A program made the translations under genes and the position numbers. A stretch of 64,000 nt of DNA from Dechloromonas aromatica (nom. nud.). Lineage in GTDB: Bacteria; Pseudomonadota; Gammaproteobacteria; Burkholderiales; Rhodocyclaceae. Each line of letters opens with the position of its first letter. Positions within the stretch are counted from its first letter, which is position 1. The stretch is taken from positions 1-64,000 of the forward strand of contig JAFIHA010000046.1 of assembly GCA_017848965.1 (NCBI GenBank), read 5' to 3'. Shown here piece after piece: positions 1 to 64,000 of the stretch. The notes below the pieces were generated by a model that was not told the DNA's origin, did not search any database, and saw nothing but the letters and a program-made list of their open reading frames with translations.

Positions 1-3000
1 GCGGTCGGATTGAACTTGAGATCGACGTGACCGGCGGCGAGATGGGCGGCGGTCAGGGTGATCACCTGATCGACGTTGCCGCTGCCGGAGACAGTCAGCG
101 AATCACCGACGGCGGCGCCGGCGGGCAGGGTGACGCGGACGTCGATGTCGTTACCCTGGAGTTCGGCGATCGAGATGAAACCGTCGTTGTTGCGGTCCTC
201 GGCAATCTCGATGGCGAGGCCAGTAAACACCGTGGTATCGACGGTGACGGCATCGCTGCCGGTCGGGCTGAGGTTGCCGGCGGGATCGCGCAACTGGGCG
301 GTCACGGTCAGCGTGTTGCCGTCGCCGGGGCTGGCGACGGCCAATTCGACATGACCGGCGGCGATGTCGGCCGCGGTAAGGACGATGGGCGCCCGGGCAA
401 CGCCATTGACCGAAACGAGCAGGCTGTCGCCGGCGCGGGCGGTATCGGGCAGGTCGACGCGGACATCGACGTTGCCCTGCAGCTCGGCGGCGTTCAGCCA
501 GCCGTCGCCGTTGGCATCTTCGGTGATGGTGACGGTCGGTGCGGCGAGGTCGCCGATCATCAGTGTGGCGCTGTCGCTGGCGGTGTTGGAAAGGTTGCCG
601 GCGGGGTCGGAGACCTGTGCGGAGACCTCGATGCGGGTGCCGTTGGCCGGAGCATCGACGTCGATCAGCACATGCTGGGCGTCGATGTCGGCCTGCGTGA
701 GGACGATGCTGCGCGTCGCGTTGCCAGTGATGCGCACGGTCAGCAGATCGCCGGCGATGGCCTCGGCCGGCAGGTCGAGGCGGATGTCGACCTTGCCGCT
801 GAGTTCGGCCTTGTTGATGAAGCCGTCGTTGTTGGCGTCCTCGACGATGGAAACGGCGAGGCCCTGCAGGTTGCTGGTGTCGACCTTGGCGCTATCCTGG
901 CCGGGCAGCGTGCTGTTGCCGGCGGGATCGACGATGGTTGCCGTGACGACCAGGGTATTGCCCGGCGCCGGAATCGGGAAGTCGGTCAGGACGTGGCCGG
1001 CCGCCTTGCTCGCGGCGTCGATGACGATCTCGCGGGTGGTGCTGCCGTCGGTGACGCGGACGATGTCGCCGACCTCGACCAGCGCCGGCTTGAAGTCGAT
1101 CCGAACGTCGGCCGTCCCTTGCGCTTCGGCGCGGTTGATGAAGCCGTCGTTGTTGGCGTCCTCGACGATGGTGACGGTCGGTGCGTCGCCCTTGTTCGGC
1201 ACGTCGGTATCGACGATCGCGCTGTCGCTGCCCGGCGGCGTGCTGTTGCCGGCTGGGTCGACGATGCGGGCGCTGACCGCGATGCTGTCGCCGGACGGCG
1301 GCGCGGTGAAGGCGGTGGTGACGTAACCGCGGCTCAAATCGGCACTGGTGACGGTGATTTCCCGGGTAATCGTGCCGCTGGAAACGACGACGATATCGCC
1401 GGCGTCGACCTTGGCCGGGTCGAAGGCGATCTTCACATCGACATCGCCGTTCAGTTCGGCGGCGTTGATGTAGCCGTTGTTGTCGGCATCTTCGGTGATG
1501 GTGACGGTCGGCGCCTTGCCGCCGTTGGGCGGAATGGTATCGACGGTGGCGCTGTCGCTGCCGATCTTGCCGAGATTGCCGGCCGGGTCGCGGACCTGGG
1601 CGGTGACTTCAAGGCTCTGTCCTTCACCAGGATTGGCGACGGCCAAGGCGATGCTGCCGCGGTTGATGTCGGCAAGCGTCAGCACATGCGGCGCCTGGGC
1701 GACGCCGTTGATCGAGACGAGCAGACTGTCGCCGACACGGGCGGTGCCGGGCAGGGTGATGCTGACGTCGATGTCGCCGTTCAGTTCGGCAGCGTTGATC
1801 CAGCGGTTGTTGTCGGCATCCTCGGTGATGGTGACGATCGGTGCGCCGGGCTCGGAGAGCAACAGGCGGGCGCTGTCGCTGACCGGGCCGGCAGCGTTGC
1901 CGGCGATGTCGGTGATGCGGGCGGTGGCGACGAAGTCGGTATTGTCGGCGGTCGGGTTGAACTTGAGATCGACGTGACCGGCGGCGAGATGGGCGGCGGT
2001 CAGGGTGATCACCTGATCGACGTTGCCGCTGCCGGAGACAGTCAGCGAATCACCGACGGCGGCGCCGGCGGGCAGGGTGACGCGGACGTCGATATCGTTG
2101 TCCTGCAGTTCGTCGATCGAGAGGAAACCGTCGTTGTTGCGGTCCTCGGCAATCTCGATGGCGAGGCCGGGGAGCACGGTGGTATCTACGGTGACGGCAT
2201 CGCTGCCGGTCGGGCTGAGGTTGCCGGCGGGATCGCGCAACTGGGCGGTCACGGTCAGCGTATGGCCGTCGCCGGGGCTGGCGACGGCGAGGTCGATATG
2301 ACCGGCGGTGATGTCGGTAGCCGTCAGCAAGACAGGCGCCCGGGCGACACCATTGACCGAAACCAGCAGGCTGTCGCCGGCACGGGCGGTATCGGGCAGG
2401 TCGATGCGGACATCGACATCGCCCTGCAACTCGGCGGCGTTCAGCCAGCCGTCGCCGTTGGCGTCCTCGGTGATGGTGACGGTCGGCGCGGCGAGGTCGC
2501 CGATCATCAGCGTGGCGCTGTCGCTGGCGGTGTTGGAGAGATTGCCGGCCGGGTCGGAAACCTGGGCGGAGACTTCGATGCGGGTACCGTTGGCCGGGGC
2601 ATCGACGTCGATCATCACATGGTGGGCGTCGATGTCGGCCTGCGTGAGGACGATGCTGCGCGTTGCGTTGCCGGTGACGCGCACGGTCAGCAGATCGCCA
2701 GCGATGGCTTCAGGCGGCAGGTCGAGACGGATGTCGATCTTGCCGCTGAGTTCGGACTTGTTGATGAAACCGTCGTTGTTGGCGTCCTCGACGATAGTCA
2801 CCGCGAGGCCCTGCAGGTTGCTGGTGTCGATCTTGGCGCTGTCTTGGCCGGGTTGCGTGCTGTTGCCGGCGGGGTCGAGGATCACCGCCTCGACGGTCAA
2901 GGTGCTGCCATGGGCGGCCGGCGGTACGCTCAGCGAGACGTAGCCGTTGGCCTTGTCCTGGGCGCTGACCGTCACGTTGATGATGACGCCGTTGGCGTCG

Positions 3001-3150
3001 ACGCGGACGGTGTCGCCGACATCGACCAGATTGCCGTCGAAGGCGACGCGGATATCGACGTCGCCCTGCAGTTCGGCGCGGTTGATGAAGCCGTCGTTGT
3101 TGGCGTCTTCGACGATGGTCACGGTCGGCGCGGCGCCGCCGTTGGGCGGC
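1..3150 (-). repeat. Six-unit higher-order repeat in the adhesin gene, period 1947 bp
   Basis: Positions 1 to about 1200 realign with positions 1948 to about 3150 at an offset of 1947 bp (649 codons), nearly identical over long stretches. Repeat units 7-10 are therefore copies of units 1-4, and the basic unit is about 325 bp. This indicates a block duplication of six Ig-like units, probably by homologous recombination. The element continues past the left edge, so the total copy number is unknown. Confidence 0.9.
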
Positions 3151-3662
3151 GTGGTGTCCGCATCGGCCGGGGTCAGGTCGCCGCTCTGGCGTTCGGCCAG
3201 GGCGTAGCGGTCGCCGGCACCGAAGCGGTAGGCGGAATCGCTGTTGCCGATGCTTTCGACGATGCGCTGGAACTGCACGAAGTTGTGGCCGCCCTCGCTG
3301 GCGGCGCCGCTTTCTCCGGCGGCGGTGGCTTCCTCGTCAAGCAGGTTGTCGAGCGGCTGGTTGGCGGCGAGCGCCGCGCTCAGTTCGCGGGCGCCAGGGC
3401 TGCCCGCCGCCACTGCGCTGTCATCCTGGCTGCTGTTGCCGGCGACATCGCCGTCGAGTTGCAGGCTTTCGCTGCGCTCCAGGCTGATTTCCCGGCCGTC
3501 GGCAAGTTTGACGACGACTTGCGCGTTGCGCGCGGTGACCACCTTCTCGCCGGGGAAGAGCGGGTCGCCGGGGTGCAAGGGACGAACCTTGCCGTCGGGC
3601 GAGATGGCGAAAACCTGGCCGGTGACGGAAGCTGCTTTGGCGATGCTGATGGCGGCTGACAT
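1..3662 (-). CDS. LapA/BapA-type giant adhesin, N-terminal part (runs off the left edge)
   Basis: The visible 1220 codons are the N-terminus of a type I secreted surface adhesin. Residues 1-75 match the LapA retention module (VTGQVFAISPDG, then LHPGDPLFPGEKVV), which in that family plugs the outer-membrane pore and holds the protein on the cell. TAAG lies at residues 113-116; in Pseudomonas LapA the periplasmic protease LapG cuts a TAAG site at about residue 108. From about residue 178 ten Ig-like repeats of about 108 residues follow. Most begin with an EF-hand-like loop such as EDANNDGFINRAEL and end with DPAGN and SDSA motifs. The start at 3662 has a good ribosome site, AAGGAGTTCAAGCC. The C-terminal RTX/secretion part and a dedicated secretion system are not in the window. 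The long open frame on the opposite strand is an artefact of repetitive GC-rich DNA. Confidence 0.93.
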   Translation of the reverse strand, partial: MSAAISIAKAASVTGQVFAISPDGKVRPLHPGDPLFPGEKVVTARNAQVVVKLADGREISLERSESLQLDGDVAGNSSQDDSAVAAGSPGARELSAALAANQPLDNLLDEEATAAGESGAASEGGHNFVQFQRIVESIGNSDSAYRFGAGDRYALAERQSGDLTPADADTTPPNGGAAPTVTIVEDANNDGFINRAELQGDVDIRVAFDGNLVDVGDTVRVDANGVIINVTVSAQDKANGYVSLSVPPAAHGSTLTVEAVILDPAGNSTQPGQDSAKIDTSNLQGLAVTIVEDANNDGFINKSELSGKIDIRLDLPPEAIAGDLLTVRVTGNATRSIVLTQADIDAHHVMIDVDAPANGTRIEVSAQVSDPAGNLSNTASDSATLMIGDLAAPTVTITEDANGDGWLNAAELQGDVDVRIDLPDTARAGDSLLVSVNGVARAPVLLTATDITAGHIDLAVASPGDGHTLTVTAQLRDPAGNLSPTGSDAVTVDTTVLPGLAIEIAEDRNNDGFLSIDELQDNDIDVRVTLPAGAAVGDSLTVSGSGNVDQVITLTAAHLAAGHVDLKFNPTADNTDFVATARITDIAGNAAGPVSDSARLLLSEPGAPIVTITEDADNNRWINAAELNGDIDVSITLPGTARVGDSLLVSINGVAQAPHVLTLADINRGSIALAVANPGEGQSLEVTAQVRDPAGNLGKIGSDSATVDTIPPNGGKAPTVTITEDADNNGYINAAELNGDVDVKIAFDPAKVDAGDIVVVSSGTITREITVTSADLSRGYVTTAFTAPPSGDSIAVSARIVDPAGNSTPPGSDSAIVDTDVPNKGDAPTVTIVEDANNDGFINRAEAQGTADVRIDFKPALVEVGDIVRVTDGSTTREIVIDAASKAAGHVLTDFPIPAPGNTLVVTATIVDPAGNSTLPGQDSAKVDTSNLQGLAVSIVEDANNDGFINKAELSGKVDIRLDLPAEAIAGDLLTVRITGNATRSIVLTQADIDAQHVLIDVDAPANGTRIEVSAQVSDPAGNLSNTASDSATLMIGDLAAPTVTITEDANGDGWLNAAELQGNVDVRVDLPDTARAGDSLLVSVNGVARAPIVLTAADIAAGHVELAVASPGDGNTLTVTAQLRDPAGNLSPTGSDAVTVDTTVFTGLAIEIAEDRNNDGFISIAELQGNDIDVRVTLPAGAAVGDSLTVSGSGNVDQVITLTAAHLAAGHVDLKFNPT

Positions 3663-3860
3663 GGCTTGAACTCCTTGCGCGCTGGGGCTTGCTCTGACGA
3701 GGAAAGAAGTTGCAGTCAGAGTTAATTGAAAGTCGTGTTTTCAAATTATACGTATACATCAATTAAATGCTATACGTGAAAACCAAGTTTCATTTTATTC
3801 GTTTGGCAAGCAGCGGAATGCTGGATGTTGTTTTTGTGATTATTCAGCGAATAAACGATA
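3663..3860 (-). promoter_or_regulatory. AT-rich leader/promoter region of the adhesin gene
   Basis: About 200 bp between the adhesin start and the divergent riboswitch promoter is strikingly AT-rich compared with its surroundings. It holds a palindromic TATACGTATA near 3748 and a related CTATACGTG near 3770. No convincing -35/-10 pair could be fixed by eye. The region is the likely site of adhesin transcription control, but no known operator was recognised. Confidence 0.4.
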
Positions 3861-3867
3861 AAAATAG

Positions 3868-3896
3868 TTGACGTGCCTGTATTTGCGATCTAGCAT
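3868..3896 (+). promoter_or_regulatory. Sigma70-like promoter of the riboswitch transcript
   Basis: TTGACG at 3868-3873 and TAGCAT at 3891-3896 are separated by exactly 17 bp. A start of transcription near 3903 would place the riboswitch aptamer at the very 5' end of the RNA, as usual for this class. Confidence 0.65.
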
Positions 3897-3904
3897 GCAG
3901 TCGT

Positions 3905-3982
3905 GATCAACGGCAAACCTGCGGCGACGCAGGGACGCAAAGCCTCCGGTCTGGCGCTTGTCAGATAGCGGGGTTGCCCAGC
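3905..3982 (+). promoter_or_regulatory. Cyclic-di-GMP class I (GEMM) riboswitch
   Basis: The core has the conserved GEMM-I blocks in order: GGCAAACC (3912-3919), a hairpin CCTGCG-GCGA-CGCAGG with a GNRA loop, GGGACGCAAAGCCTCCGG (about 3932-3949), a variable arm, then ATAGCGGGGTTGCC (about 3965-3978). The closing helix GGCAA (3912-3916) pairs perfectly with TTGCC (3974-3978). The ligand in this class is cyclic-di-GMP. The element is on the plus strand and reads into the small membrane protein at 4076 and the diguanylate cyclase at 4370, not into the adhesin. No clear terminator follows, only a short GCCCG/CGGGC hairpin near 4010-4030, so ON or OFF action cannot be told. Confidence 0.92.
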
Positions 3983-4075
3983 CCAAGATCTCGGCCATCT
4001 GCCGGGACCTGCCCGAAAACTCCAACGGGCGCTCGCGTGATGGTCTTTCCAACGTATCAAGACAAAGGAAAGATC

Positions 4076-4315
4076 ATGATCAAGAACCACCAGGCTTTCG
4101 CTCCCACTCCCCTGCACGGTCTTTATCGCCGTCGGACGACGGCTTGCGCGCCCGCACCGGCCAGCGTCTGGCTGAGTCGCTACCTGCCGGGACTGATCCT
4201 GAAACTTGCGCTGCTGATTCTGGTCTGTCAGTGGGTGCCGCTATACGGCGGTCTAATTGAAGACCTGTTCGGGCCGCTCACGCAGAGCTTGAGTTTTGCC
4301 CTGACTCGCCTTTAG
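4076..4315 (+). CDS. Small single-span membrane protein downstream of the riboswitch
   Basis: This 79-aa protein of unknown family starts at an ATG behind AAGGAAAGATC and ends at TAG 4313. Its N-terminal 35 residues are basic and polar. Residues about 40-62 (LPGLILKLALLILVCQWVPL) form one hydrophobic span, followed by a short amphipathic tail. It is the first gene after the cyclic-di-GMP riboswitch and lies 54 bp before a diguanylate cyclase gene, so the two are probably cotranscribed. Longer reading frames that begin inside the aptamer were discarded. Function is unknown. A role in signalling or surface attachment is only suggested by context. Confidence 0.7.
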   Translation: MIKNHQAFAPTPLHGLYRRRTTACAPAPASVWLSRYLPGLILKLALLILVCQWVPLYGGLIEDLFGPLTQSLSFALTRL

Positions 4316-4369
4316 TATGACGTATCAGTTTTGCGGCGTTAATTCATTTTTACCGGTGGCGGAGCGAGC

Positions 4370-6055
4370 GTGCCTTTCAGAAACCTCTTGCTTGATGACG
4401 AGAAGGCCTGCGTGCTGGCGGTCGATGACACGCCAGCCATCCTGCAATTGCTGGAGATGGCGCTCGGCATCGATTACGAAGTGGTGACCGCCGAATCCGG
4501 GGCGCAGGCGCTGGAAATCTTCCCGCAGCGGCGCTTCGACCTCGTGCTGCTCGATCTGCTGATGCCGGGGATGAACGGTTTCGAGACCCTGGCCGAGTTG
4601 CAGAAGTTGCCGTCGTTCAACGGTACGCCGGTGATCTTCCTGACCGCCATGGACGACCTGGCGAGCGAGTGCAGCGCGCTGGAAATGGGCGCCGACGACT
4701 ACATCACCAAGCCGTTCAAGCCCAACCTGGTGCGCCTGCGCATCGCCAACATCCTGCATCGCGTCCGCCTGCAGCGTCATCTCTCGCTGGCCCTGGCCGG
4801 CGCCGACCAGGGCCTGTGGTCCTGGGATCTGGCGAGCGACCAGGTGCGCGTCGCCGCCGGCTGGAGCGAGCCGCTGGGCTGCGCCAACGGCGAGGCGGCG
4901 GGCGAGGTCGCCGGCTGGGCGGCACTGGCGCACGCCGATTGCGGCGCCGTCATCGAGCAGGCGCGGGCGGCCTACCTGGCCGGCGAGCGTCCGGCCTTCG
5001 AGGCCGACGTCCGGCTGCGCACGCTGAAGGGCGGCTGGAAGTGGTTCAACATCTATGGCAAGTCGGGCAACCGGCAGTCGCTGGTCGGCACCTACCGCAA
5101 CATCGACGCCAAGAAGGCGGCCGAACTGGCGCTGCGCGACAGCGAGGAGCGCTTGCGCCACGTCATGGACGCTACCGGCGAAGGCATCTGGGATTGGCAG
5201 GTGGGGAGCGCCATGGCCCGCCACAACGCCGCCTGGAGCCGCATCCTGGGCCTCGACGAAGGCGCGCACGAACACGAGATCGCAGGCGTTGCCGCCTTGA
5301 TCCATCCCGACGACCGGCCGGCGCACGCTGCCGCGCTCGCTGCCTGCCTGGAGCGGGCGCCGTCCTTCGCCCTCGAATACCGGATTCGCCACGCCAGCGG
5401 CAATTATCTCTGGGTCATGGATCGCGGCAAGGTGGTCGAGCGCGCGGCAGATGGCACGGCACTGCGCCTGGTCGGCGCCTTCCAGGATATTTCCGAGAGC
5501 AAGCGGCTGGAGGAGGAATACCGGCGGCTGGCCTTGTTCGATACCCTGACCGGCTTGCCCAACCGCCGCCTGCTGGTCGACCGCATGGAACAGGCGATCG
5601 TCCAGAACCGCCGCCAGGCCTCGCTCGGCGCGCTGATGTTCATCGATATGGACCGCTTCAAGGAACTCAACGACAGCCTCGGCCATGATTGCGGCGACCT
5701 GTTGTTGATCGAGGTCGGGCGTCGCCTGCAGGCCTGCGTGCGGCGGATGGATACGGTGGCCCGATTGGGCGGCGACGAATTCATCGTCATGCTGCCGCTG
5801 CTCTCGGCGGAAGACGAGGTCGCCATGAAGCACGCGCAGGCGGTTGGTCACAAGATCCTGCTTGCCCTCGGCCAGCCCTACCGGCTCGGCGAATGCAGCT
5901 ACGACAGCTCGCCGAGCATCGGTCTGACGCTGTTTTCCGGGGCCCCGGAAGAGAGCGTCGACGCCGTCCTCAAGCGCGCCGACGCCGCCATGTACGAGGC
6001 CAAGCACCGCGGCCGCAACCAGTTGGCGCTGGCCGCGCCGTCGCCGCTTACCTGA
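4370..6055 (+). CDS. Diguanylate cyclase, REC-PAS-PAS-GGDEF
   Basis: The protein of 561 aa would make cyclic-di-GMP from GTP in the cytoplasm. An N-terminal receiver (about 14-130) has the acidic pair in VLAVDDT, the phospho-acceptor in LVLLDLLMPG and the lysine in ITKPFKP. Two PAS/PAC units follow (about 142-245 and 258-380). The GGDEF domain (about 390-550) keeps an intact GGDEF motif near residue 466, with the inhibitory I-site RRMD five residues before it. It starts at GTG 4370 behind GGAGCG. It lies downstream of the cyclic-di-GMP riboswitch, so its product may control its own transcript. Its end overlaps the convergent TolC gene by 8 bp. Confidence 0.93.
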   Translation: MPFRNLLLDDEKACVLAVDDTPAILQLLEMALGIDYEVVTAESGAQALEIFPQRRFDLVLLDLLMPGMNGFETLAELQKLPSFNGTPVIFLTAMDDLASECSALEMGADDYITKPFKPNLVRLRIANILHRVRLQRHLSLALAGADQGLWSWDLASDQVRVAAGWSEPLGCANGEAAGEVAGWAALAHADCGAVIEQARAAYLAGERPAFEADVRLRTLKGGWKWFNIYGKSGNRQSLVGTYRNIDAKKAAELALRDSEERLRHVMDATGEGIWDWQVGSAMARHNAAWSRILGLDEGAHEHEIAGVAALIHPDDRPAHAAALAACLERAPSFALEYRIRHASGNYLWVMDRGKVVERAADGTALRLVGAFQDISESKRLEEEYRRLALFDTLTGLPNRRLLVDRMEQAIVQNRRQASLGALMFIDMDRFKELNDSLGHDCGDLLLIEVGRRLQACVRRMDTVARLGGDEFIVMLPLLSAEDEVAMKHAQAVGHKILLALGQPYRLGECSYDSSPSIGLTLFSGAPEESVDAVLKRADAAMYEAKHRGRNQLALAAPSPLT

Positions 6056-7484
6056 TCGCCCACAGGCCGAGCCGGCCGATGCTCGCCGCCAGTTTCAGGC
6101 GGGCGCCCTGCCAGCCGGCGTAGGCTTCGATGCGCCGCTGTTCGGCGGAAGCGACGGCGCTCTGCGCGCTGAGCAGTTCGAGGATGTTGCCGACGCCGGC
6201 GCGGAAGCGCCCTTCGGCGACCTCGAACGAACGACGCGCGCTGTCGAGCAGCGTGCTGGCGGCGGCGATGTGTTCCTGGCGGGTGTTCAGCGCCTGGTAG
6301 CTCTTCCAGACCTCGAGTGCGACCTGTTGTTCGAGCTGGTTCAGCTTGGCCGCCCTGACCTCGACCTGGCTGCTCGCGGCGCGCACCTTGTAGCCGCGGC
6401 CGAAACCTTCGAACAGCGGGATGCTCAGCTGCATGCCCAGCGCGCTGTCGCGGAAGACGGCGCCGGTCGGCGGGTAGCCGGAAATCGGGATGTGCTTGTC
6501 CTGCTGGCGTTCGCTGGCTTCGGCAGAAAACACCAGGGTCGGCCGGCCTTCGGCGCGGGTGGCGCGGACCCGCGCTTCGGCCGCTTCCAGTTCGGCGCGC
6601 GCGGCGAGCAGCGCCGGATGGTGGCTGCGCGCGTCCTCGAACAATTCGCCGACGCTACGCGGCGCCGGGCCGGGCAGCTTGAGTTCGCGTTCGGGCAGGC
6701 GCAGCGGCGTGTCCGGCGAGAGGCCAAGGGCGGTGGCCAGGCTGCCCAGCGCGTTCTGTAGTTCGCCTTCGGCGGTGACCCGTTTGAGGCGGGCGTCGGA
6801 CAAGGCGACCGCCGCCTGCAGTTTGTCGGTGAGGGCGCCGACACCGGCCGCGTACTTGGCCTCGGTCGCCTGGTGGCTCTTGCCGGCCGCCGCCTCGGCA
6901 ACCTGTGCGGCGCGCAGCAGCGCCTGCGCCATCTGGACGTCGAAATAGGCTTGGGCGGCATCGAGCAATGCCCGTTGCAGCGTCAGGTCGTGGCTGGCGT
7001 TGGCGGCGTCGAGCAGGGCGCTGGCCTGGTCGGTGTTGGCGGCGCGCAGGCCGGAATCGAACAGTGTCCAGCTCAGCTTGAGGCTGCCGGCGCGGGTGCG
7101 CGGCCGGGTTTCGGCGTCGAGCACGGCGTACTTGCCGTCGTAGGCACTGCTCGATTTCTGCGCCAGGTAGCTGACGCTGGCCGCGACGCTGGGCAGGTAG
7201 GCGGCGCGGGCGACCCCGAGCAGGGCCGCCTGGGTGCGCGCCTCGCCCCAGGCGGCGCGGGTCTGCGGGTTCTGGCAGAGGGCGCGCTCGATCGCTTCCG
7301 CCAGTTCGAGCGGCGTCGGCAGCGGGCCGAATTCGCAGGGGTTGATTCCCGTCTCGTCGCCCAGCGCCCGGCTGGCGCTGGCGGCGGTGCGTGCTTCGGT
7401 CGAGAACGGGTCGGGCGCTGCTGCCAGCGTCCCGCTGGCGAGGACGACGCCGGCGAGCAGGCCGGAGAGGCGGCGGAGTATCAC
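6048..7484 (-). CDS. TolC-family outer-membrane channel of a type I secretion system
   Basis: This 478-aa protein has a hydrophobic N-terminal signal (LLAGVVLASGTLAAA). It carries the two outer-membrane-efflux repeats typical of TolC, rich in helical stretches such as RALLDAAQAYFDVQ and LEVWKSYQALNTR. It would form the outer-membrane exit duct for the exporter encoded just upstream. It starts at GTG 7484, overlapping the ABC transporter stop as GTGA, which implies translational coupling. It is the last gene of the peptide-export operon and converges on the diguanylate cyclase gene. Confidence 0.92.
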   Translation of the reverse strand: MILRRLSGLLAGVVLASGTLAAAPDPFSTEARTAASASRALGDETGINPCEFGPLPTPLELAEAIERALCQNPQTRAAWGEARTQAALLGVARAAYLPSVAASVSYLAQKSSSAYDGKYAVLDAETRPRTRAGSLKLSWTLFDSGLRAANTDQASALLDAANASHDLTLQRALLDAAQAYFDVQMAQALLRAAQVAEAAAGKSHQATEAKYAAGVGALTDKLQAAVALSDARLKRVTAEGELQNALGSLATALGLSPDTPLRLPERELKLPGPAPRSVGELFEDARSHHPALLAARAELEAAEARVRATRAEGRPTLVFSAEASERQQDKHIPISGYPPTGAVFRDSALGMQLSIPLFEGFGRGYKVRAASSQVEVRAAKLNQLEQQVALEVWKSYQALNTRQEHIAAASTLLDSARRSFEVAEGRFRAGVGNILELLSAQSAVASAEQRRIEAYAGWQGARLKLAASIGRLGLWAIR

Positions 7485-9640
7485 CAGCCACCTCCGCCGG
7501 CGATGCGGCCAAGGTCGAGTTGCGCCGCCGGCAGGTCGCGCAGCACGCGGCCGGCGTCGAGGACGATGACGCGGTCCGCGCTGGCGATGGTTTCCGGGCG
7601 GTGGGCGACGATGACGCGGGTGATGTTGAGCCGCTTGATCGCCTGGTTGACCCGCTTTTCGCAGGAGATGTCGAGATGGCTGGTGGCCTCGTCGAGGAAG
7701 AGGATCGCCGGCTGCTTGTAGAGGGCGCGGGCGAGCAGGACGCGCTGCTTCTGGCCGCCGGAGAGGGCAGCGCCCATGTCGCCGATCAGCGTGTTGTAGG
7801 CCATCGGCATCGCCTGGATGTCGTCGTGGATCGCCGCCAGCTTCGCGCATTCCTCGATCCGCGCGAAATCCGGGCGGGGATCGAAGAAGCTGATGTTGTC
7901 GGCGATCGAGCCGGCGAACAGGACGTCGTCCTGGAGCACGGTGCCGACCATGCCGCGCAAGGCCTCGAAACCGACCTGGGCGACGCTGGCGCCGCCGACC
8001 AGGACTTCGCCTTCGTTCGGCGTGCGGATGCCGAGCATGGCGCTGATCAGCGTCGATTTGCCGCAGCCGGACGGGCCGACGATGGCGATCGATTCGCCGC
8101 GTTCGATCCGCAGGTCGATGCCGTCGAGTACCCAGGGCTCGCCGTCGGCGTAGCGGTAGCGCAGGCCGCGCAGCTCGATCGAGGCTTCCGGCGTCGCCTG
8201 CCGCGCCGTCGCCGGCAGCGGCGGCGTGCTTGCTTCGGGCTCGGCAAGGACGATGTCGGCCAGGCGCTCGCCCTGCAGTTGCAGCATCTTGAGGTCGACC
8301 AGCTTGTCGATCAGGGCGCTGACCCGCGAATCGAACTGGTCCTTGTAGGCGGAAAACGCCATCAGCGCGCCGACCGTGAAGTTGCCGTCGAGGATCAGCC
8401 TGGCGCCGAGCCAGATGACCAGGATGCGCTCGACGCCGAACAGGATGCCGTTGATCAGGCGGTAGAAGATCTGCAGCTTCTGGTTGCGCAGATCGGCGTT
8501 GATCTGGTCGACCAGGAGGCTGAGCCAGGTCGAGCGGCGCTCCTCCTGGCGCTGGAAGAGCTTGATGCTGCGCACGCCGCGCACCGTCTCGAGAAAGTGG
8601 CTCTGCTGCTTGGCGGCATGCACGATCTGTTCTTCGGTGGCGTTGCGCAGCGGCCGGTACCAGAGCCAGCGGACGATCCCGTAGAGCGCCATGGCGCCGA
8701 CCGCGATCCACGCCAGCGAGGGGCTGTAGATGAACATCATGACCAGGGTGACGATGGTCATCAGGCCGTCGAGGATGCCCTCGACGAAGGCGGTGGTCAG
8801 CGTCTTCTGGATGACGTCGATCGAACTGAAGCGGGAAACGACGTCGCCGAGGTGGCGTTTCTCGAAATAATCGACCGGCAGACGCAGCAGGTGGCTGAAG
8901 ATGTTGGCCCGCCATTGCAGGTTGAGCGTCGTCGACATGTGCATGATGACCCACGAGCGCAGCGTGCCGATCCCCTGCTGGAGCAGCATCAGCAGGCCGA
9001 AGCCGAGGGCGAGCGTGGTCAGCAGGTCGCGGTCGCCGGAGACGACGACGTTGTCGATCACCCACTGCAGGAAGAAGGGGCTGACCAGGGCGAAAATTTC
9101 CAGCGAGACGGCGAGCAGCAGGATCTGGCCGAGCGAGCGGAAAAGCCCGGTGACGTGCCCGAGCAGGTCGCGCAGGCGGATGCGCTGGCGGAAGCTGAGC
9201 GGCTTGAACTCGGGGTTCGGCCACAGTTCGAGGGCAACCCCGGTGAACTGGCCGGAGACCTCGTCGAGGCTCAGCTTGCGCAGGCCGAAGGCGGGGTCGT
9301 GGATGGTCACCGTGTTGCGCTCGACCGCCTTGAGGACGACGAAATGGTTGAAGTTCCAGTGCAGGATGCAGGGCAGGCGCAGCTGCGGCAGGTCGTCTAG
9401 TTCCAGCTTGACCGGCCGCGTCGTCAGCTTCAGCGAGTGGGCGATCTGCATCAGGTGGCCGAGCGTGCTGCCCTTGATCGAGACCAGGAAGATGCGGCGC
9501 AGCGTGGCGAGGTCGGTGCGCAGGCCGTGGTAGCCGGCGACCATGGCGATGCAGGCGAGCGCGCATTCGGTCGCCTCGGTCTGCAGGATCAGCGGCAGTT
9601 TGCGGCGCAGGCCGAAGGAAACGTTGTCGAGGAAGGACAT
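7481..9640 (-). CDS. Peptidase-containing ABC exporter (CvaB/RaxB type)
   Basis: This 719-aa inner-membrane exporter cuts leaders after a double glycine and exports the mature peptide. The C39 peptidase domain (about 15-140) has Gln20, catalytic Cys26 in TECALACIAMV, His99 in HFVVL and Asp115 in HDPA, so it should be active. This differs from the inactive domain of LapB-type adhesin exporters. A six-span membrane domain follows (about 160-450), then a nucleotide-binding domain with Walker A GPSGCGKST (near 518), signature LSGGQKQR and Walker B AILFLDEAT. With the HlyD and TolC genes it forms a complete type I system, and the three double-glycine peptide genes upstream are the obvious cargo. 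Confidence 0.95.
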   Translation of the reverse strand: MSFLDNVSFGLRRKLPLILQTEATECALACIAMVAGYHGLRTDLATLRRIFLVSIKGSTLGHLMQIAHSLKLTTRPVKLELDDLPQLRLPCILHWNFNHFVVLKAVERNTVTIHDPAFGLRKLSLDEVSGQFTGVALELWPNPEFKPLSFRQRIRLRDLLGHVTGLFRSLGQILLLAVSLEIFALVSPFFLQWVIDNVVVSGDRDLLTTLALGFGLLMLLQQGIGTLRSWVIMHMSTTLNLQWRANIFSHLLRLPVDYFEKRHLGDVVSRFSSIDVIQKTLTTAFVEGILDGLMTIVTLVMMFIYSPSLAWIAVGAMALYGIVRWLWYRPLRNATEEQIVHAAKQQSHFLETVRGVRSIKLFQRQEERRSTWLSLLVDQINADLRNQKLQIFYRLINGILFGVERILVIWLGARLILDGNFTVGALMAFSAYKDQFDSRVSALIDKLVDLKMLQLQGERLADIVLAEPEASTPPLPATARQATPEASIELRGLRYRYADGEPWVLDGIDLRIERGESIAIVGPSGCGKSTLISAMLGIRTPNEGEVLVGGASVAQVGFEALRGMVGTVLQDDVLFAGSIADNISFFDPRPDFARIEECAKLAAIHDDIQAMPMAYNTLIGDMGAALSGGQKQRVLLARALYKQPAILFLDEATSHLDISCEKRVNQAIKRLNITRVIVAHRPETIASADRVIVLDAGRVLRDLPAAQLDLGRIAGGGGW

Positions 9641-9668
9641 GGGAGACCGGAGGTGAGGTGACGGACGA

Positions 9669-10937
9669 TCAGAGCTTGCCGCTCAGGCTGAACAGGGGTT
9701 CGAGCACCCACTCGTAGAGCTTGCGGCTTTCCTGGAGGACATCGGCTTCGAGCAGCATGCCCGCCTGCAGCGGCTGGGCGACGCCGTAGGCATTGATGCT
9801 CTGCTGTTCGAGGGCGACGCTGATCAGGTAGAGCGGTTCGCTGCCCTGGGCTTCGGCGCCTGGCGCCAGCAGGCTGGAAATCTCGCTGCCGGGCAGCGCG
9901 GTGCGCGCCACCGAAACGACGGTGCCGCGGGCGTGGCCGAACTTCTGGTAGGGATAGGCCTGGTAGCGCATCAGCACCTGGGCGCCCGGGCGGACAAAGC
10001 CGACCGCCCGGCTCGGCGCGTACAACTGCGCTTCGAGCCGGCTGCCGGCGGGGACGATGCTGAGCAGCGGGCGCCGGCCATCGACCGCCTGGCCGACTTC
10101 GGCGACCACCGCGGTGGCGGTGCCGTCGATCGGCGCCGTGATCGCCAGCATGCGGCGCCCTTCGCTTTCGCTCAGTTCCTGGCTGGTCGAGGATATGACG
10201 CGTTCGATCTGGGCCAGCTGGTTCTCGTGCTTGAAGCGCAAGGCGTCGAGGCTTTCCTGGCGGGTGCCGAGTTCGCGGCGCAGGGCAATCTGCTCGCGCT
10301 CGACGCTTTTCAGGCGGGTCTGCTGGTCGAGCAGTTCCTCGCGCTTCTGCTGGCGCTGTTCGCGCGAGATGTAATCCTGTTCGAGGAGCGACTGGTAGCG
10401 GCCGCTGGTTTCCTCGGCCAGGGCGACGCGGGCGCGCTGGCCTTCGAGCAGGCTGTCGATCTTCTCCAGTTCGCTGCGCAGCGCCGCCACCTGCCGGGTC
10501 AGGCCTTCCTGTTCCTCGCGCTGCAGTTGCCGGGTGCGTTCGAGTTCGCGGGTCAGCGATTCCTGGCGGGCGCCGAGCTGCTCGCTGACACTGGCAAAGA
10601 CCGAGCCCAGGGTGCTGCTCTGGCGCTCGCTGGAAATCAGGTAAAGGGTGTCGCCGGCCTTGACCGACTGGCCTTCGGCGACCAGCTTCTTGCCGACGAT
10701 GCCGGTCTGCGGCGGATAGATGCGCAACAGGCCGGCGCTTGGTACCAGCTGGCCGGTGACGCTGCTGCGCTTGGTATAGCTGCCCCAGGTGAACAAGGCG
10801 ACGATGGCCAGCGTGCAGACCAGGGCGGCCAGGCTCAACAGGCGGTAGCTGAGTGGGCGGACGAGCAGGATTTCGCCGCAGGACTTGGGTTTTTGCGCGT
10901 CGAGCGCGGCGCGTCGGAACAGGGGCTGGTTGGCCAT
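9669..10937 (-). CDS. HlyD-family periplasmic adaptor (CvaA-like)
   Basis: The adaptor (422 aa from ATG 10937) links the ABC exporter to TolC. It has a short cytoplasmic N-terminus, one membrane span (about 34-54, LLSLAALVCTLAIVALFTW), a barrel/lipoyl half-motif, a long coiled coil (about 105-250, many EREQ/RREL heptads) and the second lipoyl half (APIDGTATAVVAEVGQ). A GTG at 11003 would add 22 residues, and neither start has a strong ribosome site. It lies 165 bp after the last small peptide gene, with a hairpin between them, and 28 bp before the exporter gene. Confidence 0.9.
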   Translation of the reverse strand: MANQPLFRRAALDAQKPKSCGEILLVRPLSYRLLSLAALVCTLAIVALFTWGSYTKRSSVTGQLVPSAGLLRIYPPQTGIVGKKLVAEGQSVKAGDTLYLISSERQSSTLGSVFASVSEQLGARQESLTRELERTRQLQREEQEGLTRQVAALRSELEKIDSLLEGQRARVALAEETSGRYQSLLEQDYISREQRQQKREELLDQQTRLKSVEREQIALRRELGTRQESLDALRFKHENQLAQIERVISSTSQELSESEGRRMLAITAPIDGTATAVVAEVGQAVDGRRPLLSIVPAGSRLEAQLYAPSRAVGFVRPGAQVLMRYQAYPYQKFGHARGTVVSVARTALPGSEISSLLAPGAEAQGSEPLYLISVALEQQSINAYGVAQPLQAGMLLEADVLQESRKLYEWVLEPLFSLSGKL

Positions 10938-11078
10938 GCTGAATGAATTCGGTTGGCGCTGGATGCTGTTGGGATTTTTCGGGACGGCCGAAATCGAGGC
11001 CACTGAAGGCGCCGGGAATTGGTCAGGAAAGCTGTCGGGAGAGCAGACGCGAGGCGGGTGAGGGCAGGTCGTTCAGGG

Positions 11079-11104
11079 ATCCGCCTCGCGCTGCCCAGGC
11101 GGAT
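11079..11104 (-). terminator. Hairpin between the peptide genes and the exporter genes
   Basis: ATCCGCCT and AGGCGGAT form a perfect 8-bp inverted repeat around a 10-nt loop, starting at the stop codon of the last peptide gene. There is no T-run, so it is more likely an RNA stabiliser or partial attenuator than a full terminator. Either would let the peptides be made in excess over the transporter. Confidence 0.5.
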
Positions 11105-11319
11105 TACTGGCAGGAACCGCCGAACAGGCCGCCAAGCAGACCGCCGAGCAGGCCGGTGACGGTGCCGACGAGGCCGCTGACCAGGCTGACCACCGGCGTC
11201 AGAATGCCGCCGACCAGGCCGAGGACCGGGTTCAGGATGCCGCCGAGCAGGCCGCCGAGATCCAGAGCGCCGCCGGAAACGGCTGCGATTTCAGTCTTGC
11301 TGAGTTCTTGAATTGCCAT
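11104..11319 (-). CDS. Double-glycine-leader glycine/leucine-rich peptide 1
   Basis: This 71-aa precursor has the leader MAIQELSKTEIAAVSGG, with a double-glycine cleavage site at 16-17 for the neighbouring C39 exporter. The predicted 54-residue mature peptide is nearly all Gly, Leu, Val and Ile. It is built of 11-residue repeats (NPVLGLVGGIL, TPVVSLVSGLV, GTVTGLLGGLL) with regularly spaced glycines. It alone of the three ends in GGSCQ with a cysteine. The first 38 residues are identical to peptide 2. The ribosome site is AAGGAGTAACAAC. It is likely a bacteriocin-like or surface-aggregating peptide. The closest known analogue by style is the Cdz glycine-zipper bacteriocins, an inference rather than a homology result. 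Confidence 0.85.
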   Translation of the reverse strand: MAIQELSKTEIAAVSGGALDLGGLLGGILNPVLGLVGGILTPVVSLVSGLVGTVTGLLGGLLGGLFGGSCQ

Positions 11320-11360
11320 GTTGTTACTCCTTGGATTTTCGTCAGGTCGAAATGACCCGA

Positions 11361-11567
11361 TCAGTTGCCCAACAGGCCGCCGAGCAGGCCGCCCAGCAGA
11401 CCGGTGACGGTACCGAGCAGGCCGCTGACCAGGCCGAGAACCGGGGTCAGCAGGCCGCCGACCAGGCCGAGGACCGGATTCAGGATGCCGCCGAGCAGGC
11501 CGCCGAGATCCAGGGCGCCACCGGAAACGGCAGCGATTTCAGTCTTGCTGAGTTCTTGAATTGCCAC
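11361..11567 (-). CDS. Double-glycine-leader glycine/leucine-rich peptide 2 (GTG start)
   Basis: The precursor has 68 aa starting at GTG 11567, behind AAGGAGTAGCAAC in the same place as the ATG of its two paralogs. The leader is the same as in peptide 1 (…IQELSKTEIAAVSGG). The mature part of 51 residues repeats the 11-residue unit three times (NPVLGLVGGLL, TPVLGLVSGLL, GTVTGLLGGLL) and ends in GGLLGN, without cysteine. It is a recent duplicate of peptide 1 at DNA level. The longer open frame extending upstream crosses peptide 3 out of frame and is not coding. Export by the adjacent C39 transporter is expected. Confidence 0.83.
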   Translation of the reverse strand: MAIQELSKTEIAAVSGGALDLGGLLGGILNPVLGLVGGLLTPVLGLVSGLLGTVTGLLGGLLGGLLGN

Positions 11568-11617
11568 GTTGCTACTCCTTGTGTTGAACGAAAACTGGTG
11601 AAGGTGAATTGTTTTTC

Positions 11618-11830
11618 TTAGCGGCTCAGCAGACCGCCGAGCAGGCCGGTGACAGCGCCGAGCAGGCCGCCGACCAGGCTGAAGGTCGGAGCGACCAGAC
11701 CGCCGACGAGGCTGAAGACCGGACCCAGGAGGCCGCCCAGGAGGCTGCCGACGTCGGCATGCAGGTCCAGGGTCAGGGTGCCGCCGGAGACGGCTTCGAT
11801 TTCGGTCTTGCCAAGTTCTTGAATTGCCAT
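11618..11830 (-). CDS. Double-glycine-leader glycine/leucine-rich peptide 3 (first gene of operon)
   Basis: The precursor has 70 aa starting at ATG 11830 behind AAGGAGTAACAAAC. The leader MAIQELGKTEIEAVSGG has the double glycine at 16-17. The mature part begins with a more polar stretch (TLTLDLHADVG) that peptides 1 and 2 lack. It then has 11-residue repeats GPVFSLVGGLV, APTFSLVGGLL and GAVTGLLGGLL, with Phe replacing Leu at two positions. It is the most divergent of the three and the first after the promoter region, so it may be a partner peptide rather than a simple copy. Function is unproven. Confidence 0.85.
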   Translation of the reverse strand: MAIQELGKTEIEAVSGGTLTLDLHADVGSLLGGLLGPVFSLVGGLVAPTFSLVGGLLGAVTGLLGGLLSR

Positions 11831-11979
11831 GTTTGTTACTCCTTGACTGATTGAAAAACGCCACACCGGGTGGCATGCATTGCCCGTAGACAATTCTGTT
11901 TTGCAGTTATGCATATTCGAGTTTCAAAAACAGTACAAACAATGCACAATGCAAATTGTTGCGACATGATAATCAAATT
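11831..11979. promoter_or_regulatory. Divergent AT-rich control region between peptide operon and histidine kinase
   Basis: This 149-bp region is much richer in A+T than its flanks and must hold promoters for both directions. On the minus strand a TTGTAC and TATGCA pair 17 bp apart (about 11938-11910) is a weak candidate. Direct repeats of TGCATT/TTGCA type occur near 11943-11957 (aatgcacaatgcaaattg). No known operator was recognised. Confidence 0.4.
11854..11874 (-). promoter_or_regulatory. Possible attenuator in the leader of the peptide operon
   Basis: On the minus strand GCCAC-CCGGT-GTGGC is followed by GTTTTTC, about 24-30 nt before the peptide 3 start. The stem is only 5 bp, so termination would be weak. 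It may act as an attenuator or be chance. Confidence 0.3.
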
Positions 11980-14214
11980 ATGCGGAATTGCAATCTTGCT
12001 CTAGGGGTTTTCGTAAAATCGCGCAGCGTAAGCGGTGAAAGTGAAAATTCGTCGCCGCGGCGATGGCTGCCTTTCGTCCGTGGCGCGCTGTCGGCCTGCG
12101 CCATTCATGCCGCTGCCGCGCTGGCCGAGGAGGAAGTGCACGAAGCTGCGGCTTTGTCTTATCCTGATGCAATGATCACCAGCCTCCTGCTCCTCGTCCT
12201 GTTCGTTCTTTTCTGCTGCGTGGTGTTCTGGCGGGCGGCCAGGATCGAGCGGGTGTTGCAGCGGCTCGGTGACGGCGATCCGGCGGCGCGCACCGGGCTG
12301 GCGCCCTGGGCGCCGCTCGGTCGTCTGGCGCAGCGCGTCGATTGGGCGGCCGAACGCCTGGCCGAGGAAAGGCGGCGCTTGGCCGACAGCGAGGGACGCC
12401 TGCGCATCGCCCTGCAGGGCTGCGACATCGGCGTCTGGGACTGGCAGCTCGACAGCGGCCGCATCTATTACTCGCCGCGCTGGAAAACCCTGCTTGGTTT
12501 TGCCGAGGACGAGACGCCGGGACACGCCGAGACCTGGCTGACGCGGGTCCATCCCGACGATCTGGCGCAGGTGACGGCGGCGCTCGACGAGCACCTGTCG
12601 GGGCACAGCGAAATCTTCCTCTGTGAGCACCGGCTACGCCACAAGCGCGGCGACTATCTCTGGGTGCAGCAGAGCGGCGTCGCCAGCCGCGACGATAGCG
12701 GCCGGGTGCTGCGCATGATCGGCGCGCTGGCCGACGTTTCGGCGCACAAGGCGGCGCAGGCGGAACTGCTGAGCAGCCGGGAAGCCTACCGCTCGGTGGT
12801 GGAAGGGGTGACGCAGGTGATCCTGCGCAGCGATGTCGCCGGGCGGCTGAGTTTTCTCAACCCGGCCTGGCAGGAACTGACCGGGCACAGCATCGACGAG
12901 GCGCTCGGCAAAACGCTGGCCAGCTTCGTGCACGACGACGAACGTCACAGTGTCTCGGCTTTCTTTGCCGCGCTGGCCGACGGGGCGGCCGGCGATCTTT
13001 CCTGCGAATTGCGCCTGCGCTGCCGCGACGATGCCTGGCGTTGGTTCGCCTTGTACCTGCGGGCCACGCCGGCGGCCGGCGCGGCGTCGGCCGCCGGCGT
13101 GCTGAGCGACATCGCGGCGCAGAAGGCGAGCGAGGCGGCCTTGCTGCGCAGCAACCGCGAACGCGATGCGATCCTCACCCTGGGGCCGGATGGCTTCGTC
13201 TTCGCCGACGAACAGGGGCGGGTCAGTTTCGTCAATCCCGCCTTCGCCGGCATGACCGGCTTGGCCGCCGGGCTGGTGGTCGGTCGGCCGCTGGCCGAAC
13301 TCGACCTGCACATCGCCCAGTTGGGCGGCAGGTCGCCGGGTTTCGCCGAAGTCGGCGAGGGCGCCGACGGCCTGCTCCAGCTCGAACGTCCGCACAAGAC
13401 AGTGATCCGCTGGCTGGCCCGGCTGATCCCCGACGGTGCCGGCGGGATCCACGGTCGCGTCATCTACCTGCGCGACATCACCCGCGAAAGCGAGGTGGAC
13501 CGGATGAAGAGCGATTTCCTGTCGACCGCGGCGCATGAACTGCGGACGCCGATGGCGAGCATTTTCGGTTTCTCCGAGCTGCTCTTGTCGCGCGAATTCG
13601 AGCCGGCGATGCAGCGCGACCTGCTTGAGCGCATCCATCGCCAGACGCGCAACCTGATCAACCTGGTCAACGAGCTGCTCGACCTGTCGCGGATCGAGGC
13701 GCGCGGCGGCAAGAGCTTCAAGATGCAGGTCCAGGAAATCACCCCGGTCGTGCTCAACGCGGTCGCCGCGCAGTACGTGCCGGCGCCGACCCACAAGCTG
13801 GAGTTCGACTGGCCGAAGGATCTGCCCAAGGTCAGGATCGACGCCGAGAAGTTCCAGCAATGCCTGATCAACGTGCTGAGCAATGCCGTCAAGTATTCGC
13901 CGGGCGGCGGCGTCATCCGGGTCAACGCGCTGCGCCGCGGCGAGGCGGAAAGCGCCTGCATCGGCGTCGCCATCAGCGACCCGGGGATCGGCATGACGCC
14001 GGAGCAGAGCGCACGCATCTTCGAGCGCTTCTACCGCGCCGATCCGAGTGGCGCCATCCTCGGTTCCGGTCTCGGCATGTCCTTGGTCAAGGAATACATG
14101 GCGGTTTTCGGTGGCGATGTCGAGGTGGTCAGCGCGCCCGGGCAAGGGACGACCGTCGTCCTCTGGCTGCCGGCGGCCGACGCTCTGGGCGAATCTGGCG
14201 GGAGCGGACGGTGA
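11980..14214 (+). CDS. Membrane-anchored PAS sensor histidine kinase
   Basis: About 745 aa. One clear membrane span (MITSLLLLVLFVLFCCVVFW) lies near residues 65-84, with an earlier signal-like Ala-rich stretch. Three PAS units follow, the first at LRIALQGCDIGVWDW, the last at GPDGFVFADEQGR. The HisKA box has the phospho-histidine in STAAHELRTPMAS (near 517), followed by an HATPase domain with N (CLINVLSNAVKYS) and G boxes (DPGIGM, GSGLGMSLVK). The start is uncertain: ATG 11980 lacks a clear ribosome site, and TTG 11956 or ATG 12172 are alternatives. The stop overlaps the response regulator gene. It lies between the peptide operon and the Tad locus and could regulate either. Confidence 0.85.
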   Translation: MRNCNLALGVFVKSRSVSGESENSSPRRWLPFVRGALSACAIHAAAALAEEEVHEAAALSYPDAMITSLLLLVLFVLFCCVVFWRAARIERVLQRLGDGDPAARTGLAPWAPLGRLAQRVDWAAERLAEERRRLADSEGRLRIALQGCDIGVWDWQLDSGRIYYSPRWKTLLGFAEDETPGHAETWLTRVHPDDLAQVTAALDEHLSGHSEIFLCEHRLRHKRGDYLWVQQSGVASRDDSGRVLRMIGALADVSAHKAAQAELLSSREAYRSVVEGVTQVILRSDVAGRLSFLNPAWQELTGHSIDEALGKTLASFVHDDERHSVSAFFAALADGAAGDLSCELRLRCRDDAWRWFALYLRATPAAGAASAAGVLSDIAAQKASEAALLRSNRERDAILTLGPDGFVFADEQGRVSFVNPAFAGMTGLAAGLVVGRPLAELDLHIAQLGGRSPGFAEVGEGADGLLQLERPHKTVIRWLARLIPDGAGGIHGRVIYLRDITRESEVDRMKSDFLSTAAHELRTPMASIFGFSELLLSREFEPAMQRDLLERIHRQTRNLINLVNELLDLSRIEARGGKSFKMQVQEITPVVLNAVAAQYVPAPTHKLEFDWPKDLPKVRIDAEKFQQCLINVLSNAVKYSPGGGVIRVNALRRGEAESACIGVAISDPGIGMTPEQSARIFERFYRADPSGAILGSGLGMSLVKEYMAVFGGDVEVVSAPGQGTTVVLWLPAADALGESGGSGR

Positions 14215-14576
14215 AGGCATTGCAACGGGTATTGATCGTCGAGGATCAGGCCGACCTGCGCCTGCTCATCCGCCTGACCCTGGAGCCGCTCGGCGTCGAA
14301 CTGCGCGAGGTGGCCAACGGCATGGAGGCGCTGTTGGCGGCGCGCAGCTTCAAGCCGGACGTGCTGATCCTCGACGTCATGCTGCCCGGTGGTGTCGATG
14401 GCTACCAGATCTGTCAGGCGATCAAGCAGGACCCGCTGACCCGAGCGACGCGGGTGATCATGGTCAGCGCCCGCGGCCAGAAAAGCGACATCGAGCGCGG
14501 TTACCAGGCGCAGGCCGATCGTTACCTGGTGAAACCCTTCAGTCCTGCACAACTGCTCAAGGAGGTCGGGGCTTGA
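14211..14576 (+). CDS. Single-domain response regulator
   Basis: This 121-aa receiver domain has no output domain (CheY/Spo0F-like architecture). It has the acidic residues in VLIVEDQ, the phospho-acceptor Asp in VLILDVMLPG, Ser in IMVSARG and the lysine in YLVKPFS. It starts at GTG 14211, overlapping the kinase stop (GTGA), so kinase and receiver are translationally coupled partners. Its stop codon lies inside the flp promoter. Without an output domain it must pass its signal through protein contact or a phosphorelay. The HTH-receiver protein at 23235 is a nearby regulator with an output domain. Confidence 0.9.
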   Translation: MKALQRVLIVEDQADLRLLIRLTLEPLGVELREVANGMEALLAARSFKPDVLILDVMLPGGVDGYQICQAIKQDPLTRATRVIMVSARGQKSDIERGYQAQADRYLVKPFSPAQLLKEVGA

Positions 14577-14600
14577 CAATCAAGCCGGAAAGAGAATAAT
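14573..14600 (+). promoter_or_regulatory. Strong sigma70-like promoter of the Tad locus
   Basis: A consensus TTGACA (14573-14578) and AATAAT (14595-14600) are 16 bp apart, overlapping the end of the response regulator gene. An AT-rich leader follows up to the flp ribosome site GGAG at 14641. Strong transcription suits the abundant major pilin. Confidence 0.7.
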
Positions 14601-14650
14601 TGCGGCAAATGAATAAATCATATTTTTTTGAAAATTTTATGGAGCGTGTC

Positions 14651-14815
14651 ATGTGGGAATCTGTCAAGAAATTCGTTAAAGATGAAGAAGGTGCAACCGC
14701 TGTCGAGTACGGGCTGATTGCCGCCCTGATCGCCGTGGCGATCATTCTTTCGGTGACCGATGTCGGTACCAAGCTGAAAGCCGTTTTTAATTCGATCAAG
14801 GCTGCTTTGCCCTGA
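14651..14815 (+). CDS. flp: Flp-type major pilin of the Tad pilus
   Basis: This 54-aa prepilin is the subunit of the Tad/Flp pilus fibre. It has the Flp motif: leader WESVKKFVKDEEG, the processing site after Gly, then A-T-A-V-E-Y-G and the hydrophobic helix LIAALIAVAIILSV. The conserved Glu-Tyr pair of Flp pilins is present. The start ATG 14651 is chosen because GGAG sits 6 bp before it; upstream in-frame ATGs have no ribosome site. It would be processed by the TadV peptidase encoded next. Confidence 0.93.
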   Translation: MWESVKKFVKDEEGATAVEYGLIAALIAVAIILSVTDVGTKLKAVFNSIKAALP

Positions 14816-14857
14816 TGTGTCCTTCCTGCGCTGACGCCGCGCTTTGAGGCCGGGCGC

Positions 14858-15337
14858 GTGTCGCTGGCAGCGCAGTTGTTGTTGAGTTTCTGGGCCGGGG
14901 CGCTGGCCTTTGCCGACTGGCGTCACCGACGTCTGCCGAACGCTTGGTTGCTGTTCGGATTTGCTTTCGGTGTGGTGCATCTGGCGGTACGCGGCGCCAT
15001 GCCATTCGGTGGCTCGCCGCTCGATGCGGCAATGGCTTCGGTGGCGGCCCTGCTCGGTTTTCTGCCCCTCTATGCGGCAGGCTGGATGGGGGCGGGAGAC
15101 GTCAAGTTTCTGGCCGTCATCGGCTGGCTGGGCGGTTTGTCGCTGCTGGCCGGGGCCTTGTTGTACGGCTCGTTGCTGGCCGGTGGGCTGGCCTTGCTGC
15201 TGCTGCAGTCGGGCAGCTTGCCGGGGGCGCGGGTGGCGGGCGTGTTGCGGGGGCGGATTCCCTACGGAAGCTGTCTGGCGGTGGCACTGCTGCCGCAGTT
15301 GTGGGGGTGGCTGGATCTCGGGTCCGTGCTGCCGTAG
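14858..15337 (+). CDS. tadV: TadV/CpaA prepilin peptidase
   Basis: A short A24-family aspartic peptidase of 159 aa with about five membrane spans. The two catalytic aspartates are visible in FADWRHRRLPN and GAGDVKFLAVIGW. It lacks the N-terminal methylase domain of PilD, as is typical of TadV. It starts at GTG 14858. It should mature the Flp pilin and the TadE/TadG pseudopilins. Confidence 0.92.
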   Translation: MSLAAQLLLSFWAGALAFADWRHRRLPNAWLLFGFAFGVVHLAVRGAMPFGGSPLDAAMASVAALLGFLPLYAAGWMGAGDVKFLAVIGWLGGLSLLAGALLYGSLLAGGLALLLLQSGSLPGARVAGVLRGRIPYGSCLAVALLPQLWGWLDLGSVLP

Positions 15338-15349
15338 TCGGGGGAGTGC

Positions 15350-15784
15350 ATGGTGTCGCAGAGGGCGGGTCGGAGTGCCCAGCGCGGGGCGGTGGTCATC
15401 GAGTTCGCGCTGGTGTTCGTGCTGTTTTTCATCGTCATGTACGGCATCGTCGCCTACGGCGTCATCTTTGCCGTCAAGCACTCCCTGGTACAGGCCGCCA
15501 ACGAAGGGGCGCGGGCGGCGGTGCGCGATGTCGGCGGCGTCACGGCGCGCGTCGAGCTGGCGCGCACGGTGGCCGCCGAGAGCCTCGCCTGGCTCGGCGA
15601 CAAGGCTCCCGAACCGCAGGTCAGCGCGGCGCTCTGCGCAGCGACGCCTTACGTCTGCCTGAAGGTCGAACTGGCCTACGACTACGCCGCCAATCCGCTG
15701 GTTCCGGCATTGCCGGCGCTCGGCGTCGCGCTGCCGGAACGGCTGACCGGGCAGGCCATGGTACAGCTCGACGCGGTTTATTGA
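15350..15784 (+). CDS. tadE: TadE-like minor pseudopilin
   Basis: A 144-aa protein with a prepilin-like N-terminus (QRGAVVIEFALVFVLFFIVMYGIVAYG), with Glu five residues after the Gly as in TadE. A mostly extracytoplasmic domain follows with a Cys pair near residues 94 and 101 (LCAATPYVCLK). TadE proteins are processed by TadV and act in pilus assembly initiation. It lies 12 bp after tadV. Confidence 0.9.
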   Translation: MVSQRAGRSAQRGAVVIEFALVFVLFFIVMYGIVAYGVIFAVKHSLVQAANEGARAAVRDVGGVTARVELARTVAAESLAWLGDKAPEPQVSAALCAATPYVCLKVELAYDYAANPLVPALPALGVALPERLTGQAMVQLDAVY

Positions 15785-15815
15785 TTGCTTTGGAGTCCTC
15801 AGGGAGTAAGGCAAA

Positions 15816-16724
15816 TTGGGCAAGACGCAAAGGATAGTGGGGGCATTGCTGATCGTCGCGGCCATCGGGCTGGCGGCGTATGCATGGGTGCTCAGCAAGG
15901 ACATGGCGGCGCAGCAGCCGGCGCCGATGCAGCAGGTGGTGGTGGCCGCGCAGCGGATTCCCGCCGGCACGCTGCTGACGGCGCAACACCTGCAACTGAT
16001 GGCCTTCCCGTCGCGCCCGGCCGGCAGCTACGCGGCGGTCGAGGCGGTGCTCGGCAAGACCGTGCCGGTTGACCTCGCCGCCGGCGAGCCGCTGCTTGCC
16101 GAACGCATCGAAGGGCCGGCGACGCCGTCGCTGAAACAGTTGCAGCCCGGCGAGCGGGCGGTGGCGATCAAGGTGGACGAAGTGGTCGCCGTCGGCAACC
16201 GGCTGGCGCCGGGCGATCTGGTCGATGTCTTCGCCACCTTCCGCCGCAACAACGAGGAAATCGCCGACAGCCAGGCCCGCCTGTTGCTGTCCGGACTGCG
16301 CATCCTGGCTTTCGGCGGGCTCGACGCGCCGGAAGCGAAGAAGACCGGCAGCACCATGCGCAATGTCGCCGAGACGCCGCGTACCGCCGTCCTCGCCGTG
16401 CCGCTGGCCGATGTCGAACGGTTGGCGCTGGCCGCCGAAGCCGGCCGCCTGCTGCTCGCGCTGCGTCCGCTCGATGCCGCCCCGGCGGCGGCTCCGGAAG
16501 CCGCGCCGCCCGGCCAGGCGGCGCCTGCCGCGTTGCTGTCGGCGCCGGCGCAGGCGCTCAGCCTGCGCGAGTTGGCCGGCAAGGTTGGCGCCGTCCCGCT
16601 GCCGGCCAAGCCGTCGGCCGGCGTCGCGGGCAGGCCGGCGGCGCCGGCACCGACGGTCAAGGTGATGCACGGGCTCAAGGAGACCAGCGTGCAGGTCAGT
16701 AATCGGAATGGGGCTGGGCAATGA
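15816..16724 (+). CDS. rcpC: RcpC/CpaB, Tad pilus assembly protein with SAF domain
   Basis: 302 aa. One N-terminal membrane span (IVGALLIVAAIGLAAYAWVL) is followed by a SAF domain (VVVAAQRIPAGTLLTAQHLQ… VPVDLAAGEPLL), the mark of CpaB/RcpC, and an Ala/Pro-rich C-terminal half. It is thought to work in the periplasm with the RcpA secretin. The only plausible start is TTG 15816, behind AGGGAGTAAGGCAAA. The stop overlaps the rcpA start (ATGA). Confidence 0.9.
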   Translation: MGKTQRIVGALLIVAAIGLAAYAWVLSKDMAAQQPAPMQQVVVAAQRIPAGTLLTAQHLQLMAFPSRPAGSYAAVEAVLGKTVPVDLAAGEPLLAERIEGPATPSLKQLQPGERAVAIKVDEVVAVGNRLAPGDLVDVFATFRRNNEEIADSQARLLLSGLRILAFGGLDAPEAKKTGSTMRNVAETPRTAVLAVPLADVERLALAAEAGRLLLALRPLDAAPAAAPEAAPPGQAAPAALLSAPAQALSLRELAGKVGAVPLPAKPSAGVAGRPAAPAPTVKVMHGLKETSVQVSNRNGAGQ

Positions 16725-18076
16725 ACAAGACGAGTTTCCGCTACCTTCAATTGGCCGTCAGCCTGGCGCTGGCGTTGCCGGCGCTGCTGATCGCTCCGGC
16801 CGCCGTCGCCGAGGCCCTGCCGGCGAGCGGCGAGATCGAGCTTGCCGCCGGCGGGCAGCGCCTGGTCGATACGCCGAAGACGGTCAGCCGGCTGGCGGTC
16901 GGCAATGAAGCGGTGGCCGCGGTCAAGGTGATCGGCAGCCGCCAGTTCGTGATTCAGGGCAACCAGCCCGGCGTCACCACGCTGATGGTCTGGCAGCGTG
17001 GTGAAAAGACGGCGGACCGCTACCCGTTGCGCGTCAACAAGGCGGTGGCGCTGCCGCCGGAAGGCGCCGGCGAACTGCAACTGAAGGCGGCCGGCGACCT
17101 CAGCGTGCTCTCGGGCACCGCCAGCGATCTGGCAGCGCAGGCGGTGGCTCGCGAGTACGCGGCGCACGGTGCCGGCGACGCCAAGCCGGCGGTGGTCGAC
17201 CGCAGCGTGATGGGCTTCGGCGGCGAAGTGCAGATCGACGTCCGGGTCGTCGAGTTCAGCCGCAAGATCCTCAACAAGGCCGGTCTCAGCATCCTTTCCA
17301 ACAAGTCGGGCTTCACTTTCGGCAGCTACGCGCCGGGCAGCCTGAGCAAGGCACAGCTAAGCAACGGCGCGATCAGCGTCGAGGCCGAACTGCCGATCAA
17401 CCAGGCGCTCAACCTGCTGGTTGGCAACGCCAAGAAGAATCTGCTCGGCGTCGTCAGCGTCCTCGAGGGCAACGGCTTCGCCCGTACCCTGGCGCGGCCG
17501 ACGTTGGTCGCGCAGAGCGGCCGCGATGCCGAATTCCTCGCCGGCGGCGAGTTTCCGGTGCCGGTGCCGCAGGCGCTCGGGCAGACGACGATCCAGTACA
17601 AGCCCTACGGCATCCGCCTGCAGGTGACGCCGACCGTGCTCGCCGACAACCGTATCGCGCTCACCGTGGCACCGGAGGTCAGCGACCTCAACTTCGAGAA
17701 CGGCATCACCATCAACGGCGTCAGCGTCCCCAGCCTGAGCACGCGGCGGGCGACCACCAGCATCGAACTGGGCAACGGCGAGAGCTTCGTCATCGGCGGC
17801 CTGGTCAGCCAGGCGATGATGCGTAACGTGAACAAGATTCCCGGCCTCGGCGACCTGCCGCTGCTCGGCGCCTTCTTCAAGAGCATCAGCCTGTCGCGCG
17901 AGGACAAGGAGCTGCTGTTCATCGTCACGCCGCGCCTGGTGCGGCCGCTGGCGGCGGGCACCGACCTCGGGCCGATGCCGGGCGAGGAACTGGCGAACCG
18001 CGAATCCGGGCTGTGGCGCGACTGGCTGCTGTCCGATCAGGATGTGAATACCCGCTACACCGGATTTTCCAGGTAA
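16721..18076 (+). CDS. rcpA: RcpA/CpaC outer-membrane secretin of the Tad pilus
   Basis: 451 aa with a signal peptide (LAVSLALALPALLIAPAAVA), an N-terminal pilus-assembly secretin domain (LAAGGQRLVDTPKTVSRLAV), a BON-like middle and the secretin core. Core motifs include ARPTLVAQSGRDAEFLAGGE, YKPYGIRLQVTPTVL, VPSLSTRRATTSIELGNGES and the C-terminal LPLLGAFFKS … ELLFIVTPRLV. It forms the outer-membrane pore for the pilus. No rcpB/cpaD gene is seen beside it. Confidence 0.95.
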   Translation: MNKTSFRYLQLAVSLALALPALLIAPAAVAEALPASGEIELAAGGQRLVDTPKTVSRLAVGNEAVAAVKVIGSRQFVIQGNQPGVTTLMVWQRGEKTADRYPLRVNKAVALPPEGAGELQLKAAGDLSVLSGTASDLAAQAVAREYAAHGAGDAKPAVVDRSVMGFGGEVQIDVRVVEFSRKILNKAGLSILSNKSGFTFGSYAPGSLSKAQLSNGAISVEAELPINQALNLLVGNAKKNLLGVVSVLEGNGFARTLARPTLVAQSGRDAEFLAGGEFPVPVPQALGQTTIQYKPYGIRLQVTPTVLADNRIALTVAPEVSDLNFENGITINGVSVPSLSTRRATTSIELGNGESFVIGGLVSQAMMRNVNKIPGLGDLPLLGAFFKSISLSREDKELLFIVTPRLVRPLAAGTDLGPMPGEELANRESGLWRDWLLSDQDVNTRYTGFSR

Positions 18077-18093
18077 GCCGACGGAGAACAGGC

Positions 18094-19281
18094 ATGGAAC
18101 AACGCTTCATCGTGGTGACCGAGCACGAAGCTCATTTCAATGCGCTCAGCGAAGCCATACAGAGTCAGGGGGTGTCGGTCTGGCTGCACTGGAACAGCGA
18201 CGTCCTGGTCCAGCTGGTCGGTTCGATGGGAACCAACGTGGTCTTCATCGAATTCGCCGAAAGCCGTCTGGCGCAGGCCGCCGATCTCGCCGGCAAGCTC
18301 TTGTCGGTCTATCCGCGCCTGTGGATCATCGGCTTCGCGCAGCGCGCCGACAACAGCCTGATCATCGAGGCGATGCGCGCCGGCGCGCGCGATTTCGTCG
18401 AGCTGCAGTCGGCACCGGAAATCATCTGCCGCTCGCTGCGCCAGGTGCTCGCCCAGTCGCCGCAACTGCCGGCGCAATCGAGCGGGACGATGATCAGCCT
18501 GCTCGGCGCCCGGCCCGGCGTCGGCACCTCGACGGCGGCGGTGCATCTGGCGTTGCTGCTGAAGAAGGAAGTGATGCCCGGCGAGCCGGTGCTGCTGCTC
18601 GATTTCGGCTTCCCGGCCGCCGACGCCGCGCTTTACCTCGACACCAAGGTCAATTTCAATTTTTGCGACGCCGTGCGCAGCCTGCGCCGCTTCGACCACG
18701 CCCTGCTCAACTCGGCCTTCGCGCACCACAAGAGCGGCCTCTCGCTGCTCTCGCTGCCGCAGAACCTGGCCGAGCTGCGCGACGTCTCGCCGGTCGACGC
18801 GATGACCCTGCTCAGCCTGCTCAAGTCCTACTTCAAGGTGGTGGTCGTCGATCTCGGCGGTTTCGCCGGCACCGACCTGCTGCTCTACGCGCTCGGCGTC
18901 AGCGACCGCACCCTGCTGATCAGCGAGCAGAGCATCCCGTCGGTGTTCTCGGCGCGCCAGATGCTGGCCAGCTTCCGCGAACGCGGCGTCGAGACCGAGC
19001 GCATCGGCCTGCTCACCGGCAAGTACGATACGCGCATCGAAATGAGCTCGGCACAGCTCGCCCAGCACCTGCAACTGCACTGGGTCGCCGACCTGCCGCA
19101 GCGCAACGAGCGGCTGATCGCCTGCGCCAACCAGGGCAAGCTGCTCTACGAGCTGGCGCCCAACGACCCCTACGTCAACGTGCTGCGCGACCTCGCCGCC
19201 CGCGAGAGCGGCGGCACGGCGGCCGCCGTACCGGGCGGCGGCGGCTGGCGGCGGCGCCTGCAGGGATTGATCGGAGGCTGA
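18094..19281 (+). CDS. tadZ: TadZ/CpaE, MinD-like pilus localisation ATPase
   Basis: 395 aa from ATG 18094 behind ACGGAGAACAGGC. The N-terminal 125 residues are an atypical receiver-like domain without a clear phospho-acceptor pocket. The rest is a MinD/ParA-like ATPase with a deviant P-loop GARPGVGTSTAAVH that lacks the usual lysine. This is common in TadZ/CpaE. The protein positions the Tad machine, often at a pole. Confidence 0.92.
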   Translation: MEQRFIVVTEHEAHFNALSEAIQSQGVSVWLHWNSDVLVQLVGSMGTNVVFIEFAESRLAQAADLAGKLLSVYPRLWIIGFAQRADNSLIIEAMRAGARDFVELQSAPEIICRSLRQVLAQSPQLPAQSSGTMISLLGARPGVGTSTAAVHLALLLKKEVMPGEPVLLLDFGFPAADAALYLDTKVNFNFCDAVRSLRRFDHALLNSAFAHHKSGLSLLSLPQNLAELRDVSPVDAMTLLSLLKSYFKVVVVDLGGFAGTDLLLYALGVSDRTLLISEQSIPSVFSARQMLASFRERGVETERIGLLTGKYDTRIEMSSAQLAQHLQLHWVADLPQRNERLIACANQGKLLYELAPNDPYVNVLRDLAARESGGTAAAVPGGGGWRRRLQGLIGG

Positions 19282-19285
19282 CGGC

Positions 19286-20587
19286 ATGGATTTCGATTTC
19301 GCCCTCGGCGGCGATCCGCGCGGAGATTTCCGCCAGTCCGACGAATTCCAGGACATCAAGGCGGTGGTGCACCAGCGCCTGGTCGAACGCATCGAGGAAC
19401 TCGGCGTCGATTTCGCGACCTGGGCGCCGCACGTCACCCAGCGTTTCGTCGCCCAGGAGGTCGAGGATTTCGTCGCCGCCAACCGGGTACCGCTCAACGT
19501 CACCGACATCCAGGTCATCGTCAAGGAACTGAACGACGAACTGACCGGCCTCGGCCCGCTGCAGGAACTGATGAACGACGACGCCGTCGCCGACATCCTG
19601 GTCAATGGCTACAAGGAAGTCTTCATCGAGAAGAACGGCCTGCTCCAGAAGAGCCGCGTCCGCTTCATCGACAACAGGCATCTGATGCGCATCGTCCAGC
19701 GCATGATCGCGCCGCTCGGTCGCCGCGTCGACGAAGGCAGCCCGATGGTCGACGCCCGCCTGCCCAACGGCGGCCGGCTCAACGTGATCATTCCGCCGGT
19801 GTCGCTGAACGGGCCGGTGGTGTCGATCCGCAAGTTCCGCAGCAAGCCGCTGCAGGCTTCCGACATGCTCGCCTACGGCACGCTCAACCAGGAAATGCTC
19901 GATTTCCTGGCGCATGCCGCCGAGATGCGCTGCAACATCCTGATCAGCGGCGGTACCGGCTCAGGCAAGACTTCCTTCCTCAACATGCTGGCCCAGTACA
20001 TCCGCGAGGGTGAGCGGGTGATCACCATCGAGGACGCCGCCGAACTGCAGTTGCTGCACGAACACGTCGTCCGCCTCGAATCGCGCCCCGGCGGGCTGGA
20101 GAACGTCGCCGAAGTGACGCCGCGCGACCTCCTGCGCAACAGCCTGCGCATGCGCCCGGACCGCATCATCGTCGGCGAGGTGCGCGGCGGCGAAGCGGTC
20201 GAGATGCTGCAGGCGATGAATACCGGCCACGACGGCTCGATGTCGACGATCCACACCAATTCGCCGCGCGAATGCCTGCACCGCCTGGAAATGCTGCTCC
20301 ATTTCGGCGGCTGGCAGGGCAGCGAATTCAACCTGCGGCGGCAGATCGTCGGCGCCATCGACCTGATCGTCCAGCTTGCCCGCCTGCCGAGCGGCGCCCG
20401 TCGGGTGATGTCGATCAGCGAGATCACCGGCATGCAGGACGAAGTCGTCGCCATGCAGGAGCTGTTCCGCTTCGAGCCCGCGGCGAACGGCCGCGATGGC
20501 ACTTTCGTCACCGGCTGCAAGCCGCAGTCGCTGAAACTGAAACGCTACGCCGCCTTCCCCGGCCGGCCGGGAGGCAACGGTGCCTGA
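19286..20587 (+). CDS. tadA: TadA/CpaF secretion ATPase
   Basis: A hexameric type II/IV secretion ATPase of 433 aa that drives Flp pilus assembly. Visible motifs are the N-terminal region ending VDARLPNGGRLNVIIPP, Walker A SGGTGSGKTSFLNML (near 217-231), the Asp box VITIEDAAELQ, Walker B RPDRIIVGEVRGGEA and the His box DGSMSTIHTN. The stop overlaps the tadB start by 8 bp. Confidence 0.96.
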   Translation: MDFDFALGGDPRGDFRQSDEFQDIKAVVHQRLVERIEELGVDFATWAPHVTQRFVAQEVEDFVAANRVPLNVTDIQVIVKELNDELTGLGPLQELMNDDAVADILVNGYKEVFIEKNGLLQKSRVRFIDNRHLMRIVQRMIAPLGRRVDEGSPMVDARLPNGGRLNVIIPPVSLNGPVVSIRKFRSKPLQASDMLAYGTLNQEMLDFLAHAAEMRCNILISGGTGSGKTSFLNMLAQYIREGERVITIEDAAELQLLHEHVVRLESRPGGLENVAEVTPRDLLRNSLRMRPDRIIVGEVRGGEAVEMLQAMNTGHDGSMSTIHTNSPRECLHRLEMLLHFGGWQGSEFNLRRQIVGAIDLIVQLARLPSGARRVMSISEITGMQDEVVAMQELFRFEPAANGRDGTFVTGCKPQSLKLKRYAAFPGRPGGNGA

Positions 20588-21494
20588 ACTGGTCTGGCTC
20601 GTGCTCGCCGCCAGCTTCTGCCTGCTGGCTGCCGCCTTCCTCTTCCTCGGCGGCGCCCTGCGCCGGGCGCCGGGCAGCGGGCGGCGGATGAGCGAAGTGC
20701 TGGCCCGCCACGAGGCGCCGTTCGACGGCAAGGCACCGGCGGCGGCGAGCGGCTGGATTCCGTCGTGGTTCGAGCGCTACCTGCAGCGCGCCGGCCTGCC
20801 GGAAACGCCGCTGGTCTACGGCGCCTTGCTGGCGCCGGGGGCCGTCCTCTTCCTGTTCGCCGAACTGCTGTTCGGTTTTGCCTACGCGCTGGCCGGCATC
20901 CTGATCGTCTATCCCTTCCTGTTGTGGAGCTTCGTCCAGTGGCGGATCGCTGTCTATCGGCAGCAGGTGGTCGACCAGTTGCCGGTCTTTCTGGAAAGCG
21001 TGTCGCGCATCCTCAGCGTCGGCTGCAGCCTTGAACTGGCGTTCCGCAACGCCAGCGAGGAGTGCGACGACCCGCTGCTGACCATCACCCGCCAGGTGTT
21101 GCTACGCACCCGCGCCGGCCAGTCGCTGGAAGACGCGATGATGCAGGTGGCCGACGTCTACGCGATCCGCGAACTCGGCTTCGTCGCTTCCGTGTTTCAT
21201 CTCGGCATCCGCTACGGCGGCAACGCGCACGCCGTGCTCGAACGGCTGTCGACGACGATGCGCGAGCGCCGCCGCAGCCAGCAGGAACTCAAGGCGATGA
21301 CCGCCGAAACCCGCGCCAGCGCGTGGATCCTGAGTGCACTGCCGGTGGTCGTGGCGATCCTGACGCTGGCGTCCAACCCGGGCTACCTGCTCGGCATGTG
21401 GATGGACCCGTTCGGCCGCAAGATCCTGCTCGGCGCGCTGGCCATGCAGATTGCCGGGATGGCGCTGCTGTTCCGCATGGCGAGGATAGACTGA
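20580..21494 (+). CDS. tadB: TadB inner-membrane platform protein
   Basis: 304 aa starting at GTG 20580 inside the end of tadA. It has the T2SS F domain (VVDQLPVFLESVSRILSVGC … GQSLEDAMMQVAD) and hydrophobic spans at the N-terminus, near residues 80-125 and at the C-terminus. TadB pairs with TadC in the inner-membrane base of the Tad machine. Confidence 0.93.
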   Translation: MPELVWLVLAASFCLLAAAFLFLGGALRRAPGSGRRMSEVLARHEAPFDGKAPAAASGWIPSWFERYLQRAGLPETPLVYGALLAPGAVLFLFAELLFGFAYALAGILIVYPFLLWSFVQWRIAVYRQQVVDQLPVFLESVSRILSVGCSLELAFRNASEECDDPLLTITRQVLLRTRAGQSLEDAMMQVADVYAIRELGFVASVFHLGIRYGGNAHAVLERLSTTMRERRRSQQELKAMTAETRASAWILSALPVVVAILTLASNPGYLLGMWMDPFGRKILLGALAMQIAGMALLFRMARID

Positions 21495-21496
21495 GC

Positions 21497-22450
21497 ATGG
21501 ACGCCACCCTCCTGCCCTGGTTGGTCGCCGCCAGCGTCGCCCTTGCCGTCCTCGGTGTTGGCGGGCTGGTCTATGGCCTGTTCCTCGCCGCCCAGCGCAA
21601 GATCCTGCGCCAGCGCCGCTTCGCCCGTCTCGACCAGATGCTGGCGCCGGCCGGCGAAGGCAGCGAGGCGATCCGCGAGGCCGAGGAGCTGAGCTTCGCC
21701 GAGAAGCTGCTCCTCCTCTTCTCCGGGCGTCTGCCCGGCGCTGCCGGTGGCGAGGCCGATTCCGAAGACCGCCGGTTGCTGATCCGGGCCGGCTACCGCG
21801 GCCTGCACGCGCTGGTCTTCTTCCAGAGCCTGCGCTGGCTGACGCTGCTTGCCGTGCTGCTCGGCTTCGGCGGCTACGCGCTGCTCGCCGGCAGCCTGCA
21901 GGACGGCCTGCGCGGCGTGGCGCTGGCGATCCTGATCTTCCTCGGTTCGCGCTACCTGCTGCGCTACCTGGCGCACCGGCGGATGACGATGCTCGCCGAG
22001 GAGTTGCCGGTATTCGTCGATTTCCTGCGCATGATGCACAGCGTCGGCATCAGCTTCGAACAGGCGATCACGCTGTTTGCCGGCGATTCCCGGCTCGGCC
22101 TGCCGGTGCTGTCCAACGAACTGGCGGCGGTCAGCCTGTCGATCCGCAGCGGCCGCTCGCGCGGCGACGCGCTGCAACTGATGGCCCGCCAGCTCGACGT
22201 CGATGACCTAAGCGAATTGGTCGCCCTGATCTGCCACACCGATTACTACGGCGCCGCGGTGCAGGAGCCGCTGCGCCAGTTCTCGCAGCGCCTGACCGAG
22301 CGCAAGCGCTTCCAGATGCAGGAATACGTCGGCAAGCTGGCGACGCGCATGGTCATCGTCATGGTTCTTTTCCTGCTGCCGGCGCTGATCATCGTCACCG
22401 CCGGGCCGGGTTTCGTTTCGGTGATCAAGGCCCTGGGAGACATGGCATGA
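21497..22450 (+). CDS. tadC: TadC inner-membrane platform protein
   Basis: 317 aa from ATG 21497, two bases after the tadB stop. It has T2SS F-domain features (ELPVFVDFLRMMHSVGISFEQ … SGRSRGDALQLMARQ … ERKRFQMQEYVGKLATRM) and a C-terminal span MVIVMVLFLLPALIIVTAGPG. It partners TadB. The stop overlaps the tadD start (ATGA). Confidence 0.93.
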   Translation: MDATLLPWLVAASVALAVLGVGGLVYGLFLAAQRKILRQRRFARLDQMLAPAGEGSEAIREAEELSFAEKLLLLFSGRLPGAAGGEADSEDRRLLIRAGYRGLHALVFFQSLRWLTLLAVLLGFGGYALLAGSLQDGLRGVALAILIFLGSRYLLRYLAHRRMTMLAEELPVFVDFLRMMHSVGISFEQAITLFAGDSRLGLPVLSNELAAVSLSIRSGRSRGDALQLMARQLDVDDLSELVALICHTDYYGAAVQEPLRQFSQRLTERKRFQMQEYVGKLATRMVIVMVLFLLPALIIVTAGPGFVSVIKALGDMA

Positions 22451-23166
22451 AACACTTGCGCTGGCTGCTCTGTCTCGCCTGCCTGCTGGCGGCGCCGGCC
22501 TTTGCCCAGAACCCGGTGCCGGCCGGCGAAACGCCGACGGAGACGAGGCGCGACGAGAACAACCCGGACTTCTACCTCGAACTGATCGCCAGCATGCAGG
22601 AAAAGCGACTCTATTATGCGTCGCTCGCCCACCTCGACCTGTTCGAGCAGCGCTGGCCGAAAGACCGCCGGGCGCTCCTGCTGCGCGCCGATGCGCTGCG
22701 CCAGACTGGCGACTACGCTCAGGCCCGCGACTGCTACCGGCGCCTGCTGGAGCAGGAGACGTCGGCCGGCGCCCATCACGGCCTCGGCCTGATCGCCGCC
22801 GCCGAGGGCGATCTGGCGCAGGCTTCCGTGTCGCTGCACGAGGCGGCCCGGCTGGCGCCGATTGACGCACGCATCCTCAACGACCTCGGTTACCTGCAAC
22901 TGCTGCGCGGCGAACGCGCCGCCGCCCGGCTGAACCTGTTCAAGGCTTCCGAGCTGGCGCCGGATAACCGCCAGGTCGGCGCCAATCTGGCGCTCTACCT
23001 GCTGCTCGAAGGACAGACCGAGCGCGCCGAACAACTGATGGATAAACAGGGCTTTACCGAAGCCCAGCGCGCTTCGGTGCGCAATGATGCCGTTGGCATG
23101 GCTCGAGGTGCTGCCGAGCCCGGCAAACCGCTTACCGACAGCGGTCGCGTGGAAATGGTGAAATGA
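22447..23166 (+). CDS. tadD: TadD-like TPR protein
   Basis: 239 aa with a signal peptide (LLCLACLLAAPAFAQ) and three to four TPR motifs (RALLLRADALRQTGDYAQAR, GAHHGLGLIAAAEGDLAQA, ARILNDLGYLQLLRGERAAA). TadD-type TPR lipoproteins support secretin and pilus assembly. No lipobox Cys is evident at the cleavage site, so this one may be soluble in the periplasm. Confidence 0.85.
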   Translation: MKHLRWLLCLACLLAAPAFAQNPVPAGETPTETRRDENNPDFYLELIASMQEKRLYYASLAHLDLFEQRWPKDRRALLLRADALRQTGDYAQARDCYRRLLEQETSAGAHHGLGLIAAAEGDLAQASVSLHEAARLAPIDARILNDLGYLQLLRGERAAARLNLFKASELAPDNRQVGANLALYLLLEGQTERAEQLMDKQGFTEAQRASVRNDAVGMARGAAEPGKPLTDSGRVEMVK

Positions 23167-23234
23167 CGCTAATATTGAAACCCCTGGCGTTTTAGCCCCA
23201 ATTCCAACCGATCGATCACGGTAATCGAGACAAA

Positions 23235-23894
23235 ATGAATAAACAGCGAAAACTCAATAGTCCCGAAGGCACGGAAGTCTTCTGCACCACCCGCGAGGCG
23301 GCCGAAATGCTGCACGTTTCGCTGCGCACCGTGCAGCTCTGGGTCGAAGCCGGCGTCCTCAAGGCCTGGAAGACCGACGGCGGCCACCGTCGCCTGCCGC
23401 TCAGCTCGGTACAGGCGCTGATCAAGGAGCGCATGGGCGACAGCGCCGCGCCGGCACCGGCCGCCGATCCGGCGGCCAACGACAGTGGCGAGTTCTCGGT
23501 GCTGGTGCTCGAGGACGACGAGGACATGCTGCAGCTCTACCGGCTGACCCTGCCGGCCTGGAAACTGCCGGTCCGTTTCATTTTCGTCAGCAGCGTCTTC
23601 GAGGCTCTGGTCGAGATTGGCCGCCGGCCGCCCGATCTGCTGATCACCGACCTGCGCATTTCCGGCGTCGATGGCTTCGAGATCATCAAGGTGCTGCGCG
23701 CCGACCCGGTGCTCAGCGGTCTCAACGTCGTCGTCGTCAGCGGCATGGAGCCCGAAGAGATTGAAGCGCGCGGCGGCCTGCCGCCGGAAATCACGGTTTT
23801 TTCCAAACCCCTTTCGTTCGAACTGCTGCAGGGCTACGTCAAGGCCTGTCTGGCGCATCGGGCGCTCAAGGAGAGACGCAATGCAATACCTTAG
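23235..23894 (+). CDS. Excisionase/MerR-like HTH fused to a receiver domain, inside the Tad locus
   Basis: 219 aa. Residues about 14-65 are a winged HTH of the MerR/excisionase (HTH_17) type (EVFCTTREAAEMLHVSLRTV, then KTDGGHRR). After an Ala/Pro linker comes a receiver domain (about 90-205) with the acidic residues (LEDDEDML), phospho-acceptor Asp (LLITDLRISG), Ser (VVVSGME) and Lys (VFSKPL) all conserved. The order HTH then receiver is the reverse of common response regulators. It sits 68 bp after tadD and overlaps the DUF3613 gene, so it is part of the Tad unit and probably controls it. The orphan kinase pair at 11980-14576 is a possible upstream partner. Confidence 0.88.
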   Translation: MNKQRKLNSPEGTEVFCTTREAAEMLHVSLRTVQLWVEAGVLKAWKTDGGHRRLPLSSVQALIKERMGDSAAPAPAADPAANDSGEFSVLVLEDDEDMLQLYRLTLPAWKLPVRFIFVSSVFEALVEIGRRPPDLLITDLRISGVDGFEIIKVLRADPVLSGLNVVVVSGMEPEEIEARGGLPPEITVFSKPLSFELLQGYVKACLAHRALKERRNAIP

Positions 23895-24180
23895 AACGCT
23901 GTCCGCCATTGTCCTCGGGCTGCTGCTGTCGCCGGCCTTCGCCGCCGACGAGGTCGCCGCGGCGCCGGCCGCCGAGCCGGCGAAGATCGCCATCGGCGCT
24001 ACCACCGAAGCCTTGCTCGACCTGCAGCGTTCCGGGCTGGCCGCCGGCCAGTTGCAACCGGTGCAGGGCGAGGTCGCCAGCCGCAACTACCAGCGTTACC
24101 TCGACAGCTTCAAGAAGCCGACCACGGTCGGCCAGATCGACCAGCCGGCGACTGCCGCCGCGGTCGGCAACGCCCGCTGA
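23881..24180 (+). CDS. DUF3613 Tad-associated exported protein
   Basis: 99 aa from ATG 23881, overlapping the previous gene by 14 bp. It has a signal peptide (LSAIVLGLLLSPAFAADE) and the DUF3613 core (ALLDLQRSGLAAGQLQPVQG … ASRNYQRYLDSFKKP). DUF3613 genes accompany Tad loci in Burkholderia and relatives; their role is unknown. A periplasmic accessory role in pilus assembly is inferred. Confidence 0.85.
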   Translation: MQYLRTLSAIVLGLLLSPAFAADEVAAAPAAEPAKIAIGATTEALLDLQRSGLAAGQLQPVQGEVASRNYQRYLDSFKKPTTVGQIDQPATAAAVGNAR

Positions 24181-24200
24181 ACCGGTAGCGGAGACTGCCG

Positions 24201-25838
24201 ATGAGAGCACTGCCCCGGGCAGCGCGCGCCCAGCGCGGCGCGATCAGCGTCATGGCCGCCGTGGCGCTGACGATGGTTATCGGTGCCGCCCTGCTGGCGG
24301 TCGATCTCGGCAGTCTCTTCAATACCCGGCGCGAGCTGCAGACGGTCGCCGATACCGCCGCCCTGTCGGCGGTCAACAACCTGGCCGCGGCGCAGGCGAT
24401 CGCCCTCGACGCCGCCGCCCTCAACCAGTTCCCGGTACCCGGCGAGCAGCAGAACACGCTCGGCACGGTGCTCGGCCACTACGATGTCGATGCCCGCGAA
24501 TTCACGCCGGGCGGCAGCCCCGCCGAGTTCAACGCGGTGCAGGTGACGGTGACGACGCAGCAGCCGTATTTCTTCATGCTGGGCAGCCGGCAGGTGACGG
24601 CCAGCGCCGTCGCCATGCGCAACGACATCGCCGCTCTGTCGGTCGGCACTTCGCTGCTCGACATCGATACCGAAAAATCGGTGCTGCTCAACGCACTGCT
24701 CGGCAAGCTGCTCAACACCTCACTCAATCTGTCGGCGATTGCCTACCAGGGGCTGGTCAATACCTCGATCCGCCTGCTCGACCTGGTCAAGGTGGTCGGC
24801 TCGGTCGGCACCGTCGAGGAACTGCTCAAGCTCGACCTGACCGTCGGCGAACTGCTCGAACTCTCGGCGCGCGCGCTCGAGCGTTCGAGCATCCTCGGCC
24901 TCGACGCCACCGTCGTGCAGACGCTCGACCTGCTGGCCCTGCGCGCCGATGGCAACCTCAACCTGAAGCTTTCCGAGCTGATCAACGTCGACCTGGCGCC
25001 CGGCAACCAGGCGGCGGAAGCCAAGATCAACCTGATGCAACTGGTGACGCTGGCGGCCCAGGTGGCCAACCGCGAACATTTCATCGACATCCCGGTGCTC
25101 GGCATCAACCTGCCGGGTCTGGTCAAGCTCGACGCCGCGCTGACCATGATCGAATCGCCGGGCATCGCCATCGGCCCGGCCGGTCAGGACGCCAGCGGCA
25201 ACTGGCGGACCTCGGTGCATACCGCGCAATGGCGGCTCAAGCTCGACCTGCTGGTCGGCGAACTGCTCGGCGGCCTGGTCCGTCTGCCGCTCTACCTGGA
25301 AATCGGCGCCGGCGAGGCCTGGCTCAAGGACATCGACTGCCGCTATCCGCGCGACGCCAGCATCGTCCAGGTCGGCGCCGCGTCGAGCGCGGTGCGCGCC
25401 TACGTCGGCAACGTCAATCCCGACGCGATGACCAACCGCTCGGTGGCGGCGACGGTAACGCCGGCGACCATCCTCAACGTGCTCGGCCTGGTCAAGGCGA
25501 CGGCGCGGCTGCAGGTCGACCTGCCCGGCGCCAGCGGCGACCTCGAATTCACCGGCCCGTTCGACGGCAGCAACACGCAGCGCATCCACGGGCTGACGAC
25601 GGCCGGGCTGGGCGAGATCCTGCTTTCCGGCATGGGGGCGGTGCTCGACGTCGAGCTGCTCGGCATCAAGCTCGGCCTGGGCGAGGTGGTCGAAGCGCTG
25701 GTGACGCTGCTGGCGCCGGTCTTCGCGCTGCTCGACAGCCTGATCGCGCCGGTCCTGTCGCTGCTCGGCATCCAGATCGGCATCGCCGACGTCACCACCT
25801 TCGACCTTTCCTGCGGCGCCCCGCAACTGGTGCGCTGA
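24201..25838 (+). CDS. tadG: TadG-like minor pilin / Tad tip protein
   Basis: 545 aa. The N-terminal prepilin-like helix (QRGAISVMAAVALTMVIGAALLAVDLG) is followed by the TadG_N signature (LFNTRRELQTVADTAALSAV). The long exported part is unusually Leu-rich, with recurring LLDL/LLEL segments, and ends with hydrophobic stretches (LLAPVFALLDSLIAPVLSLL). No von Willebrand MIDAS motif was seen, unlike some longer TadG proteins. It is the last gene of the Tad unit before a strong hairpin terminator. Confidence 0.85.
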   Translation: MRALPRAARAQRGAISVMAAVALTMVIGAALLAVDLGSLFNTRRELQTVADTAALSAVNNLAAAQAIALDAAALNQFPVPGEQQNTLGTVLGHYDVDAREFTPGGSPAEFNAVQVTVTTQQPYFFMLGSRQVTASAVAMRNDIAALSVGTSLLDIDTEKSVLLNALLGKLLNTSLNLSAIAYQGLVNTSIRLLDLVKVVGSVGTVEELLKLDLTVGELLELSARALERSSILGLDATVVQTLDLLALRADGNLNLKLSELINVDLAPGNQAAEAKINLMQLVTLAAQVANREHFIDIPVLGINLPGLVKLDAALTMIESPGIAIGPAGQDASGNWRTSVHTAQWRLKLDLLVGELLGGLVRLPLYLEIGAGEAWLKDIDCRYPRDASIVQVGAASSAVRAYVGNVNPDAMTNRSVAATVTPATILNVLGLVKATARLQVDLPGASGDLEFTGPFDGSNTQRIHGLTTAGLGEILLSGMGAVLDVELLGIKLGLGEVVEALVTLLAPVFALLDSLIAPVLSLLGIQIGIADVTTFDLSCGAPQLVR

Positions 25839-25855
25839 GCCCAGCCGTAAAAGAA

Positions 25856-25880
25856 AACGCCCGCGACGGTGGCGGGCGTT
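25856..25880. terminator. Bidirectional terminator between tadG and the ferredoxin gene
   Basis: AACGCCCGC and GCGGGCGTT form a perfect 9-bp stem around a 7-nt loop, with an A-run before and TTTC after. It sits between two convergent genes and can serve both. Confidence 0.8.
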
Positions 25881-25912
25881 TCGTGGGGGCGCCGGGCCGG
25901 CGCCGCCGCGGC

Positions 25913-28521
<2,609 letters not shown>

Positions 28522-28522
<1 letters not shown>

Positions 28523-29880
28523 CAATGACGGGTGGCGACGGCCGGGCGGCGTGGCTTGCCGTCCAGGGCTTGCGGGTCGAGGATGCCGACGGTCAGGCCG
28601 TCGTCGTCGAAATACTTCTTCGCCACCGCCTGCACCTCGGCGGCGCTGACCTGCTGCAGGCGCTCGCGCATCGTCTCCACGTCCTTCCACGACAGGCCGA
28701 CCGCCTCGGTCTGGCCGATTTCCATTGCCTGGCCGAACATCGAATCGAGCTTGTAGACCTGGCCGGCGATCAACTGGGCGCGCGTCCGCTTCAGCTCGGC
28801 CTCGCTGACGCCCTCCCGGCGGATGCGGTCGATCTGGGCGCGCAGCGCGGCTTCCAGCTCGGCGACGCTGCGCCCTTCCGACGGCGTGCCGTAGAGGAAG
28901 ATCAGGCCTGGGCCGCGTGCCGTGCTGTCGTAGCCGACGCCGGCCGACAGCGCGACCTTGTCCTCGCGCACCAGCTTCTTGTTGAAACGGGCGGCGTCGT
29001 GGCCATTGAGGATGGCGGTGAGGATTTCCAGCGCGTAGGGGTCGCGGTCCTGCTTCGGGTCGCGCAGGATCGGCGCCTTGTAGGCGAGGATCAGCGACGG
29101 CAGTTCGGCCGGCGCCTTGACCGTGATCCGGCGCGGCCCCTCCTGGCGCGGTTCGACCAGGTCGCGGCGGGCGGGCAGCGGGCGTGCCGCGAGCCCGCCG
29201 TAATGCTGGCGTGCGAGTTCGAACACCGCCTGATGGTCGACGTCGCCGCTGACCACGACGTAGGCATTGTTCGGCACGTACCAGGCGTCGTACCAGGCCT
29301 TCAGGCTGGTCGCGCTCATGTTCTCGAGGTCGTCCATCCAGCCGATGATCGGCCGCCGGTAGGGATGGACGAGGAAGGCGGCGGCGTTCATCTGCTCGAA
29401 AAGCTTGGCGTCCGGGTCGTCGTCGGTGCGCATGCGGCGCTCTTCCATGATGACCTTGATTTCCTGCTCGAATTCCTTGGGGTCGACGTTGAGATGGCGC
29501 ATGCGGTCGGCTTCGAGCTGCATCATTTCGCCCAGCTTCTCCTTCGGAATCTGCTGGAAGTAGGCGGTGTAGTCGCGGCTGGTGAAGGCGTTGTCGCGCC
29601 CGCCGGCGGCCGCCACCAGGCGGTTGAACTCGCCCGGGCCGACGCTCGGCGTGCCCTTGAACATCATGTGCTCGAGCGCGTGCGCGACGCCGGACTGACC
29701 GTCGACCTCGTCCATGCTGCCGATCCGGTACCAGACCATGTGCACGGCGGTCGGCGCCCGCCGGTCTTCCTTGACGATCACGCGCAGCCCGTTGTCGAGC
29801 GTCGTTTCGTAGGGGTTGGCAAGGGCCTGGCCGAGCAGCCAGGGGGCCAGCAAAAAGGGGAAAAGCTGTCGCAGGGTCAT
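28522..29880 (-). CDS. M16-family zinc peptidase, catalytic subunit
   Basis: 452 aa with a signal peptide (LFPFLLAPWLLGQALA). The inverted zinc motif HALEH lies at SGVAHALEHMMFKGT, and the downstream Glu ligand is likely in MMQLEADRM. It is expected in the periplasm and to act with the inactive homolog encoded next. The M16-M16-rsmD-coaD-ferredoxin genes form one tightly packed minus-strand unit divergent from ftsY. Confidence 0.93.
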
Positions 29881-29988
29881 GGGGAAGGGGGCTTTCTGCT
29901 AGAATTCAGCGCTGTTTCTGCATCGATCCGGACGGCATCTTAACGGCTGACTGTCCGCCTGTCAGCAAGGCCTGAGACCTTAACACCC

Positions 29989-30966
29989 ATGTTCAGTTTC
30001 CTGAAAAAATCCGCGCCCGACGCCAAGACCGCCGTGCCGGCCGAGGCCGCGGCCGCGCCTTCGTGGCGCGAACGCCTGTTCAAGGGCCTGGCCCGGACCC
30101 GTGCCCAGTGGGGCGGCAAGCTCAAGTCGATCTTCGCGCGCGGCAAGGTCGACGACGAACTGCTCGAAGAACTCGAAACCCTGCTGCTGACTTCCGATGT
30201 CGGCATCGAGGCGACCACCCACCTGCTCGACGAACTGAAGAAGGCGGCCAAGCGCGACAAGCTGGAAACGCCCGAGGCGATCCAGCGGGCACTGGCCGAT
30301 GCCCTGTACGAAACCCTGGCGCCGCTCGAGCAGCCGCTCGATGTGAGTACCCACAAACCCTACGTGATCATGATCGCCGGGGTCAATGGTGCCGGCAAGA
30401 CGACCTCGATCGGCAAGCTGGCCAAGTATTTCCAGACCCAGGGCAAGAGCGTGCTGCTCGCCGCCGGCGACACCTTCCGCGCCGCCGCCCGTGAACAACT
30501 GCAGACCTGGGGCGAACGCAACAACGTGACGGTGATCGCCCAGGAATCCGGCGACCCGGCGGCGGTCATCTTCGACGCCGTGTCAGCGGCCCGCGCCCGC
30601 GGCATCGACGTCGTGCTGGCCGACACCGCCGGCCGCCTGCCGACGCAACTGCACCTGATGGACGAGATCGCCAAGGTCCGCCGCGTCATCCAGAAGGTCG
30701 AGCCGGAAGGCCCGCACGAAACCCTGCTCGTGCTCGACGCCAACATCGGCCAGAACGCGCTGCAGCAGGTCAGGGCCTTCGACAAGGAGGTCAACGTCAC
30801 CGGCCTCGTCCTGACCAAGCTCGACGGCACCGCCAAGGGCGGCGTTGTCGCGGCGATCGCCCGGCAGTGCCCGAAGCCGATCCGCTTCATCGGCGTCGGC
30901 GAGCAGATCGACGACCTGCGCCCCTTCTCGGCGCGCGATTTCGTGGATGCCCTGTTCGACCAATGA
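29989..30966 (+). CDS. ftsY: Signal recognition particle receptor FtsY
   Basis: 325 aa, a short-A-domain FtsY. It has the four-helix N domain followed by the SRP GTPase G domain with G1 [29 protein letters not shown]3 [17 protein letters not shown] and G4 [10 protein letters not shown]. It brings ribosome-SRP complexes to the inner membrane. It is the first gene of ftsY-ftsE-ftsX, with a 4-bp overlap to ftsE. Confidence 0.97.
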
Positions 30967-31613
30967 TCGTCGCCAGCCAACTGACCAAGCGCTACGCCAG
31001 CGGCTTCGAAGCGCTGCACGGCGTCAGCTTCGAGATCCGCGCCGGCGAACTGGTGCTGATCACCGGCCACTCCGGCGCCGGCAAGACGACGCTGGTCAAG
31101 CTGATCGCCTCGATCGAACGGCCGACCTCCGGCAGCCTGGTGGTCAACGGGCAGAACCTGTCAGCTCTGCGCCGCAGCGCGATTCCCTATGTGCGCCGCC
31201 ACTTCGGCCTGATCTTCCAGGACCAGAAACTGCTCTTCGATCGCAGCGCCCTCGACAACGTGCTGCTGCCGCTGCAGATTGCCGGCCTGCCGCACCGCGA
31301 GGCGGTGCGCCGGGCCCAGGCGGCGCTCGACAAGGTCGGCCTGCTGGCGCGCGAGAAAGCCCACCCGATCGCCCTCTCCGGCGGTGAACAGCAGCGCCTG
31401 GCGATTGCCCGCGCCGTCGTCAACCGGCCGACCGTGCTGCTCGCCGACGAACCCACCGCCAACCTCGACCGCGAGTCGGCGCAGGACATCCGCGACCTGT
31501 TCGCCGACTTCCATCGCGTCGGCGTCACCGTCGTCGTCGCCACCCACGACCAGGCCTGGGTCGAACACTGCGGCGACAACGCCTTGCGCCTCGATCACGG
31601 GAGAGTCGTATGA
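30963..31613 (+). CDS. ftsE: Cell-division ABC ATPase FtsE
   Basis: 216 aa, a single ABC domain with Walker A GHSGAGKTTLVK, signature LSGGEQQRLAIARA and Walker B VLLADEPTANLD. FtsEX couples ATP hydrolysis to activation of septal wall hydrolases. It starts at ATG 30963, overlapping the ftsY stop, and ends overlapping ftsX. Confidence 0.96.
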   Translation: MIVASQLTKRYASGFEALHGVSFEIRAGELVLITGHSGAGKTTLVKLIASIERPTSGSLVVNGQNLSALRRSAIPYVRRHFGLIFQDQKLLFDRSALDNVLLPLQIAGLPHREAVRRAQAALDKVGLLAREKAHPIALSGGEQQRLAIARAVVNRPTVLLADEPTANLDRESAQDIRDLFADFHRVGVTVVVATHDQAWVEHCGDNALRLDHGRVV

Positions 31614-32509
31614 GACGCTGGCTGTCGCAGCATCGCGCCGCTTTCGGGCGGGCCCTCCGCCGCCTCTTTGCGGCACCGCTCAACACCCTGCTGTCGCTGC
31701 TCGCCATCGGCATCGCCCTGACCCTGCCCGCCTTCGGCTATGTTGCCCTCGACAGCCTGCGCGACCTCGGCCGCGACGCCACCGCCGTGCAGCAGGTCAG
31801 CGTCTTCATGGAAGTCGGCGCCAGCAAGGCCGAAGTCGCCGAGATCGAGCAGCGCCTGCGCGCCCAGCCCGGCGTCCGCACCACCTTCGTGCCGCGCGAC
31901 GAAGCGTTGCGTCGGCTCAAGGAAAACGGCGACATGGCGGAAATCGTCGCCAGCCTGCCGCGCAACCCGTTGCCCGACGCCTTCATTGTCGAGCCGCGCG
32001 ACACCTCGCCGGAAACCCTGGAAGCGCTGCGCGCCGAATTCGCCGACTGGCCCAGGGTTGCCCACGTCCAGCTCGACGCCGCCTGGATCAAGCGTTTCGA
32101 CGCCTTCCTGCGCCTCGGCAAGCTGGCTCTGCTGCTCCTCGCCGGCCTCTTCGGCGCCGGCCTGATCGCCGTCACCTTCAACACCATCCGCCTGCAAGTC
32201 ATGGCCCAGGCGGCGGAAATCGAAGTGGCGCGCATGATCGGCGCCACCGACGCCTTCATCCGCCGTCCCTTCTACTACTTCGGCGCCCTGCAGGGTGCCC
32301 TCGGCGGTCTGCTCGCCGCCGCCCTGGTGATCGGCGCCCTGCGACTGCTCGCCGGCCCGGTCGGCGAACTCGCCGCCCTCTACGGCGCCAGTTTCGCGCT
32401 GCACGCCCCGACGCTCGCCGAAATCGGCGCGCTGGCCGGGGTCGGGGCGGTGCTGGGGTGGGTCGGGGCGCAGCTTTCGGTGAGTTTGTCGCTGCGGACG
32501 TTTGACTGA
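31610..32509 (+). CDS. ftsX: Cell-division membrane protein FtsX
   Basis: 299 aa with four predicted spans: one N-terminal (LNTLLSLLAIGIALTLPAFGY) and three in the C-terminal FtsX domain. Between them is the extracytoplasmic loop with VSVFMEVGASKAEV and FVPRDEALRRLK. It is the membrane partner of FtsE. Confidence 0.95.
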   Translation: MRRWLSQHRAAFGRALRRLFAAPLNTLLSLLAIGIALTLPAFGYVALDSLRDLGRDATAVQQVSVFMEVGASKAEVAEIEQRLRAQPGVRTTFVPRDEALRRLKENGDMAEIVASLPRNPLPDAFIVEPRDTSPETLEALRAEFADWPRVAHVQLDAAWIKRFDAFLRLGKLALLLLAGLFGAGLIAVTFNTIRLQVMAQAAEIEVARMIGATDAFIRRPFYYFGALQGALGGLLAAALVIGALRLLAGPVGELAALYGASFALHAPTLAEIGALAGVGAVLGWVGAQLSVSLSLRTFD

Positions 32510-33013
32510 GGTTTTTGGCGTTCAGGGTTCTGAACTGCTGCGTTTCGCTTTCTGACTCGTTGGCGTTGTGGTTTTCTGAAGCGCTGGGTTCCGCCGTTGA
32601 CCGGCGGGCGTACTTTCTTCTTGTTTCGCCAAGAAGAAAATTGCCAAAGAAGAAGAGACCCTAGGTCGGTGCCCGCTGCGCGGGTATCCTGCGCTACTCG
32701 TCGTTGGCGGGGGCTGCGCAACTCGGGGCTTTGCCCCTCTCAGACGGTGCTCGCCCTTTTTCCGCCAACGCCTGCAACGCAAGGAGTGGAATACTGCGAC
32801 CGAGCAATTCGGCGGCGATGGCAGCCCCCAGGCCGCGGCTGTGTCAGGTCAGAATGGCTTGTATGTCAGGGCTCCAGTCATCGTTCGGGCGGCCCGCCAT
32901 CTTCGACGGCTCAGATCTCCGCGAAAACGCGATCTACAGCCGTCGATACAGCGGAAAAGAGGAACGACAGGCCTATGCTAGACTTGTGAAAAAAAGCAAA
33001 TTCAGGGAGCAAC
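32510..33013. repeat. Intergenic stretch resembling a dispersed proteobacterial repeat
   Basis: About 500 bp without a credible gene. It holds the hairpin at 32614-32639, a following GGCAAAGAAGAAG-like arm, and a block (about 32660-32800) full of CGCTGCGCGGG, GGGGCTTTGCCCC and GGCGGGGGCTGCGC short inverted repeats. From memory, similar blocks occur in many copies between genes in related genomes and give spurious small ORFs. Copy number here cannot be tested. Confidence 0.45.
32614..32639. terminator. Perfect 10-bp hairpin after ftsX
   Basis: TTTCTTCTTG and CAAGAAGAAA form a perfect stem around a 6-nt loop about 105 bp after ftsX. The symmetric T/A-rich arms could end transcription on either strand, or this may be part of the repeat element. 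Confidence 0.5.
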
Positions 33014-36010
33014 ATGGCAGCAAGCAGGTCCTGGCGCTTCGGTGCGTTTCTTGTTGCCGCACTTTATCTGGGTCTGCTTGGCTGGGTGGCAGTCGATCTG
33101 CAGCAGTCTCGCGAACGTGAGCTTCAGGCGGCCGAGCATCTGGGTAGCGCCCTGAGCAAGCTTCTGGAGGGACATTTCCTCGGCTCGGTGCACCAGATCG
33201 ACCAGCACCTGACCGACTTCGTCCTCCGCTACCAGTCTGCCGTCGTCACCCGCCAGGCCCGTCCGCCGATCGAGGCGCAACTGCATCGCTACATGACGCA
33301 ATCGCCCGAGGTGCACAGCTTTCGGGTTGCCGACGCGGCGGGTAATTACCTGTACGACGCAAGCGGCAGACTGGCCCCCGTGAATATTGCCGACCGCGAC
33401 TATTTCATCCGCCTGCGCGACGGCCCCGCCGACAGCCTGGCAGTTTCCGAGCCACTGGTCTCGCGTGTCACGGGCAATATCGTGCTGGTTCTGGCTCGAC
33501 GCCTGGAAGACGCCAGCGGCCGCTTTGCCGGCATCGTCCTGGCCACGCTGCGGGCAGACCATTTTGAACACTACTACCAGGCCTTGAAGATCAGCCGCCA
33601 GGGCGTCATCGCCCTGTGGAGTCGCGACATGCACCTCTTCGCCCGCTGGCCTGAATTGCCCGCCCGACAAGGCCTGCACCTGCCCGACAGTCCAATTCCG
33701 CAACGCCTGCAGAACGGTGCGCAGACCGGGAGTTTCCGGCAGATGAGCCTGCTCGACGGCAAGTCGCGGGTTTTCATCTATCGTGCCGTCGAAGGCATGC
33801 CGTTCGTCGTCACCGTCGGCTTTTCCAGTACCGAGGTCCTCGCCGAGTGGCGGCGCCGGGCCAGTATCTACGGCGTCCTTGGCCTGCTTCTGCTGGCGTC
33901 GCTGCTTGCCTTGCTGCGCGCCTGGTCGCGCGGCTACCGTAAAGCCGAGGCACTGGCTGAGGAAATGACCCGGGCCTACGCTGAAAAAACCCGCGAATCG
34001 CGCGCCCTGCTTGATTCGATTCCCGACCCTGCCTGGCTGCTCGACAACGACGGCCGCTTCATGGCGGTCAACGAAGCCTTCTGTCGCTATCGCCAGCGCC
34101 CGATGAACGAGGTCATCGGCAGCACCGTCGAACAACTGTTCTCCGCCGAGGAAGCCGGGCAGTTGCGCCAGGGGCAACTCGAGGCCTATCGCAAGGGCGC
34201 GCCGGTGCGCCAACTTGTCTGGCTGCAACTACAGGATCGCCGCCTGCCATTCGAATTCCTGCGCGTCCCGGTTTATGGCGATGCCGGCGAGATTCGCGGC
34301 CTGACCGGCGTCGCCTGGGACATGAGCGAACGCTACGAAGCGGAAGAGCGGCAACGCCTGATCACGCATTTTTTCGACCACGTCAACGACGCTGTATTGA
34401 TCCTCGACAGCGAGCGCCGGGTATTGACCATCAACCGGGCCGTTACGGCGATCAGTGGCTATGAACTGAATGACCTGAAAGGCCGTCAGCCACGCTTCAT
34501 CGTCGAAGGCAGCGAAACACCAGCCACGCTGGAAACGATGTTCCGGGCGCTGGAAACCCAGGGGCGCTGGCAGGGCGAGCTCTCGGCCAGGCGCAAGGAC
34601 GGCAGCAGCCTGCCCGTCGAATGCCAGGTCAGTGCCATCCGCAACGATGCCGGGAAACTGGTGAATTGGTCGGTATTCGTTGCCGATCTCAGCGAACGCA
34701 AGGCGGCCGAAGCGCGTATCGAATCGCTGACCCATTTCGACCAGTTGACCGCGCTACCCAACCGCCAGGGCTTTTCCCGCCTGATCGACGACTGGCTGAC
34801 AGCCGGCCGCCACGGCCTGCTGTTGCTGGTAGACCTGGACGACCAGTTAAGCCGGATCAACGATGCCTTCGGCCACCACGCTGGCGATGCCGTGCTGCGC
34901 CGCATGGCGGCCCGCCTCAATCGCTCGCTGGCCGACGGCGATGCATTGGGCCGGCTCGGCGGCGACCAGTTCGGCATTTTGCTCGACCAGGACAATGTTG
35001 ACCGGGAAGCCCCGGAAGCCGTCGTTCGCAAGCTGCTCGACAACCTTGCACGCCCCATCGGCATCGAAGGCAACGATGTCGTCTTCAGCACCTCAGCCGG
35101 CATCTGCCGCCTGGTCGAGGATGGCAACGAAACCGCCGTCCTGTTACGCAATGTTGACACCGCGCTGCACCACGCCCGAAGTTTTGGTCCGAACAATTTC
35201 CGCTTCTTCTCGGCCGACATGAACCAGCGTGTCACCGAGCGCCTGCGCCTGGAAAGCGACCTGCGCAGCGCGCTGGGGCGGGGCGAACTGTCGGTGCATT
35301 ACCAGCCGCAGGTCGATCTGCGCAGCGGCTGGATCGTCGGTTTCGAAACGCTGCTGCGCTGGCAGCACCCCGAACTCGGCCTGGTGGCGCCGAGCCGCTT
35401 CATCCCGATCGCCGAAGAAACCCGGCTGATCCTGCCGATTGGTGCCTGGGTGCTGGAGGAAGCCTGCCGCCAGAACAAGGCCTGGCAGGATGCCGGCATG
35501 CCGCCCAAGGTGGTGGCGGTCAATCTTTCGGCGATTCAGTTCCATGGCACCGACATCGTCGAACTGGTGCGCGACGTGCTGGCCCGGAGCGGCCTGCCGC
35601 CGCCCCTGCTCGAACTTGAAATCACCGAAAGCGTCATCGTCGAGGACCCGGAACGGGTGATCCTGCTGATGGAGGCGTTGAAGGGGATAGGCGTCAGCCT
35701 GTCGATCGATGATTTCGGTACCGGTTATTCCAGCCTGTCCTATCTGAAACGTTTCCCGATCGACAAGATCAAGATCGATCGGGCCTTCGTGCGCGACCTG
35801 GAAACCAGCAGCAACGATGCGGCCATCGCCCGCATGGTTATCGGCATCGCCGCCGAGCTAGAACACAAGGTGATTGCCGAGGGCGTCGAAACCGAGGGAC
35901 AGGTCGCCTTCCTGCGGCACCATGGCTGCGACGAATACCAGGGGTTCTACTGCAGCCCCGCCGTGCCGGCCGAACAGATTCCGGCCCTGGTTGGCAGTCG
36001 ACACGCCTGA
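33014..36010 (+). CDS. Membrane sensor with Cache-PAS-PAS-GGDQF-EAL, probable cyclic-di-GMP phosphodiesterase
   Basis: 998 aa. Two spans (about 9-28 and 285-304) flank a periplasmic Cache-like sensor ([19 protein letters not shown], then [11 protein letters not shown]). Two PAS domains follow (about 332 and 458). The GGDEF domain has GGDQF near 650, so cyclase activity is probably lost. The EAL domain (about 752-990) has ETL at the EAL position with the catalytic Glu kept. It also has [38 protein letters not shown] and AEGVET, so it is likely an active phosphodiesterase. It starts at ATG 33014 behind AGGGAGCAAC. Confidence 0.93.
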
Positions 36011-36052
36011 GGCGCGCGCCCCCGAACAGCCAGCAACCGGCTTGCCTGACCC

Positions 36053-36414
36053 TCAGTCCGCCAGGCGCCAGACAACCCGGTTATGCCCGCCAGCCTTCGG
36101 CATTGGCATCGTCGGCCACAGGCAGATGCACGCCGATGCACAGCGTCACGTAAGCGACCGGCGCCAGCGAGGCTTTGCCGACCGTCAAACGCGGTTTTTT
36201 TTGGCCACCCCGACCGCCTGTTCCAGACTGGTCGCCGGCTGGATGACAGGAAACTCGTTGCCACCGATGCGACTGATAAATCGCTCGTTCGCAACGTCGA
36301 ACGCAGCAGTCCGGCAACATCGTGCAGCACAGCGTCACCGACCGGATGGCCCCAGGTATCGTTGGCCCGTTTGAAGTGGTCGATTCCATGAGCAGCGGGG
36401 ATAGGCTTCACCAA
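36053..36414 (-). pseudogene. Decayed GGDEF-domain gene
   Basis: Read on the minus strand, fragments of one GGDEF domain appear in successive frames. [20 protein letters not shown] and [13 protein letters not shown] come first. After a frameshift come [20 protein letters not shown] and VGVAKK. After a second shift at an eight-base homopolymer come [20 protein letters not shown] and [15 protein letters not shown] third shift with loss of the RADxALYEAK segment leads to [13 protein letters not shown] and a stop at 36053. The N-terminal part is missing. At least three disruptions make this a true remnant. Confidence 0.85.
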
Positions 36415-36482
36415 GAATAGCCAAACACCATTATTCGCGGCCTGGCCTCGACGGGCGGCTCGGTTTGAATTTTGATTCCTTG

Positions 36483-36523
36483 AAAAAACGGCCGACGCGA
36501 GGTTCGACCTCGGGTCGGCCGTT
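36483..36523 (-). terminator. Intrinsic terminator of purD
   Basis: On the minus strand AACGGCCGAC and GTCGGCCGTT enclose an inner CGAGGT/ACCTCG stem, and TTTTTT follows. It begins about 20 bp after the purD stop codon and is a strong Rho-independent terminator. Confidence 0.9.
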
Positions 36524-36543
36524 GGCGCCTGGGGCGCGTCTGC

Positions 36544-37821
36544 TTAGCGGCTGATCGCGCGGTGGCCGATGTCCTTGCGGTATTGCAGGCCGTCCCAACT
36601 GATCTGGGCGGCGGCTTCGTAGGCGGCTTTCTGGGCGAGCCTGACGTTTTCGCCGAGCGCCGTGACGCACAGCACGCGGCCGCCGTTGGTGACGACCTGG
36701 CCGTCCCGGTCGGTGGTGCCGGCGTGGAAGACGTGGCAGTCGTCACCGAAGCTGTTGCCCTTGGGCAGGCCGACGATGACGTCGCCCTTCTTCGGCGTTT
36801 CCGGGTAGTTGGCGGCGGCGAGCACGACGCCGAGTGCGACGCGGCGGTCCCATTCGGCTTCGATCTGGTCGAGCGTGCCGTTGATGCCGTGCTCGAGCAG
36901 TTTGACGAAGTCGGACTTGAGGCGCATCAGGATCGGTTGGGTTTCCGGGTCGCCCATGCGGCAGTTGAATTCCAGCGTCTTGACCGAGCCGTCCTTGCCG
37001 ATCATCAGGCCGGCGTAGAGGAAGCCGGTGAATGGGATGCCGTCGGCGAGCATGCCGCGTACCGTCGGCAGGATGATCTCGCGCATCGCCTTGGCGTGCA
37101 CTTCCGGCGTCACGCAGGGGGCGGGCGAATAGGCGCCCATGCCGCCGGTGTTCGGGCCCTGGTCGCCGTCGAAGATGCGCTTGTGGTCCTGGCTGGAGGC
37201 CAGCGCGAGGACATTCTTGCCGTCGACCATGACGATGAAGCTGGCTTCCTCGCCGTCGAGGAAATCCTCGATGACGACGCGGGCGCCGGCATCGCCGAGC
37301 TTGTTGCCGGACAGCATGTCGTCGATCGCGGCGTGCGCTTCTTCGAGGCTCATGGCGACGACGACACCCTTGCCGGCGGCAAGGCCGTCGGCCTTGATGA
37401 CGATCGGCGCGCCGCGCTGGTCGATGTAGGCGTGGGCGGCGGCGGCATCGGAGAAGGTCTCGAAGCCGGCGGTCGGGATGTTGTGGCGGGCCATGAAACG
37501 CTTGGCGAAATCCTTGGAGGATTCGAGCTGGGCGGCCGCCTTGGTCGGGCCGAAGATTTTCAGGCCGCGGGCACGGAAGATATCGACCACGCCGGCCGCC
37601 AGCGGCGCCTCGGGGCCGACCAGCGTCAGGTGGATCTTGTTCTGCTCGGCAAAATCGGCGAGCGCCACCGGATCGGTGATATTCACGTTCTCCAGTTCAT
37701 GCTCGCGCGCCGTGCCGGCGTTGCCAGGGGCGACGTAAACCTTCTGCAGGCCGGGCGTCTGCGCCAGGCGCCAGGCCATGGCGTGCTCGCGACCGCCGGA
37801 GCCGATAACCAGTAGTTTCAT
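36544..37821 (-). CDS. purD: Phosphoribosylamine-glycine ligase
   Basis: 425 aa ATP-grasp enzyme of purine synthesis, joining phosphoribosylamine and glycine. It has the N-terminal GSGGREHAMAWRL and APGNAGT motifs, the ATP-grasp region VIKADGLAAGKGVVVA, and GGMGAYSPAPCVTPEV and LEFNCRMGDPETQ. Full length. It ends the minus-strand dusB-fis-purH-purD series, followed by a clear terminator. Confidence 0.97.
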   Translation of the reverse strand: MKLLVIGSGGREHAMAWRLAQTPGLQKVYVAPGNAGTAREHELENVNITDPVALADFAEQNKIHLTLVGPEAPLAAGVVDIFRARGLKIFGPTKAAAQLESSKDFAKRFMARHNIPTAGFETFSDAAAAHAYIDQRGAPIVIKADGLAAGKGVVVAMSLEEAHAAIDDMLSGNKLGDAGARVVIEDFLDGEEASFIVMVDGKNVLALASSQDHKRIFDGDQGPNTGGMGAYSPAPCVTPEVHAKAMREIILPTVRGMLADGIPFTGFLYAGLMIGKDGSVKTLEFNCRMGDPETQPILMRLKSDFVKLLEHGINGTLDQIEAEWDRRVALGVVLAAANYPETPKKGDVIVGLPKGNSFGDDCHVFHAGTTDRDGQVVTNGGRVLCVTALGENVRLAQKAAYEAAAQISWDGLQYRKDIGHRAISR

Positions 37822-37950
37822 GGTTTTTCCTTGTTATACCAGAGCGTGATTTCGTTCACGGGGCGCTCGTGACGCGAAGACGAGCCGCAGACAGTGCTAT
37901 CAGCACGGCAAGGCGAAGTCGACAAAGTCACGGGCGTACCGAGAACGAAA
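37822..37950. other. purH-purD intergenic gap
   Basis: About 130 bp with an imperfect inverted repeat near 37843-37868 (GAGCG … CGCTC around TGA/TCA). It could be a processing site or weak terminator. No gene was found. Confidence 0.3.
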
Positions 37951-39543
37951 TTAATGGCGGAAGTGGCGGGCGCCGGTGAAGACCATCGCGATGCCGTGTT
38001 CGTCTGCCGCCGCGATGACTTCCTCGTCGCGCATCGAGCCACCCGGCTGGATGACCGCCTTGGCGCCGGCCTCGGCCAGCACATCCAGGCCGTCGCGGAA
38101 CGGGAAGAAGGCATCCGAAGCGACGACCGAACCCTTCAGTTCGAGGCCGGCGTTCTGCGCCTTGATGCAGGCGATCTTGGTGGAGTCCACGCGGCTCATC
38201 TGGCCGGCGCCGACGCCCAAGGTCATGCCGCCGCCGCAGAAGACGATGGCGTTGGACTTGACGAACTTGGCGACGCGCTCGGCGAAGAGCAGGTCTTCGA
38301 TCTGGCGCAGGGTGGGCTGCACCTTGGTCACCACCTTCAGGTCCTTGACCTGGGCGGTGAAGTCGTCGGCGGTCTGCACCAGCAGGCCACCACCGACGCG
38401 CTTCAGTTCCAGCTTGTTGAGGTCACGGCCCAGCGGCACTTCGAGCACGCGCAGGTTGGCCTTGGCGGCCAGGGCGGCCTTGGCTTCGGCGGTGAAGGAC
38501 GGGGCGATCAGCACTTCGACGAAGTGCTTGCGCTCGTTCATGGCGTTGACCACGTCGATGCCGACTTCGCCGTTGAAGGCGATGATGCCGCCGAAGGCCG
38601 AGGTCGAATCGGTAAGGAAGGCCTTTTCGTAGGCGCGCAGCAGCTTGCTGTCGACTGCCACGCCGCAGGGGTTGGCGTGCTTGATGATGACGCAGGCCGG
38701 CGCTTCGAAGGCCTTGACGCATTCCCAGGCAGCGTCCGAGTCGGCGATGTTGTTGTAGGACAGTTCCTTGCCCTGCAGCTGGGTGTAATTGGCGATGCTG
38801 CCCGGCAGGGCGATGGTGTCGCGGTAGAAGGCGGCGGACTGGTGCGAGTTTTCACCGTAGCGCAGGGTTTCGACGCGGTCGAAGGCCAGTTGCAGCTTGG
38901 CCGGGAACACGGCCGGGACCGGCGCGGCGGCTTCCGGTTGGGCTTCGGCGCCTTCGTCGAGGCCGGTCAGCCAGTTGGCGATCATGCTGTCGTAGCGGGC
39001 AGTGTGGGTGAACGCCTTCTTGGCCAGGTTGAAGCGGGTGCCGAGTTGCAGGGCGCCGCCATTGGCCTTCATTTCGTCGAGCAGCGGCTGGTAGTCGGCC
39101 GGGTCGGTGACGATGGCCACGCCGGCGTAGTTCTTGGCCGACGAGCGGACCATGGCCGGGCCGCCGATGTCGATGTTCTCGATGGCGTCGGCCAGCGTCA
39201 CGCCGGCCTTGGCGATGGTGGCGGCGAACGGGTAGAGGTTCACGCAGACCAGGTCGATGGTCGGGATGCCATGTTCTTCAATGGTCGCCAGGTGCTCCGG
39301 CAGGTCGCGACGGGCGAGGATGCCGCCATGCACCTTCGGGTGCAGGGTCTTGACGCGGCCGTCGAGCATTTCCGGGAAGCCGGTGTAGTCGCCGATTTCG
39401 GTGACGGCGAGGCCGGCGTCGCGCAGCATCTTGGCGGTGCCGCCGGTGGACAACAGCTTGACGCCCTGGGCGGCGAGGCCCTGGGCGAATTCGAGTACAC
39501 CCGTCTTGTCGGAGACGGAAATCAGCGCTTGCTTGATGGTCAT
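37951..39543 (-). CDS. purH: Bifunctional AICAR formyltransferase / IMP cyclohydrolase
   Basis: 530 aa, full length. The N-terminal IMP cyclohydrolase (MGS-like) domain has [16 protein letters not shown] and [16 protein letters not shown]. The C-terminal formyltransferase part has [29 protein letters not shown] and [12 protein letters not shown]. It performs the last two steps to IMP. It lies 6 bp after fis. Confidence 0.97.
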
Positions 39544-39549
39544 GGCGAT

Positions 39550-39783
39550 TTACAGAAGTTGATGTTCGGTGAGTTTCTTGCGTAGCGTGTTGCGGTTGAT
39601 GCCCAGCATCTCCGCCGCCAGTGTCTGGTTGGTGCCGGCCTTGGCCAGCACCAGTTCAAGCATCGGTTTTTCGACGCTCTTCAGGACCATGTCGTAGATC
39701 GCCGCCGGCTTTTCGCCGTCGAGGTCCCGGAAATACTGCTCCAGTGCGTTGATCACGCACCGCCCCAAGTCATGTTGGCTCAT
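39550..39783 (-). CDS. fis: Fis-family nucleoid protein
   Basis: 77 aa with the C-terminal Fis HTH (AGTNQTLAAEMLGINRNTLR, then KKLTEHQLL). It is a small DNA-bending dimer that affects promoters and recombination. It directly follows dusB with an ATGA overlap, the conserved dusB-fis arrangement. Confidence 0.95.
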   Translation of the reverse strand: MSQHDLGRCVINALEQYFRDLDGEKPAAIYDMVLKSVEKPMLELVLAKAGTNQTLAAEMLGINRNTLRKKLTEHQLL

Positions 39784-40814
39784 GCTGCCAACGCCTCCCT
39801 ATCCTGATGGTCCGAAGTGTCTTCGTAATGCAGGTGTTCCCCTGCTGCGGCCTGGTGGCGGAAGAATTCATCGACCGCCTGCCTCTGTTGTTCGATGGTC
39901 GGCAAGGTATTCATCACCCGGCGGAAGGCGGCCGAGCCGACCAGTCCCTTGGTGTACCAGGAGATGTGCTTGCGGGCGACCTTGACGCCCGTTTCCAGCC
40001 CGTAGAAGTCGTAAAGGTCTTCCAGGTGGGCGAGGAGAATGCCGTGGATTTCGGCAACGCTGGCCGGCGGCAGATGCTCGCCGGTCTTCAGATAGTGTTC
40101 GATCTCGCGGAACAGCCAGGGGCGGCCCTGCGCGGCGCGGCCGATCATGACGCCGTCGGCGCCGGTGTGGTCGAGGACGTATCTGGCTTTTTCCGGGGTG
40201 GTGATGTCGCCGTTGGCAATTACCGGAATCCGGATCAGCGTCTTGACCATGGCGATGGTGTCGTACTCGGCTTCGCCGGTGTATTGCTGGCAGCGCGTCC
40301 GGCCGTGGATGGCGACGGCGCGCACGCCGGCGCTCTCGGCGATGCGGGCGATGGTCGGCGCGTTCTTGTTGGCGAGGTTCCAGCCGGTGCGGAATTTCAG
40401 CGTCACCGGGGTATTCGGCACGGCGGCGACGACGGCGTCGAGAATGCGGCCGACCAGTTGCTCGTCCTGCATCAGCGCCGAACCGGCCATCACGTTGCAC
40501 ACCTTCTTGGCTGGGCAGCCCATGTTGATGTCGATGATCTGGGCGCCATTATCGACGTTGTGTTTCGCCGCTTCGGCCATCATCTGCGGATCGGCGCCGG
40601 CGATCTGCACCGAGATCGGCGCCACTTCGCCGACGTGGTTGGCCCGGCGCAGCGTCTTGGCGCTGCCGTAGAGCAGCGAGTTCGAGGTCACCATCTCGGA
40701 CACCGCCAGTCCGGCGCCCAGCTTCTTGCACAACTGGCGGAAGGGGCGATCGGTGACACCCGCCATGGGTGCAACGAAGAGATTGTTGCGCAGGGTGAAA
40801 CCGACGAAATCCAT
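39780..40814 (-). CDS. dusB: tRNA-dihydrouridine synthase B
   Basis: 344 aa FMN enzyme that reduces uridines of tRNA. It has APMAGVTDRPFRQLCKKLGA, IDINMGCPAKKVCNVMAGSA with the catalytic Cys, FRTGW, VAIHGRTRCQQYTGEA and IANGDITTPEKA. It starts at ATG 40814; upstream in-frame codons add an unlikely extension. It forms an operon with fis. Confidence 0.95.
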   Translation of the reverse strand: MDFVGFTLRNNLFVAPMAGVTDRPFRQLCKKLGAGLAVSEMVTSNSLLYGSAKTLRRANHVGEVAPISVQIAGADPQMMAEAAKHNVDNGAQIIDINMGCPAKKVCNVMAGSALMQDEQLVGRILDAVVAAVPNTPVTLKFRTGWNLANKNAPTIARIAESAGVRAVAIHGRTRCQQYTGEAEYDTIAMVKTLIRIPVIANGDITTPEKARYVLDHTGADGVMIGRAAQGRPWLFREIEHYLKTGEHLPPASVAEIHGILLAHLEDLYDFYGLETGVKVARKHISWYTKGLVGSAAFRRVMNTLPTIEQQRQAVDEFFRHQAAAGEHLHYEDTSDHQDREALAA

Positions 40815-41064
40815 GGGCGAACGGGCGGGGGCGGGACAAACGGGGAAGGGGCGGATTATAGCTGAATCGCTGCCTAAAAAATAGTCAGTTTCGGACTTGC
40901 CGGCGTTTGCCGGCATGCCGGGATCTTCGTCGCGGCCTATCCTGGCACAGGGCTATCCGGTGGCGGCGCCCGGCAATGCCATGGTAATGTCGTCGCCGGG
41001 AGCGGCGCACCAGGCATCGGGGAATGTCGGCAAGGGCCGGATGGCGGAAGCAAAAGGGGAAATG
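40815..41064. promoter_or_regulatory. Divergent region between dusB and the autotransporter
   Basis: 250 bp that must hold the promoters of the dusB-fis-pur unit and of the autotransporter gene. No clear promoter could be fixed by eye, and the reading frame extending the autotransporter into it lacks protein-like features. Confidence 0.35.
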
Positions 41065-44000
41065 ATGTCTGCGGAAATAGCGGCTCGGGGGCAAGGTCTG
41101 CGCGGTGCTTACCGATCGACCGCCATGCTGCTGCTGGTCTGCGCCGGCTTGCTGCCGGCGCGGGCGGCGCTCGCCCAATCCTGGTACGCCGCCGACGGCA
41201 GTCTGAGCGCGGATCGCGAGCAGGCAGCGGCAAGTTGGCGGGCCGATGCCGAATTCAACGGCAACTGGGGCCTCGCCGCGATTCGTGCCGAATACGCCTA
41301 TGCTCAGGGTTACGCCGGCTTGGGCGCGCGCATCGGCGTGCTCGACCAGCCGGTATGGAGCGCCCATCCCGAATTTGCCGCCAGCGTTGCCGGCGATCCC
41401 AAGCTGAGCTTCATCACCACGCGCGGCATCCGTACCTACGACGACCCCTATCTGCCATTCCGCGCCGGCGACCCCTTCGTCTACGACGGGCAACTCTATA
41501 TCAACGGCTATGGCGGGATTGCCACGCATGGCACACACGTCGCCGGCATTGCGGCGGCGAACCGCGACACGGTCGCCGGTCGCCCCGGCGTCATGCAGGG
41601 GGTGGCCTTCGCCGCGCGCGTCTTCGCCGCCGACGTCGGCGATCCCGGACCGGAGGACGGCATCGTCCGCGGCAACGACGGCGGCACCTACCTGGCGGCC
41701 TGGCGGGCGATGATCGACAGCCGGGTCGATGTCATCACCAACAGCTGGGGAATCGGCATCACCTGGGGCGGCGGTTGGCAGTTCGTCGATGCCGGCAAGC
41801 AGTTCCTCGAAATCCAGTCCCTGCTCGGGACGCCGGCCGGCGGCGCCTACGACGGCGCGCTGCAGGCGGCGCGCAGCGGCATCGTCGTCGAGTTTTCGGC
41901 CGGCAACGAAAGCGGGCAGCAGCCCGATGCGATGGCCGGTCTGGCGAGCTTCGTTCCCGGGATCGAAAACAACTGGATCACGACGATGAGTCTGGCGCGT
42001 ACCGCCAGCGGCCTGCAGGCCAGCGGTTTTTCGACGATCTGCGGCTACACCAGGTATTACTGCGTCGCCGCGCCCGGCAGCGCCATCAACAGTTCGGTGG
42101 CGACCGGCGACATCTCGGGGCTGCAGGCCGGCGATCCGGTACGCGATCCGCTTGCCGCCTACGAGGCGTTAAGCGGCACGTCGATGGCCGGCCCCTTCGT
42201 TTCCGGCGCCATCGGGGTCTTGAAGGGGCGCTATCCCTATCTTGCCAACGGCGATCTCGCGCAGATCCTCAAGACGACGGCGCGCGACCTCGGGGCGCCC
42301 GGCGTCGACGAAGTCTACGGCTGGGGGCTGATCGACCTGCAGAAGGCGATGGACGGTCCCGGCCAGTTGATGAGCCGCCTGGTCGCCGACCTGCCCGCCG
42401 GCACGCTCGATGTCTGGGCCAACGACATCGGCGATGCCGCGCTGCGCCAGCGTCAGGCGGAAGCGCAGGTGGAGATTGCGGCCTGGCGACAACGCAAGAT
42501 CGACATGGGGTGGGGAAACGGCTGGGCCAGCGTCGATACCGCGAGCCTGAGCGAACGCCTTTACGTGGAATATCGACCGCTGGCGAGCCAGGCCAGGGTG
42601 CTTGCCCGGCAGTTGATGGTGGCGCGTGCGACGCCGCCCTACGCCGGCTTCTGGACGGCGCTGGCAGCGGTCGAGAACGATCCGCTGGCTTCGACGATCG
42701 TCAAGGAATACGGCAAGCTTGAGGCCTGGTTGCCCTTGGGGCCCGATCTGGCGCGCTTCGAGCGTTTCCTCGCCAGCCGTTATCCGGACGACGAGACCCT
42801 GGCCCGGGAAGTGGCGGCGGCCAACGTCCAGGGGCTGGCGCAGGAGTACCTCGTCCAGGAAGCGCGGATCGCCAGCCTGCTCGCCGCGACCTATGAAAAC
42901 GGCCTGACCAAGCGCGGTGCCGGCGAATTGCGGCTGACCGGCAACAACAGCTACGGTGGCGAAACCCGGGTCGAGGCCGGGCGTCTGCGCGTCGATGGCG
43001 CGCTGAGCGGTGCCGTTGCGGTCTACGGCCAGGGCATCCTGGGCGGCAACGGCCGGATCGGCTCGCTGCTGGCGCAGGCCGGCGGCACGGTGGCGCCGGG
43101 GGCGTCGATCGGCACGCTGAGCGTTGCCGGCGACGCGCGCTTCGAGTCAGGCTCGCTGCTCGCCGTCGAAATCAGCGGCGATGGGCGTTCCGATCGCCTG
43201 GCGGTGGCCGGCAAGGCGACCCTGGTCGGCGGACAGGTCGGCGTGCAGGCCGAGGACACCGGCGTCGCGCTGGAGACCTTCGTCGCCGCCGCGGCCGGTC
43301 GGCATGCCTATACTTTCCTGAGTGCCGGCGGCGGCGGCGGCGGCATCGAAGGGCAGTTCGCCGGCGCGCTGTCGCCCTATGCTTTCTTCCGGCCCCGCCT
43401 GAGCTATGCCGCTGACCGCGTCACCCTGGGCATCGAACGTCTGCCCTTCGCGAGCGCTGGGCGCAACTTCAACGAGCAGCAGACCGCCGCCGGTATCGAC
43501 AGTCTGGCGCCGGCCAATCCGCTGTACGCGCAGGTGCTGGCCGCCCCCGCCGGTTTTGTCGCCGGCCCCTTGTTCGCGGCGCTCTCCGGCGACATCCACC
43601 CGACCGCCGGCGGCGTATTGCTCGCCGCCGGTCAGGTTCAGCGCGATGCGGCGCTGGATCGTCTGCGTCTGGTCGAAACGCAGTCGGCGACGGCGCCGCG
43701 CACCTGGGGTCAAGTGTTCGGGCGGCGCGGGCGGGGGGCCAGCGATGGCAACGCCGCCAGCTACGACAACGATGGCGACGGCTTTTTCGTCGGCGGTGAC
43801 AGCGTGCTCGACGCTGGCTGGACGCTCGGTTTCCTGGTCGGTCACGAGGACGGCAAGCTCAGGACGGCGAACGCCCGAGCCGATACCGGAAGCTATCGGC
43901 TCGGGGTCCATGCCGGGATGCGCCGGGGCAAACTGGGCCTGCGTCTTGGCGCGGGCTACGGACACCATGCCCTGTCCACGCGACGCAATCTGCCGCAGGC

Positions 44001-44499
44001 AAGTGCAAGCGCTCACTACACGGCCGACGACTGGCAGCTCTTCGGCGAACTGGCTTACGAGATCACCGCCGGCCGGACGCAGCTGGCGCCGTTTGCCGGT
44101 CTGGCCTTCACCGGCCTGCGGCGCGAGGCGTTCAGCGAAAAGGGTGGCGGCGTGTTCAATCTGATGGGGCGCGCTGCCAGCGCATCGGTCGCCACCGGCT
44201 CGCTGGGGCTGCGGGCAAGCCGGGATGTCGTACTTGGTACGAGCAAGGGGCAATGGTCGGCCAGCCTGGCCTGGCAGCATGCGGCCGGCGACCTGACGCC
44301 GGAGAGCCGACTGGCCTTCGCTGGCGGAGAGCGTTTCGTCAATGCCGGGGTGCCGCTGGCGCGCAATGCGCTGGCCGTGGCGGCCAGCCTGCGGGTGGCG
44401 CTGTCGCCGACGGCCAGGCTGGGGATCGACTACGCCGGGCAATTCGCTGCCGGGCGCCGCGAACATGGCGTCGGCGCCAGCCTCAGCGTCGAATTCTGA
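41065..44499 (+). CDS. Subtilisin-like autotransporter serine protease
   Basis: About 1144 aa from ATG 41065 (behind AAAAGGGGA). A signal peptide (STAMLLLVCAGLLPARAALAQ) precedes an S8 protease domain with the Asp in GARIGVLDQPVW, His in ATHGTHVAGIAAA and Ser in LSGTSMAGPFVSG, so the triad is intact. A helical linker and a passenger-associated repeat (LTGNNSYGGETRVEAGRLRV) follow. The C-terminal third is a type V autotransporter barrel (TWGQVFGRRGRG to LSVEF with terminal Phe). It should be displayed on or released from the surface. A monocistronic unit. Confidence 0.94.
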   Translation: MSAEIAARGQGLRGAYRSTAMLLLVCAGLLPARAALAQSWYAADGSLSADREQAAASWRADAEFNGNWGLAAIRAEYAYAQGYAGLGARIGVLDQPVWSAHPEFAASVAGDPKLSFITTRGIRTYDDPYLPFRAGDPFVYDGQLYINGYGGIATHGTHVAGIAAANRDTVAGRPGVMQGVAFAARVFAADVGDPGPEDGIVRGNDGGTYLAAWRAMIDSRVDVITNSWGIGITWGGGWQFVDAGKQFLEIQSLLGTPAGGAYDGALQAARSGIVVEFSAGNESGQQPDAMAGLASFVPGIENNWITTMSLARTASGLQASGFSTICGYTRYYCVAAPGSAINSSVATGDISGLQAGDPVRDPLAAYEALSGTSMAGPFVSGAIGVLKGRYPYLANGDLAQILKTTARDLGAPGVDEVYGWGLIDLQKAMDGPGQLMSRLVADLPAGTLDVWANDIGDAALRQRQAEAQVEIAAWRQRKIDMGWGNGWASVDTASLSERLYVEYRPLASQARVLARQLMVARATPPYAGFWTALAAVENDPLASTIVKEYGKLEAWLPLGPDLARFERFLASRYPDDETLAREVAAANVQGLAQEYLVQEARIASLLAATYENGLTKRGAGELRLTGNNSYGGETRVEAGRLRVDGALSGAVAVYGQGILGGNGRIGSLLAQAGGTVAPGASIGTLSVAGDARFESGSLLAVEISGDGRSDRLAVAGKATLVGGQVGVQAEDTGVALETFVAAAAGRHAYTFLSAGGGGGGIEGQFAGALSPYAFFRPRLSYAADRVTLGIERLPFASAGRNFNEQQTAAGIDSLAPANPLYAQVLAAPAGFVAGPLFAALSGDIHPTAGGVLLAAGQVQRDAALDRLRLVETQSATAPRTWGQVFGRRGRGASDGNAASYDNDGDGFFVGGDSVLDAGWTLGFLVGHEDGKLRTANARADTGSYRLGVHAGMRRGKLGLRLGAGYGHHALSTRRNLPQASASAHYTADDWQLFGELAYEITAGRTQLAPFAGLAFTGLRREAFSEKGGGVFNLMGRAASASVATGSLGLRASRDVVLGTSKGQWSASLAWQHAAGDLTPESRLAFAGGERFVNAGVPLARNALAVAASLRVALSPTARLGIDYAGQFAAGRREHGVGASLSVEF

Positions 44500-44508
44500 T
44501 CCGCCCGC

Positions 44509-45069
44509 TTAGTGTCCCTTGAGCGCGTAGATGCCCGGCGCGTTGCGCCAGTAGCCCTTGTAGTCCATGCCGCAGCCGAACAGGTAACGGTCGGCGATGT
44601 CGAGCCCGGAAAAGTCGGCGCGCATGCCGGGCACGGCCTTGCGGTCGTGCACCTTGTGCACCATCACCGCGGTGAGCACACGCGCCGCGCCTTCGTCATT
44701 CAGGTGCTGGCAGATCGCCTGCAGCGTGTGGCCTTCGTCGAGGATGTCGTCGAGGACCAGCACGGTGCGCCCCTTCAGGTCCTGGGTCGGCCGCACGCGC
44801 CAGTCGAGCAGGCTGTTGCCTTTCAGTTGCTGGCCGTAGCGGCTGGCGTGCAGGTAGGAGGTTTCGAGCGGGAAGTGCAGGCGCGACAGCAGCCGGCCGG
44901 CGAAGATCAGGCCGCCGTTCATCACCGTGTACACGAGCGGGTTGTTGTCGGCCAGCGCGGCGGTGATGTCGACCGCCATGCGGTCGAGCGCGCTGCTCAC
45001 CTCGGCCGGCGTCGCCAGGCAGTCGGCTTCGCGCATGGCGCGGTGGATTTCTTCGATGTCGGTGGTCAT
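44509..45069 (-). CDS. hpt: Hypoxanthine-guanine phosphoribosyltransferase
   Basis: 186 aa type I phosphoribosyltransferase of purine salvage. It has the PRPP motif VLVLDDILDEGHTLQAI, the PVYTVMNGG-like loop VYTVMNGGLIFAG and the C-terminal VDYKGYWRN-like DYKGYWRNAPGIYAL. It converges on the autotransporter gene and lies 24 bp after menA. Confidence 0.92.
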   Translation of the reverse strand: MTTDIEEIHRAMREADCLATPAEVSSALDRMAVDITAALADNNPLVYTVMNGGLIFAGRLLSRLHFPLETSYLHASRYGQQLKGNSLLDWRVRPTQDLKGRTVLVLDDILDEGHTLQAICQHLNDEGAARVLTAVMVHKVHDRKAVPGMRADFSGLDIADRYLFGCGMDYKGYWRNAPGIYALKGH

Positions 45070-45093
45070 GGGGTCTCCTGGCAGGGCGAAGGG

Positions 45094-45972
45094 TCAGGGG
45101 CGGATGAAGGTCAGCGCGAGCAGCGCGGCGAAACCCAGTTGGTGCGCCGCGGTGGCCGCGAGGATGCCGTTGAACGCCGGGCCGGGCGGCGTGCCGAGAA
45201 AGCGCCGGCAGAGCAGCAGGGCGAGCGGCAGGGTGAGCACGGGCAGGGCGGCGTAGGCGCCGAGCGGTGCGGCGAGCAGGGCGAGCAGCAGGTAGGGTAG
45301 CAACATTTCCGCGATGTAGAGGCGGCAGGTGGCGGGGCGGCCGAGGCGGACGGCGAGCGTGCGGCGACCGGCGTCGCGGTCGGTGTCGAGGTCGCGGTAG
45401 TTGTTGACGGTGATCACCGCCGCCGCGTGCAGGCCGAGCAGGCCGCCGGCGAGCAGGGCGAGCGGCGACCAGGCCGGTACCTGCAGGTAGTGGCTGCCGC
45501 CGACGGCGACGATGCCGAAGAAGACGAGGACGAAGAACTCGCCGAACGGACCGTAGGCGATCGGCCGTGGTCCGCCGGTGTAGGACCAGCCGGCGTAGAG
45601 CGAGCAAAGTCCGATGACGACGATCGGCCAGCCGGCATGGGCAACGAGATAGATGCCGCAGAGGAAGGCCAGCGCGAAGCTGATCCAGGCGCCGACACGC
45701 ACCGCGGCCGGCGTCAGCCAGCCTTCCGCGGTGGCGCGCCGGGGACCGAAGCGCCCCGGGCGGTCGATGCCGCGCAGGTAGTCGCCGACGTCGTTGAACA
45801 GGTTGGTGCCGATCTGGATCAGCGCCGCGCCGAGCGCCGCGGCGAGCAGCGGCAGCCAGAGCAGGTGTCCGGCTTCATGCCAGCCGATGGCGGTGCCGAC
45901 AAGAACCGGCGACAGCGATACGGTGAGGGTTTTCGGGCGGCAGGCGAGAAACCAGGCGGTACTGGGGTTCAT
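45094..45972 (-). CDS. menA: UbiA-superfamily prenyltransferase, MenA-like
   Basis: 292 aa with eight or nine spans. The first Asp-rich motif NLFNDVGDYLRGIDRPGRFG and the second NNYRDLDTDRDAGRRTLAVR match 1,4-dihydroxy-2-naphthoate prenyltransferase rather than UbiA. The protein would attach the isoprenoid tail in menaquinone synthesis. It lies next to ubiH, a ubiquinone gene. No other men gene is in the window, so menaquinone synthesis is inferred only. Confidence 0.82.
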   Translation of the reverse strand: MNPSTAWFLACRPKTLTVSLSPVLVGTAIGWHEAGHLLWLPLLAAALGAALIQIGTNLFNDVGDYLRGIDRPGRFGPRRATAEGWLTPAAVRVGAWISFALAFLCGIYLVAHAGWPIVVIGLCSLYAGWSYTGGPRPIAYGPFGEFFVLVFFGIVAVGGSHYLQVPAWSPLALLAGGLLGLHAAAVITVNNYRDLDTDRDAGRRTLAVRLGRPATCRLYIAEMLLPYLLLALLAAPLGAYAALPVLTLPLALLLCRRFLGTPPGPAFNGILAATAAHQLGFAALLALTFIRP

Positions 45973-46055
45973 GCGGGGCTTCGGTGACGGGCAGCCCGAA
46001 CTTTAACCCGAATTTCCCGCCGCCGCGGCATTCCGCCCGGTCTGGCGCGATGGTT

Positions 46056-47186
46056 TCAGGGCCAGGCGCGGGCGCCCCAGATCATCCGCCGGGCGACGAA
46101 ACGACGTGCCGCGGGGCAGAGGTCGAGGGCAAGCAGGCCGAGGCCGCGCGCCGCGCGCAGGGGCGGGAAATCGTTGGAAAAGGCGCGCACGACCTGGTCG
46201 GTAAACAGGGCGCCGCCTCGCCGGTCAAGGCGGCGCAGGCCGGGGTAGCGGCCGAGATCGTCGCCGTCGAGCAGCACTTCGGCCAGTTGCCAGGCGTCGC
46301 GCAGGCCGAGGTTGAACCCCTGGCCGGATACCGGGTGCAGGGTCTGGGCGCTGTTGCCGACCCAGACTTCGCGTTCCCTGACCAGCGTGTCGCGCATGCG
46401 CAGGGCGAGCGGGAAGCGGTGGCGCGGTCCCGGTTTGGCGAAGCGCAGGCCGCGCTGGAACTGGGTTTCGAGGGCGGCGATGAAGCCGGCGTCGTCGAGC
46501 GCCATCACCGCGTCGGCCTTGGCCGGCGGCAGCGTGAACACGATCGAATATTCGTCGCCCAGCGGCAGCAGGGCGAGCGGGCCGTCCGGCGTGAAGCGCT
46601 CCCAGGCGCGCCGCTGGTGGCCGGAAAGCGGCGTCACTTCGCAGATCACCGCCTGCTGCTGGTAGTCGCCGACCAAGGTGGACGGATCGTCGAACGGCGT
46701 GCCTTCGGCATGCACCAGGGTGCGGGCGCGCAGTTTGCGCAGCGCGCCGCCATGGCGCAGGGTGACCGTCACGCCGTCAGCGTCGGGCGCCAGGGCGAGG
46801 ATTTCGGCGTCGGCGAGCAGCGCCTCGGGAGCAATGCCGGCGGCCAGCGCACCGGCCAGGTCGCGGTAGCGGACGACGTAGCCGAGCGCCGGCAGGTTGT
46901 GTTCGGCGCGGTCGATCAGGGTACGCCCGAAGCCGCCGCGTTGCGAAATGTGGATCGTCTCGATCGGCGTCGCCGCCTTCGCCGGCCAGGCGCCGAGCGT
47001 TTCCAGCAATTCGCGCGCGCCGTGCGACAGCGCCAGGGCGCGCGGGTCGGCCTGCAGCGCGGCCGGCGGTCGCCGGTCGACGAGCAGCGCTTGCCGGCCG
47101 CCGGCGGCGAGCGCCCGGTGCAGCGTCATACCGACCGGGCCGGCGCCGAGGATCAGGATGTCGACGGTTGCGACGGCGTCAGTCAT
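46056..47186 (-). CDS. ubiH: UbiH/UbiF-family FAD monooxygenase of ubiquinone synthesis
   Basis: 376 aa with the FAD site DILILGAGPVGMTLHRALA and the second motif VWVGNSAQTLHPVSGQGFN, close to the GNAAQTLHPIAGQG form of UbiH. It hydroxylates the ubiquinone ring. It overlaps the end of pepP by 8 bp, the common pepP-ubiH arrangement. Exact ring position (UbiH, UbiF or UbiM type) cannot be fixed by eye. Confidence 0.87.
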   Translation of the reverse strand: MTDAVATVDILILGAGPVGMTLHRALAAGGRQALLVDRRPPAALQADPRALALSHGARELLETLGAWPAKAATPIETIHISQRGGFGRTLIDRAEHNLPALGYVVRYRDLAGALAAGIAPEALLADAEILALAPDADGVTVTLRHGGALRKLRARTLVHAEGTPFDDPSTLVGDYQQQAVICEVTPLSGHQRRAWERFTPDGPLALLPLGDEYSIVFTLPPAKADAVMALDDAGFIAALETQFQRGLRFAKPGPRHRFPLALRMRDTLVREREVWVGNSAQTLHPVSGQGFNLGLRDAWQLAEVLLDGDDLGRYPGLRRLDRRGGALFTDQVVRAFSNDFPPLRAARGLGLLALDLCPAARRFVARRMIWGARAWP

Positions 47187-48477
47187 GGCGCATCACCTCC
47201 TCGATCTCGGCGACCGTCTTCGGCGCCGTGGTGTAAACCTCGCAACCGGATGCAGTGACGCGAGCGTCGTCCTCGATGCGGATGCCGATGCCGGCCAGCG
47301 CCGCCGGCACGTCGGCCGCCGGGCGCAGGTAAAGGCCGGGTTCGACGGTGACCGTCATGCCCGGCTGGAGCACGGTCCATTGGTCGCCGGCCTTGTATTC
47401 GCCGGCATCGTGCACGTCGAGGCCGAGCCAGTGGCCGGTGCGGTGCATGTAATAGCGCTTGTAATCGCCCTTCTCGATCAGGTTGTCGAGGTCGCCGGTC
47501 AGCAGTTTCAGATCGATCAGACCCCGCGTCAGCACGCGCACGGCGGCGTCGTGCGCTTCCATGAAATGACGGCCGGGCGCGGTGGCGGCGATGGCGGCCG
47601 CCTGCGCGGCCAGCACGATTTCGTAGACATCCTTCTGCGCCGCATTGAAGCGCCCGCCGACAGGGAAAGTGCGGGTGATGTCGGCGGCGTAGCCCTGCAC
47701 CTCGCAGCCGGCGTCGATCAGGACCAGCGTGTTGTCGTTGAGCAGCTTGTCGTTGCTGACGTAATGCAGCACGCAGGCGTTGGCGCCGCCGGCGACGATC
47801 GGCGTGTAGGCATGGCCGTCGGCGCCGCGCTTGCGGAACTCGTAGGACAGCTCGGCTTCCAGCTCGTACTCGGCCATGCCCGGCCGGCAGGCGCGCATGG
47901 CGCGGGCGTGGCCGGCGCTGGCGATGTCGGCGGCGCGCTGCATGGTGGCCAGTTCGGCGTCGTCCTTGAGCAGGCGCATGGCGTCGAGTTCGGCGCGCAG
48001 GTCGTGGATCGCGCGCGGCGCCCGCTTGCCGGCGCGGGCCTGTGCGCGGACTGCGTTGAGCGCCTTGGCAATGCGCGCATCCCAGGCCTCGTCGTGACCG
48101 ACGGCGTGCCACAGCGTGTCGCGGTCGGCCAGGAGTTCGGGCAGCTTCTTGTCGAACTGCTCGATCGAGTACGCGGCGTCGAAACCGAAGGCCGCCTTGG
48201 CCGCCTGCGGCCCGTAACGGTAGCCGTCCCAGATTTCGCGTTCCTCGTGCTTCTCGCGGCAGAACAGGATGGACTTCGGCCGCTTGCCGCCGACCAGCAC
48301 GATCACCGCCTCCGGCTCGGGAAAGCCCGACAGGTACCAGAAGTAACTGTCGAAACGGTAGGGATAGTGCGCGTCGCGGTTGCGCACGACCTCCGGCGCC
48401 GTCGGGATGATGGCGACGCCGTCGCCGATGGTTTTGAGCAAGCGTTGGCGGCGGGCGATGAAGTGGGCGTGAGTCAT
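47179..48477 (-). CDS. pepP: Xaa-Pro aminopeptidase (aminopeptidase P)
   Basis: 432 aa M24 metallopeptidase that removes N-terminal residues before proline. The N-terminal creatinase-like domain (RNRDAHYPYRFDSYFWYLSG) is followed by the metal site: Asp in VLIDAGCEV and ADITRTFPV, His in MHRTGHWLGLDVHD, Glu in TVEPGLYL and IRIEDD. It lies one base after dinD and overlaps ubiH. Confidence 0.96.
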   Translation of the reverse strand: MTHAHFIARRQRLLKTIGDGVAIIPTAPEVVRNRDAHYPYRFDSYFWYLSGFPEPEAVIVLVGGKRPKSILFCREKHEEREIWDGYRYGPQAAKAAFGFDAAYSIEQFDKKLPELLADRDTLWHAVGHDEAWDARIAKALNAVRAQARAGKRAPRAIHDLRAELDAMRLLKDDAELATMQRAADIASAGHARAMRACRPGMAEYELEAELSYEFRKRGADGHAYTPIVAGGANACVLHYVSNDKLLNDNTLVLIDAGCEVQGYAADITRTFPVGGRFNAAQKDVYEIVLAAQAAAIAATAPGRHFMEAHDAAVRVLTRGLIDLKLLTGDLDNLIEKGDYKRYYMHRTGHWLGLDVHDAGEYKAGDQWTVLQPGMTVTVEPGLYLRPAADVPAALAGIGIRIEDDARVTASGCEVYTTAPKTVAEIEEVMRHD

Positions 48478-49329
48478 TCAGTCGTTGTCTTTCTTGGTGA
48501 TTCTTTGCTGCGCGGTCTCGATCTGCTGGATGCTGCGCTCGGGCGTCGGCAGGTCTTCCGGCATGGTACCGCCGAGTTCCTTGATCGTCTCGCGTACTTT
48601 CCGGCCGACGGCGAGGTGGGTCTGGTTCGCCTCCTGCTTGCCTTTGACCCCGTCGCGGCGCAATTTCTCCTCGGTTTGCGTGGCGCGGAACAGGTTGGCG
48701 GCCAGCTCGGTGCTGCCCATGTGGTCGAGGATTTTCTGGCTTTTCTTCAAGCCTTTTCGAGCGTGGATGGCCTTGGCACCGAGCCCGCCGTACAGGCCGC
48801 GATAGCCATGGTCCTGGAAAACGGCGAAGTCGAGGCCACTTTCGACGCCGGCCTCGGCGGCAGCGGCAGCAAGGTATTTGTTGTGTTGTGCGAGTTCGTT
48901 GCGGATGGCGAGCCGCTTCTCGTCTTCGCTCAGTTGCCCGAAGGCGGTGTCGTTCGCCAGTTCCTGGCGGCGGGTCTGGATGGCAAAGTAAGTCTGGCCG
49001 TTGGCAATGACCGGCTTCGAGGGGTCGCCGTTCTGGACGATCAGGTAGCAGGCATAGCGGGAGAGGCGGATGTCTTCGATCTGCCGTTTTGCCCCCGAGC
49101 CGATGTCGACCATTGTGAGGACATCCTCAAAATGGTCGGAAGGAGCTTGGCCACTTTGTTCACAGGCAATCCTGGCGCGTTCGATGGCGGGAAGAAAGTG
49201 TCGGTATTGCGAATAATCCAGTGCTGTTGCCAGTTTGCGGGCCAGCCAGTATTCGTTGCCGGCGTCGTCGAGTTGGCGCAGGCCTTCAAAGCTGGCGTGG
49301 TGCTGGCGGGAAACGGGTGAGTCGGTCAT
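48478..49329 (-). CDS. dinD: DNA-damage-inducible protein D homolog
   Basis: 283 aa matching DinD/ArcB-like proteins along its length: FEGLRQLDDAGNEYWLARKL, LDYSQYRHFLPAIERA, the core DIRLSRYACYLIVQNGDPSK and FQDHGYRGLYGGLG. In E. coli DinD is SOS-induced and inhibits RecA filament activity; an N-terminal Bro-N/KilA-like fold is part of the family. Its position inside the housekeeping run murU-pepP is unusual. No LexA-like CTG-N10-CAG box was seen before its start (ribosome site TGGAGGAATG). It may be a horizontally gained gene. Confidence 0.92.
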   Translation of the reverse strand: MTDSPVSRQHHASFEGLRQLDDAGNEYWLARKLATALDYSQYRHFLPAIERARIACEQSGQAPSDHFEDVLTMVDIGSGAKRQIEDIRLSRYACYLIVQNGDPSKPVIANGQTYFAIQTRRQELANDTAFGQLSEDEKRLAIRNELAQHNKYLAAAAAEAGVESGLDFAVFQDHGYRGLYGGLGAKAIHARKGLKKSQKILDHMGSTELAANLFRATQTEEKLRRDGVKGKQEANQTHLAVGRKVRETIKELGGTMPEDLPTPERSIQQIETAQQRITKKDND

Positions 49330-49372
49330 CGCGGCATTCCTCCAGGGGCTGAAAGCGCCATGCTATTGGAAT

Positions 49373-50065
<693 letters not shown>

Positions 50066-51079
50066 TTAGCGGCGGTAGCCGATCTGCTCGGTCTGGCCGT
50101 CGAGGCGGTCGAGCAGGTTGAGCAGCGGTTTCAGTTGCAGGTAGCGGCTGGCGGTCTTCTTGGCGTAGGTCATGAAGCGCGGCAGGTCGGCGATGTACTT
50201 GTCCTTGCCGTCGCGATAGTTGAGGCGGCAGAAGATGCCGAGCACCTTGAGGTGGCGCTGCAGGCCCATCAGTTCGTAGTCGCGCCAGAAAGCGCCGAAG
50301 TCAGTGCGCACCGGCAGGCCGGCGGCGCGGGCCTTTTCCCAGTAGCGGACGACCCAGTCGATTTCCTGCTCTTCCTCCCAGGAAATGAAGGCGTCGCGGA
50401 ACAGCGAGACGATGTCGTAGGTGATCGGGCCGTAGACCGCGTCCTGAAAGTCGATGATGCCCGGCGTTAGCGTCTGCGCGCTTTCAACGACCATCAGGTT
50501 GCGCGGCATGAAGTCGCGATGGACGAAGACCTTGGGCTGGTTGAGCGCCGAGTTGATCAGGAACTTGAAGGTCCGGTCGAGCATCAGTTTGTCGTTGGCG
50601 TCGAGTTCGATGCCGAGGTGGCGGCCGATGAACCATTCCGGGAAGAGGTCGAGTTCGCGGCGCAGCAGCGGCGCGTCGTAGGGCGGCAGGGTGGCGGCGG
50701 TGGACGACAACTGCCATTTGACCAGCACGTCGAGCACCGGGCGGATCAGCAGGTCGGCCAGCGAGAGATCGGCGTTGAGGGCGTCGAGGTAGCCGATGCG
50801 GCCGAGGTCGGTGAGCACCAGGAAGCCGTTCTCGAGGTCCTGGTCGAGAATGCGCGGTGCCGCCAGGTCGGCCTTGGCGAGCAGGCCGGCGACCTTGATG
50901 AAGGGCTTGCAGTCTTCTTTTTCCGGCGGCGCGTCCATCAGGATGCGGGTGCTGCCGTCCGGCCAGCTCAGACGGAAGTAGCGGCGGAAGCTGGCGTCGG
51001 CGGAAGCCGGCGTGATGGAGACGGACTGCCCGGGGAAGCGACTGGCAACCCAGTCGGTAACAAGTTGATCGCGCGACAT
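50066..51079 (-). CDS. amgK: N-acetylmuramate/N-acetylglucosamine kinase AmgK
   Basis: 337 aa phosphotransferase of the aminoglycoside-kinase fold. It has the Brenner motif VFVHRDFMPRNLMV and the metal motif GIIDFQDAVYGPITYDIVS. It phosphorylates the anomeric position of MurNAc in cell-wall recycling and feeds MurU. The gene is divergent from lptD, the typical neighbourhood in pseudomonads and betaproteobacteria. Confidence 0.92.
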   Translation of the reverse strand: MSRDQLVTDWVASRFPGQSVSITPASADASFRRYFRLSWPDGSTRILMDAPPEKEDCKPFIKVAGLLAKADLAAPRILDQDLENGFLVLTDLGRIGYLDALNADLSLADLLIRPVLDVLVKWQLSSTAATLPPYDAPLLRRELDLFPEWFIGRHLGIELDANDKLMLDRTFKFLINSALNQPKVFVHRDFMPRNLMVVESAQTLTPGIIDFQDAVYGPITYDIVSLFRDAFISWEEEQEIDWVVRYWEKARAAGLPVRTDFGAFWRDYELMGLQRHLKVLGIFCRLNYRDGKDKYIADLPRFMTYAKKTASRYLQLKPLLNLLDRLDGQTEQIGYRR

Positions 51080-51166
51080 CGAGTAGGGGAATGTTCGTTG
51101 TAAAATGGCGCGATTTTAACACCCGGGCATCGGCCTTTCCGGTCCCGGCACCTCCAGAATGCCCCG

Positions 51167-53659
51167 ATGACTGGTTTTTCCCGACGTCCGATTGCCGCGC
51201 TGGTCTGTTGCCTGTTTGCCGGCGTTCCGTTCGCCCAGGCGAACACGGGCGAGGCCGAAAGCGCTGCCGCAGCCATCGGTGCCGCGCCGCTGCGTCTGGA
51301 GAAGCGTTTCAACCTGCTGGCGACGCGCAAGACGGCTCCGAAGCTGGCCGCTGCCGGCGGTCTGGTGCCCCTGTCCAGCGTTGACGATCCGCTGCCGCTC
51401 TTCCTCACTGCCGATCATCTGGAAGGTCAAGCTTCTGAACTGGCTGTTGCCGAAGGCAATGTCGAACTGCGCAAGTCGGGCCTGGAACTGCGTGCCGACC
51501 GCCTGACCTACAAGCCGCTCGACGACGAGGTCGATGCCAGCGGCAAGGTCGTGCTGCTGCAGGATGGTGCCGAGATCGAGACGACGCACCTGCGCATGAA
51601 GTTGTCGGACCAGCTGGGTTTCGCCGAGGAATCGCGGTATTCGGTGACCAAGGAGGTCGCCAGCCGCGTCTACGAGACCAACCAGAACGTCGTCACCGTG
51701 GCCAGTGTCAGCGGCGCCAACAGTGGCGCGCCGATGATGCTCAATGTCGCCAACGTCTATGGTCTGCCGACCGAGCAGGCAGCGCCGCGCCAGATCACTG
51801 CGCAGGGCACCGCCGAACGTATCGAGTTCGCCGGCGAGAACCGCATGCGCCTCGACAACAGCACCTTCTCCACCTGCAAGCCGGCGTCACCGGACTGGTA
51901 CCTGAAGGCCGGCGAGATCGAACTCGATTACAACGAGAACTACGGCAACGCCAGCGATGCCTCGCTGTGGTTCAAGGGGGTGCCGCTGTTCTACGCGCCG
52001 AAGGCCTGGTTCCCGATGAACAGCCAGCGGCGTTCCGGCCTGCTGACGCCGTCGTTCAAGCAGTCGACGAAGACCGGTCTCGACATCAGTCTGCCCATCT
52101 ACTGGAACATCGCGCCCAACTACGACGCCACCTTCTATCCGCGCTACATGAGCAAGCGCGGCACCCAGCTTGGCCTGGAAACGCGTTACCTGAGCGAGCG
52201 CAGCGAGGGCGAGTGGCGCGGCGAGTACCTGGGCGACGACGCGAGCGATCACACTCGCCGTTACGCTTACTCGATCCGTCACCTGCAGCGTTTCACCGAC
52301 GACCTCACCGGCGCCCTGAACTGGAACGGCGTTTCCGACGACACCTACTGGGAAGACATGTCGTCGCGCCTGCTGCAGACCTCGCAGGTACAACTCGAAC
52401 GGCGGGCCTCGCTCAATTACTCGCCCAGTCCGTGGTGGCAGGGCTCGCTGCAGGTGCTGCGCTACCAGACGCTGCAGCCTGACCCTGCCAATCCGGTGGC
52501 CCGTCCCTACTTCCTCGAGCCGCAGTTGAACCTGCTCGGCTACAAGCCGGACCTGCTGGGTTTCGACTTCACGATGCTCGGCCAGTATTCGCGCTTCACC
52601 CACGACGACAGCGCCAACAAGGACCGCGGCGACCGTTTTGTCCTCTATCCGCAACTGAGCTACCCGGTGATCGGCGCCGCCTACCAGATCACGCCCAAGC
52701 TCGGCCTGCACATGAGCAGCTACGCGATCGACCGGGCGACGCTCAACGGCGGCGGCTCCGACAATATCACGCGGGTGTTGCCGACCTTCTCGCTCGATGC
52801 CACCACCGTCTTCGAGCGCGACCTCGACCTCCTCGGTCACCGTTTCCTGCAGACGCTGGAGCCGCGGCTCTACTACGTCTACATCCCGTACAAGGACCAG
52901 AGCGAGATTCCGGTCTTCGACACCGCGCTGTCCGATTTCAACTTCGCCCAGGTCTTCTCCGAAAACCGTTACAGCGGCTACGACCGGATCAACGACGCCC
53001 ACCAGCTGACAGCGGCGCTGACCACCCGCATCCTCGACGGCACAACCGGTGCCGAGCGCTTCAAGGCGATGATCGGTCAGCGCTACTACTTTGCCAAGCA
53101 ACGCGTCACCCTGCCCGGCGAGACCTCGCGGCCGGACAATTTCTCCAACCTGATCGCCTCGGTCACCGGCCTCGTCGCGCCGAAGACCTATGCCGAGGCG
53201 ACCTGGGAATACAACTACGAGGCGCGTACCAACGACCGCTTCTCGGCCGGTGTCCGCTTCCAGCCCGATTACGGCAAGGTGCTGTCGGCGAGCTACCGCT
53301 ATACGCGCGATCCGCTGACCAACAAGTCGGTCGTCGACCAGGTCGACCTCGCCGGCCAGTGGCCGCTGGCGCCGCGCTGGTACGCGGTCGGCCGCTTCAA
53401 CTACTCGCTGCGCGACCACCAGACCCTGGAGACCATCGGCGGCCTCGAATACAACGCCGGCTGCTGGGCCATGCGCGGCGTCGTGCAGCGTCTGGCGGCG
53501 ACTTCCGGCGAAGCCAACACCAGTTATTACCTGCAGCTCGAACTGCAGGACTTCACCAGTATCGGTTCCAATCCGCTCGGTCTGTTGCGGCGTAGCATCC
53601 CGGGTTATGGTAAAACCAACGAACTGCCGGTCGACGGCAACCTGATCGCCAACCCATGA
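51167..53659 (+). CDS. lptD: LPS-assembly outer-membrane protein LptD
   Basis: 830 aa with a signal peptide ([16 protein letters not shown]), an N-terminal OstA/jellyroll domain ([20 protein letters not shown]) and a C-terminal 26-strand-type barrel. It inserts lipopolysaccharide into the outer leaflet with LptE. The mature part has only two cysteines, in [13 protein letters not shown] and NAGCWAMRG. One interdomain disulfide is therefore possible instead of the two of E. coli. The stop overlaps surA. Confidence 0.96.
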
Positions 53660-54960
53660 CCACCATGTCCAAGACCCTCATCCTTTTCCTTTCCCTGTGT
53701 TCGCTGCTCGTTCCGGCCGCCCAGGCCGCCCCGGCGGAAGCCGTCGAGGCGGACTACATCGTCGCCGTCGTCGGCGATGGCGCGATCACCCGCAACGAAC
53801 TGCGCTCGCGTCTGGATGTCGCGTTGCGCCAGTTGCAGAAGCAGGGCACGCCGATCCCGCCGCAGGACGTGCTGGAAAAGCAGATGCTCGAACGGCTGAT
53901 CATGGAGCAGGTGCAGTTCGCCTACGCCAAGGAAAGCGGCCTGCGCATCGACGACGCCCAGCTCGACCAGGCGATTGGCCGCATCGCCGCCAACAACAAC
54001 ATGACGCTGCCCCAGTTCCGCGTCGCGCTGGAAAAGGACGGCATCGGCTACGACGAATTCCGTGAGGAAATCCGCGGCGAGATGATCATGGCCCGCCTGC
54101 GCGAGCGCGAGGTGGAAAGCCGCCTCGCCGTCTCCGATAGCGAGATCGACAACTACCTGGCCAACCAGGCGGCCAACGGCGGCGGCGACGAGTACCGGCT
54201 GGCGCACATCATGTTGCGGGCGCCGGAATCGGCGACCCCGGAACAATTGCAGAAGTTGCGTCAGCGCGCCGAACTGGCGCTGGCCCGGGCGCGCGCCGGG
54301 GAAAACTTCGCCGAACTGACGGCCGCCTTCTCCGATGCTCCGGATGCCCTGCAGGGCGGCGACCTCGGCTGGCGGCCGCTCGACCGCCTGCCGGTCCTTT
54401 ACGCGGAAGCCGCCGGCAAGCTGCAAGCTGGCGGCGTCAGCGAGTTGTTGCGTTCCTCGGCCGGCTTTCACGTCGTCAAGCTGGTCGAACGGCGCGGTGC
54501 CAACCAGCCGGCCTCGGTGCAACAGACGCACGCCCGTCACATCCTGATCCGGACCAACGAAGTGATGTCGGAAGCCGACGCCCGCCATCGCCTGGAAACC
54601 GTGCGCGAACGCATCGTCAATGGCATGGACTTCGCCGAGCAGGCGCGCATCTTTTCCCAGGACGGTTCCGCCGCCAAGGGCGGCGACCTCGGCTGGCTCA
54701 ATCCGGGCGATACCGTGCCCGATTTCGAGCGGGCGATGGACGCGCTGAAACCCGGCGAACTCAGCCAGGTCATCAAGTCGCCGTTCGGCATGCACCTGAT
54801 CCAGGTCATGGAGCGCCGCGAACGCGACGTATCTTCCGAGCGCCAGCGTTCGGTCGCCCGCCAGGCGATCCGCGAGCGCAAGCTCGACGAGGCCTACCAG
54901 GACTGGCTGCGCCAGTTGCGCGACCGTACCTACGTCGAAAACCGCCTGGAGCAACAATGA
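53656..54960 (+). CDS. surA: Periplasmic chaperone and peptidyl-prolyl isomerase SurA
   Basis: 434 aa with a signal peptide ([18 protein letters not shown]), the SurA N-domain ([20 protein letters not shown]) and two parvulin domains ([13 protein letters not shown] … and [13 protein letters not shown] … [18 protein letters not shown]). It helps outer-membrane proteins such as LptD fold. It starts at ATG 53656 (overlap with lptD) or ATG 53665. Confidence 0.96.
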
Positions 54961-55949
54961 TCCTACCGGTGATCGCCGTCACCAGCGGCGAGCCGGCCGG
55001 CATCGGTCCCGAACTCTGCCTGCAGCTCGCCGGCTGGTCCGGCGCCGGTCGTCCGGTCGTCCTCGGTGATCGGGATCTGCTGCGCCAACGCGCCGGACTA
55101 CTCGGCCTCGACATCGTCATGCGCGACTATGAACCCGCTGTTCCGGCCGCAGCCGGCACGCTCGACCTCATCCATCTGCCGCTCGCCGCGCCGGCCGAGG
55201 CCGGCGTTCTCGACGCCGCCAACGGCCGCTATGTGCTGGCCCTGCTCGATCGCGCGCTGGCCGGCTGCCAGTCCGGTGAATTCGCCGCGATGGCGACGGC
55301 GCCTGTGCACAAGGGCGTGATCAACGAGTCCGGCGTCGCCTTCACCGGCCACACCGAATACCTCGCCGAAAAAACCGGCACGCCGCTGGTGGTGATGATG
55401 CTGGCTGGCGACACCGATCGCGGCCCGCTGCGCGTCGCGCTGGCCACCACGCACCTGCCGCTGAAGGACGTGCCGGCGGCGATCACCGGCGAGTTGCTGG
55501 AGCGCACGCTGCGTATCGTCGACGCCGACCTGCGCGGCAAGTACGGCATCGCCGAACCGCGCATCCTGGTCGCCGGCCTCAACCCGCACGCCGGCGAGGG
55601 CGGCTACCTCGGCCGCGAGGAAATCGACATCATCGAGCCGGCGCTCGCCCGGCTGTGCGCGGAAGGCCTGCGACTCTCCGGACCCCACCCCGCCGACACC
55701 ATGTTCACCCCGCCCGTGCTCGCAGGCGGCGACGCCGTGCTGGCGATGTACCACGACCAGGGCCTGACCGCGCTCAAGTACGCCACCTTCGGCAACGGCA
55801 TCAACGTCACGCTCGGCCTGCCGATCATCCGCACCTCGGTCGACCACGGCACCGCACTGGCCCTCGCCGGTTCCGGCCAGGCCGACCCCGGCAGCCTGTT
55901 CGCCGCGGTCAGCGAAGCGGCGCGCATGGCACAAAGGAAGCAGCAATGA
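54957..55949 (+). CDS. pdxA: 4-hydroxythreonine-4-phosphate dehydrogenase
   Basis: 330 aa enzyme of pyridoxal phosphate synthesis. It has TSGEPAGIGPELCLQLAG at the N-terminus, the metal and substrate sites FTGHTEYLAEKTG, GLNPHAGEGGYLGREE and HPADTMFTPPVL, and a YHDQGLTALK loop. Its start overlaps the surA stop. Confidence 0.96.
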   Translation: MILPVIAVTSGEPAGIGPELCLQLAGWSGAGRPVVLGDRDLLRQRAGLLGLDIVMRDYEPAVPAAAGTLDLIHLPLAAPAEAGVLDAANGRYVLALLDRALAGCQSGEFAAMATAPVHKGVINESGVAFTGHTEYLAEKTGTPLVVMMLAGDTDRGPLRVALATTHLPLKDVPAAITGELLERTLRIVDADLRGKYGIAEPRILVAGLNPHAGEGGYLGREEIDIIEPALARLCAEGLRLSGPHPADTMFTPPVLAGGDAVLAMYHDQGLTALKYATFGNGINVTLGLPIIRTSVDHGTALALAGSGQADPGSLFAAVSEAARMAQRKQQ

Positions 55950-56031
55950 AGGGACACGTCGCCCGCAAACGTTTTAGTTCCGGCATAACCCGCCTGCGGC
56001 GCGTTAGCCTTCTCTGAAACGGCGACCACTG

Positions 56032-56799
56032 ATGAAACATATTCCACGTCGCCGTTTTGGGCAGAACTTCCTGATCGACCAGGGCATCATCGGCGCCATC
56101 GTTTCGGCGATCGATCCCAAACGCAGCGATACCGTCGTCGAGATCGGCCCCGGCCTCGGCGCCATCACCGTGCCGCTGCTCGAACGCGTCGACCGCTTGC
56201 ACGTCGTCGAAATCGACCGCGATCTGATCGCCCGCCTGAAAAAGCAGCATCCGGTCGAACGCCTTGCCATCCACGAAGGCGACGCGCTCGCCTTCGACTT
56301 CGCCAGCATCGGCAGCGACCTGCGCCTGGTCGGCAACCTGCCCTACAACATCTCGACGCCGCTCCTTTTCCACCTCGCCAGCTACGGCCAGCAGGTGCGC
56401 GACATGCACTTCATGCTGCAGAAGGAAGTCGTCGAGCGCATGGTCGCCGAACCCGGCTGCGCCGACTACGGCCGGCTGTCGGTGATGCTGCAGTACAGCT
56501 TCTGGCTGGAGTGGCTGATCGACGTGCCGCCGGAGAGCTTCGACCCGCCGCCCAAGGTCGATTCGGCGGTGGTCCGGCTGATCCCGAAACCCCCGGAGCA
56601 GCTCACCGCGAAGAATCCGGAACGCCTGTCGACGCTGGTTCAGGCCGCTTTCGCCCAGCGCCGCAAGATGCTGCGCAACAACCTCAAGGGCATCCTCGAC
56701 GACGCCGGTTTCGCCGCCCTGGGCATCGTACCGACGCTGCGTCCGGAAGACCTGCCGGTCGAGGACTACGTGCGCATCGCCAACTTCCTGGCCGGCTGA
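56032..56799 (+). CDS. rsmA: 16S rRNA dimethyladenosine transferase
   Basis: 255 aa that dimethylates A1518 and A1519 of 16S rRNA. It has RRRFGQNFLIDQGI, the SAM motif VVEIGPGLGAITVPLL, the catalytic NLPYNIS and the C-terminal FAQRRKMLRNNLKG. It lies 82 bp after pdxA in the lptD-surA-pdxA-rsmA series. Confidence 0.97.
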   Translation: MKHIPRRRFGQNFLIDQGIIGAIVSAIDPKRSDTVVEIGPGLGAITVPLLERVDRLHVVEIDRDLIARLKKQHPVERLAIHEGDALAFDFASIGSDLRLVGNLPYNISTPLLFHLASYGQQVRDMHFMLQKEVVERMVAEPGCADYGRLSVMLQYSFWLEWLIDVPPESFDPPPKVDSAVVRLIPKPPEQLTAKNPERLSTLVQAAFAQRRKMLRNNLKGILDDAGFAALGIVPTLRPEDLPVEDYVRIANFLAG

Positions 56800-56854
56800 A
56801 CGGCGGCGCAAGAATCGGATTGCGCCGTCTGCCGGCGCTGCCATACTGCGGCCC

Positions 56855-57730
56855 ATGTCCTCCGCCAACCTGTTCCGCCTCGTCCTGCTCGCCGCGATCT
56901 GGGGCGCTTCCTTCCTCTTCATGCGCATCGCCGCGCCGGTGCTCGGCGCCGCCTGGCTGGTCTTCTGCCGCGTCGGGCTGGCCGCGCTTTTCCTGTGGGG
57001 CGTCGCCCTCGTCCTGCGCCGGCCGCTGGCGCTACGCGCCAACTGGCGCGCCTTCCTGGTCCTCGGCCTGCTCAACTCGGCGCTGCCTTTCCTGCTCTTC
57101 GCCTACGCCGCCCGCCTGACGCCGGCTTCGCTGCTTGCCGTGCTCAACGCGACGGCGCCGATCTGGGCGGCACTGATCGGCGCCCTGCTCGCCCGTAGCT
57201 GGCCGGAACCGCGCGTGCTGGGCGGTCTCGCCCTGGGCATTGCCGGCGTCGCGCTGCTCGCCGGGGTCGAAGTCGGCGCCCTGCCGGCCGGCGGCGGACT
57301 GGCCGTCCTGGCCGGGATCGGCGCCGCCGTCTGCTACGGCATCGCCAGCCAGTACACGCGGCGGATCGGCAATCTGGAACCCCACGCCGGCGCTTTCGGC
57401 AACCTGGCGGCGGCAACCCTCTACCTGGCGCCGTTGGCGTTGCTTTCGCCGTTGCCTGAACAGATGCCGCCACCTGGTGTGCTGGCTGCAGTGGTTGCGC
57501 TCGGTGTCCTGTGCAGCGGCGTCGCCTTCCTGCTCTATTTCCGGCTGGTCGCCGAAATCGGCCCGGTGCGCACGCTGACCGTCACTTACCTGATTCCCCT
57601 GTTCGGCGTCCTCTGGGGCGTCGTCTTCCTCGCCGAGCAGGTCGGCTGGCATACCCTGGTCGGCGGCCTCACCGTGCTCGCCGGCACCGCGCTGGTCACC
57701 GGCATCGGCCGGCGGGAGAAAACGTCATGA
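56855..57730 (+). CDS. EamA-family (DMT) membrane exporter
   Basis: 291 aa with ten predicted spans in two EamA halves (LVLLAAIWGASFLFMRIAAP, then the second half from GGLAVLAGIGAAVCYGIAS). Drug/metabolite transporters of this group export amino acids or other metabolites. The substrate is not predictable. It overlaps the following Ada-like gene (ATGA). Confidence 0.9.
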   Translation: MSSANLFRLVLLAAIWGASFLFMRIAAPVLGAAWLVFCRVGLAALFLWGVALVLRRPLALRANWRAFLVLGLLNSALPFLLFAYAARLTPASLLAVLNATAPIWAALIGALLARSWPEPRVLGGLALGIAGVALLAGVEVGALPAGGGLAVLAGIGAAVCYGIASQYTRRIGNLEPHAGAFGNLAAATLYLAPLALLSPLPEQMPPPGVLAAVVALGVLCSGVAFLLYFRLVAEIGPVRTLTVTYLIPLFGVLWGVVFLAEQVGWHTLVGGLTVLAGTALVTGIGRREKTS

Positions 57731-58584
57731 ACGATCTCGCCACCGCCTGCCGCCATTACGACATCGTCGCCCGGGCCATCGTCCATTTGCGCCGCCACGC
57801 GCGCAGCCAGCCGACGCTGGCCGAACTGGCCGCCGTCGTCGGCCTCAGCCCGGCCCATCTGCAGCGCGTTTTCGCCGAATGGGCGGGCATCTCGCCGAAG
57901 CGTTTCGTCCAGCACCTGACCCGCGAATACGCCCGCAGCCGCCTGCGCGCTGCCGCCGATACGCTGAGCGTCGCGCTCGACGCCGGCCTCAGCGGCAACG
58001 GCCGGCTGCACGACCTGATGATCGTCGGCGAGGCAATGACGCCGGGCGAAATCCAGCGCGGCGGCGAGGGCGTCACCCTCGATTATGGCAGCGGCCCGAC
58101 GCCGTTCGGGATCGCCTTCCTGGCCTGGAACGGGCGCGGCATCTGTCATCTGTCCTTTATCGGCGACGATGGCGCCGCCTCGCTCGCCACCCTGGCCGAG
58201 GAATGGCCGCGCGCCGCATTGCGGCGTTCGGACGAAGGGGCGGCGGCCATGCTGCAGCGCATCTTCGGCGAACTGGTGAGCGGCGTGCCGCTGCACCTGC
58301 AACTGCGCGGCAGCAACTTCCAGCTCAAGGTCTGGGAAGCCCTGATCCGCGTGCCGCCGGGCGCGGTGCTGTCCTACGGGCAACTCGCCGGCAGGCTCGG
58401 TGCGCCGCGCGCCCAGCGCGCGGTCGGCTCGGCGCTGGCGGCCAACGACATCGGTTTCCTGATTCCCTGTCACCGGGTGATCCGCGACAGCGGCGAAAGC
58501 GGCAACTACCGCTGGGGCGAGGAGCGCAAGCTCGCCCTGCAGATCTGGGAAGCCGGCCGCCGCGCGCCCGACGCGGCGGCATGA
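57727..58584 (+). CDS. AraC-HTH fused to O6-alkylguanine-DNA alkyltransferase (Ada-like, no zinc domain)
   Basis: 285 aa. The N-terminal AraC-type HTH (about 20-95; LAELAAVVGLSPAHLQRVFA and EWAGISPKRF) is followed by the alkyltransferase domain with active-site Cys in FLIPCHRVIRDSG and the motifs GSNFQLKVWEALIRVPPG and AVGSALAANDIG. The N-terminal metal-binding Ada domain is missing, so methylphosphotriester sensing is not expected. It repairs O6-methylguanine and may still regulate genes. A hairpin terminator follows at once. Confidence 0.92.
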   Translation: MNDLATACRHYDIVARAIVHLRRHARSQPTLAELAAVVGLSPAHLQRVFAEWAGISPKRFVQHLTREYARSRLRAAADTLSVALDAGLSGNGRLHDLMIVGEAMTPGEIQRGGEGVTLDYGSGPTPFGIAFLAWNGRGICHLSFIGDDGAASLATLAEEWPRAALRRSDEGAAAMLQRIFGELVSGVPLHLQLRGSNFQLKVWEALIRVPPGAVLSYGQLAGRLGAPRAQRAVGSALAANDIGFLIPCHRVIRDSGESGNYRWGEERKLALQIWEAGRRAPDAAA

Positions 58585-58617
58585 AAAAGGCGGCCCGGGT
58601 TGCCCCGGCCGCCTTTT
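58585..58617. terminator. Bidirectional terminator after the Ada-like gene
   Basis: AAAAGGCGGCC and GGCCGCCTTTT form a strong stem with A- and T-rich flanks. The structure starts right at the stop codon of the Ada-like gene and can also end the convergent DUF2892 gene. Confidence 0.88.
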
Positions 58618-58647
58618 GCGCTAAAGCCTGGAATGCCTTGTGCTGTC

Positions 58648-58839
58648 TCAGTCCTTCTTCAGCGGGCAGGTGTTCAGGCCGATCAGCGGATAGAGCGGGC
58701 ACCAGCCCATCAGGCCGGTGGCCAGGGGAACGACGCCGATCCAGGCCCAGACCGGGCCACCGGTGAGCGCCCAGGCGATCAGGGCGATGCCGGCCACGAT
58801 ACGCAGGATTTTGTCGATGCCGCCAACATTGCTTTTCAT
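58648..58839 (-). CDS. DUF2892 small membrane protein
   Basis: 63 aa with two hydrophobic spans (LRIVAGIALIAWALTGG and AWIGVVPLATGLMGWCPLYP) and the DUF2892/YgaP-tail signature ending LIGLNTCPLKK. In other bacteria this domain accompanies rhodanese sulfurtransferases. Two Cys residues lie in the second half. It is directly downstream of the Crp-family gene, which may control it. Confidence 0.88.
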   Translation of the reverse strand: MKSNVGGIDKILRIVAGIALIAWALTGGPVWAWIGVVPLATGLMGWCPLYPLIGLNTCPLKKD

Positions 58840-58910
58840 GATGTGTTCTCCAAGAGGTGAGTAGACGGTGCCAATTTAGCCGCGCCGCGCCACGCAGTAT
58901 GTAACCTGGG

Positions 58911-59588
58911 TCACACAGCGGCAAGCTTGTTCAGGCCGTCGCGGTCGATCACCGTCAATTGTTCGCGGCCGAGGCTGACCAGCCCTTGGGCGGCGAAGCC
59001 CTTGAGCAGGCGGCTGACGATCTCGCGCACGCTGCCCAGTTCGTCGGCCAGTTGCTGGTGCGTGATGTTCAGCGTATCGGCGTGGCGGGCCAGGATCAGC
59101 TTGGCCAGGCGCTGGTCGAGGCGGGCGAAGGCGACTTCCTCGACCAGTTGCATCAGTTCGCCGATGCGCTCGGAAAACAGGTGGAAGACGAAATCGCGGA
59201 ACGGCGCGTGCTCGACCAGCAGCCGCCCGAATTCGCCGACCGGCAGGGCGAGCAGGGTGAGCGGGGTTTCGGCGATGCCGCGCGCGTTGTAGTCGGTGTG
59301 GCCGAGCAGGCAGGACGAGGAGATGATGCACGAGCCACCGGGCGTGACCCGGTAGAGCAGCAGTTCGCGGCCGCTGCTGGCCTGCTTGACGACCTTGATG
59401 CTGCCGTCGAGCAGCAGCGGGAAGCCGGCGCAGGGCTGATGCTCGGAGAAGACGCAGGCGCCGGCGGGCAGCCGGATTTGCGCCGACGGTTGCAGCAGAC
59501 GGTCGAGGCGCGCTGGCGGCAGGTTGGCCAGGGCGGGATAGAGACCGAGCAGGGTGGCGCGGTCCACGCTGGAAGCTGTCTGGCTCAA
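58911..59588 (-). CDS. Crp/Fnr-family transcription regulator
   Basis: About 225 aa with an N-terminal cyclic-nucleotide-type sensor domain (LPAGACVFSEHQPCAGFPLL) and a C-terminal Crp HTH (LNITHQQLADELGSVREIVS). There is no N-terminal Fnr four-Cys cluster, but GGSCIISSSCLLGHTDYNA carries a Cys pair that may sense redox or sulfur species. The start is TTG 59588, overlapping the xthA stop as TTGA, or GTG 59567. It is the last gene of the grx-xthA-crp unit. Confidence 0.88.
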   Translation of the reverse strand: MSQTASSVDRATLLGLYPALANLPPARLDRLLQPSAQIRLPAGACVFSEHQPCAGFPLLLDGSIKVVKQASSGRELLLYRVTPGGSCIISSSCLLGHTDYNARGIAETPLTLLALPVGEFGRLLVEHAPFRDFVFHLFSERIGELMQLVEEVAFARLDQRLAKLILARHADTLNITHQQLADELGSVREIVSRLLKGFAAQGLVSLGREQLTVIDRDGLNKLAAV

Positions 59589-60349
59589 CTGAGTGTTGCC
59601 CAGACCGGGGCGTGGTCGGACGGGCGTTCGCGCTTGCGTGGCGCGCGGTCGACGCCGGCTGCCGTGCATCTGTCGGCGAGCGGCTGGGAGAGCAGGATCA
59701 GGTCGATGCGCAGGCCGAGGTTCTTCTGGAAGCCGAGCATCCGGTAATCCCACCACGAGAAGGTCTTTTCCGGTTGTTCGAACAGGCGGAAGCTGTCGCA
59801 CAGGCCGAGCGCCAGCAGGCGGCGGAAGGCGGCACGCTCCGGTTCGGAAACCAGGATGCAGTCGCGCCAGCGCTCTGGGTCGTGCACGTCGCGGTCGTCG
59901 GGGGCGATGTTGTAGTCGCCGCACAGCGCCAGTTGCGGGTGGCGCTGCAGTTCGCCGTCCAGCCATTCGGCCAGCGCGTCGAGCCAGCGCAGCTTGTAGT
60001 CATACTTGTCGCAGCCGACTTCCTGGCCGTTCGGCATGTAGGCGCCGACGACGCGTACGCCATCTACAGTGCCGGAAATCAGGCGCTTCTGCTCGTCCGG
60101 GAAATGCGGATTGCCGTAGACGACGTCCTCGATCGGCGAGCGGGCGAGCAGGGCGACGCCGTTGTAGGTCTTCTGCCCGGAGAAGGCGACGTGGTAGCCG
60201 GCGGCCTCGATTTCGGCGCGCGGGAAGTTGGCGTCCTCGAGCTTGAGTTCCTGCAGGCAGACGACATCGGGTGCCGCTTCCGCCAGCCAGTCGAGCAGGT
60301 GCGGCAGGCGGACCTTCAGCGAGTTAACGTTCCACGAGGCGATCTTCAA
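59585..60349 (-). CDS. xthA: Exodeoxyribonuclease III
   Basis: 254 aa Mg-dependent exonuclease/AP endonuclease. It has KIASWNVNSLKVRLPHLLDW, VCLQELKLEDANFP, AFSGQKTYNGVALL, ALCGDYNIAPDDRDV, RIDLILLSQPLADRC and the catalytic SDHAPVW. It acts in base-excision repair. It overlaps the genes on both sides. Confidence 0.96.
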   Translation of the reverse strand: MKIASWNVNSLKVRLPHLLDWLAEAAPDVVCLQELKLEDANFPRAEIEAAGYHVAFSGQKTYNGVALLARSPIEDVVYGNPHFPDEQKRLISGTVDGVRVVGAYMPNGQEVGCDKYDYKLRWLDALAEWLDGELQRHPQLALCGDYNIAPDDRDVHDPERWRDCILVSEPERAAFRRLLALGLCDSFRLFEQPEKTFSWWDYRMLGFQKNLGLRIDLILLSQPLADRCTAAGVDRAPRKRERPSDHAPVWATLS

Positions 60350-60810
60350 GGTTTTTTCCCGGGCAGCGGCGGGTAGCCGGCGAGGTCGAGCAGGTTGTCG
60401 TAGGCCGCGCCGTTGTAACCGCGGAAGGAACGGAGGCCGACCTTGAGCGACGGTACGAAGGTGTCGCCGACCAGCGCCTTCAGTTCATCGAATTGCGCCG
60501 CTGTCTGCGCCATCGTCTCGGTGAAGGGAACCCGGCGCTTCTGCAGCAGTTCGCGCGCCTGGCGGCATTCGTCGATGCAGTCGGCGGTGGTGTACAGCGT
60601 CACCGGATGTTTTTGCGCCGCCAGCTTGGTGGCGAAGGGCAGGCCGTCGTCTGCCTGCGCCTTGCCGCCTGCCTTCTCGACGTTGCGCGCCTGACCCGGC
60701 GGCGGTTCGTCGGAAATCACCGTGCGCCCCTGCGCATCGGTCCATCGGTAAGCTTGCGCCTGGGCACCGGCACAGCACAGCAGCAGGCAGAGAACGAGCA
60801 GTCTGGACAT
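60346..60810 (-). CDS. Exported DUF4124-glutaredoxin-like protein
   Basis: 154 aa with a signal peptide (LLVLCLLLCCAGAQAQA), the DUF4124 motif YRWTDAQGRTVISDEPP and a glutaredoxin-like domain (VTLYTTADCIDECRQARELL). The usual CxxC is replaced by a spaced CIDEC, with the VPSLKVG cis-Pro motif kept. It probably acts in periplasmic thiol chemistry. It overlaps xthA by 4 bp. Confidence 0.87.
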   Translation of the reverse strand: MSRLLVLCLLLCCAGAQAQAYRWTDAQGRTVISDEPPPGQARNVEKAGGKAQADDGLPFATKLAAQKHPVTLYTTADCIDECRQARELLQKRRVPFTETMAQTAAQFDELKALVGDTFVPSLKVGLRSFRGYNGAAYDNLLDLAGYPPLPGKKP

Positions 60811-60833
60811 GAAAGGGCCTCTCCGAGCGGAAA

Positions 60834-62888
60834 TCAGGCCGCAATCATACCGCTATGGCGGAGCAGTGCGTCGGGGCTCGGTTCGCGGCCGCGGAAGGCC
60901 TTGAAGTTCTCCAGCGCCGGCCGTTCGCCGCCGCGCGACAGGATTTCTTCCAGGAAACGCCGGCCGACCACCGGGTCGAACGGATCGCCGGCTTCCTCGA
61001 AGGCCGCGTAGCAGTCGGCCGACAGCACTTCCGCCCACTTGTAGCTGTAGTAGCCGGCCGCGTAGCCGCCGCCGAAGATGTGCGAGAAGCTGTTCGGGAA
61101 GCGGTGCCATGCGGGCGGAATCAGCACGGCGACTTCGCGGCGGACTTCGTCGAGCAGGTCCATCACCGTCCGCTCGCCCTTGGGGTCGAATTCGTAGTGC
61201 AGGCGCATGTCGAAGATCGAGAATTCGATCTGGCGCACGGTCATCATCCCGCTCTGGAAGTTCTTCGCCGCCAGCATCTTGTCGTAGAGCGCGCGCGGCA
61301 GCGGTTCGCCGCTGTCCACATGGGCGGTCATCCCCTGCAGCACGTCCCATTCCCAGCAGTAGTTTTCCATGAACTGCGACGGCAGCTCGACGGCGTCCCA
61401 CTCGACGCCGTGGATGCCGGAAACGCCCAGTTCCTCACCGCGCGCCAGCAGGTGGTGCAGGCCGTGGCCGGTTTCATGGAACAGGGTGATCACTTCGTCG
61501 TGCGTGAAGGTGGCTGGTTTGCCGCCGACCGGGCGGGCGAAGTTGCAGTTCAGGTAGGCGATCGGCTTCTGGATGCCGCCGGCCGCCCGCTTGCGCGAGC
61601 GTGCTTCGTCCATCCAGGCGCCGCCGCGCTTGGTTTCGCGGGCGTAGAGGTCCATGTAGAACTGGCCGACCAGGTCGCCGGCCGGCGTCTCGATGCGGTA
61701 GAAGCGCACGTCCTCGTGCCAGACCGGCGCCATGTCTTCCTTGACCTTGACCGTGAACAGGCTCTCGATGACCTGGAACAGGCCGGCGATCACCTTGGGC
61801 TCGGTGAAGTACTGCTTCACTTCCTGCTCGGAGAAGGCGTAGCGCGCCTGCATCAGCTTTTCGGAAGCGTAGGCGGCGTCCCAGGGCTGGAAGTCGGCGA
61901 GGCCGAGTTCGTCCTTGGCGAAGGCCTTCAGTTCGGCGATGTCCTTCTCGGCGAAGGGCTTGGCCTTTTTCGCCATGTCGCGCAGGAAGTCGAGCACCTG
62001 CGCCGGCGTGTCGGCCATCTTGGTGTACAGCGAGACTTCGGCGAAGTTGTTGAAGCCGAGCATGGCCGCGTCCTCGGCCTTGAGTTCGAGCAGGCGCTTC
62101 ATGATCGGGCCGTTGTCCCATTCCGGCTTCGAGTAGCCGTTGTCGATCTCGGCGGCGCGCGTCGCGTAGGCGCGGTACATGCGGGCGCGCAGTTCGCGGT
62201 TGTCGGCGTACTGCATCAGCGGGCCGTAGGACGGCGCGTGCAGGGTGAATTTCCAGCCCTCGACACCGGCCTTCTCGGCGGCTTCGCGGGCGGCGTCCTT
62301 GGCGTAGTCGGGCAGGCCGGCGAGCAGCGTCTCGTCGGTGACGATTTCGGCGAAGGCGTTGGTCGCGTCGAGGATGTTTTCCGAGAACTTGGCGGAAAGC
62401 TGCGACAGCTCTTCCATGATCGCCTGGAAGCGCGGCTTCTGGTCTTCCGGCAGTTCGGCGCCGCCGAGACGGAAATCGCGGATCTCGTTATCGACGATCT
62501 TCCGGCGTTCGGCGGAGAGCGTGGCGTATTCCGGGCTCTGCTTCAGCGCCCGGTACTTGTCGAACAGCTTCAGGTTCTGGCCGAGTTCGGTGTAGAAGCG
62601 CGAGACTTCCGGCAGCATCTCGTTGTAGGCCTCGCGCCAGGCCGGCACGTCATTGACCGAGTGCAGGTGGCCGACAACGCCCCAGGCGCGGCCGAAACCT
62701 TCCAGGCCGTCGCTCAGGGCGCCGGCGAAGTCGGCCCAGGTGGCCGGCGTGCTGTCGGCAGTCAGGCGGTCGACCAGGGCGCGGCCGTCGGCGAGTAGCT
62801 GGGTGATCGCCGGTTTGACGTGTTCCGGCTGGATCAGATCGAAGCGGGGTAGGTCGGTGAAATCGAGCAGGGGATTGGTGGCGGTCAT
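60834..62888 (-). CDS. prlC: Oligopeptidase A
   Basis: 684 aa from ATG 62888; an upstream in-frame TTG is less likely. An M3-family zinc peptidase with the HExxH motif in TLFHETGHGLHHLLA, the partner Glu region SGIHGVEWDAVELPSQFMEN and the end FGGGYAAGYYSYKWAEVLSA. It degrades cytoplasmic oligopeptides, including cleaved signal peptides. Confidence 0.96.
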   Translation of the reverse strand: MTATNPLLDFTDLPRFDLIQPEHVKPAITQLLADGRALVDRLTADSTPATWADFAGALSDGLEGFGRAWGVVGHLHSVNDVPAWREAYNEMLPEVSRFYTELGQNLKLFDKYRALKQSPEYATLSAERRKIVDNEIRDFRLGGAELPEDQKPRFQAIMEELSQLSAKFSENILDATNAFAEIVTDETLLAGLPDYAKDAAREAAEKAGVEGWKFTLHAPSYGPLMQYADNRELRARMYRAYATRAAEIDNGYSKPEWDNGPIMKRLLELKAEDAAMLGFNNFAEVSLYTKMADTPAQVLDFLRDMAKKAKPFAEKDIAELKAFAKDELGLADFQPWDAAYASEKLMQARYAFSEQEVKQYFTEPKVIAGLFQVIESLFTVKVKEDMAPVWHEDVRFYRIETPAGDLVGQFYMDLYARETKRGGAWMDEARSRKRAAGGIQKPIAYLNCNFARPVGGKPATFTHDEVITLFHETGHGLHHLLARGEELGVSGIHGVEWDAVELPSQFMENYCWEWDVLQGMTAHVDSGEPLPRALYDKMLAAKNFQSGMMTVRQIEFSIFDMRLHYEFDPKGERTVMDLLDEVRREVAVLIPPAWHRFPNSFSHIFGGGYAAGYYSYKWAEVLSADCYAAFEEAGDPFDPVVGRRFLEEILSRGGERPALENFKAFRGREPSPDALLRHSGMIAA

Positions 62889-62907
62889 GGTCTTTTCGCG
62901 GGGCAAG

Positions 62908-62932
62908 AAAAAGGGGCGGTCGCTGCCGCCCC
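62908..62932 (-). terminator. Intrinsic terminator of the DUF2189 gene
   Basis: On the minus strand GGGGCGG-CAGCGA-CCGCCCC is followed by TTTTT. It stands between the DUF2189 gene and prlC, so prlC probably has its own promoter. Confidence 0.85.
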
Positions 62933-62951
62933 GTGTTTGGCGTCAAGCGTC

Positions 62952-63725
62952 CTATTCTACTAGCTCGCGGTAGGCGTGCCACGAAGCGTGACCGAGCATC
63001 GGCATGAGGACGACGAGGCCGAAGAGCAGGGTGGCGAAGCCGGTCAGCGTCAGGATCACGATCAGCACCGCCCACAGCGCCAGCGGCCCGGGGTTGGCGA
63101 CGACCGCGCGCAGGCTGGTGGCCATCGCGGTCACCGGGTCGCATTCCCGGTCGACCATCATCGGCACCGAAACCACGGTCAGCGCGAAGACGAAGGCGGC
63201 GAGCAGCGCGCCGAGGCCGAGCCAGGTCAGGCTGAAGAGCAGGTGTTCGCCGGAGAACAGCAGTTCGTTGAGATAGACGCTGGCGGAGTTGGCCGAGGTG
63301 GCGCCGAGCAGCGCGAAGGAGATCGCCGAAAAACGTTCCCAGAGCGTGGCGATCAGTGCCAGCAGCAGGCCGAACAGCGCCAGCGACTGGAAGTTGTGGC
63401 GGAAGACGCGCAGCGATTCGACGAAGATCGGCTTTTCGCCGTTGCCGCTGGCGCGACTCAGCTCGTAAAGGCCGGCGGCGAGCAGCGGCGCGACGAAGAA
63501 GAAGCCGGAAATCGACAGCGCCAGCAGGTGCGGGTGTTCGAGCAGGGCAAGGATGATCAGGTCGCCGCCCAGCGCGAAGAGCAGGCCGTAGGCGAGCGAG
63601 GCGATCGGCGTCCGGCGGATGTCCTGCCAGCCGGCTTCCAGCCAGCGGCTGGGGGCGCGGGCATCGACGCGGCGGATCGCCGGCAGGTCGTGCCCGAAAC
63701 TGTGGAAGCTTGAAGGGGCGTGCAT
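62952..63725 (-). CDS. DUF2189 integral membrane protein
   Basis: 257 aa with six predicted spans and the DUF2189 features WLEAGWQDIRRTPIASLAYG at the N-terminus and MLGHASWHAYRELV at the C-terminus. The family is widespread in proteobacteria with unknown function; some members are called cytochrome c oxidase subunit I-like without proof. Confidence 0.88.
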   Translation of the reverse strand: MHAPSSFHSFGHDLPAIRRVDARAPSRWLEAGWQDIRRTPIASLAYGLLFALGGDLIILALLEHPHLLALSISGFFFVAPLLAAGLYELSRASGNGEKPIFVESLRVFRHNFQSLALFGLLLALIATLWERFSAISFALLGATSANSASVYLNELLFSGEHLLFSLTWLGLGALLAAFVFALTVVSVPMMVDRECDPVTAMATSLRAVVANPGPLALWAVLIVILTLTGFATLLFGLVVLMPMLGHASWHAYRELVE

Positions 63726-63770
63726 GTCGAACTCCTGAACGATGCGGACATCCCTTCAGACCATGGGCAA

Positions 63771-63790
63771 GGGCCGGAGGTTCCCGGCCC
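63771..63790 (-). terminator. Intrinsic terminator-like hairpin after purC
   Basis: GGGCCGG and CCGGCCC form a perfect 7-bp stem with a 6-nt loop, about 10 bp after the purC stop on the minus strand. Only TTG follows, so it is weaker than a classic terminator. Confidence 0.6.
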
Positions 63791-63799
63791 GTGCCCGGT

Positions 63800-64000
63800 T
63801 TACAGCGTCTGGCCGGTCAGCTTCTCGAAGGCTTCGACGTACTTGGCGCTGGTGCGGGCGACGACTTCCGCCGGCAGTGCCGGTCCCGGTGCCTTCTTGT
63901 TCCAGTCCAGGGTTTCCAGGTAGTCGCGCACGTACTGCTTGTCGTAGGACGGCGGGTTGCTGCCTTCGGCGTACTGGTCGGCCGGCCAGAAACGCGAGGA
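63800..64000 (-). CDS. purC: SAICAR synthetase, C-terminal part (cut by the right edge)
   Basis: The last 66 codons are visible. They match the PurC C-terminus of the eukaryote-like long form: [40 protein letters not shown], then the stop at 63800. The enzyme joins aspartate to CAIR in purine synthesis. The rest lies beyond the window. Confidence 0.9.

Follow-up and report, generated by a model that had tools for sequence, protein, structure and literature searches.

The window, that is, the whole stretch of 64,000 nucleotides analysed here, contains three short genes arranged in tandem on the minus strand, which encode precursor A (11618..11830, 70 aa), precursor B (11361..11567, 68 aa) and precursor C (11104..11319, 71 aa) and are separated by 50 bp (A/B) and 41 bp (B/C). 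A and C begin with ATG, and B begins with GTG, a start that was absent from the first-pass annotation. Each precursor consists of a double-glycine (GG) leader, whose common form is [MV]AIQEL[SG]KTEI[AE]AVSGG, and a mature part of 53, 51 and 54 aa in A, B and C, respectively, the last of which ends in GGSCQ. Upstream of each start codon there is a AAGGAGTA(A/G)CAA stretch, i.e., a strong ribosome site. Gly, Leu and Val together make up 64–78% of the mature parts, only 1–4 residues are charged or His, and the GRAVY value is 1.3–1.5; that is to say, the peptides are very hydrophobic, and they end in very short polar or charged C-termini (SR, N and SCQ). The first-pass annotation had described three tandem precursors of 68–71 aa with nearly identical leaders ending in VSGG, a ribosome site of its own for each gene and mature parts of almost only Gly, Leu and Val, and the minus-strand coordinates, the leader alignment and the composition bear it out in each respect. 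There are no other clear copies of this peptide family in the genome assembly, and additional copies elsewhere were rejected since the remaining matches have E values of 0.034 or worse. It was also observed that the C-type peptides of the Azonexus group carry a single Cys second from the C-terminus (SCQ, SCR or TCR; window 11104–11115, P0001–P0003, L013 and L019), by which disulfide pairing could be possible.

The mature parts follow a rhythm of 11 residues. Among lags of 2–23, lag 11 gave the top self-match in every mature peptide (0.50, 0.55 and 0.40), with p = 0.0002, 0.0002 and 0.005 in a shuffle test on the maximum over lags, and the glycine vector of the mature parts of A–C peaks at a period of 3.7, near 11/3; both the 11-residue rhythm noticed at the first reading and the glycine spacing implied by its estimate of close to three helical turns per 11 residues thus stand. 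B can be written as four hendecads, LDLGGLLGGIL, NPVLGLVGGLL, TPVLGLVSGLL and GTVTGLLGGLL, of the kind xPVLGLVGGLL. In the C-terminal third of A, B and C there is a GxxxGxxxG pattern free of Pro and charge, and the prolines lie upstream of it. In the wider family, the best lag was 11 in 37 and 4 in 31 of 103 sequences (4 of the 107 proteins were skipped in the lag and substitution analysis), which means that the hendecad is common, not universal. The AlphaFold2 model of precursor C, computed from an alignment of 29 rows, is a single helix from residue 21 to residue 67, with mean pLDDT values of 85–92 per block over residues 31–60, 75.0 overall and a pTM of 0.41, and the low sequence complexity makes it less certain than these scores suggest. 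According to this model, the mature peptide probably forms one long hydrophobic helix. A nearly uncharged Gly/Leu helix of 50 residues is unlikely to be a soluble monomer in water, and therefore the product is probably either a surface or matrix assembly or inserted in a membrane.

The genes of an exporter system follow the precursors on the same strand. The HlyD-type periplasmic adaptor occupies 9669..10940 on the evidence of profile matches and homologue starts, its start being placed at 10940 as many homologues begin with MA.QPLF (the gene caller chose 11003); the C39 peptidase/ABC exporter occupies 7481..9640, and the TolC-type outer-membrane channel 6048..7484 (6048–7511 in the profile matches). 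The exporter contains the domains Peptidase_C39 (121.5 bits), ABC_membrane and ABC_tran, and its residues 12–701 align with PCAT1 (4ry2). The triad is present: Cys26, His99 and Asp115, together with Gln20, align with matching stretches of PCAT1, where the triad positions are likewise Cys, His and Asp, which we take to be the catalytic residues of that protein. An exporter with an intact C39 triad, followed by HlyD and TolC, had been read from the letters alone, and it is confirmed by these alignments. This exporter is the sole Peptidase_C39 match in the genome assembly, and it lies in one gene cluster with the GG-leader precursors, which supports the earlier view that the precursors have a C39 type I exporter of their own. 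The pairing of a C39 domain with a GG leader, by which cargo is exported and cleaved, is established for such exporters, and for this reason export and cleavage would be expected for A, B and C as well.

Upstream of precursor A, the region 11831..12171 separates the peptide operon from a divergent PAS kinase gene; one sigma-70-like match and one terminator-like hairpin were seen in it. The hairpin, with its T run at 11858–11877, is located in the 5′ leader just ahead of precursor A and is not above chance. A sigma-54 promoter was rejected, as its pattern is rarer than in shuffles and the lone nearby match overlies the start of precursor A. On the plus strand follow the PAS histidine kinase (12172..14214) and a response regulator receiver domain (14232..14576, 90.4 bits), both conserved neighbours, and then a Flp pilin (14651..14815, Flp_Fap 76.9 bits) with a precursor of 54 aa. 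The Tad pilus locus proper (14858..25838, plus strand) contains a Peptidase_A24 prepilin peptidase, TadE, RcpC/CpaB, the secretin RcpA, TadZ, the T2SSE ATPase TadA, two T2SSF proteins (TadB and TadC), a TPR protein that is presumably TadD by gene order, a Tad/Tad_C protein (TadG) and a MerR-like gene recognised from sequence only. With Flp pilin, prepilin peptidase, TadE, secretin, RcpC, TadZ, T2SSE ATPase and T2SSF all present, the window encodes a Tad locus.

On the other side of the cassette there is a response regulator/PAS/GGDEF diguanylate cyclase gene (4370..6055, plus strand; GGDEF 151.7 bits), which is also a conserved neighbour, preceded by a c-di-GMP-I-GGC riboswitch aptamer (3903..3982, plus strand; 61.2 bits, gathering 59). 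Between them, 3′ of the riboswitch, lies a small ORF of 79 aa (4076..4315, plus strand) with one hydrophobic stretch and no Pfam match, and small ORFs similar by eye follow the riboswitch in L011, L019 and L076; it is possible from this arrangement that 3903–4315 encodes a riboswitch-controlled microprotein of the GGDEF/Tad unit. The window begins inside a giant adhesin gene (1..3662, minus strand), cut by the contig start, of which the N-terminal 1220 aa are seen and match the LapA-type retention module NF033682 (80.6 bits, cut-off 50). Elsewhere in the genome there is a match to the LapG-type PF06035 (53.2 bits). These surroundings, with c-di-GMP/GGDEF genes and adhesin on one side and kinase and Tad on the other, were absent from the first-pass annotation.

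Searches gave at least 36 homologues of C at E ≤ 0.01 in one search with C as query, and at least 107 family homologues at E ≤ 1e-5 in one search with the alignment as query, each search scoring 8000 candidates. In a collection of species genomes, 14 of the 64 pattern matches encode a peptide relative; relatives occur in Rhodocyclaceae, Azonexus, Dechloromonas, Sulfuricella, Thiobacillus and Parasulfuritortus, and also in Gallionellaceae, Methylophilus, Nevskiales and unclassified Proteobacteria and Betaproteobacteria. The cassette for which related genomes were to be searched was found in the same arrangement, the HlyD, exporter and TolC genes all being adjacent to the peptide in 12 of the 14 relatives; the two exceptions are L015, which is cut by a contig end, and L022, an orphan peptide gene. 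Across nine pairs, dN/dS was 0.11–0.51, with nonsynonymous below synonymous substitution in all nine (corrected values of 0.10 and 0.55 for C versus L013, and 0.06 and 0.25 for B versus C). Judged from these comparisons, the peptide family is real and under purifying selection, and chance reading frames are ruled out by the homologues, the selection and the ribosome sites.

Several related observations were made at other loci. Members without an exporter in the surrounding stretch are found at L009 4035–4250, L022 9001–9207, L052 9755–9958 and L054 9494–9772. In a Gallionellaceae MAG (L021 4455–6796), the exporter is present as two overlapping frames, possibly a frameshift or an assembly error. 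L045, L046, L048 and L049 (genomes G795 and G918, from a different taxonomic family of the class) encode short peptides with comparable Gly/Leu repeats, for which the printed frames show no GG leader, and L026 1489–2193 (genome G226) encodes a 234-aa protein with a Sec-signal-like N-terminal stretch and repeats like LPLGAVTGLVGGLVPTVTGLLDGVLGG, where a similar repeat is perhaps exported by another route. GG peptides of a different kind, in whose mature part a short hydrophobic stretch is followed by a Cys-rich, mostly Pro-rich tail (e.g., APTPCQPAPTPC), occur at L056 10041–10253, L057 9829–10011, L058 9678–9896, L060 6690–6896 and L041 1501–1725.

The first-pass annotation had proposed a search of the precursors against bacteriocin profiles, and that search turned out negative: no bacteriocin family was matched in Pfam, NCBIfam, PHROGs or PADLOC. 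In Pfam and NCBIfam nothing was above cut-off for the precursors, the nearest peptide-like match being pheromone VP1 (E 0.2, A only); PADLOC gave no match for them; in PHROGs, phrog_16894, of unknown function, was matched by C at E 1.2e-4 and by A at 0.18, and not by B. Plasmid sequences gave no match either, which says little, as low-complexity sequence was filtered in that search. Few of the listed family homologues bear a name. These results bear on whether the three peptides are a freely diffusing class II microcin or bacteriocin set. Class II microcins and bacteriocins with double-glycine leaders have the same export layout, with C39 exporter, HlyD and TolC, and UniRef calls two of the homologues ‘Bacteriocin’. 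Against this stand the lack of any Pfam or NCBIfam match above cut-off, the very hydrophobic mature part with its extreme Gly/Leu/Val composition and the cassettes without a match to a curated bacteriocin family, without an extra called gene and with no immunity candidate beside the precursor, so that this explanation is given only a slight chance. Among the titles and abstracts listed from the open-access literature on Tad pili, retention adhesins, glycine zippers and Azonexus, none describes the peptide family. C39-exported GG peptides are a known kind, and what is new here is the architecture of the cargo and its unexpected genomic partner, Tad and adhesin.

In order to describe this partnership, 16 cassettes are counted, i.e., that of the window and those of L010, L012, L013, L015–L017, L019–L021, L023, L051, L053 and L073–L075. 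This count omits L014, which has the same peptide as L013 (its genome G1084 is counted among the genomes), and L008, L011, L018 and L055, which lie on the same contigs as L019, L075, L051 and L010, respectively; L015, at a contig end, and L021, with a split exporter frame, are included. Tad adjoins the cassette in 7 of the 16 (window, L073, L074, L075, L016, L051 and L053). The whole order of adhesin, GGDEF, TolC, exporter, HlyD, peptides, kinase, response regulator, Flp and Tad recurs in L073, in L074 and in L075 with L011 (one genome), and in the Sulfuricella loci L016 and L051 the peptides are again found together with the block from kinase to Tad. The cassette of L053 adjoins a Tad locus of a second lineage, whose TadZ is 34% identical to that of the window; since the TadZ proteins of L053, L078 and L079 are 71–79% identical to each other, two Tad lineages are recognised and not three. 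In G1081, no cassette interrupts the series of riboswitch, small ORF, GGDEF gene, kinase and Tad (L076); the cassette of this genome is found on a separate contig, where it has a GGDEF gene and an adhesin of its own (L013). A scan of 21 sources detected the c-di-GMP-I riboswitch clan in four of them (window, L011, L019 and L076); it gave no match in L013, L073 and L074, though a GGDEF gene and an adhesin are present there.

An adhesin with the retention module flanks 9 of the 16 cassettes (window, L073, L074, L075 through L011, L012, L013, L015, L019 and L021), and all nine exceed the NF033682 cut-off; moreover, in L052 an orphan peptide gene is followed, after about 100 bp, by the gene of a retention adhesin of 1549 aa. 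The background is 36 retention modules over the cut-off in about 211 Mb (60 genomes), or 0.34% per 20 kb, at which density even 8 of 16 would give p ~2e-16 if the loci were independent, which they are not. Such flanking would also suit a cassette that does no more than secrete the giant retention adhesin, the peptides being minor helpers or by-products, and in Pseudomonas aeruginosa Tad pili are reported to be under the control of PprB together with the Bap type I system (PMC6821963). The exporter here carries a C39 triad; a second type I exporter pair in the genome, without a C39 match, adjoins another retention adhesin, so that the C39 exporter need not serve adhesins; and peptide and exporter occur without a flanking adhesin in L016, L051 and L053 and in the four cassettes (L010, L017, L020 and L023) that have neither Tad nor adhesin in the examined flank. 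That the cassette serves the adhesin alone is accordingly held to be highly improbable. Taken as a whole, this neighbourhood speaks for attachment.

The linkage with Tad extends to the presence of the genes in whole genomes. In the genus (76 genomes; TadZ at E ≤ 1e-30, peptide at E ≤ 0.01), each was found in 8 genomes and 7 are common to both, i.e., TadZ is present in 7 of 8 peptide genomes versus 1 of 68 others (Fisher p 2.9e-8). The exceptions are G1084, with peptide and no TadZ (83% complete), and G1101, whose TadZ is 79% identical to that of G453, yet which has no peptide. Peptide and Tad lie on separate contigs in G1081 and G1102, the Tad of the latter being of the second lineage; the same is seen in G006, where, however, the region is broken off by the ends of both contigs. 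Among 79 chosen genomes, a Flp pilin over cut-off was found in 15 of 17 peptide genomes versus 8 of 57 in the family background (p 2.8e-8) and in none of the 5 genomes where a related exporter accompanies a Cys/Pro-rich peptide (p 8e-4), and within the family alone in 9 of 10 versus 8 of 57 (p 5e-6); all of these p values treat the genomes as independent, and 8 of the 17 peptide genomes belong to one genus. The two peptide genomes without Flp are an 83%-complete MAG and a Methylophilus. The 57 background genomes, each from a different genus, are G433–G492 without G453, G464 and G476, and whether they carry the peptide was determined by search. Weak matches were left out of the counts (G226, G134, G153, G037, G242, G795, G918 and G1018): that of G134 is a different GG-leader peptide, that of G226 is the 234-aa repeat protein, those of G795 and G918 are the short peptides without a GG leader, and G153, G037, G242 and G1018 showed no GG-leader precursor among the printed frames. 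Many genomes of the genus that lack the peptide also have retention adhesins. The co-occurrence of Tad and peptide may mark a sessile lifestyle rather than a joint function.

From the outermost peptide gene to the far end of the exporter genes, no extra called gene was found in any of the 16 cassettes (L015 is incomplete), and thus no candidate for a small membrane immunity protein like CdzI is seen in the operon. Short uncalled frames are present in some cassette gaps (at most five printed per locus), and none of those read by eye suggested a membrane protein common to the loci. As for the small ORF 3′ of the riboswitch, it accompanies the GGDEF/Tad unit even where the cassette is missing (L076), which makes it a poor candidate for immunity. 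Immunity may be encoded elsewhere.

This result bears on the main rival to an attachment role, namely that the peptides are contact-dependent glycine-zipper bacteriocins like Cdz of Caulobacter crescentus (CdzC, CdzD and CdzI), which are surface-retained contact toxins (PMC5380434): surface-aggregated helices would be brought to a neighbour that is drawn in by Tad and adhesin and would insert in its membrane, immunity being intrinsic or encoded elsewhere. The published search features of Cdz-like peptides are a length of 60–151 aa, a leader ending in G[G/A/S], one or two glycine zippers uninterrupted by Pro or charge, a short polar or charged C-terminus and a type I exporter within 10 kb (PMC5380434), and all of them are found in the window, in line with the likeness in logic to Cdz that had been suggested at the first reading. 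Several peptides are present at some loci (3 in the window and 4 in L017), Tad pili have been reported to kill prey by contact in Myxococcus (PMC12075869), and the description of the Cdz-like loci mentions adhesion genes near many of them and immunity genes that are hard to find (PMC5380434). However, cdzI of Caulobacter could not be deleted alone (PMC5380434), whereas the 16 cassettes have no extra called gene, and the Tad linkage is shared by Azonexus relatives and Sulfuricella; many Cdz-like loci, by contrast, are described as having transposases in their flanks and as occurring in some isolates only (PMC5380434). The toxin is therefore regarded as a doubtful explanation, with a modest chance of being right. 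A cassette without an immunity candidate, linked to attachment genes, would also suit self-lysis peptides like the gonococcal Naps, inactive on competitors and lysing part of the producers, whose DNA feeds the biofilm; three bacteriocin-like peptides without detectable antimicrobial activity have been reported to promote autolysis (PMC11798529). The Naps are cationic, whereas the peptides here have 1–4 charged residues or His, and self-lysis is considered very unlikely.

The first-pass annotation had left the choice between a contact-dependent toxin set and a hydrophobic extracellular matrix. The matrix, or attachment, part of it is strengthened by the Tad, retention adhesin and c-di-GMP genes with which the cassette is linked and co-occurs, and the toxin part is weakened by the 16 cassettes without an immunity candidate and the lack of a bacteriocin family match. 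The explanation that we favour, and to which we give about an even chance, is that the peptides are surface-retained, self-packing helices in a Tad/adhesin attachment programme, with a structural and not a toxic role. The three precursors would be exported via HlyD, the C39 ABC exporter and TolC, the C39 domain cutting after VSGG, and the products would be almost uncharged hydrophobic helices of 51–54 residues. Their hendecad-spaced glycines would line one face of the helix and allow helix–helix packing of the glycine-zipper type, and the packed helices might stay at or close to the cell surface in insoluble assemblies. In this position they would serve the encoded attachment programme of Tad (Flp) pili and LapA-type retention adhesin under c-di-GMP and two-component control, as an accessory matrix or adhesive that stiffens or coats the pili or the adhesin contacts. 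A narrower proposal, which we think unlikely but worth stating, is that the peptides are a type-I-secreted partner of the Tad pilus: helices of about 47 residues, near the size of the Flp pilin, would leave via TolC and then coat or bundle the Flp fibre or the retention adhesin, or form its tip. If so, the pilus would be decorated by peptides of a different secretion system, which could act as a hydrophobic glue or as a membrane-active helix carried on the pilus.

Gram-negative GG-leader peptides are usually taken for bacteriocins. The cassettes without an immunity candidate, together with Tad pili of two lineages (on separate contigs in two genomes), suggest a structural use of a C39 exporter in Proteobacteria. 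The Gly/Leu hendecad helix is an unusual natural module, and the parts list of the surface-retained assembly is defined and testable: peptides, pilus, retention adhesin, riboswitch and kinase.

Among the known systems, the class II microcins have the leader, C39 exporter, HlyD and TolC in common with the cassette and differ from it in the points given above. The Cys/Pro-rich loci are closer in machinery, with HlyD, TolC, a leader of the form MAIREL...EVQ.VSGG and an exporter 61–63% identical in the four loci compared (L056, L057, L058 and L060; only the peptide was seen in L041), and they differ in the Cys-rich, mostly Pro-rich tail and in the Flp pilin, found in none of the five genomes. Cdz resembles the window in its small GG-type glycine-zipper precursors, which are hydrophobic and expected to aggregate, in having more than one peptide per locus and in the adjoining type I exporter; by its description, it differs from the window peptides, which have no CdzI-like gene, have 11-residue repeats and are linked to Tad, retention adhesin and c-di-GMP genes, and no BLAST matches were reported for CdzC/D (PMC5380434). 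PprA-PprB of P. aeruginosa is a two-component system that has both Tad pili and a giant adhesin secreted by a type I system under its control (PMC6821963), a combination also present here, where the regulation would be deduced from gene order alone; the accessible part of that account mentions no GG peptide. The published precedents cut both ways as analogies, Cdz and the Myxococcus Tad pilus pointing to contact killing and the EbfG proteins of Synechococcus elongatus to biofilm. EbfG1–4, several small GG-motif proteins, and the conserved Cys of their peptidase transporter, PteB, are needed for biofilm (PMC4997328); EbfG4 is located both in the matrix and on the cell surface, and EbfG1–3 form amyloid in a test system (PMC9981879). 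By that description they differ from the single long Gly/Leu hendecad helix predicted here with Tad as its neighbour, and they resemble the window in combining several small GG proteins with a cysteine-peptidase transporter, so that a biofilm or matrix role of the peptides would be drawn by analogy, and a second, structural use of C39 exporters would have its comparison in the cyanobacterial EbfG.
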